Shown piece by piece: positions 1 through 64,000 of a stretch of 64,000 nt of DNA. Every line of letters begins with the position of its first letter. Position 1 is the first letter of the stretch. The stretch comes from Isoetes taiwanensis (taxonomy: Eukaryota > Streptophyta > Lycopodiopsida > Isoetales > Isoetaceae): the NCBI GenBank assembly GCA_021234155.1, contig JAJEKV010000017.1:10607525-10671524 (forward strand). Direction: 5' to 3'. The position numbers were made by a program, and so were the translations under genes. The notes beneath the pieces were generated by a model. That model saw only the letters and a program-made list of their open reading frames with translations. It was not told where the DNA came from and searched no databases.

Positions 1-860
1 AAACTAAAACTTACTAAAAAACGAGTTGCGTCTAATGATGGTTGGGATCGTCCGAAACAAACATCCAACGGTCCGAGCCTACCGATGGACGCCCTACACG
101 AATATCAGCAAAAATAAATTTTTTTTGGGAGGGGGTAGGTTCTCTTATGGTGTTACTTCAAGTACACACTTGAGGCTTCTTTGGATTGTTTGTTGCCTTA
201 ATTGAGAGTAGAAAAAAATAGAATAGACAACAGACAGTTATGTACAATGTCATTAGCAAAGAAGGATGTCTGATCTGAATCTCTCTTTCTTCCTGCAAAA
301 ATAGAAGAGCATTTTGCCATTAAGAAGCTTCTTATGTTTTAGACACAGGTTTGGCCATTAATCCTTATTTGCTCATATAAGGAAGGATCGAAAACCAAGT
401 TTAGGAATGCATGGGCTATATATAAATTGGTACAAAGAGTACGATGGTCTTCCTTTATAATTACCTTGCACAATGTGGTTCCAAAAATGACAATCTCAAA
501 TTTTAGAGGTCAAAAAATGACAAGATGCAAGTTATGCCGTTGAAGCTAGATAATCAATTATCGTGGCCCTATTTGTTACTCGAATCATGACGTCAGATTA
601 CCATTATATGCTAATTGAAATGCAAAGCTTGGCATACCTACTTTTAAATGATTCTTTTTGTTTTTAGATTATATGTCAATTTTGGATGCTCTTTTTCTAA
701 TATTGTTTAGCGCACATGTTAAATTTAATCCTCCTTTGTAGTGGAAATGAAGGATTGCAACAAGAGGTTGCAAGAATCAATTTACTCGACAAATAGCTCT
801 ACGTAGTTTCAAGTTATAAAATCTGTTTCTACTCTTCAAACACGTGTTTGTCAAATTCAA
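1..860. other. intergenic, no gene seen
   Basis: AT-rich sequence without a coding stretch, RNA gene or repeat that I can support. It ends where the poly(T) end of the neighbouring LINE begins. Confidence 0.5.
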
Positions 861-870
861 TTTATGTTTT

Positions 871-2252
871 TTTTTTTTAAGAACTGTGTCATCAATATAT
901 TAAAAGAATGGTAATGTTACAAAGCAAGTGAGGAGGAAGGAGAACTGCCCCAAAGAGATAGCGATACCTCGACACTCCACAACAAACTCACAGAAAAACT
1001 GCAACTCTACTGCTGTACAAACCGACCATCACCATCTACAACACCCAAGAAGTCCCGCCAAATGGCAAACTTCCGCTCTACTAATCCCGGGAACACCATA
1101 AAGCTTTGAAATAGCTTGTACCTGAGTCGACGAATCAGAGAGGCTGCAGGCTGCTGAATCCCCTGAAAGATCCACAACCGCCGCCGCTTCCAAATCAGCC
1201 ACACCAACCAAGCCACGCCAGGATGCAAGGCTTGTTGCCGCAAGAGGCGGCCAAGCACCAGATACACATGAAGCGACAGAATGGCGGCTAGTCAATCTCA
1301 CACGAAGCAGAGCCCTAACCCAATCCCGGCAGCAGCGCAAGTGAGGGCATAAAACCGGACAATGCTCCAAGGTCTCACGATGAAGGCCACAACAAGGCGC
1401 GAGGGGCTCATACCCTACCTAAACCCGACTCATAAGGGCATTCACCACGATCTGGCGGTGCACCACACGCCACAAAAAGCACCCTAACCTTCCGGTGGGG
1501 AAGTGAGCTCCATGTCCACGTCCAAACCGGCGCCATCGAGAACCCGAAGGCTGCGAGACCACTTGCACGAAGAGGCGGTGTGTCATGAATAGCCAAACAC
1601 CCGGTAACAAGACCGCACAAAACAAGAAGACACAACATCCGGACGAACCTTCCAAACCCTGCACCACCACATCATCCCGAGGGACTATAGGTATGTGTAG
1701 CGGAATACTCCCCACTTGTTCCCCGGATAGCTTGGTCACTTTGCCCCTCCAGCGAACGAGCTCGAAAGAGCTCCCACGAAACTAGCCGACCACCCCAATA
1801 CCAATCCTCCAAGGTGAGCACGGCTCGGCTTCGCCTCCAACGGGCTCAAGGTCCGAGCATGCACGGTGGCGACCAAGGGCAAGTCTTGCTTGGGAGGTAG
1901 AGGAACCCACAAGAAAGGAGAAGAGTGGTGATAAACTGAGGCATAATCTAGCTGGAAGAGCACACGCACATGATCCCAAGCCCGCAACACCCCCGTGAGA
2001 AAAGGGGATGCATGTGGGAAAGGCCGGAGACCATACAACAGTGCCCAGGGCAACTCCACATGCACAGACGACTTTCCAAACACCACACAATGGCGAAGAG
2101 ACTGCAACAACAGCACCGCACCAGGAGAAGATGCTACATCCTGCAGAATGCTCCAAACAAACTTGGAGACCAACACCTTACTATGCAGTGCCAAATCCAG
2201 AATGGCCAAGCCCCCATCCTCCCGGGGCCGGAGACACTTCCACCAAGCCCCT
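871..2252 (-). mobile_element. 5'-truncated L1-type LINE, C-terminal part of ORF2
   Basis: The minus strand ends in a poly(A) run (poly(T) on plus at about 867-878). It encodes, with frame breaks, the last third of a plant L1 ORF2: a segment beginning AILDLALHSKVLVSKFVW, the region before zf-RVT, and the C-terminal WLVWLIWKRRRLWIF stretch. The same order is seen in the better-preserved LINE ending at 25213. The endonuclease and the RT core are missing, so this is a 5'-truncated insertion. An identical 10-bp sequence, TTTATGTTTT, flanks it at 861-870 and 2253-2262 and is taken as the target-site duplication. The left copy merges with the poly(T) run, so its exact edge is uncertain. The copy is dead: every frame carries stops. 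Confidence 0.85.
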
Positions 2253-2262
2253 TTTATGTTTT

Positions 2263-3192
2263 AACAAGCCCCTTTTGGAATTTTTAGGATAGAACTTAAA
2301 AAGCATGCCAATCTACAGAAGGTTTCCTTGGCGCGCACTTTACTTTAGGTAAAGGGAAGGAACAATTTTTAAATCTAGGAATATACCAACAAATAATTAC
2401 CTTCAAAGTTTCAGTTATAGAATTAAGAAAAACTAAGCTCTTGCAATCCAAATAAGTCCCTAAGAAAAATCGAGATCTTAAATTCATGGAATTGTTGCTC
2501 TATAATTTCGCGATGGCTTGTACTACGATACTTATGGCCACCACCAACCCACCCAAGTTTTTTCCCCAAGCTTGCCCTTCTGCTAGTTTAGGTAAGTGCT
2601 CATGTTTTCTTCTAAGATTTCAATAATTTGAAATTCATCTTTCTCCCACCAAAGACTGCTTTGGTGCTTTCCTGCTGATAAAAAATGGGAATATGGCATG
2701 GATTAAGAAGTGACATAGTAAGAAGAGCATCTATGCATGCCTTTATTAGTAAGAATAGTTTGTCTTTATTAGTAAGAATAGTTTGCCTATGCTTCAGTCC
2801 CAGATAGGTAGGTAGGTAGGTACGTAGGTAGCTAGTTGTTTAGATAGATAGATAATGCATAAATGGATTGCATCTCAAAGAGCTAGGTGTATAGTGACAA
2901 TTCAATCTTAGGACCAACAAGTTGAGGTTACATTACAAATGGAGGATACTAGATGGTTGGTTGTATTTCTGGACCAAAATAATTATACTTTTCCTCTTGC
3001 ATTGCTAAAACACTCAAATTATTATACAAACTAAATTCCTAAGCCAAGAGACCAAACATGCTTTTGACTAGTTCCCATACCATTCTAATAGCCAAGGTCA
3101 ACTTTTTCAATTCTTATTTCAGGGCTCGTAATTTTCCCTTGTTATTTTTCCTCAAATCTCAAAGCTCACATGCAGATGTCTAGTTGTTACAT
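2263..3192. other. intergenic with a short microsatellite
   Basis: No gene seen. A (GGTA/GATA)-type simple repeat lies at about 2804-2853. The rest is unremarkable AT-rich DNA. Confidence 0.5.
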
Positions 3193-3251
3193 TCTAGGGG
3201 TTTTCTTATTCTTCTATTGCCCTATAGGTCTCAGTGGACGATAAAAATCAT

Positions 3252-3283
<32 letters not shown>

Positions 3284-3287
3284 TCCT
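3193..3287 (+). repeat. LINE/SINE 3' tail with (TTCT)n end
   Basis: The block CCTATAGGTCTCAGTGGACG followed by ATAAAAATCA and about nine TTCT units matches the 3' ends at 29525-29704, 31013-31185, 33455-33608 and 57655-57838. Each of those has the same GGTCTCCGTGGACG-like core but a different simple repeat. The upstream part is degenerate. I read it as the remnant 3' end of a non-L1 LINE or of a SINE using the same tail. Confidence 0.6.
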
Positions 3288-3962
3288 ATTGCAAAAATAA
3301 ATATGGATCACAAAGGATTGGTATCAAAGCGTTCGTTATAGCCTAGTTGTGGCTTCCTTAATTTCGAGATTCACAATGCTTCCTTTCTGCTTTCTCCTTT
3401 AGACTTTCAAGTTTTCTGCTTTTTGCGTCTGACCTCGTTGTTTCTACTCGGTACCAGGCATGGCTGCCACATTACATGGGCTGCAGTTCGCTAGATTCTT
3501 GCAAACAGCATTAGGCCTTTTTTAGTGCATCGCGGGCAAGGCTTGTGTGTTGTGGAGTGCAAAATCCAGTTTCAGTCTTCAAGATATGGCTTCGATGCCG
3601 TTGATTTTGAATTACAGCCTGACTAAATGAAAGTTTTGCCTCCCTTTTTAGCATGGGATCTTGGTTCTACCATTGATCAGAGCAAAAAATTGACCTAGAA
3701 GTTCAATGATTTCATGGTAGCTATGAAACATAGTATTTGTTGCTCCTGATAGGATCCAAGTTAGAGAGTGCAAGGTAATCCCTTGTGCTTCTTTTGGTTT
3801 TTCTCGTTTGCATTATTTTGTGCTCAGTTCTATCGTTGCCTCTATTTGGGGATGCAAAACCATGATAAATCTTTCATTTTCTGCAGCCTTTGTTAAAACT
3901 CAGGGTTCTTTTCCGTTTTTTGAACAACCATTTGGAAAGCTCAATGAAGTGGAAATTGTTTA
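3288..3962. other. intergenic, no gene seen
   Basis: No convincing coding exon or repeat. It is the flank into which the LINE at 3973 inserted; the sequence resumes at 29391. Confidence 0.4.
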
Positions 3963-3972
3963 TTGTGCATTG

Positions 3973-4062
3973 GTTTTTTTTTTTTTTTTTGAAGAATATA
4001 GGAATATATTAAACCACCAGAATACGATCAAGTACAATGATAAGTGTGGTGCTAAGAAATTA
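3973..4062 (-). mobile_element. 3' end of L1 LINE, separated from its body by a chromovirus
   Basis: A poly(T) run at 3974-3990 followed by an AATATATTAAACC stretch resembles the 3' UTR of the LINE at 871 (TTTAATATATT before the poly(A) on minus). The chromovirus LTR begins abruptly at 4063, and LINE coding sequence resumes at 26910. The five bases on each side of the chromovirus (AATTA at 4058-4062, AATGA at 26910-26914) match at four of five positions, as expected for a decayed 5-bp target duplication. The LINE's own target duplication, TTGTGCATTG, is exact at 3963-3972 and 29381-29390. Confidence 0.85.
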
Positions 4063-5582
4063 TGTGACGTCCCCTACTCATATACGGTGCACCCACCGTA
4101 TACAAACATGAGTTCATCCCCTATACCAGCTCCATGCTGATACAAGGCCCTCCACATATCACTGCAACCTTGACGAGTTCCAGTAGGAAGAATGAAGGGG
4201 TCATTTTACCCTGTCTCCCTCAGGGCCTACCTAGCTGCGGAAGCGTAACATACATGTCAGTATACATACATCAACATCACCTGACCATCACGAAGGATGG
4301 TTCACCACATATCTGCATAGACAGAGATCAGCACATCACATATGGAGATCCTATTCAAGGCCCCGACTCAAAGGGGAGGACTGACGGCTTGGGCCTCCAG
4401 AAGTCATTGCAGACAGAATTCATGGCAAATGGATTTGGCTGGCATAAGAACATGGCTTAGAGTAGTCCACTCCATCCGCCCCTCCTGTGCACACTTTGCA
4501 GAGTCGGTTGAAAAGTCTTGGGACCTGACTGTAGCCCGCCGAATGCATAGCCAAAGGGGCTGCTCCTGGGTTGCATCTCCCCAGTTCCGATGGGGCAGGT
4601 AGGGATTTCTCTCACCAGAGGCTAGCATGCTGACTCAAGGTGACTAGAGGGCCACTGCCCGTACTCAACTGAACTCCATGGAAGGTGTACACCATCCAAG
4701 AGTGTCGAACCCATGTAAAGCCCGCACGCAGTGGCAGAGCATTAGGTCTAGTGCACTTTAGTTCCCGATAGGCTTTACTACCAGAGGGACGTGATCATGA
4801 GTCAGGACATGTACCTCCTTGTAAGCCAGTCTGGTCCCGCCACCCACAACCAGGTGTGGCTCTTGTACACAGGCCAAATTTAATAGTGCATTAAAGAGGA
4901 CTAGCTAGTAGCATCAACTATTAGGCTTTTTGGGCCTCTACCCCCCTTCCCAATACAATGATTCCACAGAGATCATCATCATATACATATCATAGAAGAA
5001 CTAAAGAATAAGATTTAATCTAAATCACAGAAGTTAGGTTCTTTAGTTATGGCTCGATATCTAGAGGTCTAGGTGGCTGCTATGGGCAATTCAATAGGCT
5101 AAACCTACTTATTCTAAGCCTGGGGGGCGGATTAGACTATTGAATTGGCAAAATACATGATCCTTGGCTTGCTCCTCCTGCTCTGAATGCGTCCATGATG
5201 CAGAACTGCTTGAAGATGAAGCCCGAAAGGAAAGCTGATGGGCTAGGCTGCTCACACAGACTTCGGGAGTCGAGATTGGCTCTTGGAGCAAGCGAAATGG
5301 AGCTCTAGAAGGCTGTGGACGGAAATGGAAAGTTAGGGTTTGAATACCTTACATAGGCTATAAGTTAGGGTTAGGGTAACCAACGACCCTTGAGATGCCC
5401 GCTTATTATTTAAGTGGGTTAAAGTGCACACATGAATAAATGTGCACACACTTGCAAGTTGCCCCCTAGGGCGCTACTTGCTTAGCTACACGTCGGCGTA
5501 CACGTCAATCGGGATGGCGTGTACGCGTGAGGATGCAGTACAGTATACGTTCTGGGACCGTATACTGTGATGGAACGTCACA
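4063..5582 (-). repeat. 3' LTR of chromovirus
   Basis: It is 1520 bp, with 8-bp terminal inverted repeats TGTGACGT and ACGTCACA, and almost the same as 25388-26909. Palindromes lie near both ends: ATACGGTG/CACCGTAT at about 4081-4100; GCGTACACG/CGTGTACGC near 5505-5530; and ACAGTATACG (5540-5549) with CGTATACTGT (5559-5568). In element orientation the last two fall at the start of U3 and could be protein-binding sites or a cruciform; that is inference. Confidence 0.92.
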
Positions 5583-5596
5583 TTCTCCCCACCTTG
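5583..5596 (-). other. polypurine tract of chromovirus
   Basis: On minus the sequence reads CAAGGTGGGGAGAA directly against the 3' LTR, the usual place and composition for a plus-strand primer. A second near-copy, CCAAGGTGGGGAGAC, lies about 42 bp upstream in element orientation (plus 5626-5640). Confidence 0.85.
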
Positions 5597-6350
5597 AAAT
5601 GATGTCGTCCGCAGCATCGTGGGTCTCCCCACCTTGGGATCTTCTTGTCCTGCAACCAACTTGATGCATACAATTTATTAATATTATACTTACACAATTA
5701 TCAGAATTACCCTAAAGTAATATTTTTAAAACATTACTACGACATTACATTATCCCAATGACTTATCAATTTATAACTTCATTAAAGCAAGGTGCTTACT
5801 AGCCTCACTTAATACAACATTTAAGTTTATCAAAATTTAGCAATTTCGTATAAAAATTATCTTTCCAGGTATCCTTCATTCCTTGCAACACATCCCAATG
5901 TCTTGTGTTGCAAGTCTTCGTAGCTCGACCTCCTTGCCCTCCAGAGCGCTCTATTGGCCTGCAGGTCGATAACACGTTAGTACAATTTTTAATTATTAAT
6001 AAAATTATGGTTATAAGGGGACCACCCATCTAATTAACTAAATGAATGCATGACTAATCTCCCGGCGTAGGAAGAGGATGCTTCTTCCATCGTGGCCGTG
6101 GTGACAGCGCCCTATAATGCCTATATCTCGCATGTCCTTTTCCTATGGACATGCTTACCTTACGGTGCAACATTGCTCATGTTCACCGTTTGCCTAACTA
6201 ATTCAAGCAGAACCACGGTCATGTCTACAATGACATTACACCACGTCCTAGAGATCACCGTGGTGGTCCCATAATCGGTTATTACGCATGCAACCCATAC
6301 TTAGCATAGGCTGCATGCGTAGATTAATCTTAACTACACATGAAATTAAT
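5597..6350 (-). other. chromovirus 3' untranslated region
   Basis: This lies between the pol stop and the polypurine tract. It is AT-rich without a supportable ORF. The second PPT-like copy is at 5626-5640. Confidence 0.5.
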
Positions 6351-9300
6351 CTACACTTCAATCGACATGCCTGAGCCGATTACTTCGGAGATGACCTTGC
6401 CGTCCAATTGCTCCATGAACTGCGGGTATTGCCTTATCAGGTCTTGCTTAAGTACCCACGTCGCGTCTTCCACCAGCAAGTGTTTCCACTTGACCAAATA
6501 TTGGAGAAACTCTGATCTCCTTGTCTTCTTGATCGCCTTATCAAGGATCAAGTCTGGGACTATCTCTAGCTGCTCTTCTATCATTTCCAACAATTTGGCG
6601 TGTCCAAGACTTCTTCTAGGTTTGGAGTATGCCTTCGGCAAACTCACGTGGAAGACTTTATGAATTTTCAGGTGTGCTAGCAGCTCTAACTTGTAGGATT
6701 GGTTACCTACTCTCTTGGCTATTTTGAAGGGGCCAGCCCACCTTGGAGCAAGCTTCTTACAATTTCCGATGCGGAGCTTTGCCTGCTTCACTTTGATCTT
6801 GAGCCAGACGTTGTCGCCAACCTGGAACTCTCTGACCGTCCGGTGCTTGTCAGCGACGCTCTTTTGTCGACTCCTTGCTGCAAGAAGATATCCTCGGACC
6901 TCTTCTACCAGTTGCTGCATGTCGGCCAACATTTGCTGCGAAACCTCTACCTTTGACACAGGATTGTGCCAAGTGTCTGGAGTTAGACATTGGTAGCCGT
7001 AGAACGGCGACATCTGGGATGATTCCTGCTTGGTGCTATTATAAGCGAACTCAACCAAGTGAATGTAATCTTCCCACTTACTCTGCTTGTTCCAGACATA
7101 GTTTCTTAGCATATCTTCCAAGATTCGGTTGGTCCGTTCTGTTTGCCCATCCGTCTAAGGATGATAGGCCGTGCTCATGGACAGCTTCGTCTGGATCATC
7201 GCAAAAAGGTCCTGCCAAAAGGCACTCATGAACTTCGGGTCTCTGTCAGAGATGATCTCTCTCGGCATGCCATGGAGCCTGAAGATTTCCTTTGTAAAGA
7301 GAGCCGATGTATCCAAGGCTGTGTCGGTGGTCCTGCAAGGCACAAAGTGTGCCATCTTCGACAGCTTGTCGACCACAACCATCAGAGTATCCTTTCCTCT
7401 TGCTGTCCTCGGAAGCCTTGTTATAAAGTCCATACTGATGACTTCCCACTTAGCGTTCGGCACCGCTAATGGTTCCAATGCTCCTGGAATTCGAAGCTGC
7501 TCTGCCTTCGTCTGCTGACATAGCTGACACTCTTTGATGTAGCGAGCTATCTGCTTCTTCATCCCTGGCCAATAATAACTGCGGCGCACTTTGAAATATG
7601 TCTTCATAAATCCTGCATGGCCAGCTATTGGACTGTTGTGGGTGTCGTGGAGAATCAACTTCCTCACTCCTGACGATTCAGGCATACACAACTTGTTCTT
7701 ATGGTACAAAAGGTTACCTTCCTTCTTAAAATTCTTGAAGGTCTCCCTCTCCTTATCTGTTCTTGCCTCTTTGCACATGCTCGCCCACACTTTCTTGAAG
7801 TCTGCATCTGTTGGCAAGGTTTCTTCGATCTTCTTTCCGAAGTCGCTGGTGAGCATCGAGATTGCGTTGCAGTGAACTCTTGTTGTCAGAGGATGCCTTG
7901 AAAGCGCATCTGCTACCACAATTGAGCTTCCCCGGCTTATAAACTATAACAAAATCGTATTCTTCGAGGAACTCCATCCACCTTCGCTGCCTCAGGTTGA
8001 GATGTGGTTGCGTGAACACGTATTGGAGGCTCTGATGATCCGTATCCAGCTAGAACTTCCTTCCCAACAGGTAGTGCCTCCAAATTCTTAGTGCTCTGAC
8101 AACTGCAAGCAACTCTTGATCATGAGTCGGGTAGCGCGTTTCGGCGTCGTTCATCTTCCGAGAGTCATAAGCCACTACCTGCTCTTCCTGCATTAGCACT
8201 GCACCTGTGGCAATTTTACTTGCGTCTGTCGCCACAAGTTTGTCCTTCTCGGGGTCGGGCAGGGTCAGGACGGGGACGGTTGTCAAAGCTTCCTTCAACA
8301 TCTCGAATCCTGCCTGGGCTTTCTTTTGCCAGTGATCTGCCCAATCCTTTACTTCTTCCGCCCTCGTCAAATCTGTTAGTGGGGCCGCTATTTTTGCAAA
8401 GTTCTTCACGAACTTCCTATAATACCCTGCTAGGCCGAGAAAGCTTCTGACCTCGTGGATGTTCTTCGGCGCCGGCCAATGTATGACTGCTTTGATCTTG
8501 GCAGGATCCGTCGCGAAATCCCCTCCGCCGAGATCACGTGCCCCAGATATTCTACCCTCTGCGTTGCGAAGTGGCACTTCGACAACTTAGCGTACAACTG
8601 GTGCCTTTTTAGTTTCTCGAGCACTTGCCTGAGGTGTTGTACGTGTTCTTTCAAGGATTTGCTGTACACTAAAATATCATCAAAGAATACTATAACAAAA
8701 GTATCCAAAAACTCCCTGAAGATGTCGTTCATAAGTCTCATGAACGTTGCTGGGGCGTTTGACAAGCCAAACGGCATTACGGTGAACTCGTAATGCCCAT
8801 ACCTGGTCCTGAATGCTGTTTTGTGGACGTCTTCTTCCTTAATCCTGATTTGATGGTACCCTGACCTCAGGTCTATCTTGGAAAAAACCTTCGCGCCTTG
8901 GAGCTGATCCATCAGGTCGTCCGATCTCGGGAGTGCATACTTATTCTTGATGGTGTGCTTGTTTAGCTGCCTGTAATCTATGCACATCCTCAAGCTGCCA
9001 TCCTTCTTCTTCACAAAAAGGATGGGTGCCCCAAATGTGAGACGCTAGGTCTAATGAACCCTAGGTCAAGCAACTCCTGCAATTGCTTCTTCAACTCAGC
9101 TAGCTCTTGCGTCGTCATCCTATACGACGCTTTGCTCGTCGGCTTCGTACCTGGTTCGAGTGCTATCTCACACTCGACTCCCCTGTAAGGAGGAAGCTGC
9201 TTGATCTCATCTGGGAAGAGATCATGGAGCTCCTTTACCAACTTAGCTACCTGCTTATGTTCCTGGCTTTCTTCTGACTCGGGCTCTTCGATCTGAAGCT

Positions 9301-9736
9301 TGAAGATATAGGCTACCTGCTCGCTTTTTATGCACTTGAGCAGCCGCTTACTAGACATACATTGCATGATAGGAGCAACTTCCTTACCTGCAATTTCTAT
9401 GATCTTGCCGTTGGGCGCCGTCAAGGTCACTTTACAATTTCCACAGTTGATGATGGCCTTTGCTGGAGCGAGGTACTCCATGCCGATGATCAAATCGTAC
9501 TTCCCGATGTTCATCACTTCTGCTCCCATTTGGATGTTGATCCCTGGCAAATCGATGTCGAAATTAATCCTCTTACCTGCCACGTGTCTCACTGCCCCGC
9601 TGGCTAACACCACGGGTCTCGGCTTTGACTTCAACGGCTTGAGCTTCAACATCTCGACCATTCTTGGGGACGCAAAGTTGTGGGTGCTCCCCGTATCTAT
9701 CAGGACTATAAAAGACTTGGCCTTGGCCGAGTACAA
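6351..9736 (-). pseudogene. chromovirus pol: protease, RT, RNase H, integrase, chromodomain (broken)
   Basis: In order on minus: retropepsin (FIVLIDTGSTHNFAS, catalytic D-T-G) near 9735-9660; RT with [12 protein letters not shown], the YHQIRIK region, [12 protein letters not shown] and the catalytic FFDDILVYS near 9020-8430; RNase H with [13 protein letters not shown] near 8240; integrase with an H-H-C-C zinc region (CQLC near 7515), MDFITRLP, SDRDPKF and QTERTNR as the D-D-E triad; and a C-terminal chromodomain around 6560-6400 (QYLVKWK, EDATW). Frame changes lie near 9037, 8560 and 7925, with in-frame TAG stops at 8050-8052 and 7154-7156, so no full polyprotein can be made. The domain order and chromodomain place it in the Ty3 chromovirus branch. 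The chromodomain keeps the central Trp but lacks the flanking aromatic residues of the HP1 cage, so methyl-lysine binding is not assured. Confidence 0.93.
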
Positions 9737-9752
9737 CAGAAAACCTGTTTTG

Positions 9753-10031
9753 CGTCAGAAAAATCGTCAGAAACCCTTTACAGAATAGGCAATTGCCCAG
9801 ACTCATATGGCTGACGCATATTCTGACGTATATTCTCTGACGAAAAATCGTCAGATTTTGCGTCAGAATTTTCGTCAGATCGTCAGATTTTTCGTCAGAA
9901 TTTGCGTCAGAATATTCGTCAGATTTAGCGTCAGAATTTTCGTCGTCGTATTTTTCATCAGAAATATTCGTCATAGCATGCGTCAGAATTACGTCAGGTT
10001 TTTCGTCAGAATTTTGTCACAATATTCGTCA
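9753..10031 (+). repeat. left CGTCAG subterminal array
   Basis: About 14 CGTCAG motifs in forward orientation and three reversed, mostly 10-13 bp apart and joined by short A/T spacers. Repetitive subterminal motifs bound by transposase are characteristic of CACTA/En-Spm elements. Confidence 0.85.
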
Positions 10032-10039
10032 GATGCTTC

Positions 10040-10761
10040 ATAAGTGCTTTAGCACATTTTCATCAGCATTCTCATTTTTTTCATAATTTTGGCATATTTG
10101 CATTTTATCTGGATGATTTCTTTATAATGATATTTAGCTTTATTTCTTTATAATGATATTTAGCTTTAACAGGGTATTCATTCATAAAGAGATAAAGAGT
10201 GTATATCAAAGAAAAATTTCTGTATTCAAATATAATCATAGTTACATGTCAAGAATTGACAATCTGTACAATGCCAACAAAGATCATGGGCAATGGACTC
10301 CAGCAAACTGCGTCAGCATGAAAGAAAAGGAAATCCAAAGTCTTCAAAAAGAACGCTTCAACTACAGTCTTCAAGTAACAGCTTTTTTAGTCCTCTCCAT
10401 TAGTGTCCTATTAGATCATAATAAAACTGATCTAAATAAATTTGATCATAATAAAACTGATCTAAATAAAACTAATCGTAAAAGAAAATTTACCATTTTG
10501 CTGGTCTTATAAAACTGGCGGTAGAGAGTGCTCTTGCCTTGCAAACATGCTGAACTATTTGTTTCTGCTTATTAAACGAATAATGAACTCTCCCCAACTG
10601 AAGAAAACCAAAATCTACTTGGAAAATCTCCATGCATACTCTAGCATAGCATTGAAACTCGAGCTCACTGAAGAGCAATATATGACAGCATGCAAACTAT
10701 TCACATTTGAATGTCCTCCCTCGATGTGAGATTAAACAAGATTAGCCATTTGCCAGCTAGC
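10040..10761. other. CACTA-like interior, no gene recognised
   Basis: AT-rich sequence with a short local duplication (CTTTATTTCTTTATAATGAT near 10110-10165) and a repeated GATCATAATAAAACTGATCT near 10415-10460. The open stretch at 10153-10512 has low-complexity Asn/Lys composition and no motif that I know. Confidence 0.35.
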
Positions 10762-12667
10762 TCAGGTTCGTCTAAGTCTTGCAATAAGTTCTTCCTGGGT
10801 AAAAACATGATATTTTGATGAGCTCATATTCTTGGAAGTGACAAAAGTGCAAGAGAGCAAGCCAATAAATCAAGATGAGGATAAAATCATTGTTCACCTT
10901 CTTTCCTTTCAAAGGAAGTCCTTTTTCTTTGAGAAGGGACTTCAACTTTTCAACTGTGTAGCCCTGCAGTTCCCTATCTGATGGTCTGCTTGAAGACCCA
11001 TCTGAAACAGAACACCAGCAAGAGAACGCATTTCAACACAAAACAAAGACATGTCAGAACTCAATCTTGATAAAAGTAGTCATTTCAATATAAAATACAA
11101 CACACCACAATGGAATCTTCCTATTTAGTCCTTGTCAGCATGCACACAACTTATATAAATCAAAACCCTTCGGAGGTTCTTATTTGCTTGCTGAAAGGAT
11201 GCCTTTTGTACCGAGTCAGAGATCAGAACTTTAAACCTTAATTACAATGCACACTTGGTGACCTCGATTACATCTCGGTTGTTCATCTCCAAAATGTCCA
11301 CCAGCACTTAGCAGTCATCCTTGGTGACAGAATATCATGCTTACCATCCATACTATCAAATCCCTGACGTGCAGACAATAAACATGAAATCCATTGTAAT
11401 GACACTTCACACTTTTTTTACTTCAACCACCGCTTTTGAGAAGCATTTCTGGCACCCTTATGACATCTTCTTGAAGGAGTTCTTGGAGCATGCATTTCCA
11501 TTCTCTAGGAAAAAGCTCCACTAGCTGGATACAACACGGCAACCTATGAGAAAGGCGTGCGTAAGTTACAGAACGTAGAGGCACTGCAGCAGAATTGAGC
11601 CAATTACAAGGACTGATGCAAGTCGTATCAAAGATAGGAATTTAGTTCAAAAATCTGCTGGAATCTTGACCTGAGCTTCAAATGGTTATGCCCTAAGGAT
11701 AGGAAAAGCGCACAAGAACACTGACGAATACAATGGAAGGACAAACATTTTATGTTCTCAACAGTTCAATATCAGTGTTCAGCCAGGATCGTCCCAACAT
11801 TTATGGTCTCAACAGTTCAATATCAGTGTCCCACCAGGATCGTCCCAACATTTATGGTCTCTGTCATCACGAGCATGGCATAGTGATCTATTGCATTACC
11901 CATATCATGCGGTATGACAAGTAGCTCTCCTAGTCTTTCAACAGATAATGGCACTCCTGGAAAAGATGCAGAAGAATGGAATGGTTTGAAGGATGTCAGA
12001 TACGTTAAGGACAGGATGTATGGAGTTGGTGAGGTTTTGACAAATTACAGGGCTGGCAATGCACTAGGTAAAACATCTGAACAGAGCTACAATCATAAGA
12101 AAGCCATTTCAGGCTATCGAGAAATCGATGCCTTCTCATCTGAGCATCCATTCCATGGACATATATATGATCACAAGTCATTATACACTACAAATAGACT
12201 GGAAGAACACGGAAGGCAACTTGAAGGGGTACTTACTTGAACATAATGCTCAAGGCTTCCGGGTAAGCTGTAGTGTATAACCTGTTCAGAGCACAACCCA
12301 TAGAAAGTTAGGACAACTGACGTGACATTCCAACTGCTACTTAACAGAGATATAACTTACTTACCCCACGAACATCACTCTTATCAAGACTTATACCAAA
12401 AGCAACAGTTGCCACAACCTGCAGAAATGTTGCTCAGCTGGAAAAAATAAATCTAAAACTCATATCTTGCCAAGGGGCTTTGCATTACCACTCGAAGCTT
12501 ATTGGCACAAAATGAGTCCTGGACCCATTTCCCACTATGATAACTCTGCAAAATTGTGAATTAGATCAACTCTATACATCTATAAATTTTGTGTATGAGG
12601 TTATATTCTTACCTCTGCTGCTACGCCTTTGTCTTGGAGATTGGCGACAAACAGCATCTGCCTCAGC
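10762..12667 (-). pseudogene. captured fragments of a RecQ helicase with C-terminal SAP domain
   Basis: Five short exon-like blocks on minus each have plausible splice sites. 12667-12613 encodes QMLFVANLQDKGVAAE. 12418-12365 encodes VVATVAFGISLDKSDVRG (RecQ motif V region). 12281-12237 encodes VIHYSLPGSLEHYVQ (before motif VI). 11001-10898 encodes a SAP domain, [19 protein letters not shown]. 10794-10762 completes the SAP with [10 protein letters not shown] and a stop. Their order matches the 3' half of a RecQ-family gene, and introns are retained, so the piece was copied from genomic DNA rather than from mRNA. I could not find the exon with the arginine finger that should follow VIHYSLP, nor the upstream Walker motifs, so it is a fragment. 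It lies inside the CACTA-like element, as in Pack-CACTA gene capture. A SAP domain at the C-terminus of a RecQ-like protein fits one donor gene, but two donors cannot be excluded. Confidence 0.72.
11745..11847. repeat. 51-bp tandem duplication
   Basis: Two copies of a 51-52 bp unit containing TCTCAACAGTTCAATATCAG and CCAGGATCGTCCCAACA follow each other with few differences. Confidence 0.85.
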
Positions 12668-13619
12668 CTGTGATTATGTTATTTTAATTGAATCGATCGA
12701 TCCTAAATCGCATGCACCGGCAGCACTCTTACCCTAAAATAGGGTTTCGAAACCCTAAATCGATTTCAAAAATGCTCAAAATTTTAAGGATAGTATTTTA
12801 TTATATTTGCCCACAATTGCCACTATAGTTCTCCATAATTAAATTTCATGCGTTTTTAAATCCTTTCAACTTTTGCAAAGGCTCGGCTTTATGGTCATCA
12901 TACACTAGATCCTCGATACCTTTAAATTTTTCCATGAATATCAAGACTCATTCCGTGACACAACTTTTTTTTTAAGTCTATGCTTACTAGCAAATCACGT
13001 TCTCAAGCATATTTTTTAGGTCGTTTTCTCATTAAGAATTTCGATCCATAATCTAGCATATTAAGGCAATTTTTTGGAGGTCGTCCCCACATGTTTTCAG
13101 ACATCACGACATGCTAAATATTATGGCATCTGCACATATTACTTAAATAGGGGTAGTATATTTCAAAAATGTGCTCATGTACGCACATAGGACACTTCAG
13201 ACCCTTGTTTAGATAATTTGGGAACTGTATGGACTTGGGGACCTATTTAGCAGGTGCACGACCAGTGGTGCCACAGATTATTCCAAGTCACTAGTTTTTC
13301 AAATCGGCAAGGCCCAGCATCTTCGACCACAGCACAAAGGTCATAGCCAAAACCTATAGATTTCAATATTTTTTATTGTATTCTCGTCTATAAGGTCATT
13401 GATCTTTTCTATGTTATCTCCGTGTGATATGGCCCATGACATCCAAGCTGCAATTTTCCTGGAAGATTAATAACCTCCGCAATTTTCTTGGAAGATTAAT
13501 AACCTTCTGGAAAACTTCTTGAGGAAAAGTCATAAAAGGGAATTTCGGTTCCCCACTCGGTTAATGGGAACCTCAAAACCATTGTACTTTTTTGAAACTT
13601 CTAGTGAAAGTTCACTATG
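12668..13619. other. CACTA-like interior, no gene seen
   Basis: No coding exon or known repeat recognised. Confidence 0.35.
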
Positions 13620-14300
13620 GCAATTCTCAATGCATTTCTAAGGCATAGAATTCTCACCTTCACATTAGAGCATTTTTCCTTTACATAGATTATTCCATCA
13701 TTTTTCAGCCGAGTCAAACTACGTCCGCACGTATTGTATAGGGGAAGGGGAGCCCCTGCTTCCCTTCCCCTACAATATGGAAGTTGGGGAATCAGATTTT
13801 TCTCCAGCAAGCTCGTGTTCTTGCATCAAATCATGTTTTTCAGCATCAAATCGTGTTCTTCAGCAGCGAATCGTGTTCTTCAGCATCAAATCATGTTCTT
13901 CAGTAGCAAATCGTGTTCTTCAACAGCAAATCATGTTCGGAGGCAGTAGATCCGGCAAGATCCAGCAAGCTTCAAGCATTTCAGGCAGGATTCGGCAAGC
14001 TTCAAGCATCAGATGGAGCTCTGCAGTAGATCCGGCAAGCTTCGAGCAGGGCTTCGTCTGGTGAGGTAACCTAACCCTAAAATTTTCCACCGGCTGTTTA
14101 CCTGCTAACGTGCAGAGGTTTACCTGCTGGGCGGAATGGATGCCCCAACTTCCATTCCGCGTTATTGGCGAAGACACGTGGCGGCACACAAATGCACCGT
14201 GATGACCCAACTTCCATATTGTGTTGCCACAATGGCACGGATGTAAATTCCCAATGCTTTTCAAAGGCATAGAATGGAAGCCTTCACATTGGAGCACATG
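13620..14300. repeat. local duplicated and inverted block
   Basis: A segment at about 13620-13672 (AAGGCATAGAATTCTCACC, CTTCACATTAGAGCA) recurs in direct orientation at about 14242-14295. CAATATGGAAGTTGGGG near 13771 is inverted at about 14144-14162 and again at 14207-14224. The block looks like a rearranged small element and has no coding sign. Confidence 0.55.
13821..13940. repeat. 20-bp tandem repeat, six copies
   Basis: Six consecutive 20-bp units without indels, consensus CAGCATCAAATCGTGTTCTT. They differ by one to four bases, mainly CATCAAA versus CAGCAAA and CGTG versus CATG. Confidence 0.92.
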
Positions 14301-15245
14301 TCATTACCAGAATATTAAAGTAAATTAGATGGGGAGCTTCTTCCCATTCTAAGCCATGAGGGAACAACCCTCAGGCTTTCGATTTATTAAACTTTCTAAC
14401 TTCTATTATTGGCCGTGAAAATTTTAAAGGTCTAATTATATACCAGTATTTATTTTCGTGCTACACTTGCACTAAATACTATCAAAATTATAAGTTTCCC
14501 ACCCGCTATAAGTTCAGCTGGGGAGCTTCCCACCATTCTAGGCCATGAAGGAACAACTTCTTGGCCATGGGTCTAAGAATGGGGCATGATTGATGCCTTA
14601 ATATCCATGCGGGCCATATGATGAACATTCTTTGACGAAAAATCTATATCGTATAATATTGGCGTGTAAATAAACTTAATGAAGTGATCTTTGTGATGCT
14701 TCATAGAACCCTTTTTTTCCTCATTGCATGAGTACCAATATTTGCAATAAGGACTAATGCACCTCAAACCTCCAAAAATTCACAATATATGAAGCTAAAT
14801 AAATGAGATAATTAAATCACATACCTTCTTTTTCATGTCCAAGTCACTTAGTTGCAAGGCAATACAGCAATGTTGACCCGCTTGACAATCTTTCACGTGG
14901 CAAACTCAATGCATCACACTTTGGTGTGAAGTTGAATTTTGAGTTTTTTGAAGGTCGATAAACATAACCATGCAAGCCCTTGATTGCCATTATGGTTATA
15001 TGGCATGACTTATGCTTAATTAATTCTCCTTTCCGAAGATAAGACGATTAATTATCCTTTCCAAAGACAAGACGACATTGTACAATTTACCTCGTCTAAC
15101 TATTCGACATGTTTAAAATAGATTGTAAAACGTTTCATATCTACATGCATATGAGCATTCCTTGTTCCTTTGGTATGTATGAAGTCATGCAACTTCTAAA
15201 AATAAGTCTGGAAACCTGTAATGTTGACCTAAAGCTAACAAATCC
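14301..15245. other. CACTA-like interior with a short direct repeat
   Basis: GGGGAGCTTC followed by CATTCTAAGCCATGAGGGAA at about 14331-14370 recurs at about 14519-14555. No coding sequence seen. Confidence 0.4.
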
Positions 15246-15253
15246 ATGTCAGA

Positions 15254-15601
15254 CATTCTGACGAATATTTTGATGAATATACTGACGAAAAGAATCGTCA
15301 GAACATTCGTCAGAAGTTTCGTCAGATTAATCGTCAGAAGTATTCGTCACATTATTCGTCAGACTTTGCGTCAGATTAATCGTCAAAAATATTCGTCAGA
15401 TTTTTCGTCAAATTTTGCGTCACAAATTTCGTCAGGGTTTGCGTCAGATTTTGCGTCATTTTATTCGTCAGATTTTTCGTCAGAAAATTTATGCGTCAGA
15501 TTTTTCGTCAGAAAATTTATGCGTCAGATTTTTCATCAGAATTTTTGTCAGAACTTTTCGTCAGTTTTTGCGTCAGCATTTTCGTCAGAAAATTCGTCAG
15601 A
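15254..15601 (+). repeat. right CGTCAG subterminal array
   Basis: About 18 forward CGTCAG motifs plus variants (CGTCAC, CGTCAA, CGTCAT) with a spacing near 12 bp, in the same orientation as the left array. Only the outermost motif next to the right terminus is reversed, in keeping with the inverted terminal repeat. Confidence 0.85.
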
Positions 15602-15679
15602 TTCTCACTGGAAAAACACATAAGATTTTTCTGACGTATTTTTGGACGCAGAACAGGCATTCTCTTGTAGTGTTACCTG

Positions 15680-16921
15680 ATACTGATTTTCTGCTTGGTC
15701 TGAATCTATGGCTGCAAAGATGTGACACTCACCCTGAATGAAGTCTCGTGTTTCCCCGGCGTTGTCGTCAGGGGGAGTCTCCCATCCACCCATCTCTGCT
15801 GATGCCGCATTCATGACGAAAGGGCAGTTTGTTGTTCTATGGCCTGGCTAGAAGCACCTGAAGTAGAGCTGTTTCTCAATGCACTTCTGCCTCTTCTCCT
15901 TCGGTATTGCTTGCAAAAAGGATCGCACCGCTTTCGAATAATTCGACCCTTCTTGCTGCGGCTTATCCTTGAAGGATACCTGTTTCTTTTCCTGCTGCCT
16001 CCCATAACTGCCACTGTAGGGAGCTTTTGCTGGTCCTGGACTAGCTGCTCTAGGGCTATAACTCCCCGATGCGTTGCCCTTATCCTGGTAGTACTGGTGT
16101 TTCTGCCCACTGCTCGGAGGGCCGGATCCTTGCAGGCTGACTGCTTTTGATTCTGCTTCTGATACTATTCGAGGATTAATTGCTCTTACCAGCTTTCTTA
16201 TCTTGTTGTTTAATCCCTCGATGTATCCTTCCACTGCGTGGCGTTCAATCAGCTTCGGTACATAAAGCCTGAGTTTCATGAACTCCTCCGTGTACTTCTG
16301 GTTGCCCTGCTCTAGCCGATAGAATTGCTGCATCATGTGGCATTTGTGCTCCCTTGGCACATAGTGGCGCTTGAATGCCTTTGAGAATTTTCTGAATCTG
16401 CAGCTATCCCTGCTTAACCCATGGGCCTTGGCATAGCCCTTCCACCAAATTCTAGCTGCTCCTTTAAGGTTTGCTGTAGCCACCCTGCCTTTGTCTTTGT
16501 CCTTCATTCCGTATGCATTCCCATATTCGCTCATCTCGTCTAGCCAGACCTCTGCCTCCATGCCTGACCGACTGTCGCCTAAGAACTGTTCGAGCTTTCT
16601 TGCCTTCCACACATTGCCCAGTGCGGAATCTACTTTCTTCTGGTAGTCTGAGGTCCTTGTGTCCCTGAGTCTGCCATCTCTACGGTCCTGCACTTCCCCT
16701 ACCTCTTCCTCGGAATCGGAGTCCGAATCTGAACTTGTGTCGGAGGAGTCCGTGCTAGGGGATCTCCTTCTCTTGCTCTTCTTCTTATCTTTTCCCGTCT
16801 TTCGGGGTAGTGTTTGCGGCAGCTGGACGTTGTGATCTGGGTCAGTTGCTGCTTGCGCTGCCAATAAGGCCTTTATTTCTTGAAGTTCCGACCTCATCTG
16901 CGACATCTCTTCGGGAGTCAT
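15680..16921 (-). pseudogene. chromovirus gag (broken)
   Basis: The ATG at 16921 opens a 357-codon reading frame. After a coiled N-terminus (MTPEEMSQMRSELQEIKALL), a basic stretch and an Asp/Ser-rich acidic stretch comes a Retrotrans_gag capsid-like domain with EVWLDEMSEY, AARIWWKGYAK and MQQFYRLEQGNQKYTEEFMK. The tail is rich in Ser, Gly and Pro. The frame stops at 15848, inside what should be the zinc knuckle: the sequence around the stop has RCF, then P-G-H, then the last Cys, and the first knuckle Cys is a Tyr. Reading continues after the stop to about 15680, where the CACTA-like element interrupts it before the protease. Gag would package the genomic RNA. The knuckle damage and the stop make this copy non-functional. 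Confidence 0.88.
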
Positions 16922-17201
16922 GGGGTTGAATTCTTCCTACAGGTTCCTTGCTATATGTTGTCTGGCCGGAGTCTCTTCATTTCTATGGACTCGTCGGTCT
17001 TGTTCAGTTGTTCTTTGACCTCTAGCTGCATAAACAAGTAGGCCATTACAGTTAGCTTTGTTTGTTTTATTGCATTATATGTGTTTGCTAATATAGTTGT
17101 GGAAGCAGAATACATCAACAAAACATTTAGAATGCCAAACAAAATGTATTTATATATATATAGAAAACTTAGTTACAATGCTTCCGGGCTCGAGAGTCTA
17201 A
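16922..17201 (-). other. spacer between accessory ORF and gag
   Basis: AT-rich, with a short (TA)n stretch near 17150-17160. No hairpin pair or TATA cassette like those before the two accessory ORFs is visible here. Confidence 0.5.
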
Positions 17202-18790
17202 CTATTCTTGGAATCTCCGGCGGGATGGGTTATCCTGAAGGAACTTCTTAACTTGGGCCGTTCCTACCGAGCGTCCCAAGTTCCGGAGGATATTCGTTGG
17301 TGTTCCGCCCTGCAAGGCTGTCACCAAGTCTTCCACCCTGCGGTCGAAAGTGTAGGCCGCGGTCACTGCTAATCTTCCCTGCCGTCGGTAGGGTACCGCG
17401 AAGTCAAAGATATCTAGTGCCACCGTTCTCTTGACTAGGATGGCATGGTCAACTGATGGGATCAGCCGAGCATGCCTACCAAATCCTGAGAGTGCGATGA
17501 GCATGACTACTCCTTCTTCGCCCCTTGGGCTGAATTTGCGGTGGATGACCGCTATTCTCCCGTCCAACAGCAGAGGAAGGTAATACCTTAGCGACCTGTC
17601 CCTGCCTGTCGCTGTTGATTCTTCGTCGGGTCGGGCACCAGCTCTATGTCTTCTCGCATATTCATCGACGTGAATCTCCGTCAGGTCTCTGTGGTCCCTT
17701 ATTGTTGATGCGATTCTTGTCAGGTCGATCTCGCCTCTTCTCTGAACACCTGTACAAGTTGGTGTCGAAGAACTTGGTATCAAAATATTTGTGGTTTTGC
17801 TACGGATCCCCATCCGTTCTTGGATGGCGTAGAATTCTTCTTCTGAAGGCAGGTCCCGAGCTGTCATCATTTGCCGGATGCTGCTATATGCCTGGATATC
17901 TGAAGTCGACTCCCCTGTGTAAGTGTCGGCTTCTCTTACGTGGATTGGGAAGTCGGAAGCCTCTCGATCAATGAACTCATCCAGGTCTGGTTGTTGCCGC
18001 AGGAGGTGCAGTAACTCGTCGCGCCTGTACTCCCTGACTCTGCATTCGGGGAGGTTCTGGATGTCATTCAGGAGCAGGTACTCCTGGCCGTTGATGATGA
18101 TGGGGGCTAGGCTTGTGATACCTAGCCCAAGCGGGGGAGCGATCCTGTGGGTCTGCAGGTCCTAGTCGAAAAACTGTATCTCCTGCTCTGCTTGTTGCCG
18201 CTCTTGGTCGGGGTTGAACTCGACGTAGTCTTCGTCATCTGAGTCGAGCTCTTCGTCTTCGGCTCTTCCTCCTTGTTCCGCTTGATATTGCAAAAGGAGC
18301 CGACCTTGGCTGAAGAGGCTAAGGGGTCCACATCCATGGCCGGGATGGAGGGTTCCCTGGTTGGGTTCAGGGCATGGGAGAGAAAGATGGCTAAGGCAGC
18401 GGTATAGGAGAAATATTTCGCTCTATTTACTGTCATGAGCATATAGTCTGGCATCCTAGCAACCTTGTTGTTCAGGTACTTGGCAATGTTCGGGACATCA
18501 CCCAAGGCTGCTTGGAGGGATTGCTTAGGAACAAAATACCCTGTACAAGGTGGAAGCTGCACTAAGGAGGGTCCTACCCTAGCTTGGAAGTCAGTTATGA
18601 CTTCCATATAGGATGGGGTTGTCTGCAAGGTGGCTTGGATGTCTATCTCCTTCTGGAAAACTTCAAAAATGGCATTGATATCAGCCTCAGCCACATGAGA
18701 TAGTTGCCATTGATCTCGACTGACTGAGACTAGCAAACAGCTCTTGAAGCGCCTAAGGGGTTTGGAAAATCGCCTAAAAGCTGGGAGCAA
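17202..18790 (-). pseudogene. chromovirus accessory ORF of unknown function
   Basis: A coding stretch of about 530 codons lies on minus between the H3-like ORF and gag. It is read in three pieces: 18790 to about 18300 (SYMEVITDFQARVGP, YMLMTVNRAKYFSYTAALA); an acidic Glu/Asp part and a run through LAPIIINGQEYLLLNDIQN, with a TAG near 18164 and a frame change near 18300; and 17870-17202 (RDRSLRYYLPLLLDGRIAV through AQVKKFLQDNPSRRR). No clear ATG begins it; 18790 is only where the open frame starts with TTG, right after the TATA box. Its leader resembles the leader of the H3-like ORF (CTCCC, CTTT, AGGCGATTTT), so the two promoter-leader regions are duplicates. I do not recognise a domain. Extra ORFs ahead of gag are known in some large plant Ty3 elements. 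Confidence 0.65.
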
Positions 18791-18822
18791 ACCTGTAAGA
18801 TGCTAACTGAGATATGGGGGTC

Positions 18823-18830
18823 TATTTATA
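18823..18830 (-). promoter_or_regulatory. TATA box before the unknown accessory ORF
   Basis: TATAAATA on minus lies within CCTATAAATAGACCC. The same 14-base context occurs at 20760-20767 before the H3-like ORF. It lies about 200 nt downstream of the hairpin pair at 19031-19296. Start-site position is inferred, not seen. Confidence 0.6.
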
Positions 18831-19030
18831 GGAAAAAGGGAAAAACCCTAATTTTTTGAAAACTTAGAATTTTTTTTTTTGGATTTGGCAAATCTCACCT
18901 ATTTTGAGGTCAAAATGAGGATTTGAAGGTTAGTTTGAGGGTATGAGCATGCTTAAGACTATCTAATGAACCTACTGCAACAAGGTTGAGGTCAATTGGA
19001 GGTAGCATGAAAGAGATAATGCTGAGAATA

Positions 19031-19093
19031 CTCACGGTGTGCGCTAGAAGGCTGACCTAAATTTTAGGTCGAGGTCCTGGCGCATACCGTGAG
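19031..19093 (-). promoter_or_regulatory. 63-bp hairpin, copy 1
   Basis: The outer arms CTCACGGTGTGCGC and GCGCATACCGTGAG pair at 13 of 14 positions. The inner palindrome is GACCTAAATTTTAGGTC. It is one of four copies of exactly 63 bp that flank the H3-like ORF. Confidence 0.85.
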
Positions 19094-19233
19094 TAATTTG
19101 GCCCTATTTGGTCAAAACTTATCTAAACAGGATGAACTAAGGGTCAAAACATGATGGTCTCATCGAGATATGCAAGACTGACCCCTTATTTGCCCAGTTT
19201 GGAGATGTTTAGGACACTTTTTGATGTGAAATA

Positions 19234-19296
19234 CTCACGGTGTGCGCCTGGGGCCTGACCTAAAATTTAGGTCAATGCTCTGGCGCATATTGTGAT
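19234..19296 (-). promoter_or_regulatory. 63-bp hairpin, copy 2
   Basis: Arms CTCACGGTGTGCGC and GCGCATATTGTGAT, inner palindrome GACCTAAAATTTAGGTC. It lies 203 bp from copy 1. Its outer arm is the most decayed of the four. Confidence 0.82.
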
Positions 19297-19441
19297 TAAA
19301 TTTTCACTCCTTGACCATATGAAGTCCATTTTAACTAAAACAAAAAGCAAATACTGCTAAATCAACCTCATTAACAACATTTATGAACTTAGAACTTGTT
19401 TTACAAAACTTTTTATTTCCAAAAATTATTATTTACAAGAC

Positions 19442-20657
19442 CTAACTTTCTCCTTTAATGGAACTTGCCAAGTGCATGTCCTTGGTCATCAATGTTACTC
19501 TCTTGGCATGTAAAGTGCTGCACCAACTTCTGCTCTGCTGCTTTCTGTAAGGCTAGCAGCATTTCGCCTGTGACTCTCATGCTCGTGTCGAACTCTTGTA
19601 CAACCTCCTTGACGAGTTTGGCGAATGGTGCTCGGGGGATGAAGAGGCCGTAGCTTCTCTGAAAATGTCGAATCTCTCGGACTGCTTGGGACAGTTTCAA
19701 TCCGGGCTTCCTTGCTACTGGCTTCTTGGGGGGTACTGGCTTCTCTGGAGGCGGCTTGAGAGTCTTCTTCTTGGATGGCCGTCCTCCCTCGACGTAAGTG
19801 ACCTTGTTTGCCTGATAGTAGGAGTTGTAGACCTCCCACTTCTTCATGTACTCTTTGTAGGCCTTTAGTTTCTTCTGGTAGACCCTGCGATGGTCTACCA
19901 TGTACGACTCCCGGGCAGGTCGTTTGGATCTTTCTCCTTCTCCCACGTGAGGTAGGGTGGGGGTGCCTGTACCTGCTGATCCTCGGCCGCCGGTTTTGAG
20001 GAGCTCCCTACTTCTTGGTCTCCTCTGGGGAAGGGCTGGTAATCCTCATCATCTAAGTCGTCAAAGGATGGGGGCTGGTCGGGCTGCCGTTCCTTGATGA
20101 CGAGCTTGACCGTGGGTGTCTTCTTTAGTTTCTTTTTGGGCTCCTCCTTGCCCTTCCCTTTGAGCTTCTTCTTTGCTTCTGCCTCCTGTTCTTCTCGCTT
20201 CCTTTTCTTCTTGGTCGTTCTCCTCTTCTTGCGTTGTGACTTCGCTTCCTGCATTTGGATCGAGGCCTCGAGTTCTTCTTCCAGGGTGGGTTCGGGAGTG
20301 GGCTCCTTTTGTTCTTCCTGCTACTTGGCAGCCTGCTCCTGTTCTGCCCTCTTCTGCTGTCGTATCCTCTTCAATTTGCTCATATACTCTGCGGGTTTCT
20401 TCGTCCATTGAACCCTCAGAGTCAATGTCTGCTTCTTCGTCTAAGCGCTGGTTGATGATGTCGACCAGCTCGTCTAGGGATTCTTGCCTCGACCCCTCTT
20501 CTTGTGACTCGACAGAAGTACTCTCCTCTGCTGATGGAAGAGGGTCTCCTCCTGCGAGAAGCTGCTCCCGAAGTATCTGCTGAATCCTCCCCCTGTCTTG
20601 GGCGCTGGGCTGTTCGCCTGGTCGATATTTGCGTGCAGTCTGTTTGGTGCGCGCCAT
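19442..20657 (-). pseudogene. chromovirus-encoded histone H3 / CENH3-like protein (frameshifted copy)
   Basis: The ATG at 20657 opens with MARTKQTARK, identical to the histone H3 N-terminus through Lys9, then departs (YRPGEQPSAQ). A linker of about 300 residues follows: acidic (ELVDIINQRLDEEADIDSE), then Lys/Glu-rich with a likely nuclear-import stretch (KKRRTTKKKRKR), then proline-rich. The C-terminal part is an H3 fold: alpha-N REIRHFQRSYGLFIP, RAPFAKLVKEVVQEF, then LLALQKAAEQKLV and, in another frame, HAKRVTLMTKD to the stop at 19442. Up to alpha-2 I count about 27 identities in 57 positions with canonical H3. EIRHFQ and the IP-APF segment resemble plant CENH3 rather than canonical H3. Frame changes lie near 20400, 19930 and 19511, with a TAG near 20325. 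At 19511 about 23 nt are missing relative to an ordinary H3 between alpha-2 and loop 2. About 405 codons, against 136 in H3. It lies inside the LTRs, without introns. Confidence 0.88.
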
Positions 20658-20759
20658 GTTTTTCTTCAAGTCGATGGGAGCTCTGGCGCCTAAAAATCGC
20701 CTCAAAGTGCGGGAGCTAACTTCTAAGCAGAAAGTCTACAAGTGAGAAGGGTTTGGGTC

Positions 20760-20767
20760 TATTTATA
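20760..20767 (-). promoter_or_regulatory. TATA box before the H3-like ORF
   Basis: TATAAATA on minus lies within GCTATAAATAGACCC, about 103 nt before the ATG at 20657. That would leave a 5' leader near 70 nt if transcription starts about 30 nt downstream. It is a duplicate of the TATA context at 18823-18830. Confidence 0.65.
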
Positions 20768-20872
20768 GCTTGGGCAAATTTTAGGTCAAATTCTAAATTG
20801 CTCATTTTCATGAGTCAAGGCACATATTAACTTAAAACATGTACTTACTTCAGAGTTTTCTAAGTAAAATTA

Positions 20873-20935
20873 CTCATGGTGTGCGCTAGAGGGCTGATCT
20901 AAATTTTAGATCGAGGCTCTGGCGCATACCATGAG
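20873..20935 (-). promoter_or_regulatory. 63-bp hairpin, copy 3
   Basis: Arms CTCATGGTGTGCGC and GCGCATACCATGAG; inner palindrome GATCTAAATTTTAGATC. Relative to copy 1 both stems change in matched pairs (C-G to T-A), so pairing is kept. Confidence 0.87.
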
Positions 20936-21086
20936 CATTTTTGCATTTTTTAACTAAAAATATATAAGTTCTAGACATATTCCTAGGGGTGTGATATACA
21001 ATTCTAGCTAAACCTTACCTTAAAATTCGATTTAGCATCTGATCTTGTTCAAATTCATTAAGTTTCAAGGTAAATAGGGTGAGTTA

Positions 21087-21149
21087 GTCATGGTGTGCGC
21101 CTGGGGTCTGACCTAAAATTTAGGTCGATGCTCTGGCGCATACCATGAG
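21087..21149 (-). promoter_or_regulatory. 63-bp hairpin, copy 4
   Basis: Arms GTCATGGTGTGCGC and GCGCATACCATGAG; inner palindrome GACCTAAAATTTAGGTC. It is 214 bp from copy 3. The nested LINE begins within about 25 bp of its right end. Confidence 0.85.
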
Positions 21150-21159
21150 CAATTTCCAC

Positions 21160-22416
21160 ACTTCCTTCTGAAAGGGCAATGGGTGTCGTGCAAAGAATGA
21201 AGAAAAGTGATGATGAAGATACTGCTTAAGATTCACCGGATCGGAGATAAGAGTGCCATCTGGCAACACCAAAGAATGTATAGAAGTGGCGAGTTTCCTT
21301 CTTCTTGCAGCCGCAAAAAAGAACCGGGTACATCTATCTCCGTCCTTGAACCACTGCAACCCTGCCTTCACTTTGGCTTCAGTAACTTTTACAGTTTCTA
21401 TAGTCTTGATCTGAGATAATAACTCCTTTTCTCTTACTCCACTAGTATGGCCACGAGCGTGGAGTACTTCTAATTCCTGGTACAATGCAGTCAATAGTCC
21501 TCTAGCTTCAGCAGCTCTGACTCTCCCATACTCTTTTGCAAATGACTTCACTGCAGACAACGCTGCGACAACCCCAGACATGCCCCTACGAGGTGAGAAG
21601 GCCCGAGACCAAGCCCGACTACAGCCAAGTTTGAACTCATCATCCTCCAAGTACTTGCAATTAAGCTTAAAGTAGGTCCTGGTAGGTCGATGACAATTAG
21701 CCACATCATTAGTTAGAAGTTGTGGATTATGATCAGACACAGAGCTATCCAAAAGATTTGAGCGACGAAAATCCGCTAGCCGAGCAGCTGCACAAGTATT
21801 AAAGTATCCTCTATCATGCCTTGCATAAGCTCTACCAGCTCCTGTCCAACCATTACACCACGTAAAGGACTGATCACCATCAATCTCTATAAGCTGACCA
21901 TCATGTAAAAGGCATAGCCATTGTTCTCGCTCGAATCCTTGCACCACTTCAGAACCACGACCACTTCTATCTCTTTCCAACTCGACCATATTGAAGTCGC
22001 CAACGAGCAACCATGCAACATTCTGTCCAAGCTGGAGAACTTTACTCCTCAGAGTTGCCCACAAAGCACCATGCTGACGAGGTCTATTATGAGCATACAC
22101 ATTTATCAAACCCCATTCTTGGCCCTTATCTTTCCATTAGATTATTATCCACCGCCCGAACCTATCTGTTTGAGTAAAAGTGACATCCACAGACGACTTC
22201 CATGCAGTAAGCACACCAGCCTTAGATGCATCAAATGGACACCAAGACATTATAGTCCCGGCCCAAATACATTAGCTACTTTATGTACATCACCATGGCA
22301 TTTATGCTCTTGGAGGCAACAAAAGGTCGTAGAAAACTTAGACAGGTAAAGAGACAACCTGCTTCTTTTACTTGGGGAAGAAGCCACTCCCCTCACATTC
22401 CAAGACAACAGGTTCA
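21160..22416 (-). pseudogene. LINE ORF2 endonuclease domain (inverted part)
   Basis: The minus strand starts at about 22416 with MNLLSWNVRGVASSPSKRSR, a typical start of an L1 exonuclease-endonuclease-phosphatase domain. LLVGDFNMVE and SVSDHNPQLL supply catalytic Asp/Asn and Asp/His positions, and the region before RT follows (ITVNLKQ-like part, YLHHHFSSFFARHPLPF). A stop follows the first 55 residues, and frames shift near 22130. The domain would nick target DNA for priming; this copy is inactive. Confidence 0.85.
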
Positions 22417-22531
22417 TGTGGCCAAAATATTATGTTCCACCTCCATACCAATAGAGCCAGCCTCAACCATGTCCATCTCGCATGGTTCTGAAGGGAGGTC
22501 AGCCCACCTCGTCCTGGAAATTGGCAAGGGG

Positions 22532-22653
22532 GAGCCTCCTCTCTGTTCCACCCTTCCATTGTTTTGTTCAGCACTTGGTGAGGGAGAGCCTCCTCTCTGC
22601 TCAACCCCCCCATTATTTTGTTGGGTAGCTGGCAAGGGAGAGCCTCCTCTCTG
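22532..22653 (-). repeat. 54-bp tandem repeat upstream of LINE endonuclease
   Basis: GAGCCTCCTCTCTG occurs at 22532, 22586 and 22640, exactly 54 bp apart, with similar sequence between. On minus the units could encode 18-residue repeats (REEALPCQLPNKIMGGLS and two variants). It lies at the 5' limit of the inverted LINE piece. Confidence 0.85.
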
Positions 22654-22654
22654 C

Positions 22655-25080
22655 GTCGCATTGTTTCTGAAGAGCAGAGGTTGCTTCTTGAGTCTAATAT
22701 TGTGAAGGGGGGCTTAAAAGCAGCTGTGGCTCTCTTGAAAAGGGACAAATGCCCGGGTCTTGATGGCTTTCCTATTGAATTCTTTCAGAAGTGCTGGGAC
22801 TGGTTGGAGGATGACATATATGATGCCTTTTGTGAGTTTCAGAGATTTAGGAGCCTTGATAAGATTTTGAATACAGGTTGTATCTCTCTCATTCCAAAGA
22901 GCAAGGAACCCAAGACTATTTCTGACTGGCGACCTATTACATTGCTTTCCTCTGTGTACAAGATCTTTGCTAAGACATTGGCAGAAAGGGTCCGAGACAT
23001 CTTGGCTGACACTATCTCGTCAACACAATCTGGCTTTCTCCCTCGTCGTTGTATTCTCAACAACGTGGTTGCTGCATATGAAGGAATATATTGGGCCCGG
23101 TTACAGGGTCATAGAGCAGTGTATCTTAAGCTTGATTTTGCTAAAGCTTACGATAGTGTTGATTGGGGCTTCTTGGAGAAGTGTCTTCTTGCACTTGGGT
23201 TTGGGGAATCATTCACAAGGAATGTCATGAAGCTCCATACATCAGCCAGATCTACTGTCCTTTTCCAGGGCGAGCCATCAGATATTTTTGTAGTGGGTAG
23301 AGGAATTCGACAAGGTTGTCCCTTAGCACCCTTGCTTTTCACAATTGTGGCAGAAGTATTGTCCCAGCTCTTCTCCGTGGCTACCCAAGATGGCGTTATT
23401 CAAGGCCTCTCAATGGACGATGGTTCTCAAGAGGTATGTAACCAATATGCCGATGACACTTTTTTGTTCCTAATTGCCAAGGTTGAGAATCTTCGTAATG
23501 CTAAGCTATTATTAGACACATTCTCCTTAGCATCAGGAGTTCTTGTAGGGTGGCAAAAATGTACAGCTTTGTGGACGTTGGATAGTCCCATCCCTCCCTG
23601 TATTTTGGACTATCCATGGAAGATTCTTCTGCATGGCAATACCACAAAGTTGCTTGGTATCCCAGTTGGAATTCACGTCTCTACTTCAGATGCTTGGGAT
23701 GAAATCATTAGTGGGTTGCAAAAGCACTTGTTTTGGTGGAATACAGCTAAACTGTCCATGCCCGGTAGAATCACTGTGGCTAAATGTGTTCTTAGTAATA
23801 CTCATATCTACATGGCGTCTGTTCTATTAGCTCCGCAGTGTAAGATGGAGGAGATTGTGCGTATTGTCAGAAATTTTATTTGGGGTGGAAATGAGTTAGG
23901 AGCGGTGGTCAAGGTAGCTTGGGCGAAATGCATTAGACCTAAGGCAGCTGGTGGTCTTGGTATGTTGGATTTTCACCTCCAAAGCAAGGTGATGATATCA
24001 AAGTTCATTTGGAGGATTTTCATTGGTAAGGATGATTCTCCTGGCCTAAGGTTGTTGGTGCAGTCGATTCAGCATTGTCTCCCATTTCATAAGGCCACCA
24101 TTAAGCCCCTCCTTCCTTGGGCTTTGCTTTATCATATGCATCCGTATCCTAATGCTTCTCCCTTTTTAAAGGGGTTGCTTGCTGCTTGGGACACTGTCAG
24201 GTCTCTTTTCCATATTAATCCTGAGGCATGCCTTCAGTTGTCCACTCCATGCTGGTGGATTCCTTTGCAGGACACTCCAGAGAATGTGCCTCTAAGTGTG
24301 GTTGTTCATCCAAAGACACAACGACGATGGATAGCAGCTGGTATCAGCACTATTGCATCTTGGTATGAGTCTGGTCATCTCATGTCATGGGAAGCATTTA
24401 GAACAAAGTTCTTGTTGTATAGATGGGACAGAGTAATCTGGAATCATATTGCTGCATTGTTGCCACAGGATTCTGGTCCACAGATTGAGGTAGTCGTATG
24501 GGGTTGCCATTAGGATATCCAGCCAGGGCGGTTTGTGTCTTCTGTGTATAAACTGCTTTTGCATTCTGCCTCCATCTAATAGGTGGCATCTTCAGGTAAT
24601 GGAAAAGTGTTTGGATATGGGTATGGGATAAGCTGCTTCATCACAAAGTAGTAGTTTTGTGGTGGCAAGTGATCCATAGATGCCTCAGAGTCAACAGGTT
24701 AGTCCATAAAATGGATAATCGGATTTCAGAGCTCTGTCCTTTATGCCAGCAAAGGGTTGAGAGTATTGAGCATTGTTTTTTCTTGTGTGAGCGGCTTCGG
24801 CAGGCATGGTCTTGGTTGTTGACCCTTTTTGGAACGTCTCTATCCTGATGCTTGGCCTAAACTACGGAAACGAGCTTTTCATCTCGCATGTGGCTGGCTT
24901 TTATGGTCAATCTGGAAGAGAAGGAGGTTGTTTATCTTTAAGGGCGTAGATACTGCAGATGAGATTGTTCTTCAGTGGGCGCAAAATAAAATTGTTATGG
25001 CTTACAATTGTTCTTCTCTTGATCAAGAGAAGAAAGTACTGATCTGGCATACTTACCTTCAGATTCATTCTTTTGCATAG
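22655..25080 (+). pseudogene. LINE ORF2 reverse transcriptase and zf-RVT
   Basis: A long uninterrupted frame runs to 24513. It holds RT motifs KCPGLDGFPIEFF, LKLDFAKAYDSVDW, GRGIRQGCPLAPLLF, the catalytic NQYADDTFLFL and the thumb region with LLGIPVGI. After a stop at 24511-24513, other frames give the zf-RVT part (LWWQVIHRCLRVNRL, CPLCQQRVESIEHCFFLC) and the C-terminal WLLWSIWKRRRLFIF. It is the best-preserved L1 copy in the window, yet it is disabled by the stop and by its inverted 5' part. Confidence 0.9.
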
Positions 25081-25213
25081 GCAGGTGGTTGTGCTCAGTT
25101 GGATCGGTTTGTCCACTGGGGTTATAATCCTGTCTTTGCATTTTATGTTGCTCTGGTTTTTAGTTGGTGAATAAAGCTTGTCGTCCTTCAAAAAAAAAAA
25201 AAAAAAAAAAAAA

Positions 25214-25374
25214 CTTTTTAGTTTGGTTTTTCAATTCTTCTAACTGTTACTAGCTTAGCATATGCTAAAAAAAATGAGAAAAAATTTTCCCACTTTTTCG
25301 AGGTTTGAGAATCCTGCTAAGTTAGTACTATTGGGAACATGGCCAGTGCTTTGCTCTTGGTCTCCAAGAACATT
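25214..25374 (-). other. chromovirus leader segment
   Basis: Between PBS and LINE insertion. It contains a perfect palindrome, TTAGCATATGCTAA, at 25255-25268. Nothing else was recognised. Confidence 0.5.
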
Positions 25375-25386
25375 GCTCTGATACCA
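25375..25386 (-). other. primer binding site, initiator Met-tRNA
   Basis: TGGTATCAGAGC on minus, one base after the 5' LTR, is the classic plant PBS complementary to the tRNA-iMet 3' end. It fixes element orientation and the LTR edge. Confidence 0.95.
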
Positions 25387-25387
25387 C

Positions 25388-26909
25388 TGTGACGTCCCCT
25401 ACTCATATACGGTGCACCCACCGTATACAAACAGGAGTTCATCCCCTATACCAGCTCCATACTGATACAAGGCCCTCCACGTATCACTGCAACCTTGACG
25501 AGTTCCAGTGGGAAGAATGAAGGGGTCATTTTACCCTGTCTCCCTCAGGGCCTACCTAGCTGCGGAAGCGTAACATACATGTCAGTATACATACATCAAC
25601 ATCACCTAACCATCACAAGGATGGTTCACCACATATCTGCATAGACAGAGATCAGCACATCACATATGGAGATCCTACCCAAAGCTCCGACTCAAAGGGG
25701 AGGACTGACGGCTTGAGCCTCCAGAAGTCATTGCAGACAGAATTCATGGCAAATGGATTTGGCTGGCATGAGAACATGGCTTAGGGTAGTCCACTCCATC
25801 CGCCCCTCCTGTGCACACTTTGCAGAGTAGGTTGAAAAGTCTTGGGACCTGACTGTAGCCCGCCGAATGCATAGCCAAAGGGGCTACTCCTGGGTTGCAT
25901 CTCCCCAGTTCCGATGGGGCATGTAGGGATTGCTCCCACCAGAGGTTGGCATGCTGACTCAAGGTGACTAGAGGGCCACTGCCCGTACTCGACTGAACTC
26001 CATGGAAGGTGTACACCACCCCAAGAGTGTCGAACCCATATGCAAAGCCCGCACGCAGTGGCAGAGCATTAGGTCTAGTGCACTTTAGTCCCCGATAGGC
26101 TTTACTACCAGAGGGACGTGATCATGAGTGAGGACATGTACCTCCTTGTAAGCCAGTCTGGTCCCGCCACCCACAACCAGGTGTGGCTCTTGTACACAGG
26201 CCGAATTTAATAGTGCATTAAAGAGGACTAGCTAGGAGCATCAACTACTAGGCTTTTAGGGCCTCTACCCCCCTTCCCAATACAATGATTCCACAGAGAT
26301 CATCATCATATACATATCATAGAAGAACTAAAGAATAAGATTTAATCTAAATCACAGAAGTTAGGTTCTTTAGTTATGGCTCGATATCTAGAGGTCTAGG
26401 TGGCTGCTATGGGCAATTCAATAGGCTAAACCTACTTATTCTAAGCCTGGGAGGTGGATTTGACTATTGAATTGGCAAAATACCTGATCCCTGGCTTGCT
26501 CCTCTTGCTCTGAATGCGTCCATGATGCAGAACTGCTTGAAGATGAAGCCCGAAAAGAAAGCTGATGGGCTAGGCTGCTCAGACAGACTTCGGGAATCGA
26601 GATTGGCTCTTGGAGCAAGTGAAATGGAGCTCTAGAAGGCTGTGGACGGAAATGGAAAGTTAGGGTTTGAATACCTTACATAGGCTATAAGTTAGGGTTA
26701 GGGTTTCCAACGACCCTTGAGATGCCCGCTTATTATTTAAGTGGGTTAAAGTGCACACATGAATAAATGTGCACACACTTGCAAGTTGCCCCCTAGGGCG
26801 CTACTTGCTTAGCTACACGTCGACGTACACGTCAATCGGGATGGCGTGTACGCGTGACGATGCAGTACAGTATACGTTCTGGGACCGTATACTGTGCTGG
26901 AACGTCACA
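25388..26909 (-). repeat. 5' LTR of chromovirus
   Basis: It is 1522 bp with TGTGACGT and ACGTCACA ends, matching 4063-5582 with about 50 differences. It should hold the promoter for the genomic RNA. Confidence 0.93.
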
Positions 26910-29380
26910 AATGAAGTGCCCATCATGATTCACAATCTGTAAGAATGTCGACAAAATTTTCCGCTTAACTATGCCAGACAAGCTTGAGACTTGGTAAGCC
27001 TGCCACAACTTATACCTCAAGATCGGAACCAACCGAAAAGGGCTAAGCACTGCATTCTGAAAGACCTTCACTCTCCGTCTTTTCCAAATCAACCATAGAA
27101 GCCAAGCTCTGCATAAATGGAACGCCTGCTGCTTGGCCACTGGCCAACTGCTAGGAAAAACTCCCAAGAGAATCTTCTGACTGCACAGTGAAGACCCAAA
27201 GAGGGCTCTCACCCAGGACCAAGCTGCCCCTACCTCTGTGCATAGGACAAAGCAGTGCTCAATGGTCTCTCAACGCCTCCCACATAAAGGGCATGTTTCC
27301 GCTACCTGAGGCTTGAACCTGTGGACTCGGATAATCACCCTGAGGCTACGGTGCAAGATCTGCCACAAAAGGGTACGGATTTTAGGAGGAGGCAATGTAT
27401 TCCACACCCACTTCCACATGGCGGGCCACTTACTCCCTGGAAGCTTAAGCGACCACTTATCCGAAGGCGGCAACGTGTCCTGAAGCGCTAGAAGCCCATA
27501 AGCCAATGCTACAAACTGAGATGCATCAAGTCCACTATGCGACTTCCAAACGTGATTGACTTGAGAAGACAACTGCAATGATAGCATTAGCAATCCTGGC
27601 CCAAGTCCGTACGTCCCACCGCCGAAGGCCAAATCGTTCCCTAAAAAACTCCCACGGCGCCAGATGACCCTCCCAATACCAGTCACGGATGGATGTTACC
27701 CCTGCAGTAATCCATCGGCGCTGAGTACCTGGGTGTAGGGAAGAGGTCAAGGGAGATGCAGAATCCAAGGGTACCCAGAGAAAGGGCGATGAGGCTACCA
27801 TACACCTGCTAGGGTCCAATGAAAAGAGAACCTTGACCACCTTCCGTGCCTTGAGAGACCCTTAAGAAAAGGCGGCATGAGGGAATGGCCGCAAATCCTC
27901 AAACGTATCCCACGACAACCGAGCCGAATTGCTGGCTTCCTAAACACAATAGAGTGGCGGCGCATCGGCGGCCAACAGAGCCAAACAACGCCGGATGAAT
28001 TTCAACACGGAACCTTCGTGTGCAACGACACATCAAGCATACCTAAGCCCCCGCCTTTTCGGGGCGCACACACTTCCACCATGCGACCTTCACTTTGTAG
28101 CCCCCTCCTCATTTCCTCCCCAAACAAAATTGCGAATGGTGTCATCCAACTCCTTAACCACACTTTAAAGGCGCAAGTATGCGAGGTCTGCATAAACATG
28201 AGTGCTTCTGAGCAATCGACTTGGCTACCGAGAATCCTACCGGACATGGTGAGTTTACTTCCCCTCCACCGCCTCGATGTCTTTGCTTAAGATTCTCAGA
28301 ATGTCTCCTCCAAATTGCCCTAGCATTAATGTCCAAGCCAAATGGTATGCCTAACAGTTTGGCGGTGTGTGTGGTGGCGGTGTAAGAGCCCGAGGAAACC
28401 GACTCAACCACGCGGGAGGAGGTTCCTCCAAGCACCCACATGGCCGGAGCACCGACCCGGTTAAGCAAGCACCACGAAGCTAAAGAAAAGGCATCCAAAA
28501 TATTCTTGGTTGCCCGGAGATTGGACTCATCTGCATGAAGAAAGAGGAATGTATCATCCGCAAAATTGACCGCAAACCATTTATGACCCATCACCCATGC
28601 GGAGACCTTGCACCACATTGTCAGCAACTGCCACCTGAAAAAGCTGCGAAAGAGCTTATGCCACTATAGTGAACAGAAAGGGGGCCAACGGACATCCTTG
28701 CCTAATGCCTCGGCCCACAGAGAAGATTGAAGAGGTCTCACCACGACACCACATCGCCGCCCCTAGCGGACGCGTCGCGACTTCATAACCGCTTTCCCCG
28801 AAAGTAGGTCCACACCCAAAGGCACGCATCATATCCGCCAAGAACTCGCTAACCGACAATCGCCATAAGCCTTGGCAAAGTCCAGCTTAAGAAAAACAAG
28901 GGGCTGCCTCATCCTACGAGCCCAATGCACTCCCTCAAAAGCAGCAGCCACATTATGAAGAATATTTTGCTGATGGAGAAAACCAGACTGCTCTGGGCTA
29001 ATGGCATGAACTAGTACTGGCTTAAGCCTCTCCGCCAAACCTTAGCAATGATTTTATACACTACAGACAAGAGAGTAATAGGCCTCCAGTCATTGATGGT
29101 TTTAGGATGCTTACATTTGGGTATAAGTGAAATACAACCTGTATTCAGTAGAGGATGCATCGAGTTATTTCCCAAAAGATCCACATACACCTGCACCACC
29201 GAGTCCCCCACCCACTTCCAGTACTGCTGAAAAAACTCCACTAGTAAGTCCAATCCAGGACACTTATTCCGAGCCAACAGGTGGCATGCGTCCCCCAACT
29301 CCTGCCCTGTCAACGGCTCCTCTAAGCTCTGTCTTTGAAGGGCTGAGATTCTTGGCGATACCTTGGCCAGCACCAGCTCC
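26910..29380 (-). mobile_element. 5'-truncated L1 LINE body (continues at 3973-4062)
   Basis: On minus, split over several frames, are KCPGLDLLVEFFQQYW and TGCISLIPKCKHPKTINDWR (29388-29011), FLKLDFAKAYGD, GRGIRQGCPLAPFLF (28859-28656), VNFADDTFLFLHADESN (28627-28154), and the C-terminal WLLWLIWKRRRVKVF (27212-26910). The endonuclease is missing, so the copy was 5'-truncated on insertion. It has many stops and frameshifts and is older than the twin-primed LINE. The chromovirus has cut it in its 3' UTR. Confidence 0.9.
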
Positions 29381-29398
29381 TTGTGCATTGTTTCTTGC

Positions 29399-29482
29399 TT
29401 TGATCTCTGCAGAAAAAAGCTGCAGCTAAAGCAACTATTCTTTGCTCTCTATAGAAAAAAGTTGCAGCTAAAGCAACTTTTA
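29399..29482. repeat. 42-bp tandem duplication
   Basis: Two consecutive 42-bp units share AGAAAAAAG, TGCAGCTAAAGCAACT and a CTCT lead-in, with about seven differences. Confidence 0.8.
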
Positions 29483-29524
29483 AAAGCAAATACAAAGAGA
29501 GACATCCTTTTATCCCTCATGCAA

Positions 29525-29704
29525 TTGTCATTATCTCTGCTTGTCTAGTATCATCATTACTGCAAAGGTTTTTCCCTTGAAAACCTTTCGAGGCAGGGGT
29601 TTTTTAATCCTAGTAGTAATGATTGTACTAGCCCATTGTATGGGTCCCATGACCTATTGGTCTCCGTGGACGTTAAAAAAACTATTCTATTCTATTCTAT
29701 TCTT
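29525..29704 (+). repeat. non-L1 LINE 3' tail with (TTCTA)n end
   Basis: CTAGTATCATCATTACTGC, the GGGGTTTTTTAATCC block and GGTCTCCGTGGACGTTAAAA are followed by TTCTA repeats. It matches the tail of the LINE ending at 57838 over its whole length, so it is a strongly 5'-truncated copy or a SINE with the same tail. Confidence 0.8.
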
Positions 29705-31012
29705 AAGTATTTGTTACTCCTGATTTGGGGCTCCAAGTTAAACAACACAAAAGCACAACAATATAAAGATAATGGGTGATTTTTAAGAAATGGTGAATGC
29801 ACCTAGTTATATGCTAGCTTGTTAAGGCGTTCTAATAATTAACCTCTTATTCACCGAGCTTGATGAATTATATTGGCTTGACAGGTTTGGAAGGACATTC
29901 TAGATCCATTTATTGAGAAGACCTGCAAGATCACAAAGTGGCGAACTCTTCTAAGTTGGTAGATGTTTTTGATCTACAAGTGTTTGATGCATCGGAGCTA
30001 GAGCAGCACTATGATTGTGAAAATGCTCTAGGCTATACATGCTGCAAATCACATTTTTAGGTCATGTGTAGACAAAGTACTCATGTGTGAAAAACATAAG
30101 AAGTAATCATATGTTGAAAAATATAATTCGAGCTCTATCCTGGTGCACTTAGATAATTTTATATGTTGTCATTTTTTTTTTCAACAATTTAACCACAAAT
30201 TTAAATTCTCTTTTTTTAACCTAGTAAATTTCTATACATCTACAATATCTTTCTCAAGGCCCCGAAAGGGCCAATTTTTTTATTTATTTTTTTTCCAACA
30301 CAAACCATTACATTCTATGTTTTTAATTAAATTCCTCTTAAAACCCCTTCTTGTTTGGGTGCATATTCATACGAAGGATACCGAGAGCATTGAATTGTAT
30401 AATATATGTATGACATTAGTTACCATAGTATATTTAATTCAAGCCTTATAGTATTTTATAAATTTAGTTATACGATGTACCCAATTTTGTAGGAATATAC
30501 CTACAAACAAAGATCTCTATCTATGGCCCAAAATGAGAAACAACTCCTGAATATGCCCATCCAACAACACCTGTGATTTTGAAATATGAAGTACGAGTGC
30601 GCCTTTGGTTTTAGATTATGAAATACGAGGACTTAAACTTCTACCAAAACAATTCAATGTTCTAATAAAAACACTTTGATTAATACAACCAGTGAAATAA
30701 CGTAATTATTTTTTCTATAGAATATATACTTTGTTTTTCGTATATACATTCAATGGTTTTAGAGGTACAATCTATGGTTTTGGGTATATAAAATTAAATT
30801 CCCCGTATGACCCCATTTTATTTGGGTCATATTCACATGAAGACTGCCTTTGGGCATGGAGAGCTAATTGTATAGGCATATTCTGGAGTTCTGCCACTTT
30901 CTGAGCCATAGATATGGATCCTCGTTTGTGGGGTGTTTTCCCACATTTTGAGATATACCATATACCAAGAACAATAAAATACTATAAGGTTAATGTATAT
31001 CTATATAATACA
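29705..31012. other. intergenic with an imperfect inverted repeat
   Basis: No gene seen. About 30500-30560 (TATCTATGGCCC, CTCCTGAATATGCCC) is inverted at about 30880-30945 (GGCATATTCTGGAG, GAGCCATAGATA). TTTGGGTGCATATTCATACG near 30355 resembles TTTGGGTCATATTCACATG near 30820. This may be a decayed foldback element. Confidence 0.45.
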
Positions 31013-32860
31013 TTAAGAATAGAATAGAATTGATTTTTTAGCGTCCACGGAGACCGATTGGCACCCAAACCAAAAAGAGAGCAGCAAACGTATTACTGAC
31101 AGGATTAAAACACCCTCCGCCCCCTCCCCCGAAGGGTTTTTGGGGAAAAAACCTTAGCAGTAATAAGTATGCTGGCACGCTGTACAATTGTGTAGGACAG
31201 TTCAATACCATCCCAGAGGACACAACTGAGTTCGTGCATCTATAACCTCCTGGAGGTATGACCCCAACAAACCCACTGACGCCGTATTCAATAACTCATG
31301 CAACAGTTGACCAGGCACTAGTAATCGAACATACCGCTCTCGGATATGGGCAAACACTGGGTAGATCTGCAGGGCATGACATTCATCCTCAATGGCGCCC
31401 TGGTGGCAACACTGGCAAAGCCTTTGCTCTCGTGCTTCCCGAGCCCAACGTCCTGTCCCAATGCGGAGACGATGTGCACTGCGAATGGAAGCTATAAGTC
31501 TGTGCTTCTTCATGGGAAACTGGGTGTACAAGTACTAGTGTGGGCCTCTCGTGAGCCTAGGATTGACTTGCTACTGATAGTGTGCCAGCTTAATGCGCAT
31601 CAGAGCATCTGCATCCCAGAGCTTGCGAAGGAAAGTAGCATCTAGATACCGCTTAAGTGCCTTGTGATCTTTTTTTGTCCTTACATGTACGCATGTGTTT
31701 GCCTGTACACCCCAGCGTGAGAACCACTGAGCTTGCTTGTCCTTCCAGCAGGCTTTGAGGCGTTGGGGACCCATCGCCATGGCCAAAGCAAGGTTGGGCA
31801 AATGTGTATCACCCATAGCAACCACCTTCTGGAAGTAAATGATATGGAATTCCAATGCAGCCCGTTGAAGGGGTAGAAAACATGTCTCTTGGAGTAGGAT
31901 CTGGTGTGGAACTGTGGACTTTACCCCAAGGGCTCGTGCCAAGAAGGCTTTCTGCACCTGCTCGAGGTCATTCCATGTGTTGAGGGATATCACCGGACCC
32001 CACACTTCTGCCCCATACAAGAGGACCGGCTCGACCAATGCCCGAAACAAGTGTGACTGGTGGCCCCAGGCATACAACTCTGCCTTGTGGCTGTTGTTCC
32101 GCATGGCATATAGTGCTTTCCAACTCGCCGTGACCCGCAACCTGATGGCAGCATCCCAGTGGGTGGTAGCAGAGAACTCGATCCCCAAGTACTTGTAGGT
32201 CGGAGCCACCTCTACATCTTGTCCGTGGTAAGTGAATGAGGGAAGCCTTGGCTGACGGGATGATGAAACTAGCAACACCCTAGTTTTGGCCAAGTTGACT
32301 CGCATGCCAGTGAATCGGCAAAAAGTGTCAAGAGCATCCAGGTGCGTTGCATGTCCTCTGGAGTATAGGCTAGGAGGTTGACATCGTCGGCATATATGAG
32401 TTGCCGGATTGTGTGATGCATGAGATGGGCGCCCGCACCTCCGTGCTCAGAGAGCCGATCTTCCAGCTGGTCAATGTATAGGCCAAAGAGTGTACGGGAG
32501 AGGGGGCAACCCTGACGCACTCCAATACTACTGATTACCGGCTGTCCTGACAATGTGATACGACCTGAGCATACCTCTATACACTGCATTCTGCAAGTCA
32601 AGGGGAGTCCCCAGCTGCCGCAGTCTGTCCCATAACTTGTTCCGGGGCACTGTGTCAAAAGCTTTTGCGAAATCCACGAAACAACAGTACAGGTTTTGTC
32701 GGTGATTCCTGCTATCCTCAATCAATGTGCGCAGAGTGAAGATATGATCAATGGTAGAATGCCTGGGCCGAAAGCCTGCCTGTGTGAGAGCTCGCACATC
32801 TGCCTCCTCTAAGAGGAGCTTTCGCTGCGCTACCCCTTTGTGAATATGCACCTAGACAAA
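31013..32860 (-). mobile_element. 5'-truncated non-L1 LINE
   Basis: Minus-strand RT pieces are QAGFRPRHSTIDHIFTLRTL and FVDFAKAFDTVPRNKLWD (32851-32528), IGVRQGCPLSRTLFGLYIDQ and QLIYADDVNLLAYTPEDMQ (32721-32269), then TYKYLGIEFSATTHWDAAI and ASWKALYAMRNNSHKAELY (32305-31571), and a C-terminal zinc-like segment QRLCQCCHQGAIEDECHAL (31531-31202). The 3' end carries the conserved tail (GGTCTCCGTGGACGCTAAAA) and TTCTA units at about 31013-31030. The RT differs from the L1 copies here. The endonuclease is missing and frames are broken near 32300 and 31550. Confidence 0.85.
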
Positions 32861-33074
32861 AAGGGGACTTAAGGGGACCTTACTTTTAAATGTTAAAGGC
32901 TATACTTTAATGTATGGTTTGTAAAAGAGATATAGGATAGAATACACTATAGAATAGATACTACATGAGGTGCTTTCACAAGATGCACTAACATATAAAA
33001 AAAAATAGAGATCATGTTATAAAAATAGTGTTGCTTCAGCATACATTATTTTTGTAGATATAACAATAGTTATT
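32861..33074. other. intergenic, nothing recognised
   Basis: AT-rich, with no coding or repeat sign. Confidence 0.4.
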
Positions 33075-33750
33075 CGCATTAGTGCTTTGTTTTAACACTA
33101 AAATACAACAATTTAAACAATCAATGCATTGTTGAACACAGAGTACAAAGAGGACCAGATATATATATATAAGGAGTCTCTATCCTTTTGCAAGTACGCA
33201 AGTTCCATGATGCAAAAGGTATTTTAAAGGAATGTTCATATACAACAAGGTATCTTTGATATGATCCACGGATTCATCTTCACAATGGAAGACCATTACA
33301 ACATCTAGGTTTCATCAAAGATCGATGAGATGCTTTGTTTTAACACTATTATTCCTTTGAATACAACAATTTAAACAATCAATGCACTATTGAAAACATG
33401 GTACAAAGAGGACCACAAAATAGTGTAAGAGAATAGCCACTACTATTTAATAAAGCAGGAGTTGCTGCGACGGTTTTTCCCTCCCAAGAGGGGGTTTTTT
33501 AATCCGGGTAGCAACGGGCTTGCTGCACCCGTGTAATTTGGGTCCCATAGGCCGATTGGCCTCCGCGGACGATAAAAGAACCTTCCTTCCTTCCTTCCTT
33601 CCTTCCTTTTAGAAATATGGAAATTTCATGAGGCAAAGGTACTTTAAAGAAATGTTCATATACAACAAGGTATCTTTGACATGATCTTCAGATTCAACTT
33701 CCAAATGGAAAATCATTACAACATCTAGGTTTTATCAATGATTGATAAGA
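33075..33750. repeat. tandem duplication interrupted by a LINE/SINE tail
   Basis: A unit of about 255 bp (TGCTTTGTTTTAACACTA, AATTTAAACAATCAATGCA, TGTTCATATACAACAAGGTA, ACAACATCTAGGTTT) occurs at about 33078-33328 and again at about 33329-33750. The second copy contains an extra block at 33455-33608 that is absent from the first, so that block inserted after the duplication. Confidence 0.85.
33455..33608 (+). repeat. LINE/SINE 3' tail with (TTCC)n end
   Basis: GCAGGAGTTGCTGCGACGG, AGAGGGGGTTTTTTAATCC, CCCATAGGCCGATTGGCCTC and CGCGGACGATAAAA are followed by about seven TTCC units. The empty site is visible in the neighbouring duplicate, so length and edges are well defined, about 150 bp. Confidence 0.85.
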
Positions 33751-34008
33751 AGCAACAAGGCATGTGGGAACAATAAGTCTAGTCACCATAGTGCCCTTGA
33801 TAACTTTGGAAACCGCCATATTCTAAGCGTTGTAAAAGAGGCTACAATGTGAAGACTAAAGATTCAATTTTCAAAAGCAAAATTTTTTACTAATGGATTG
33901 TTTTAAAGAAATGGCCATGTGGCACATAAAGGGAATCTAATGACGTTATTGCATTATTTGAAACTATATTTGAGAATAACATGATATAGCCAGTAGAATT
34001 AAGATAGA

Positions 34009-34110
34009 CCGACAGACGGATGGACGGACAGACAGATAGGTAGATAGATTTTTAACGTCCACGAAAAGCTCACGAAGCTTATGGGACACAACACACTCAT
34101 ATGGGACCTG
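34009..34110 (-). repeat. LINE/SINE 3' tail with (CTRT)n end
   Basis: On minus, CCCATAAGCTTCGTGAGC and TCGTGGACGTTAAAAATC are followed by CTAT/CTGT/CCAT-type tetranucleotides to 34009. Same family as the other tails, with a different microsatellite. Confidence 0.65.
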
Positions 34111-36552
34111 CCCCTATCACTATACATGGCTGAAGTGGGTCCTTCTCACGCTAGCTTTACAATGATCATGGCCACCTTTCATAACGAAGCGTTGAATCCA
34201 TGACCTTGGGCATAGAGAGATGAAGCAAAGTTTTGTCATAAATAAAATGTGGATGCACAAGACATATTACTCTTGGGTGCCAAAACAGAAAGGGCACCTC
34301 AAACTAAATAAAAAAATAGATCAAACAAGAAAAAAATGAGAGTGCGTAGATTTTTGTCTATGCCAGCTGAAGCTACGCCCAATAATTAAAGCAGATGGTT
34401 ATGTAAATCCCAAGCAAGAGCAAAGCCAAATATTAGAGCTGCAACATCTAAGCCAAATTTGCTACGTGGAAGAACACAAACGGATCAAGCCAGTCCCAAG
34501 CCATAAATTGTACGGTTGAATAGAGATGGACTCACATGAAGTTGTTCAAATAGAATGCACATTTACATGCCATTGTTATATCGTAACCAGAATAACATGA
34601 ATTTTTCACTTTCTTGAGTCGAGAGGCCTCACATCCGGCTATAAAAGTGCATGCCACTAACTTGTTTTCGGGCCATTGATGCTAGAAAACAAGGGCTCGA
34701 CATTTTCATGCCTTGACAATTATGGAATAAGCATTTAAAAGTGGGCTTTTGTTTTGAGCCCTTGGATTAAAAAGACATACTGCCGATCTTGGCCTTTCGA
34801 ATGGCGTTGGAGAGAATGGACCTTACAAATATGGAACTAACCATTAGGAATGTGGAACTAAAACATCAAAATATAGTGGGCAAATATGGGACTAAACCAT
34901 TACAAATGTGGAACTAAAACAAAAAAAATATAGTGCGCACTATGGATGTATTGCTTAGTATACCCCATGAAATACGCCCTCTAAATCATATAAAAAGTGC
35001 GTACAATTATATCTTCTTTATCCCAAGTTATTATGCTAGATATTTTGCACTCGCGGTCAAATTAGTTATTCTTAACTAGATTTCTTAATTATACGTTAGC
35101 AGATCCAGTCAAAATCAAAATTAACTTAGAGTTGGGTGCAAAAGATGAATCCATGATCATTGTATCAACTGTCTCACAATGGTTATAAGCAAAATCACAC
35201 TTTAATTTATTTGTTAATTTAATTGTTAATGATCAGTATCAACTACAATCTCATAATCACTCATATCTGGCATTCTCTTTTTGTGTTTGGCACCCTATTT
35301 GTTTGAAAGAATTGTTTGAGCAACCCTCTAATCGAGACGTGGTAGGGGAGGGCATGCTATAGGGCTGGGGGAGGGGGGAGGGCATGCTATCTTGATTCAG
35401 GGCTAGGAAGCTTGGTTGGATTTGGGAGCTCTGCGCTTACAAGGGGCCTAGGGGGGCATGCTATCACTCATTCAGACCTAGGAAGGTCAGCTAGATTTGG
35501 GAGCTCTGCGCTTGCAAAGGGAGGCTGGATCTGCTGATTACGGAGGTCTTTTTTTTAGATGAGTTATAAAATAGAAGGGAATATGGCAACAAGTTCAAGA
35601 TGTGGCTCTAGCACCATAGCCAGAGCGTCAACATCAAGGATGATTGCATCTAAGTATCCAGTTAGAGAATCGTTTAAATCCACTGTTGTGCGCTAAGGCT
35701 GCTGCAAGCGTGGTTCGTTGATGAAAGAAAAGCTGGTATTGTTAGTGCGAGGATTGAGTTCAGGCATGTTGGTTCTTTCGTTCTCCTTTTTCACAGTAAT
35801 TCCACCAAGTTTAGTAGGCCCAAACTTCTTAATCTCCTCTTCAAGCTGAGATGCTGTAGTATTTAGTGGTAGAATCTTTTAGAACCATTTTTCATCACCT
35901 ACAGGAAAGATGAAAGTTGATGTTCTATTCAGATTTACAAGCAGAAGCTAGTATACCGGGTTATTATGTGTGGGCATTGTTTTGAAAAAATATAATACTG
36001 GATATGGCGTGGATCATGGACATAATGCTTTTGAATGCACCATTTTATAAGCCTGCCTCTGCCTTTCAATATAGCACAGATTCCTCTTTGATAAGCTTAG
36101 TTCCTAAAGAAGGAGATTTTGTCTTCTACTTCATACTTATTAAGTTGTCAAAGCTTTGGATGTTTGATTCTGCAATGAAGTCTTAGAAGGACATTATCTC
36201 TGCTCATTTGTTTGTGAGCGGATGCTTAAAGCAGTTGTGGCTATTGAAATGGTTGCATATATTTTTCCATGTGAATTTGATAATGAAAATTATGATGAAA
36301 GCATGTTTCTACGATAGTACGATATAAACCAGGATTGCATATCTAGATACATGCCTCTGGACATCACTTCTTTGCCACATGAAGCTGAGAAAATAAAGAT
36401 GAAAAAGAAAGATGGAAGTTGTAAAACAATAAATCTTCTGTAACAGTGTGCCTGACAAACAAAATATATATGAAATGACCACTTACAGTTGATGCATAGG
36501 ATTTATTTGGAAGCTCTCCCTTGGCATATTGAGGGGCCACAGAGTCGTCCAA
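34111..36552. other. intergenic with a local duplication
   Basis: No gene seen. Near 35346-35525, GGGAGGGCATGCTAT and GATTTGGGAGCTCTGCGCTT are repeated two or three times. The open stretch at 36004-36186 has no motif. Confidence 0.4.
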
Positions 36553-36655
36553 AGACACATCCAAAGACACGGAGTCCTCTGTGGGCGCACGAACCTGATA
36601 ATGAATCACTTCTTCAAATGGCAACTCCTCTTTTAGTCTGGATCATGGGGTTCTT

Positions 36656-36693
36656 CTGTTTAAGGATGATGAGGGGCCATCATCCTTAAACAG
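36656..36693. repeat. perfect 16-bp hairpin
   Basis: CTGTTTAAGGATGATG and CATCATCCTTAAACAG are exact inverted repeats around a 6-base loop. The second copy of the surrounding duplicate lacks this structure. Confidence 0.9.
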
Positions 36694-36809
36694 TGGGGGC
36701 TCATTATCTCTGAACTGACTCTCTAAGAACTTGAGGCCTCTTTATCTTGAACTCACTCTTTCTAGAAAAGAACTTGCAAATATATTCACACTCTTATAGA
36801 TAGGGGGGT

Positions 36810-37109
36810 GTGATAGTTTCAAATGCTGGATTGTGGGAAGAAAAACGTGACCTTTTGTGGGTTCTACCAGAAAGACAAGCGAAGGAACAAAGTCAATCAG
36901 TAAGAATGTTGGATTGTTTGCAAAACTCTGGTCATTTCCAAGAACGTGAGGGTTCTGTCAATGCTGTATTGTCAGAAATCAGGAAGGATATAGAACAGAC
37001 AGATAACAGTACTGCAGCATGTGGTGAAAGTACAGATGATGGTTCCATGAACAATTTGAACATGATTAGGCCTTTGGCGGTTGTCGTTCAGCACCAAGAG
37101 AATGTTTAA
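36810..37109 (+). other. unrecognised coding-like stretch
   Basis: A 99-codon open frame with ordinary amino-acid composition (EEKRDLLWVLPERQAKEQ, AVLSEIRKDIEQTDNSTAA). It continues in another frame with STVEIVKEINVLAERKQLL to about 37215. I do not recognise it. It may be a fragment of a gene between the two duplicated segments, or chance. Confidence 0.2.
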
Positions 37110-37646
37110 CTCAACTGTGGAAATAGTCAAAGAGATCAATGTTCTTGCAGAAAGGAAACAATTGCTTGGAATGGACAAAGAACTAGCTTATGTGGAGGTT
37201 TCAGGCAATTCTGACTCATGTAAAGATCAAAAGACACGGAATCCTTTGTGGGCACACGAACCTGATAATGAACCACCTCTTCAACTGGCAACTCCTCTTT
37301 TAATCTGGATCACGGGGTTTTTCTATCAAGTTATAAACCTCATCTGCAAGGCCATCATTCTGGGGCCTCATTATCTTGAACTCTCTTTCTTGAAAAGAAC
37401 TTGCAAATATATTCACACCTAAGCTGCAGAACAACAAGCCCAGCTGGGACCAGCAAACAAGATTGGAACGTATAGGTTGGCATTGTTGTAGAAATGCTGC
37501 ATGCGAAATTCTTTGTAGAAAGAAAGAATTTGCTCATACTAAGAAATGATTTTTTTCTCTCTGCTTGGTATACAAAAGGCCGCAACTAACTCAATTTATA
37601 ATGCCCCAAACCTTGCTTGTATAGTGGGGCAAAACAGCATAATGAA

Positions 37647-40600
37647 TTATTTAACTCGCTGGGTTTGAGATCGCTTAAGGCTCTTTAAGCTTAAGAAACC
37701 ATCATCTTTACTCCCGACTGCCTGTTTCCTTTTGCGAGTAGGACCATCAACGTTCTTCTGTTCATGGCTCCTATGTTCATTTTCTTTTGTTGATGTTGAA
37801 GCATCATCATCTTTCTCCTTAAGTCGATAATTTATAGGTGCAATAACCAATCCTGTACTCTTAATCTCCTGCACAACATTAAACAGATTAAGACCTGGGG
37901 GCTAAGCATGTTATAGGGAACAAGATCATGTGAGTCGATTGGAAAAAATGGCAATCATCGTCAAGTGCCAATATAACTAAAAGCATAACAAATAACACAT
38001 ACTGGAACTGGTCCAGCATTTTCTAGATGCGGCTCCTTATTCTGCCTCTTATAAAGATACTTTAAAGGCTCTGCCAAATGATGGTCCTTACCTTCCTGCC
38101 TCTACGGTGAGAAGCTAGGATATGTGCTACGTTATATTGATAGATAGGGAACAAGAGGAAGCGGATCATTCATTGTGTATCAAAGGGCATGAAACATTAA
38201 AGACAATTCATCAAATTTCTATTCTTTTAACCCCTTCAACAACACCATAAACAAAGCTTTTGTTTGTATAACCATGCAACCAAGTGTTGCCTGCTCATGA
38301 AGCCCACAAGCCCTACTTACATGGAGAAACCACTATGCTCGCATCCCTACATAACACTGATCCTCCATCTATGACAGGTCTGAAGCCAAAAAGCTAAAGT
38401 AACCTCCTAGTCTAAGGTTCAGTCTAACATGCATACAAGACTTCCACATGCTCAATTCAATGGTCAAGCTAATTTTAAATATCAGAGGTCATTCCTACCT
38501 GCAAAAAAGCATGTTCCAGCAAATTACGAAATAAAGCAATGTTAAAGGGCTTACACTGGGGCGGATCATATTTCGAAAAGCTTCATCTGTGTTGTACTCA
38601 CGGCCGATTGGCATTCGCAATGTTTTCTCGAAAACATCCTTTGAAGTATATGGAAATGGTAATGAAGCAGACATGAATTTGTTTGCCTAAAATGGTACAA
38701 AAAAAATTAGTACCGTTATCCATCTTCACACCCTCACAAGTAACTGCATTGTACCTTTTTGTCCATCTTTTCGCTAATAATAACGTGCTTGAGTTTTGCA
38801 TCCTTCCTCTTGGTCAGTGCTTTTCCTCTCTGTTGCTCTAAATCCTCTTGCTGTTTTACCAACCATGTTGGTTGACCTTTCTTCTTTTGAACATCAGTCC
38901 ACTGGCCCCAGCCTGGTAATATTTTGTCTGATTCCCTTTTGGGGACCTCCTCATTCAAAACTTCTGCTTTAGCAGCCTCAAACTCTTCCTCCACATCATC
39001 ACCGGCAAATGCTTGTTTAATGAGTTCGGACTGTGACTCCATTCCCATAAGAAATTCATTAGAGTGAAACAGACCAAAATTTTCATCATTTTCACCAGCA
39101 TCCACAAGGCCATCATTATTGAATGGCATGGCATCCCCATTTATTTCGTGGGTATGTCTGGCTTGCTGGATTTCCGTTGGCAGCCCTCTAACCAAAGCAT
39201 GATCAGCATTATTTATGGCATCGCTTCTGATGCTTTCATGACCATTACTAGCATTTGAGTTATGACCAAGCTTAGTCTTCTTAGCCTTCTTCCTTGATCT
39301 TTTGCCTGCTATTTTAACTTCATGCTCGTCTTCTGTCTTTGATGACATCATTTTTGCATCTCCAAAAATCATTGGGTTTGTCTGAAGGATGGAATTTCTG
39401 ACAGACACTTCTGGACCAGTTTTGCTTACTTTTTGCTTTTTATGACTGTTATTAACCTTAATACTACAAGCTAATATATCTGCTAAATGAGTACTGCCTG
39501 TTCCGTGTTGTTCTTGAGAAGTTGCTGGCGCAACAGTGATAGGACCAGATGTCTGAGTACTGTGGGCAACAGCAGGATTCATCTGCAATAATAACCACAA
39601 AGACTACCCATGAGAAAGTAAATAAAAGAGACTGGCAGCAGGATGAGAAAAATGTGTCTTAGTCCATAAGTTAGAGGTGCACGCATCATATAATATGGTT
39701 TTAAGCTCCCCTTCGTCTTAAAGGTAGACATTTACATATTCATATTCCTAATAATTATAACATGCAGCTACCATGTAATGACTAAGAAATTTGAAAAACA
39801 TATGTTGTCACCCTCTCAGCCTTAAGTAATCTAGCAGCACTTAATTTCGTGATCCATCCAAAAGGACTAGAACCAAGTCTTCAACTGAAGGGGAATTAAT
39901 GCTCATACTCCTATGATAAAATATAAAACAGTTGTTCTCAAGCCCTTTCAGCTTTAGGTACAACAGCGGCACTTAATTTTGTGATCCATTCAAAAGAACT
40001 AACAGAGGTGCAGCTTTGTCATAGAACCAAGTCCTTTCCATCATGAAGAAATGAAGGGGAATCTAAACATTCAAAACATCAATCAGCTATTTCTGCCTAC
40101 GCTTCCTAGTCTACTGTAACCAAATTGCCATTTGCAGATAAGGGCATGAATATCACTTTGACATTCAAACAGCTTACAAAAGAGCCATAAAGCACCATGA
40201 AGAAACCTTACCAAACCATGATAGTCTTCATCCTCTTCTCCACATAATTGGGCATTTTCTGCAGAACAAATATTTGTTCTGCTATGGACCATATTGTTCA
40301 GTAGACATTTACCCGTTTCCAAGGATAGTTCATCACCACTCAAGCCTTCATCATCAGAGTTGTTTTCCTTATCGGCATCATCATCTGGACTTGACTTAGA
40401 TAAGTTGCCACGTTTAGATGGAGGCACATCTCCATACAACCTTGGTCCTGGTCCACTGTTTACACCAACAGTTGTGTTCTTAGAATCCATGAAATCACCA
40501 TCATCATCATCTTCAGCATTTTCAAGTTGTTTCAGTAGCTGGCTTGCATCACCCTGGGCTTCTTTCCTCTTTTTCTCTATGGCACGCACCTGCAAATGCA

Positions 40601-42665
40601 AAAAGCATAACGCTTAAAAAAACAATTATAGCAGCTTTTTGACAAGATAGCCAACTTTACCATAAATGGCAGTGCAAATAGTCCTGAAGTTGGAATTTCG
40701 GCCTCTTCGTCACCCTCCAAAGCCTTCAACGTCTCCACTTTTGCTCTTGCCAAAATCTTTGACCCTGGTTTCTTTTCCAAGACAAGACCACTTACTTCGT
40801 CTCCATCACTCTGTTCATCCTCACTCTCACTTTCATCACTGCTTAAAGTAGCAGAATGTATCTTCTGTGTAAGAAGAGCATGCGCACGGAGTTGTTCAGC
40901 TATTGCATCCTTTGTCCCATCATCTTGATGTTTGTCCAGTCCTCGCTTGAGAACTCTCTTTGCCCATTTGGATGTGTTCTTATGCTTTAATGTCATCCGT
41001 TCCTATACAAGAGAAACAAGTTTAGCACTTGCAAAAATAATAAAGCTCATGTACTAGCGTGCAGGTTTCACAAGCAAAAAGGGATGCAGAACAACGTAGG
41101 AAGAATCTTTCTTGCAGTTTGGTAAGGGATTAATTAAAAATAATTAGCAGCTACACTTTCAGCAAATGACTAAAGGGCATTTTGCTACCTGCGCGCGCTT
41201 AAACTCCTGTTTCATTGCTTCATCCTTCAAAACTTCAGGATCTGTCTCAAATAATGACCTTGCTTTTGACCTTTTGGACTTCTGCAACAATTTATGATAA
41301 GTCTTTGACTTTATCTTCTTTATTCGCTTAGCTTTTATCTCGTGTTGAAACAGAAGACTGCGCATTTTAGACAGCCTTTCCTGGCGCTCCCTCACCTCTT
41401 CGACTGTCATCTGAGATCATAGTCACGTTCATAGATGCATCTAAAAATAATAAAAATCGAATTTGCAGTAAAACATACCTTATTTAATGCAAGTACTTCC
41501 GCTTCCTCTACTTTCCTAGGATCATGAGTCCCAGTCTTATGCAGTAAGCTCGAAATTTCCTTTTCAAAATTTGAGGTTGGATGGAAATGTGCAGCTAATA
41601 CGGCTACATTGCTGACAGGGACAGTTGGCCGTTGGTTGTAGACAACAGTTGGAGCCTCACGATTTTTCTTTACTATCGGCATCCATCTAGTGACGTCTTT
41701 TTTTACTTCCTCATATCCTGCCTTCCTTTCTAGTTTATCCATCTCGCATTTTGCTAAAGGTGCTTGCACCAAAGCCCCCTTTTTCTCTAGCTGTCTCATC
41801 CTCTTCCTGAGCGCACCAAATCCAGTTGTATCTTGTAGAGAAGACATAAGATCCTCAACTGTAATTTCCTTTCCATCATCACCGGCAGAAGGATTCAAAT
41901 TATACTCAGACTCCGGATATGCCTCAGACAAAAGCATGTTTTTCCTTCCCTTTTTTTCTGCTTAAGATAAGAGTAAAAAAATTGAATTAGCTCTTTCATA
42001 AAGAACATAGTGATATCACACTTACCCTCTGCCTTGTCTGCTTGTTTTCCAGTAACCAACTCGATCATTCGCCGGTGTCTTTCATCATCATCGTCATCAT
42101 CCTCATCGCCATCATCGTCCTCGTCTTCATTATCTTCCTGTTCTTCTCCACCATGATTTTGTTCATGGTCGTCTTCAGAGGCCACTGTGCCACCTTCAAA
42201 AGAATCATCCAGGCCATCAATTCCTTCCTCAAAACCACTCTCTGACCCACCTTCATCCTCAGTTTCAACATCTTCATGGACTTCTTCATCCTAAACAATT
42301 CCAATGCATCAATGGCTCAACCTTTGACTTAAAAATCAACAAAAGGATCTAGCTTAAATGCTTAGGTTTACCTCAAAATCTGGTGGCAAAGTGTACTCGT
42401 GAGAATCAACATTATCAAACCTCCTATTTTTTCCCGATTCTTCCTCAGGTACACCCTCCTCATACTCATAAAAATCCTCGTTCTTATCGTCCACTTGTGT
42501 CTTCTTCTCTTCCTTATCCTGGTCTCGTCGCCGTCTATTTGTAGGTTGTCCAAGCTCTCTGAGCAAGCTAGCAGGCAATCTAGGTTCATTCTTCTTTTCC
42601 TTCTGTTTCTGAGGTGCTTGCTTTGATTTGCCGGACCTATTTCTTTGGCGTGCCATTTTACTCAT
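37647..42665 (-). CDS. UTP14: UTP14-like small-subunit processome protein, nine exons
   Basis: UTP14 belongs to the U3 snoRNP / small-subunit processome in the nucleolus and acts in 18S rRNA maturation, partly by activating the helicase DHR1. Exons on minus with GT/AG sites: 42665-42373, 42290-42026, 41957-41479, 41410-41189, 41002-40661, 40589-40313, 39582-38756, 38686-38555 and 37868-37647, about 1020 codons. Family signatures: LSKMRSLLFQHEIKAKRIKK with IKSKTYHKLLQK; MTLKHKNTSKWAKRVLKRGL; ILARAKVETLKAL; GWGQWTDVQKKKGQPTWLVK with KDAKLKHVIISEKMDKK; SLPFPYTSKDVFEKTLRMPI; and a final STGLVIAPINYRLK. Long acidic tracts (EDDDGDEDDDDDDE in exon 2) are typical. The start could also be the second ATG at 42656. 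The edges of exons 8 and 9 are least certain; an extra exon between them is possible. Confidence 0.9.
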
Positions 42666-42726
42666 CACGCCTCCGAATTAGGGTTTAGTTGGTCTGAGCA
42701 GTGTGTGAACTCCTCCTAGTGTTCCT

Positions 42727-43164
42727 ACTCTGAAATACGTTTATGTTTTGCTAAAATTAACAAAACACCCCTAGTTTTGGGGTATTTTTATAGAAATGAT
42801 CATAACTTTTTTGTGATGATCCAAATGAGAATGAACTCAGTGCTATTGTAAAGGAGAATGAGATCTTTCCATCAAAGGTAAGATCATATAAATCGGAGTC
42901 TTAAATCACAAGTTATGCTATTTTTAATACACAAGAAAATTGTAGAAATTTCAGAGGGATTTACGAGACCATAACTTGAGATTTCGGAATCCGATTCAGG
43001 AGATGTTAACTTTCATGGAAAGATCTCAATCTCCTCTACAATATATCTAAAAGACTCATTCTCATTTGGATCATCACAAAACAGTTATGATCATTTCCAT
43101 AAAAATACCCCCAAAAATAGGGGCGTTTTGTTAATTTTAGCAAAACATAAGGGTATTTCAGAGT
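42727..43164. mobile_element. foldback MITE upstream of UTP14
   Basis: The left arm from ACTCTGAAATACG and the right arm ending GTATTTCAGAGT are inverted copies over about 210 bp each, almost to the centre (TTTTGCTAAAATTAACAAAA, GATGATCCAAATGAGAATGA in both). There is no coding capacity. It lies 62 bp before the UTP14 start codon, on the promoter side. I could not define a target duplication. Confidence 0.87.
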
Positions 43165-44661
43165 TTTTCCCTACAATATACGACACCATTTGTGACTCTA
43201 AGGCCAAAAATGAGACACACAAATTTAAACTTACTTTTCCATTGCATGGTAGTCATAAAATATAACACCACTAAAATACTAGTGGAAAAGTATGAAAAAA
43301 TAAGATAGGTGTCATATTTAAATACGACAGGTGTCTTATTATTTTACGGCAGGGGAAATCCCCCGGAATAAAATAAGACTCCATATGATATCCAAACCTA
43401 TTTCGAACCTAAATAAGACATGTCTTATTTTTGTAGTGGAAAAGTGATTTACTTTTAAGACAATAGATGGCCAAACATCATTGGATAAAATATGTGACTT
43501 TTAGAGATAAGACTACCGTGGAAAAAGGGCTTTAGGGTTTAGTTGGGTTTAAAACTTGCAAACTACCAAATTGGAAGATAAAAGCAGTGTGTGCTCAACT
43601 CCTAGGAACACTAGCATCTGACTTGTTAAATCGAGAAAATGTTTTCTGGTCAAAATCTATGGTTTCTTTATATATTTTTGGGGATGAAATCTAAATTTTC
43701 CTAGGTCTCTTCCATCTAGCTTCAATTGTACATTAGGTTCCCCAATCAGCCTTTCAGGCATTAATGGGTTGAACTTTTTTTAATAAACTTTGTAGCCATC
43801 CAATTGGCTTTTTTGGGTTGCCGCTACGGGGGCAAGCCCTTGCCCATGTGTGTTTATAGCATATTCCAAGTATATACTAGTATATGCCAAGAATATGCCA
43901 ATGATTGCTCCAAACCTGATATAGGGTGTAAATTGGCAGTCACGGCTGTTTTTGGGCATCCATTTCGAAACCTGCTAACCGGTGCCAGCGTGGGTTTTGT
44001 TGCAAACTGGGACTTTGCATGCACTGCCCAGATAGCATTCGTTGTCGACTCCGGAGGTGGGAGCTCGTTTGGAAGCCTATAACGAGTTGAGGAACTGGGC
44101 AGGAAGGATTCCTACAAGTAGGAGCTGTGTATCAGAAAGAATGGCGACGCCATAGCTAAGGTGTTGTTTATTTCCGCATTGCACCATTTGATTAACCGTA
44201 AAAAAGAAGGGGTTAGTCCAGGAATAACGGTGATGCTTGCGTAGGTGCTCATGGATTCTCATCATATACTAGTTCTTCTTGTTGGAAGCAGAAGTGATGC
44301 ATCTTGCATGAAGACAAAAAGTCTCTGCAAGCTCTTATGGCTTCATAAAACCACACTTTAACTGGTAGAAACAATAGAGTCATTACTGAAAGTCCCTTTG
44401 TAAGCTCCAAATTCTGGTCATTCGGCATTTGTCTTTGAGGGAGTTATATTAAAGAGTTTTAATCAATTATAATATGTGTTCCTTGTTCGTAATTATGATT
44501 GGTCAGAAAACTCGTTATGTTTCTCAGATTAGCGCTCATGCAGTGTATTTCTTTTCTTGATTGGGTATGGAAAGCACTATTATGTTTAGACATTGAAATA
44601 TATTGATTGGTGAATGTTAACAATTTTAGTTAACAATTTTAGTTACTCCATTTGATGGCAG
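43165..44661. other. intergenic, no gene seen
   Basis: Some short inverted motifs (GTGTCATATTT, GTGTCTTATTA) at 43300-43450. The open stretch at 43804-44082 has no motif and no exon structure. Confidence 0.4.
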
Positions 44662-44838
44662 ATCTCGAAGAGGGATGATTCAGATGAACAAAAAGTGAAA
44701 GCAATCTCTTCTATATTAGACCAAAGAGAAGACGTTTGGGTGAAGGTTGTATCTATAAAGAATGAAGAAGATGGCAATGTTAAAATCAGATGTTCAATGA
44801 AGTGTGTCTCACATGCAGATGGTAGGGATTTGGACTAA
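44662..44838 (+). pseudogene. S1 RNA-binding domain exon fragment
   Basis: After an AG at 44660-44661 the frame reads ISKRDDSDEQKVKAISSIL, then QREDVWVKVVSIKNEEDG and VKIRCSMKCVSHADGRDLD. This resembles the second half of an S1 domain and the KDLD-type end seen in ZCCHC17-like nucleolar proteins. It stops at a TAA at 44836-44838 made by the adjoining LTR, so it is a gene remnant cut by the insertion. No partner exon was found within the window. The family assignment is tentative. Confidence 0.55.
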
Positions 44839-44840
44839 TC

Positions 44841-45200
44841 TGATATTTGGAAGGCAGATTTAAGCTCAAGATCTGTGAACCGGTCTTTTTCGCCTCCAAG
44901 CCCTCGAAATTCGTTCAGAGCCATTTTCCCCTTTTGAAATCCCCTGTTTAGTGCTGTTCTTGGCAAATCCGTGCCGAAATTAGTTTATCTGATGGGTTCT
45001 TGGCATGTTTTGGGCCGATCCGATAGCTTTGAGCTATGATTTAGTTGTTGAATCAGGTGTATTGGCTGGATCTTGGCATGACTGGCAGTTAGGATTCTTG
45101 AAAAAACAAGCTCGATATATCCCACAGGCTCGATTTGCAACATCAAGGTATAAAAGCAATAGCAAAATCTACATTATTAATTAATTACGTGCTATATCCA
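44841..45200 (-). repeat. left (3') LTR of small element
   Basis: 360 bp, matching 48789-49185. The right copy has an extra segment of about 20 bp (CTTCAAAGCAATCGATCCGT) and a few smaller insertions. The exact start is uncertain by five bases because TAATC precedes both copies. Confidence 0.75.
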
Positions 45201-46795
45201 CAACACCAATCAATTCATCATAATTCCAGGCAAAGATATCTTTCCAATCATAAAAAAACTTGGTAACAAAAGACTCATCCTCTTCTTTGAACAAATCACC
45301 AACATATAAAACTCTATCTAGACATTTTTTGTTCAGTTTAACTTCCTTTACTTGTTTTTCCTCACTTGCATTAATTACCAGAATATGATAGAGTTGTTGC
45401 AGGTCCTTTTTCTCCAATTCTTCTTCTTGAATTGCTCCCTCAGCCAAATGCTCGAGCAAAACACTTTTGCATAATGCATCAGCTTCACCATTCTGCTCCC
45501 TTGGCACGTGACAAAGTCTCCAAGCCTTGAAGTTTCTTAATTCTCCCATAGCTTGGTCCCTAAGTAAGATCATGTCTTCATTTTTGGCCTGGTAGTCCCC
45601 CAATATTTGCCTGCAAACAAGTTGAGAATCTCCAAAGATAACAATTTCATTAATATTCAAATTTTTTGCTTCTTGAAGGCCTGCTATCATAGCCTTATAT
45701 TCTGCCATATTTGAGGTTGCATTAGGAAAAATTCTGCCTACTTTTGCAAGCAACTTATTAGAAGAATCTTTAAGAATAGCAGCAGAGGAAGCCACCCTCA
45801 ATCTTTTAGATACACCACCATCAAACCATAAGTAAGCAGAATTTTCTTGTTTTGGCAGAGCTACCTGTATAGGGAATTCTGAGTTAGATATTAGACCACT
45901 TGTATTCAACTCAAATTCTCCACAAGGATTTGACAACAGAATGTCTTCTTCTATGAAGTTTAAGGCTTCAAATTCACCTACTTTGTTGTCGAGTGTTACC
46001 CTTCTCTTACCACTGGAGATAATGCATTCTCCTTTTGACCAAACAGGCCTGGCATCAACTGTAGACAGCCACTTCCTCCCCAAAAGCAAATCATAAATGT
46101 CTGATTTCTCCTCTATTCCTTCAAAAGCAACAACAACAAAGTTAGCTGCAACAACTATTCCCTCTACATCAATTGGCACATTGCTAACTATGCCCATAGG
46201 GCTGATTTTTGTGTTTGAGAAGGATTTGAAAAACATTGGAGCTTTCTTGTCTATCTCAAGCCACACATTCTCATAATGTGATGGGGCATCACATTTAGAG
46301 GTGATCCTCCATCTAATAGGACCTTGGTCAAGATCTTCTTGCCCATTCTGGCAACACAAGTGAAAGCCCTGGGTCATAATCTTCCCGAGTGAGCATTTGC
46401 TCCTCAATATGATTGGTTAGAGCAAACTCATCTTCTTTGGTCAAATTCAGTGCCTTCTTCCTGTAGGATGAAGCTATCTTGAGCAGAGTCAACAAGTCAA
46501 CACTGATTTTAGAATTCTTAAGCAAATACTCAAAATCCTCACTATCTTTATCTTTTCTCAAATATTTCTGAACAGGGGAAGGAGGCACAACTATGTTTTG
46601 CTCTATTTCCCTGTGTCTCACAGCATTAGCATCATCATTAGCTTGTGCTGGCTCTTTCTCCTTTGCATTGTTCATACCTCGTGTGTACAACCATGATTTC
46701 CTCCTGTCCTTCAATCTCCTGCACAAACCTGATAGAAGCATTTTGCTCATTGAATTTAGATTTTTCTTGCCGAGCAACACTACATATGTCTTCAT
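45181..46795 (-). pseudogene. protease and RNase H region of small LTR element
   Basis: On minus, after a gag C-terminal part, is a protease-like segment (IVSNVPIDVEGIVVAANFVV, YDLLLGRKWLSTVDARPVW). Next comes an RNase H-fold domain, AYLWFDGGVSKRLRVASSAA, with acidic residues in FDGG, MAEYKA, GDSQ and NGEADAL, like the archaeal-type RNase H of Tat elements. The frame ends in the opening of RT (KDIFAWNYDELIGV), where the LTR begins. RNase H here precedes RT, whereas Tat elements usually have it after RT. The frame changes near 46370. Confidence 0.75.
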
Positions 46796-47783
46796 AGTGT
46801 CCTACTGCTTTGCAAAATGCACAAACAGGGCATTTCTTACCAAAATGCCCTCTTTTACCACATTTTGTACAAGGCCTGTACTAGCAATAGTCAGATGAGT
46901 GAGTGTTTCTCGAACAGTGAGCACAAGGTGGATATATTCTCTTTTCAGATCTGGAATTCTTTATTTCTTGAAGTTGCTTGGTCACCTCAACTAGTGCCTC
47001 AGATACTTTGGTTATTTCAGCTCTCACATCTGCTACAGGACCTTCAGTATCCTCCATTTTTTACTTCTTCTTTTCTTTTTGAACAACATAAACTGGTACA
47101 GGTCCTGGTCCCATAAATCCCTGCTCATAATCTGGAAAGAAAGGGTCATGGGATCAGTGCATATCCTCAGGTAAGTAAGAAATCATATCTGCAATAGCCT
47201 TATGTATTGTATCAAACCCTTCTTGCTTTTGGATCTTGAGCATCTTCCTGTGTATTCTTGGTCTACTGCTCAGACCTCTAATAAATGATGCTACAAGATG
47301 CAAGGCATGGTTTGGAACCTAGTTAATTTGACACTTGACAAGATAAAGATTAAATCTCTCCACATATTGGTGTACACTCTCACCATGTTTAATATGAAAT
47401 GTTTGTAGTTCAAAGATCAGATCCTGAGGACCTAACATCTTACCAAATCTTGCCAAGAATTTCTTGACTAATTCATCCCATGAGTTAGCTTCTAAACACA
47501 TAAGATATTCAAGCCAAGCTCTGGCCTCATCATTTTTGAAACACTTTTTAAACTCAGAGGATTTACAACCCTTCTTGTCCATATTCTTGATAGTACTCCT
47601 CAAAAGTTTTCAGAAAATTGTTAGCATTCATGCTTGGATCAAAAGTAGGAACATGAATTGGCACATTCAACTCAAAGTAATGGCAAGGCATACCTGTATT
47701 TTCTTGTATTATGCAGCAGAGGCTTCATCATTCTCTTGTGCTTCAGCGTGTTCAGATGCTTCATTAGTTCTCCTGGGAGCCAT
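46796..47783 (-). pseudogene. gag of small LTR element with three zinc knuckles
   Basis: The ATG at 47783 begins MAPRRTNEASEHAEAQ. A Retrotrans_gag-like part at 47603-47319 reads ARAWLEYLMCLEANSWDELV, then KKFLARFGKM and GESVHQYVERFNLYL. Near 46935-46800 three CX2CX4HX4C knuckles lie in tandem: CAHCSRNTHSSDYC, CTKCGKRGHFGKKC and CAFCKAVGHYEDIC. Stops and frame changes interrupt the frame (near 47710, 47320 and 46890). Confidence 0.75.
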
Positions 47784-48788
47784 GAGTTCAAATTCCAGGA
47801 AATGATCTCGGTAGGACCTCCAAAATGTTGAAGGTGTTCCTGGCAAAACCTTCAACCTCAGTGGTTTAGAACCTCCAGGTTGCTTAAGGCAACCACTCTA
47901 TGAAAAAATCTTCAAGTAGAATGCTCAAACAGTGATTATGAACCACTTTCCCTAAAGGGAACAAAGTCTGTCTTGCAAGAATAGATGCCAAATGCAAACC
48001 AGAAAGAGTTTATTCATGATTCTTGTTGCTAAGGCTACTCAAGACCTTGAAAAATATTGGGTATGAAGTCAGACAGACTTTGATTAGAGCAAATCACTCA
48101 AAAATGCACTCCTGACCAGGTCAAAATTTGGTCAATAACCCTAGAAAAGAGTGAAATTTTTGAACTCGATAAAGACAGCTCTTTTTTCTGGATTTGATGC
48201 TTGAATCTCTCTCTAATATGTCTGCTCACAATGGTCAAGAATGCTTTTTGTAGAAAAATATGTAAACTTTTATGGAAATTTGATTTTAGCTTTGAGAGAG
48301 AGCCTGTCACGGATTATGAACAACAAGCAAATCTTGAATTGCTTGATGCTTGAATGCATTTTTTTGTTTTCTGGAGTAATATCAATGCTATCAATGCTTA
48401 AGTAGGCGAGAGGATGCAGATTACTCACGCAAGATGCAAATTTGAAGTGATAAGAGCATATAAATAATCTGGTTGTGCAAGTTCAAATCTCCATCAGAGG
48501 ACTAAGCAGGCATTTTGACTCTCATAAACCTCTGCTATACATGCTAAAATGCAACACTTTGCTTTCTTCCCTTTTGTGCTGGAATGCAAGGATCAAATGT
48601 TTACTAATGATGTCAAACACAAAGTCAACATAAAGCATTCACAAGTATGTTACCACGGATCGGATTTCATTCAACTTAGAATCACACAGCAGGCAATAAT
48701 TATCCCAAGCTCAATGTCTTGGGCACAGGATGAAATAAGTTATACAGTCAGGTAATTCACACAAATCGTCAATAATTCATGCATAATC
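47784..48788 (-). other. 5' leader of small LTR element
   Basis: Noncoding between the right LTR and gag. No recognised primer site. Confidence 0.5.
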
Positions 48789-49185
48789 TGATATTTGGAA
48801 GGCAGATTCAAGCTCAAGATCTGTGAACCGGTCTTTCTTCAAAGCAATCGATCCGTCTTTCGCCTCCAAGCCCTCGAAATTCGTTCAGAGCCACTTTCCT
48901 CCTTTTGAAATCCCCTGTTTAGTGCTGTTCTTGGCAAATCCGTGCCGGAATTTTGTTTTTTAGTTTATCTGATGGGTTCTTGGCATGTTTTGGGCCGATC
49001 TGATAGCTCTGAGCCATGATTTGGTTGTTGAATCAGGTGTATTGGCCGGATCTTGGCATGACTGGCAGTTAGGGTTCTTGAAAAAACAAGCTCGATATAT
49101 CCCACAGGCCCGATTTGCAAAAGAGGACCAAGGTATAAAAGCAATGGCAAAATCTATATTAATAATTAATTACATGCTATATCCA
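48789..49185 (-). repeat. right (5') LTR of small element
   Basis: 397 bp; see the left LTR for the comparison. Confidence 0.75.
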
Positions 49186-50319
49186 CGTGGGCCTTGGTAC
49201 CTCCACCGCCCCACACGCCCGGGTATACCACGTGGCGGCCGATGATTGGCTGGGGAATCTAGGCTGGGGGGGAGGGGGGTAGATAGGAATTTTTTTTTTT
49301 TGCAAAATATAGCTAGGCTCACTTCCCAAGAAATCAAATTTGAAGGCCCAAATGAGGGTATTTTTAAAAATTCTTTTTTTGCAAAAAGAATATTTTTTGA
49401 TGCTCTACATGATGAGGGACCAAAAAAAAAAACAATTTTTTATTTTTGGCTTAAAAATGAGCATGGAAATGGCGAGGTGGCAAATAGGCAAGATGAGTTG
49501 GCAAAATGAGGATGATATGGCAAAAGGGATGGTGAGGTGGCAAACAACTTGGCAAGGAATATTTTTTCTAGTCAAAACATGAGATGAGATGGAGATGATG
49601 TGAACAACTTAAATTGAAGAATTTTTGCAAAGAATGGAATTTTCAATGGGGTGACACGTGTGTGACATGACATAGCAATAAAGATGATGTGTATGATGAC
49701 TTGGCCACTTTTGAATGATGATATGGGTCAATTTCAAGGCTAATGCATATAATTTGCATCCTTTAAGCAAACTTTGACTTTTGATGCTTCCTTTAGGAAT
49801 TTTGCACTTTCTCTCACCATTTGACTTCTAGAGAGAGAGTTTTGACCCTTGACCATGGTCATGACCAAATCAAGTGGAAATTTGTGCTTCAACAAGATGG
49901 TGATGATATGGTAAGTGTGTGTGATGTGAATGACATGTGAAAGAGAAGTTTTGACTAGAAAAAATCTTCTAGGCCAATTTGCCTTAGGAGATGAAAGTTA
50001 GACATGGAACTTGGGGTCACATGGGCATGTTTTCATGGCAAAGGATATGGAAGGCTTGAAATGGAGATCATGGGATGTAATTATGCCAAGAACTCAAATA
50101 GAAACATCACATACCGAGAACACTTCAAGGGGTCTTCAAATCTTCAAAAAATTGTGTTGCTTGAATCTCCTTCCTTAGCATGCTTGTGTGATCTTTGTTG
50201 AATGTCCTCACCTTGGTCTTCAAGTTTCCTCTTCACAATGTAGCTATTTACGATTGATCCCACCAGACGCATTTATTTTATGTACAACTAGAGTCAGTGC
50301 TCCTATAAAATGTGGAGGT
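49186..50319. other. intergenic, GC-rich start then low-complexity
   Basis: Begins with two CCACGTGG-type motifs (49183-49190, 49229-49237) and a G-rich run, then degenerate GGCAAG/GATGA-rich sequence. No gene seen. Confidence 0.4.
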
Positions 50320-50695
50320 GTGGGGTCCTATGATAACATTTGCCACATGGGGGGTGACATACCCTTGCTAAACTTGGCGTGCACACTTGCCATGGGTCAA
50401 CATTGGCTACTATCTTGCTGGAAGGAGAGACACCAAACTTGGCTATCAAAGTGGACTATTCAGGAACATATAATACAGGGAAATACATGAATACATGTTT
50501 TGTGGACAAGCTTGAGGATGCCAGTAGCATGGGAAAGGTAAAGACAACTCATTACAGAAACCAAATTAACCCTCCTCTAAGGGATACAAGCATATCAAGC
50601 ATTGAAATCGGTTGGTGGGTTGATGAACTAAGGGAGTATAGAATTTGTGAGTGTTGTCATTTAAGAACTCTAGAAGTAGAATGCATCTAGCCTTG
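50320..50695 (+). mobile_element. non-L1 LINE C-terminal fragment
   Basis: LNLACTLAMGQHWLLSCWKE and RHQTWLSKWTIQEH, then ELREYRICECCHLRTLEVEC, match the C-terminal parts of the LINEs at 31013 and 54500 (LALAMAMGPQRLKACWKD; CQCCHQGAIEDECH). Short and degenerate. Confidence 0.7.
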
Positions 50696-51449
50696 CTATT
50701 ATTGTTTTCTATTTCTTGTCTTGTGGTTTAGGCATGAATCCATTCCTATGTAGGAGTAGTTGGCATAACCTTGCAGAATAATAAGCAGCATTTTGTTCAA
50801 TGAATATCTTCGTTAGGTATATAAGTTGCTGCTTGTTTCAATTATCTTAGTTTGAGGTAGTGTGAAAGTTCCTACAACGACATGGTTTAAATACATGCAA
50901 TTGGATGAATGCGTGCTTGACGACACATATATAAGACAAATGAGTCGGATCTTTTTCTGCTGTTCATTTCATGAACTGACATGCATGCTTACGATTTTTA
51001 TTTGTCACGTTGTGAACATAACGCACATCCTGAATATGTGATAATATGTTCTAGGTTCTATAGCATCTCAAGTATTACTTCTACAAAGAACATGGAAAAA
51101 CTAATGATGTAAATTGTGATTTAGTTTTCTACATGCCTTTTAGATGAAGCGACAAGCTGGCCTCCAACAATTCCTATCTAAGATTATTCACTCTTCAAGT
51201 GAGCGGGATGTCGCAGAATGTATAACTTATACAAATGATTGAAATTGAAAACAATGTTCTACAAGTACTCAACTGTGTTCAACTCAGGACAAAATGCACA
51301 TAAGAGTGGCGTACTTCTGCCAGAAATAAGAATTGCCTATTCATGCAATATAACCCAGGTACCTTGAGCTGTCATTTACTTTCCATCCTGAGCATCCATA
51401 AAGTAAGTTAACGGCATGTTTAAGAAGCCTGCTGCCGTGAGCAATGAAC
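50696..51449. other. intergenic, no gene seen
   Basis: AT-rich; nothing recognised. Confidence 0.4.
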
Positions 51450-51700
51450 TACAGTCCTGCAAAATTGAATGATGGCATCCAATGATGTAACATACCCTTT
51501 AGTTTTATTCTATTTTCCATGAGATAGCAGACATAGGCTGTATCTTTACATTGAGTTTTTGAAAAACAGGAGACAATGTTTTGGTCTCAAACCAGTGGGC
51601 CATACAAACTGATTATAAAATGGTATTTTGATTTTGTGCGCTTCACAGTCTTGTTCTAAGTTTAAGGGCACCTTGAGAATGGATAGCACCAACGAGCACG
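51450..51700 (-). pseudogene. degenerate copy of the desulfhydrase 3' end
   Basis: On plus, AAAATTGAATGATGGCATCC, TGATGTAACATAC and CTTGTTCTAAGTTTAAGGGC align without large gaps to 62750-62990 in the desulfhydrase-like gene (CACAATTGAAAGGATGGCAT, TTAACGTAACATACTC, TTGTTCTAAGTTTTTCTGC), roughly 75% by eye. The reading frame is destroyed. It is the same strand as the parent and about 11 kb away, so a local duplication is likely. Confidence 0.8.
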
Positions 51701-51890
51701 CCCAAAGAGAAAAATTTACTTACTAATTTTCTATTGTATGGGCCTGGGCTCGGCTCTGGTACTCAACATGTCGAATAATTCTGACTTAGAATGTAAAAAA
51801 TTCTATACTCCGGTCTGAACAAATTTCAGAACAAATGACTTTGTCTTCCACAAAAAAAAAAGGAAAAATTAGAATAAAAATCATAAAAAA
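51701..51890. other. region downstream of the deformylase gene
   Basis: Noncoding; it should hold the 3' UTR. No terminator-like signal is claimed. Confidence 0.4.
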
Positions 51891-53478
51891 TTAAACAATG
51901 ATATTTTCTGCACATATTCCTGGCCTTGGGCAACCAGAAGGCAAAGGTAGCCTCAAATTTTCTACAATCCTAAACGATCTTTGTATGATCTTATCAACGT
52001 ATATCAATCCATCAAGATGATCACATTCATGTTGGAGAATACGAGCCTGCCAACCAGATGCTTCCACTTTTATAGGAAGACCATCCCGCCCTATTCCTGA
52101 CACCTCTACGTCAAGATCTCTCTCCACCAGTCCACGGTAGCCATTCACACTTGGCAGGCCATAAGCAAATTAGTAAGTGATGCATACAACATTTCATTAA
52201 CAAGAAGGTGATGCACATATGCAAACAAGAAACTGAAGCCTTAAGATTCAGTTGATTAGAGACTGCATTCTCCGCACGTAAACTACACGATATTAAGATG
52301 CAATAGAAAAATCCTGAGCGCGTTGCAGCATTTTGGTACTGATAACCCTATTCCATAAATGTTAACCCTAACTTATTACTGATTTCTGAATGCCTAAGGG
52401 AAATTCGTCAGCTCTAAACTGCTTGATGGCAGCATATTATTACAAAAGCATCCATACCTGAGGCAACCCTCAAAGAACCTTGCACTCCTTCGTCCTTTTC
52501 TCTTCAACTTGGGATTTATGACTACCTGATTTCACATGCAAAAGATACAAACAAGATAATCTACCAAAATTCCTTGTGAATAAAGAATGCTGAATTGCAA
52601 AACTTACTAATAGATGAAATGGGAGTCTTTCCTGCAATCTGATTTCTTCTGTAGGAGCTAAATCTAGATATTCCTGTTTATCCTCCAAGACAATTATCTA
52701 CAAAAACCCACAACTTGATTATGACTGGCAAACATGCCTGTATGTCCTAAATGCGCATTTCAAAAGGTGTGCCTGTATGTTATATAGATGCCAATTTATA
52801 TGTATATATCAGCTAGAAATGAAAAAGACATCATCAAAGATTGAACCGCTATGTATTTATAATTTGTCAGACCTTGTACACAAAGTGACGAAGATAAAGT
52901 ACAACGTTTAACAAATAGCACAGATTTTGAGAAGATTTCTAACTAATACGAATATGCACTTTAGTAGATGGAAGACGTATTTTCGAAAATTACAATGTCT
53001 CTTATGGTAGAACCAGAAATGCATAATCAGAGGTCCAAATGTTTGCATCTGGTATATAGTTTACTAGCTTATGCCTCAGGAACCGAAAGAGAAAGAGCTC
53101 CAAATGAAATACCTTTAATGGAACTCCAATCTGAGGTGCAGCAAGCCCAACTCCAGGGGCATTTCTCATTACGGCAATCATGTCATTAATCACATTCTGC
53201 ACTCTCTCGCTACCAATGTCTACCAACGGAACTTCAGCTGCCGGTTCATGCAGCACGGGGTCGCCAGCCTGCACTAATTCTGGAAGCTTTTTGCCCTTTG
53301 ATCTGCCAAATCCAAACAAACTTGCTGTAGGACTACTGGTGAAATTCTGTGAACTCCGCTTTGTGGCCATTTTCCCCTGCTTTTGCCCTAGTGCTCTGTA
53401 AGTTATCCCAGAAAGGGATGCGGCATTTAGACGATATAGATGGATTGGAAGCTGAACATACATTGCTACAGCTCCCAT
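51891..53478 (-). CDS. PDF1A: peptide deformylase, organellar PDF1A-like, four exons
   Basis: Peptide deformylase removes the N-formyl group from proteins made in plastids and mitochondria, using a bound metal. Exons on minus: 53478-53113, 52697-52608, 52525-52458 and 52149-51891, about 261 codons. All three family motifs are present: [10 protein letters not shown] (motif 1, exon 1), EGCLS (motif 2, metal Cys, exon 3) and QHECDHLDG (motif 3, HExxH-type metal and catalytic residues, exon 4). The N-terminus ([20 protein letters not shown]) is basic, Ser-rich and without acidic residues, as in an organellar transit peptide. The [18 protein letters not shown] context and the ending after VENLRLPLP point to the 1A subtype. 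Splice sites follow GT/AG. The start at 53478 is the first ATG; 53460 is an alternative. Confidence 0.92.
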
Positions 53479-54499
53479 CACTCTGGGACTGCAAGAACAC
53501 AGCGTTCTCGTGTTCCTACAAGTTAACGGAAAGAGAAGCTTTAACGGATTGCTTGTCGTGTAAAGGATTTCCTATAATGTGATTTTCAAGGCATTGAACC
53601 ACACATATTCACTTTGCAATTTCATTAGCAAGCACATTAATTTCATATAAGCTTGGTGGGCAATAATCTACCCATACAATTATAGTAGTTGGGTCGTGAT
53701 ATTCGTCCCAAGTTCATTCTAGTGCTGCCACGAGGACGTGATCAGTAATGTGAAATTCCAATTGGGATGTTTTCAATAACCACAACCGTCATGTTTCCAC
53801 TCATTCTTCCGCTATCTTTGCAATCGGTCCCATAGGTCGATTGGTCTCCGTGAACGATAAAATCCATTCAATTCAATTTGACAGATAGGCATGCAATTCG
53901 ACAATGGAACTTGATGAATTGGCCCTCGAGTTTACTAAGAGTTTTTTTTTTTTAATGGTTCTTGAGTTTTCTCAGATTTTTTGCTTCCTTTAGCCTGTTC
54001 TTTCTTTCCTAATTTTTTACTTCATTTCTAGTAGCAGCTTAATTCTTGCTCCATCCTTGAGTGCAATTGGTGTTCGCGCTGCAAATAAACAAGGGAAACC
54101 AAATCTTTCTCCAACTACTATAGTGTTCAAGTAAAAGAATTATTTTACCTAGTGAACCTCTTCCCTAACTATTGCCAATTGTAATGGCCACATTCATATG
54201 TCAAGTATGATTTTAACCTAATGTCACATAGTGCATTATACCAAAAAACACATTATATCATACTTAAGCCATGGACCTTGCTCTTTATTTTTTATGGCCA
54301 CTGCATCTTAACCTTAGCCATTTTAGCATGTCTAGGTAATTATTGCTTAACAGCTCTTTGCGCTACATTATGTCTATCACCGTATTAATTAGTGAAGCCT
54401 ATAACTTAGAATTTACTCATATCTAGGCTTTTCATAAAAAGAAAAGAAAAGAAAAGAAGAATAGTAATAGTTGGAGATACACATAGTTGTTACAACGAA
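53479..54499. other. intergenic with one LINE/SINE tail remnant
   Basis: Nothing coding. At 53825-53880 lies a tail remnant, GTCCCATAGGTCGATTGGTC, TCCGTGAACGATAAAA, then ATTCA units. An (AAAAG)n stretch is at 54434-54458. Confidence 0.5.
53825..53880 (+). repeat. LINE/SINE 3' tail with (ATTCA)n end
   Basis: Same core as the other tails, followed by CATTCAATTCAATT. Only the last 55 bp are recognisable. Confidence 0.65.
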
Positions 54500-57400
54500 T
54501 AGATTTATTTGGCAGATGCATAAGCAACAATGGTAGTGCCATTTTTGTTGCTGCCTATTACTTTCCACCTACATCATCACCTTTCTATGATGAATATGAT
54601 GTAGACCGCAATGATCCTTATGGTGATCTTTATGATGATGTTGCTCAAATCAAATAGTTAGGGCATGCTATTCTTCTTGGTGACTTCAATACTGCTCAGC
54701 TTATACTTGAGGATGCACGTAACCCTTTATGGATGTCTGCTAATGATACAATTTTGCTACGTTCATCGCCTGATGCTAACAAACCTATCTCAACATTTGG
54801 AAAGGAACTCATTCAATTGTGTGAAGTCTTGGGGATGGTAATTTGCAATGGCTTAGAGCAATAGCCATACTCTAAAGGTGTTACATGCAGACATGATAGG
54901 CAGGGAGGTGGTTTCAATGTTGTTGATTATCTCATTTCTTAAGTGCAAGCTTTGGATCTCATTTCAGATTTTTTAATTGGCACAAGATGTAGAAATGAGG
55001 AGATAAGTTCTGACCACTATCCATTTTATTTGTCATTAAAGTGGCAGCTTACACCTTTTCAATACATTGTTGTCCATGCTCCTGCTTCTCGCATTCGCTT
55101 GACCTATTTTAGATCTTTTGAATCTGCACAAACATTAGCTCCTACACTTGAAGGTATTTTGGATTACCCAACTCTTCAAGAACATAATATTGCATTTGTT
55201 GACACTTTGCTTAATTCTGTTGTCTCCTACTTTGGTACATGTGCTTTTAGTGCTCCTTGGGCTAGAAGAAAATCCTTTCCTAGAAATGCGCGGTTCGATG
55301 CATAATACAAGTAGGTTAAAAAACACCTGGAATGATCATTGAGCCAGATACACGCCATAACACCATCAAGAATTATAAGTTTGTGTTGAAACGTAAGAAG
55401 GCATGCTTTGTTGCGAGCATCAAAAGCAAATGTTTGAATTGCTGCTACATGAGCCTCGGACCTTCTGGCATAAAATATTATATCGACCACAGCCTACTCT
55501 TAAACATATTTCTATAAAGCAATGGAACGAGCGATTGGTCCAATTATATGATCATCCTGGGATTCTTAATTCTGTGCCTCCTTTGATAGGTAATATTCTT
55601 CAACTCACAGAGCAAAAAGTCAAAAAAGGTCTGAGACATCTATCCAATGGCAAGTCTCCTGATCTTCAAGGTTTGCTTCCAATCGTCATTGCTCTTTTAA
55701 ATCAAACTTTGCAAAAAGGATTGCCAGAAACTTGGACTATCAGTAATGTCGTACCAATTCACAAAGGAGGTGATAACCCTTCGAATTATCACATGATCAC
55801 GGTCAGTTCCATATTTTCCAAGCTCCTAGCCAATATTACTGAGAAGCAATTGACATCATGGGCAAAACATACTGGTGTACGTGCTATGAAGCTTGAAAGA
55901 AGACCTCTATATATTCTTTGTGGATTTTACTTCTGCCTTTGATACAATACTTCGCAAGATTCTTTGGCAGTGCTTGCAAGCACTTGGGGTTCCACAAGAC
56001 CTTCAAAATGCAGTTTATCAACTCTATGAAAGGGTCTTTATTAAGTTTCCAGCATCGGGTACCTAAATCACTAGCAATATTGGAGTATGTCAGGGTTGCC
56101 CTCTATCTCCTACACTCTTTGACTTATACATTGATCAAATGGAATGGCTTGATCATCATGGTGGGAAAGGCCCACATTTAGCACACTATACCATCAGGCA
56201 ACTTATATATGCTGATGATCTTTTGCTTATGGCACCTACTGCTGCTAGTATGCAACACCATTTACATGCTCTGTACAGTTTTGGTGAGAATACAGGCCTG
56301 CATGTTAATCTTTAAAAGACCAAGCTCTTGCAAGGGAAGGAAGGAAGGAAGGAAGGGAAGGGGGTGTCACCTTGTGGAACCTGTCAAAGCCACGTGCATT
56401 AAGGGGCGGGGTGATTTTTTACCTTTTTGGTATGTATACTAGGGGTCATAGAGGTTTTTAGATGTTCTTCTAGTTATAAAACCATATGGAAAGGGGTCAA
56501 ATTTGCCTATTAGACACACTACCCTATGCATGCAGGTGGCATGTCTCATATAAAGAAGGTGGATTCCCCAGAAGCTCTTGATGGTTCAATCCTCTCAGCG
56601 TACTATTTCAACTTTGCACTATAATAGCCACGAAGTTGGAGTTGTAGATAGCTACAAGTATCTTGGTGTAGAGTTCTATAAGAACACACTTTAGGAATAG
56701 TGTATTACCAAGCGTGTGACTGCTGGTTGGAGAGCACTCTATCCAATGCAAAACAATTGTTTTCGCGCAGAGATTCATGATTGGTCACAGAAAGCTCACA
56801 TGTTTCAGGCTTTGGCAGAACCTGTTTTAATGATGGTTCTGACGTATGGGGACCTGCCATTAGTACTAGCGCTTGGGAGAGCTTGGAACGGGTGCAAAAG
56901 TCCTTTCTCACTTATAGTCTAGGAGTCAAAACTATGGTGCTCTATGATATTCTTTTACAAGAGACAGGTTTTTGGCCTCTTCAATATCCTGCCATGAAGT
57001 GCCATCTCCACTATATCAGAATGGTGCATCATATGAATGATGATAGGTACCTTCTTCTCGCGCTTGCTATGGTTGAATCTCCCCAGCATTTGAAACGTTG
57101 TTGGAAAGGCAATTCTAATGCATGGTTTCCCCACTGGTCTATGCAACTGGAACACTGCATGGTGCTTGCTAGTTTTGATCCTGAGCTTTTGCAACAATAT
57201 CTCGATGGTCGTTTTTCTCAAAAGATGTGGGATGCAATTACTTAGCCAAGTTAAAACTGGTCATACGCACATATAAATCCTACTTTAGCACCAGGACCAC
57301 AAGCTCATTTGCTTGCTTCCTTATCTAGGAAAACGCTTGTAGCTATTGCATCAATTCGCACAGGATCCCACAAACTACGGATTGAGACAGGTAGATGGGG

Positions 57401-57838
57401 GCAGCCGCAATTGCCACGAGAAGCGATATTATGTGCATGTTGCCAATTACAGGTTATTGAAGATGAAAGCCATACTCTGCTAAGATGTCCTGCTTTTGAG
57501 ATGGTCAGGAATCATATATTGACTTTCGCATTCCATTCCACGCTCCCACAACTTCTCAGAGCCCTATACGTGAATAACTTGGTATTATACATACTTGAGG
57601 TTCTAGATGATCGTCTTCAATTACTGAGCCCTCAGTAATCATCATCACCTACTTATATTTTCTTCTTGCTTATCTAGTATCATCATTACTGCAGGTCCCT
57701 TGAAAATCTTTCAAGGCAGGGGTTTTTTTTTTATCCTAGTAATAATGGTTGTACTAGGCCATTGTATGGGTCCCATGCCTCTTGATCTTAGTGAACGTTA
57801 AAAAATATATTCTATTATATTCTATTCTATTCTTCTTT
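54500..57838 (+). mobile_element. non-L1 LINE, nearly complete ORF2 but degenerate
   Basis: In order: an endonuclease-like part with HAILLGDFNTAQL and SSDHYPFYLSL (54600-55060); an RT N-terminal part, EQKVKKGLRHLSNGKSPDLQ and GDNPSNYHMITVSSIFSKLL (55600-55860); FVDFTSAFDTI near 55920; then YIDQMEW and RQLIYADDLLLMAP near 56200. The C-terminal parts are VDSYKYLGVEFY, TAGWRALYPMQNNCFRAEI and CACCQLQVIEDESHTLLRCP (57430-57490). The 3' UTR from 57655 has the shared tail with TTCTA units. Stops and frame changes occur throughout. A segment at about 56330-56570, beginning with GGAAGGAAGG repeats, looks out of place and may be a later insertion. Confidence 0.85.
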
Positions 57839-60089
57839 TACTTGTTGTTTTACTCATTGCGTGTATAGTCTCTGCCTATACTTGTATAAGCTCGAGGCCC
57901 TTGGTCTATATGAATATATGCCCATATATTTTCTTCGATTCTCTTCTGAGCTTGTGCCGATATGAGTATGGGCACAAATTTATTCCTTCGTGTGTATAGG
58001 CTTTTGTCCATACGCGTGTAGGTTGTTTCTCATGGGGGTATTAAGTTCGAGCATGAGTCCTGACTATTTGTTAATAAGATCGTTTTAATAACAGAATTTA
58101 TGTTTCAGGTGTGGGATTTACAAGAAAGGATTTTTGACATGTGGCTTGTGGGATCTTTAAAATGAAGAGTGCAGCGAAAGATGGCGGGGGCATTCTACAT
58201 GTTCTATGGCCAAACAAATACACGCATTTCATAAAATATTATTTTTCTTTCCACGTCAGCACGAAGATGTGGCATTCTACCTATAAACAGCGGATACAGA
58301 GACAAAATCCATTCGTTCCGCTATTTCGCTATCAATGCAGCTCCATTTCTGTTTCTCATTTTTCCTTCAAGCAATTCCGTCCAAAATGCCGCTACAACAT
58401 GTTTTCCTTTCAATCCTGTTTCATTTTAACCAGATTGCTCAGATTTTGCTGAATTTGCCCATATCTTTTGATCCATTCTACACATAATCTTGAAAAAGCA
58501 AAGAAAACTGTGAAAAATGCATCAAGAACCAGCAAAATCAGGGCTAAATTTGAGTATCTCAGAGGGTTTGATCCGGAGGTAGAAGGCCCAGCCATGGAAG
58601 AAGGGATCAATGCATGGAAAAGGAGGTCCAGAGAATGCATTTTGTGAATGCAGAGGCATAAGGCAGAGGAGTTGGGGCAAACGGGCACAGAAATCAGAGA
58701 GCCCAAGAAAAGAACCCAGCTATGGCTTGGAGTAGAAGCAGCAGCCTGGGCTTACGAGCCACTGCTTTAAGGATTTATGGACCTGAAGCAGATCTAAATC
58801 TTCCACATACTACTTCATATAGTGAGAATTTTTCAAGATTTCTCTTCAAGATTTAACAGGAATTACCTCTGTCGGAGTAAAAAGAGTTCGGATTCTTGAT
58901 TCTTCTTCCTTATTATTCAATCTTTCTTGTAAATGAGGGGATGCTCATAAGCAAAAGGACATGGGAATTCAGTTATGGCAGGAGATGCAAAGCTTGAAGA
59001 ATGGAAACATTTATGGAGTCTTGCAGAAGGTGGTGAATGGAGAGTTTACCCTAGAGGAAATGACTGGAGAATTAAGAAATGTTGCTTTCTCATTCAACTT
59101 GTGTATGTTGTTAGGGTTTTTCATTAACAACAATTGATATTACATCTTAATTGTAATTCTTGAAAAAAAAAGGGGAACCCGATAATCAAAAAATTAGTGA
59201 ATATGCTTCCCACTTCACCAATTGGGTAAATAGTCATGCTATGTGCGCATAGCTCTACATATTATGTGTTCTCCGATCTGCTTATTTGTTCCATTCGCAG
59301 AAAACGATAGACCCTATATCTCCTGGAGGATTGAATCTTGTGACTTGCCAAAGACGGCTGCGCCAAGCTCTGCAAAAGGAAAAAGAAGCTAGAGGAAGTT
59401 TTATTCTCTCATAGTACGAGATGTGCACTTTGTTTAACCAAGATTGCTTATACCAGGTATAGCAAGGCAACTACATATACATAGACAAACGACTACGTTC
59501 TCGTTCGTATACATTATGCATAGCATATATCCGCTATAGTTTTAAGTTACATGGTAGTAGATCATGGGATGGCATAATATATGCAGAGTTTGACGCCTTT
59601 CACAATAAATTTGTAAAACTTACTACTGCCCATTATGGAGAATTGTTGTCTTCAGCTCTAGTAACCAAGCTGCCCCATGAAAAAGCATTGTAAGGTTGTT
59701 TATGAGGTTGCTATCTGGTCGTGTTCTTTTGCAATATGCACATGACGACTAGAGACAAGGGTAAAAGCATGTTAGGGTGTCCCTTAAAAAGTATCATTTA
59801 GGGACTAAAAAGGTACCCAAAAAGGTAGCCAGCTCTGGGTACTGGGTACCTGTGTAAGATCTCAATAAAAGCTACGTTTTTAAATTATTGTATTTATTTT
59901 GGCCTCCAATAGCATTACCTTTATCTTAACGTTGAATATTAACATGACATTGACTTTTATTTTGGACTTTAGAGTTAGTTTTAACGAAAAGAAAATTAAA
60001 AAAGTACCCAATTATAAAGTACCTAGTGTATGTACTTTTGCAGGTTCCAAAAGTGGTACACCCTAACATGCTTTCACCCACAAACATAA
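57839..60089. other. intergenic, no gene identified
   Basis: Several short open stretches, none with a motif. YGPEADLNLP near 58775 and MAGDAKLEEWKHLWSLAEGG near 58975 look coding-like but lack partners. Confidence 0.35.
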
Positions 60090-60720
60090 AGGGCCATCTA
60101 GGTGATGCCAGACTGGTTGTGTTGTGCTTTATTTTCTTTGCAGGTTAAAGACAATCATAAAGGGCCATCTAGATGATGCCAGATTGGTCAATGTATGGGA
60201 GAAAATTCATGTTGGTTATTCTAATTTGGACGGACAAAGAAGCATTTTGTACTATAACACCGCTGGAATGGATTTAAGGAATGCAGTTCCATGCCTTGCT
60301 GTAGAAGCTAACTGATCCAGTTCATCAGGAAAGTATTGTGAGCCCTTATCAGAAGTCTTGTCATCTGATAAATACGCTAATTGAAATGTTCTCATAACAT
60401 GGCGATTGTATAATGATGCTTCTTTGTCGAATCTGACATGCAATACCTTATTGTATTGACATAGATCTTGATAAAGATTACGTGGAATTCATTAAGTCAA
60501 GAATAAATTCCCTTCAAAATCTGAAGATCAAGAGTTAAGTGTCAAGGAAGCAATTGGTCTTTCAAAACCCACTAGGCCTAAAGCTCAGCCTCCTTTGACA
60601 ACAAATATAGACGACCTTGCTGAATTTGTTGAGCTTGTTTCTACAAAGGAGCTTAAAAAAATAGAAGGTGAATCTCCTGTTGACGCTAGTCCTTCTGGAA
60701 TGGACAAAATGTATGGACCG
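60090..60720 (+). other. possible exon remnants, unidentified
   Basis: CATAAAGGGCCATCTAG with GATGCCAGA is duplicated at about 60090-60117 and 60157-60185; the second copy lies just after TTTCTTTGCAG. Near 60530-60700 a frame reads SEDQELSVKEAIGLSKPTRP, then NIDDLAEFVELVSTKELKKI. I do not recognise the protein, and no complete gene model is supported. Confidence 0.25.
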
Positions 60721-61103
60721 AGATGATGATGAGATGGTGATCAGAAGGAGATTCCAATGGATATATGAAGATCATTGCAAAAAACTACTACAAAAAAATA
60801 TTCTTATTCGACTAGCTTTTTTATATTTTATTTATGACTCTTGATTTTACGTTCTTAATCTGTAATATTGTGTTTTATTTTCTTATTTTGTTTAAAGCAT
60901 GTTGCTACTTTTTTAAAATGTCACTTTTTAGATTTGTGTTTATGATTTTCGATATTTGTTTTCAAAATTTCGTAAAGTAAGCAAAATTATGAAAAAACTT
61001 AAATAAACACAATTGCACCACATGTCATTAGTACAATTGCTTCGTTACCTTATTTTATTCCATGTTTGAATGTCCATCTCAGTGAGGTCTAGTGGGGGGC
61101 ATT

Positions 61104-61181
61104 CCCTTTTAGTTTCTTCAATTGACTTTCACGCACATAGTGATTCTTCTGCCATGAGTTCAATTGAAGAAACTGAAAGGG
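61104..61181. repeat. 22-bp inverted repeat
   Basis: CCCTTTTAGTTTCTTCAATT at 61104 pairs with AATTGAAGAAACTGAAAGGG ending at 61181, with one mismatch in 22 bp and a loop of 34 bases. Confidence 0.85.
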
Positions 61182-61684
61182 ATATCTTCATGCCACTCAA
61201 CTATGCATAAATCTAAATGCACTTATGGAATAAACTACTAACCAGATATAGAGCCATACTAATCCTGCAATCTAGGGGCGATATGTCGATCAGGTAGATG
61301 CCACACTTGTCTTTCTCTTCTTTTAACATATGGATATTTTAGATATACCGTGCCACTTGAATTAAAGCACCCTCCTCAGTATCAATCCTCGTGAAATTCT
61401 GGACTATTGCAATGAGTTCGTAATTTGGCCTGTGGGGTCTGCAATAAGAAAACCATATAGACATAGGTATTGCTGAGGTCTGACTTGTTCACAGTGATGC
61501 GACCAGCAAAATACACATTAAATCACCAAAAGAGATGTTTCTCCAAAAGAGGTGCCATGAGTTCCAGACCGCCTAGATTCACACAATGTATAGTTCCGCC
61601 CATGGCATCTATCTGGTATGGCAAGGACCCACTTCAGCCATGTTGGTGCGGGCCATGTACAATGGTGGGGAAAGTCCCATCTAA

Positions 61685-61745
61685 GTGTATGTCCCATAAG
61701 TTTTAGCTTCTCCTGGACATTAAAAATTATATCTAATCTATCTAT
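61685..61745 (+). repeat. LINE/SINE 3' tail with (TATC)n end
   Basis: GTCCCATAAGTTTTAGC, then TCCTGGACATTAAAAAT, then ATCTAATCTATCTATCTC. Degenerate member of the same tail family. Confidence 0.55.
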
Positions 61746-62658
61746 CTCAATAACTTCTTCCTTGGAACTCTAGCACTAACATGAATGGCAACTGGAATCC
61801 CAAGCACTTGGTAGTCTGTACGTGAGCAAGCGCCTTTCATGGATAAGCATGAACACATGTTAAAGTCAATGTGTCCATAGTCCACAGAGCCTACACTTTT
61901 GCCATTCCACACACACCCAAAGCAATGAAAATATATCTATACTGCGCTTTTAGGTTCTTAATGTCAGACACCAAAATGACAAACGCTTTATCTGCATATT
62001 GATTGCAAGATTCATGCATATCATCCTCAGTAGCAAGACCCTAAAGGAGTCTTTTGCCAGCCAAGTAGTTGTTCAAAATAAATAAATCCATTTAAACATT
62101 TGAGATGCAATTGGTTTCAGAGTAACATGTTTAACAGATTGTCAGCTTCGATCCATGATATAATCAAATATGCCTGTCATATTGGCCCCTCGTCATATGC
62201 AATTCCTTTAACTGGCCTAGAATTCTCTTTATGAATTGTTGTTCATTGATTGTTACAAGGTATGCAGATTTACAAATTTTTGCAATATACGGTAAACTGC
62301 GCAGGCATATAAAAAATAGAACTGGAGAATCCAGAGGGCACCAGAATAGCGGGCACTGTAGATTCGACTCTCGCTGTTGCAAATTGAAGCAAACCCCATA
62401 TGGTGGTGAAGGCTGCATGTCAAATTGCCATTGCTCTAATACATGGCTTAATTCACACCATTATCTACCTTTGACATGGTATAATCTATTATTGCAGATC
62501 CATGATTTAAGCATCTTTTGATTCCATAGAGCAATGATGCCCAGTGTTCATGTAAAGCATGAGTCTACTAAGACTGGCCAAGCTGTAATCATTTTCAAGA
62601 CTACTGGTCTCATTGTCTGGTAACCTGTAACTGACCTGTAGGTATAAAATTCAAGGAC

Positions 62659-64000
62659 TTATTTCGATATGTTCAACCTGGCACAACATGCACATATCCC
62701 TACATGTTCATCAGTCTTTCTTTCAGTGTCTGCAGGCTGTAGAATATCCTGCACAATTGAAAGGATGGCATCCTTTAACGTAACATACTCTTCAGTTCTG
62801 TTATATATTTGATGAGATATACGGATATAAGCTGTATTTTTGCGTTGAATTTCTGAAAAAGAAGAACTGATGTCAAAACCTGTGGGGCATCCAGACTGAT
62901 AACAAATTGGCACTTCAATTTCGAACTTTTCACGCAATTTTGTTCTAAGTTTTTCTGCATCTTCTTGAGAATGAATAGCAAGCTCATCAGGTAAGGCAAC
63001 CATAACCATAGATGAACAAAGCTCAGGAGAGGTGCCACAATGTGTTCCCCAGAATTCAGCAAGCATCTTGCCCATACGAACAACAGACTCATGATTTAAA
63101 TTTTGCAGCACATGCAACCCTCCTAATGTAACAGTAACAAAATCCACTGCTGCTGTGACAGCTAACTGGGCACTATAATCCCTTGTGCCAATCCATGAAC
63201 TTTCATCAAATAATCCAGCTCCATAATTGTGAGAAACAATAGGATGACGAAGACGGTCTAAATGCTCCTGTTTGCAATGAAAAAAAGCCACTGTCGGAGG
63301 AGCAAATAACCACTTATGCAAATTACTAGTGTAATAATCTGCATCAATATCTTGCACATCAATATCTACATTTCCAATAGCATGAGCACCATCCACAAAA
63401 ATCCGTTCGATCCCTTCATTTCTGCAAAGTTTGACAAGGTCCTTAACAGGGAGTAGTACTGAAGGCATGGACGTTACATGGTCAATGACTGCCAGACGAA
63501 TAGCATGCGAGGAAGTTCTTGCTTTCTTTAGAACCTCTTGAAAGCGCAATATTATTTCCTCGGTGAAGTGAACGGGTAGTCGAATTTCTACTTCTATGAT
63601 TGTTGCACCAGCTCTTACGGCATAGCATTCAACGCATTTTCTTATGGCACCATAGGTACAGTTCAGCATAAGAATCTGGTCTCCCTTTCTAAATCTCCCC
63701 TCTGAAAATCCCCATGCAATATCTTGAGCAACAATTGCTGCTGCTGTTGTAACATTATCAACAAGGCAAACTTCTTTGGAATGTGCATGGATCATAGAGG
63801 CAATTGCAGCACAAGATTTATGCAGACCATCTTGGAGTGGCCCATAGTAGAATGCATCAGGTTGTTGAAGCCATAATTTTTGCCATGCAGTTTGGGCTGC
63901 TAAAACAGATGCAGGGCAGCTACCAAAACTCCCATTATTTAATCTGGATATGCCTCGCTGGTGATGGCCAAACTCAGTGCGTACCAGATTATCCAGAAGT
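62659..64000 (-). CDS. L-cysteine desulfhydrase-like PLP enzyme (class V aminotransferase fold), 5' end outside window
   Basis: The frame is open from the right edge of the window to a stop at 62659, about 446 codons with no intron. It begins within the N-terminal part (NLVRTEFGHHQRGISRLNNG, SFGSCPASVLAAQ), so only a short N-terminus, perhaps a transit peptide, is missing. VDGAHAIGNVDIDV supplies the Asp that contacts the pyridine nitrogen of PLP, and SNLHKWLFAP supplies the Schiff-base Lys. The family includes plant L-cysteine desulfhydrase (releases hydrogen sulfide, ammonia and pyruvate from cysteine) and fungal or bacterial isopenicillin-N epimerase-like proteins; the plant enzyme is the likelier match. 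Substrate cannot be read from sequence. A degenerate copy of its 3' end lies at 51450-51700. Confidence 0.88.
   Translation of the reverse strand, partial: LLDNLVRTEFGHHQRGISRLNNGSFGSCPASVLAAQTAWQKLWLQQPDAFYYGPLQDGLHKSCAAIASMIHAHSKEVCLVDNVTTAAAIVAQDIAWGFSEGRFRKGDQILMLNCTYGAIRKCVECYAVRAGATIIEVEIRLPVHFTEEIILRFQEVLKKARTSSHAIRLAVIDHVTSMPSVLLPVKDLVKLCRNEGIERIFVDGAHAIGNVDIDVQDIDADYYTSNLHKWLFAPPTVAFFHCKQEHLDRLRHPIVSHNYGAGLFDESSWIGTRDYSAQLAVTAAVDFVTVTLGGLHVLQNLNHESVVRMGKMLAEFWGTHCGTSPELCSSMVMVALPDELAIHSQEDAEKLRTKLREKFEIEVPICYQSGCPTGFDISSSFSEIQRKNTAYIRISHQIYNRTEEYVTLKDAILSIVQDILQPADTERKTDEHVGICACCARLNISK

Follow-up and report, generated by a model that had tools for sequence, protein, structure and literature searches.

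The window, a stretch of 64,000 nucleotides of the Isoetes taiwanensis genome, carries on its minus strand a Ty3 chromovirus with paired LTRs and a PBS (4063-26909). The Ty3 chromoviruses described here from this genome carry a histone H3 gene behind the 5' LTR and PBS, ahead of all their other genes. On the minus strand, the order in the window element is 5' LTR, PBS, an apparent nested LINE, H3 ORF, ORF2, gag, protease, reverse transcriptase (RT), integrase, and chromodomain, with the following features:

25388-26909, minus strand: 5' LTR, 1,522 bp, pairing with 4063-5582
25375-25386, minus strand: PBS TGGTATCAGAGC, one base inside the 5' (right-hand) LTR
21150-25213, unstranded: apparent LINE copy nested between PBS and H3 ORF, with approximate limits and an inverted 5' part
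20869-20952 and 21083-21166, 19027-19110 and 19230-19313, unstranded: two pairs of palindromic repeats of about 84 bp, repeat family D5
20760-20767, minus strand: TATAAATA, located some 100 bp ahead of the H3 ORF ATG, suggestive of a possible internal promoter
19442-20657, minus strand: H3 ORF (decayed copy), with MARTKQTARK start, charged linker of about 300 residues and H3 fold
20628-20657, minus strand: MARTKQTARK, the same ten residues as the start of host H3
19442-19691, minus strand: H3 fold from alpha-N to alpha-3, broken by a frame change and about 9 missing codons before HAKRVTLMTKD
18823-18830, minus strand: TATAAATA upstream of ORF2, again suggestive of a possible internal promoter
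17202-18802, minus strand: ORF2, uncharacterised protein, between the H3 ORF and gag, in two frames in the window copy
15848-16936, minus strand: gag (Ty3 capsid; Pfam Retrotrans_gag E 1.1e-10, Ty3_capsid 1.8e-10)
6351-9754, minus strand: protease, RT, integrase, and chromodomain, in several frames in the window copy
4063-5582, minus strand: 3' LTR, 1,520 bp

The two LTRs share 1,476 matches, with 43 substitutions in 1,519 aligned sites and 3 gap events, and the element is flanked by the 5-bp pair AATTA/AATGA, which looks like a mutated target duplication. The PBS is presumably that of the initiator Met-tRNA. Pfam families recognized within 6351-9754 are RVP_2, RVT_1, Integrase_H2C2, rve, SH3_Tf2-1, and Chromo (E 1e-7). 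The hallmarks of Ty3/Gypsy chromoviruses are thus present, namely an LTR pair, a PBS, gag, the PR-RT-RH-IN order, and an integrase chromodomain, with the RNase H known from two related loci, L022 and L011. The original prediction had placed the H3 ORF among the LTRs, PBS, and gag of a Ty3 chromovirus. The LTR pair, TGGTATCAGAGC, and gag and PR-RT-IN-chromodomain regions on the same strand were all found, and the H3 ORF does lie between PBS and gag, but so do two features that had gone unmentioned: ORF2, between the H3 ORF and gag, and the apparent LINE, between the PBS and the H3 ORF.

This apparent LINE, seemingly inserted with twin priming, comprises an endonuclease-like ORF on the minus strand (21120-22136; Pfam Exo_endo_phos E 0.0084, under the family cut-off), an RT-like ORF on the plus strand (22582-24513), and a poly-A stretch at about 25190-25213. 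Another LINE-like stretch at about 27000-29400 (minus strand) seems to have been split by the insertion of the chromovirus itself. Between gag and protease, CGTCA-type tandem repeats (9868-9969 and 15283-15635) bracket 5.3 kb without long ORFs, perhaps another nested insertion separating the two genes. Elsewhere, the window contains a Utp14 gene fragment (38734-39603, Pfam E 3e-36) and a 161-bp direct repeat (44980-45140 and 48960-49120, 96%) that encloses a region containing a reverse transcriptase-like RNase H remnant (45181-46416).

The H3 ORF begins with the ATG of MARTKQTARK at 20657 and ends at 19442 with the stop after ...SIKGES. The H3 N-terminus, linker, and H3 fold were recovered on the minus strand at exactly the coordinates first proposed, though not as the single open frame that had been claimed: the copy contains one stop in its middle part and three frame changes, and has lost about 9 codons relative to its siblings. 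A comparison with histone-fold profiles had been suggested as a check, and Pfam Histone matches the window fold with E 3.1e-12 and 47.2 bits (cut-off 26.4); H3 chains from the PDB match it with E 8.8e-12. A single-sequence AlphaFold model of the window piece shows helices at the expected positions of alpha-N, alpha-1, and alpha-2 with a pLDDT of 56, and a Foldseek search with this model returned no histone at a useful score, so that the case for H3 in the window rests on sequence. A random ORF is ruled out by the profile E-values and by dN/dS, and misassembled or tandem host H3 genes by the presence of LTRs, PBS, ORF2, and gag-pol in register.

The genome searched has 1,110 contigs with 1,658,258,908 bases in total. 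Used as a DNA query, the window ORF gave 1,604 candidates, of which 40 places were scored, the window included; there are hence at least 39 further places of the window type (W), 77-94% identical to the window ORF. Twenty of these 39 copies were examined. MARTKQTARK stands unchanged at the start of 7, and another 11 begin with a version altered at one or two positions. One copy (L045) has an open frame running from the ATG through all of the stretch examined, and two others (L031 and L035) are likewise open except in their first part; stops or frame changes interrupt the remaining 17. A DNA search with ORF2 (40 scored of 3,342 candidates) placed it 624-912 bp downstream of the H3 ORF, on the same strand, at 10 of the 40 listed W places, and 6-15 kb away at three more.

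A second set of elements was reached by a genome search with Pfam Histone, which gave 8,705 first-look candidates for any core histone; 150 were scored, all of them over the cut-off. With 164-165 bits, the first 15 resemble canonical H3 in score, and canonical host H3 was read in eight loci. Among the other 135 scored places, 55 lie in open frames of at least 300 residues and 36 in frames of at least 400, the longest reaching 494. Twenty loci with frames of at least 442 residues were taken from the 150 scored places, and each holds a 411-459-residue frame with the H3 fold at its C-terminus. They belong to three related groups, A, B, and C, whose proteins of 404-459 residues fuse a different N-terminal domain to the H3 fold. 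Eight more loci came from the search for CENH3. Six of them are open group-C frames, which measure 404-420 residues counted from the start methionine; a seventh belongs to group C too but is interrupted by a stop, and the eighth is a broken A-like copy.

The surroundings of these genes are those of the window element. Across the 20 A-C loci, the PBS 12-mer TGGTATCAGAGC lies upstream of the H3 ORF in 14, ORF2 follows the H3 ORF directly in 19, and gag/pol domains are found downstream, within 10 kb, in 16. Pfam identifies gag, protease, RT, RNase H, and integrase in both L022 and L011, and a chromodomain in L011; the LTR pair of L022 is 96.7% identical over 1,649 positions, and that of L011 93.7% and 96.9% in two parts. 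L011 is itself an H3-bearing element without ORF2, in which gag-pol directly follows the H3 ORF.

Neither type of protein has the canonical H3 plan, in which a tail of about 40 residues is joined directly to the fold. In W, ARTKQTARK is followed by about 300 residues, and in A-C a different N-terminal domain takes the place of the tail. The element proteins are therefore H3-like fusions rather than canonical H3. The A-C proteins lack the ARTKQTARK end and keep neither K9 nor K27 in its exact ARKS context; a degenerate tail-like stretch is what remains. Their folds, compared for three members (L022, L025, and L028), agree with host H3 at 84, 85, and 88 of 100 residues, respectively. No significant similarity links the W protein to A-C outside the fold.

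How far the H3 fold has spread can be gauged from a 35-base pattern for IHAK[R/S]VTIM[P/T]K[D/E], which occurs 661 + 622 = 1,283 times genome-wide, host H3 genes included and regardless of whether the copies are intact; its reversed control occurs 0 times genome-wide. A histone H4 query of the same genome gave 69 candidates and 43 matches, 16 of them full-length in frames of 107-146 residues, and revealed no amplified family, as against 6,148 candidates when the orchid CENH3 P0006, which is related to H3, served as a comparable protein query. By these sequence comparisons, the H3 gene is present in at least four chromovirus lineages (A, B, C, and W) and in very many copies.

ORF2 also links the lineages. 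Window ORF2 matches no Pfam family over cut-off, and is related to the ORF2 of A-C loci (blastp E 5e-9), of which a translated search at E 1e-5 reaches only 2 of 20. Partial matches relate the rest of the window element to the other H3-bearing loci, with gag 50-61% identical, and RT up to 85% and integrase up to 81% identical to A-C loci. Searched as single members, the N-terminal domain and ORF2 gave best E-values of 0.38 and 0.12 against Pfam, with no convincing family, and against the PDB a best E-value of 0.53 and no match, respectively. The D5 palindromic repeats are 71-82% identical to the reference copy, and one pair lies upstream of the H3 ORF and the other upstream of ORF2. Since both genes are thus preceded by a palindrome pair and TATAAATA, the arrangement hints at duplicated internal promoters. 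TATA-like words precede ORF2 in 17 of the 18 loci with a located ORF2 start, and in 9 of 20 loci they lie no more than 760 bp ahead of the H3 ORF, but they are not relied on here because the spacers are AT-rich and the counts lack a shuffled control. In L022, a small extra ORF with a TATA-like word upstream lies between ORF2 and gag (about 5740-6210 in gene orientation).

Relatives were also sought in protein databases. Of the 132 candidates that the read-through query of the window ORF drew from 5.8 billion proteins, 8 matched at E<=1 (best 4.8e-9); these are long-tailed H3 variants from other sources. In the same collection, the 163-residue frame had one match at E<=0.001 among 10 candidates, and the N-terminal part of L022 had none at E<=0.01 among 5,608 candidates. 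A scan of IMG/VR confirmed no relative. An environmental protein on a 5.1-kb contig (P0004, 335 aa, ENA) combines MARTKQTARR, a long charged linker, and an H3 fold.

The original prediction had likened the window gene to CENH3. CENH3 is marked by a longer loop 1 than H3 and by a tryptophan near that loop. W aligns to host H3 without gaps through loop 1, whereas a one-residue gap separates it from P0006, and it lacks the loop-1 tryptophan of the orchid protein. Four copies share 45-49 of 89 fold positions with host H3, and two copies share 34-35 of 76 with P0006; W also starts with ARTKQTARK. Only LLIPRAPF, identical in W and P0006, speaks for the CENH3 label, which loop 1, tail start, and identities do not support. 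The host CENH3 itself was not recovered in the genome search, in which the amplified H3 family swamps the matches; for this reason a CENH3 origin of W is called unlikely, and not more than that.

In the tree, W forms an isolated branch (99/99), and a 73/78 branch, not starred, sets A, B, and C together on one side. A single origin for A, B, C, and W is not rejected by the tree test (p-AU 0.187). In an earlier tree, the 20 A-C copies grouped with 91/93, again not starred, and the window copy was a long branch with its highest identity to a fungal protein, P0009. The history read from these trees may be one of a single capture with fast change in W, or of two captures.

Selection was estimated as dN/dS by the Nei-Gojobori method, pooled over pairs. 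For fold, N-terminal domain, and linker, respectively, the values are 0.035, 0.103, and 0.204 in group A (14 copies, 91 pairs), 0.025, 0.148, and 0.132 in group B (5 copies), and 0.047, 0.069, and 0.270 in group C (7 copies), all from sets biased toward intact copies because they were chosen by score and open frame. The W set, by contrast, was chosen by DNA similarity, decayed copies included (20 copies and the window). Here dN/dS is 0.156 for the fold (codon bootstrap on 11 of the 21 rows, 0.092-0.199), 0.227 for the linker (0.178-0.291), and 0.336, given without an interval, for the first 13 codons, a weaker constraint than in either linker or fold. Read in the wrong frames, the W alignment gives 0.87-1.42, and third positions are about 2-3 times as variable as first and second positions. 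Fold comparisons among the groups and with host H3 find synonymous sites close to saturation (pS 0.75-0.94), so the acquisition is far older than the present copies. As judged from codon changes, the element H3 is kept under purifying selection in four lineages. The proposal that a chromovirus took up an H3-type gene is thus upheld, the gene being shared by many copies and kept by selection. Two outcomes that had been named as speaking against it, an ORF confined to one copy and neutral decay only, are refuted by the further W places together with groups A-C, and by fold dN/dS of 0.025-0.047 in A-C and about 0.15 in W.

What the protein does is best approached through the residues that it keeps. 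R49, R69, R83, H113, R116, and D123, which we take to be DNA- or histone-contacting positions in H3, are the commonest residues in all four groups, so that the product can probably pair with H4. The residues examined are largely kept in A-C, and C110, H113, R116, D123, and L126 are commonest in W too. W is changed at R63, F84, and R128, presumably also contact positions, and several of its changed positions are ones that we assume touch DNA in H3. The most likely reading, to which we give about even chances, is that the product of the element H3 ORF would be made, pair with host H4, and be built into nucleosomes as an element-encoded H3 variant. The copies and their linkage, the element anatomy, selection, the kept residues, and the lack of any such spread of H4 suggest this reading, whereas the three contact changes in W and the model pLDDT of 56 suggest caution. 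Nucleosomes containing A-C proteins could resist silencing of the element, because the ARTKQTARK end and the exact K9/K27 ARKS contexts are gone, or could hold element DNA or the integration complex on chromatin. In W, the ARTKQTARK end on its long linker might in addition serve as bait for tail readers and writers, perhaps including the chromodomain of the element's own integrase, but a special role of this end is disfavoured by the dN/dS of its first 13 codons. The main function may also lie in the long N-terminal domains, since these match no known family.

Other explanations fit part of these data. The protein might act as a decoy that soaks up H4, H3 chaperones, or tail-binding silencers such as H3K9 methylation readers and writers, and so blunts silencing during a burst. 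The W copies would suit this role, since their long and highly charged linker bears ARTKQTARK or a close variant of it, and since they are changed at several positions that presumably touch DNA in H3 yet keep H113, R116, and D123; we nevertheless consider it rather unlikely, as the three A-C folds resemble host H3 beyond what titration would seem to need, A-C have no ARTKQTARK end, and the tail end is the least constrained part of W. A role in the particle or on cDNA, with the fold compacting element RNA or DNA or aiding the pre-integration complex and the N-terminal domain docking on gag or integrase, would account for the linkage to ORF2 and gag-pol in the same element and for the fusion to a conserved uncharacterised domain under selection (N-terminal domain dN/dS 0.07-0.15). 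It is unlikely in our view: selection is strongest on the H3 fold itself, which suggests H4 as the partner, and Gag normally supplies nucleic-acid chaperoning. Targeting, in which special nucleosomes would mark landing sites to be read by the integrase chromodomain, so that elements insert where their own H3 has already been laid, is quite improbable; the same elements do carry a chromodomain (window and L011) together with the H3 protein, and W keeps the TARK context of K9, but A-C have no canonical K9 context. Finally, a captured host H3 that merely hitch-hikes without function, as in some fungal hAT elements (PMC6710886), would agree with the stops or gaps in the window copy and most W siblings examined, but is very improbable and, for the family's past, is refuted by dN/dS far under 1 in four lineages, by the excess of third-position changes and the wrong-frame control, both from copies collected by DNA similarity rather than open frame, and by the 36 of 135 scored non-canonical places with open frames of at least 400 residues.

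Extending the element-encoded H3 variant reading, the elements could form a self-made chromatin system, in which their H3 builds distinctive nucleosomes, possibly on their own copies, that escape or redirect silencing and are recognisable by their own chromodomain integrase. We put this forward tentatively, as a doubtful possibility; if true, it would give a retroelement its own private histone code.

Few host genes are as closely guarded as those of the core histones, and the control of retrotransposons works chiefly by methylation of histones and DNA. A large retrotransposon family with its own selected H3 suggests that elements alter or exploit the packaging of host DNA. A retroelement H3 under purifying selection over several lineages offers a directly testable case of intervention in nucleosome composition, and the element H3s provide many natural variants for asking which H3 positions can change.

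A search of open-access PMC papers found no histone in a retrotransposon, in agreement with the earlier statement that no retrotransposon with such an ORF had been described. The novelty of an H3 cargo holds for retrotransposons and not for transposons generally, as capture of H3 by hAT elements has been published (PMC3538342 and PMC6710886). Related cases are found in several other systems. Orchid Ty3/Gypsy elements with an AlkB (m6A demethylase) ORF are likewise plant Gypsy LTR elements with an extra ORF from a host regulatory protein, but their cargo is an RNA demethylase and they have Ogre/Tat features (PMC9289625); the accompanying screen of 121 angiosperm genomes reported 15 unusual domains, with no histone named in the text examined. 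The giant Burro Gypsy elements of planarians have likewise captured several regulatory domains, which are MATH, BIR, ankyrin, and BCL2-like, and "histone" occurs 0 times in the main text of that study (PMC6431247). The chromoviruses of non-seed plants, including the Tcn1 clade, are, like those described here, chromodomain Ty3/Gypsy elements of lycophytes (PMC2864245), and "histone H3" has 0 occurrences in the main text; "Histone" is also absent from the main text of the Isoetes taiwanensis genome paper (PMC8566536).

Single core histones also travel on DNA viruses, as bracovirus CvBV-H4, xenomavirus H3, and NCLDV H3s (reviewed in PMC9145170). As in the elements described here, one eukaryote-derived core histone with a host-like fold, sometimes with a long N-terminal extension, sits on a mobile genome; unlike them, the carriers are DNA viruses or polydnaviriforms, and the word retrotransposon is absent from the main text of that review.

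The closest parallel is provided by the fungal hAT DNA transposons, in which, as in these chromoviruses, an H3-like gene is held inside the ends of a transposable element and amplified. Pyrenophora tritici-repentis has 26 near-identical H3L genes with ESTs (PMC3538342), and hAT-captured H3 occurs in six Mycosphaerellaceae, with hundreds of copies in Pseudocercospora fijiensis and every extra H3 copy RIP-inactivated (PMC6710886). Those carriers are class II DNA transposons whose copies are recent and near-identical (Pyrenophora) or RIP-inactivated (Mycosphaerellaceae). The Isoetes elements, in contrast, are plant LTR retrotransposons, with LTRs, a PBS, and gag-pol instead of terminal inverted repeats, and they form several old lineages with long N-terminal fusions and purifying selection on H3. 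Capture of H3 by a mobile element is thus already known; what is new here is its capture by an LTR retrotransposon, as a fusion, under long-term selection.
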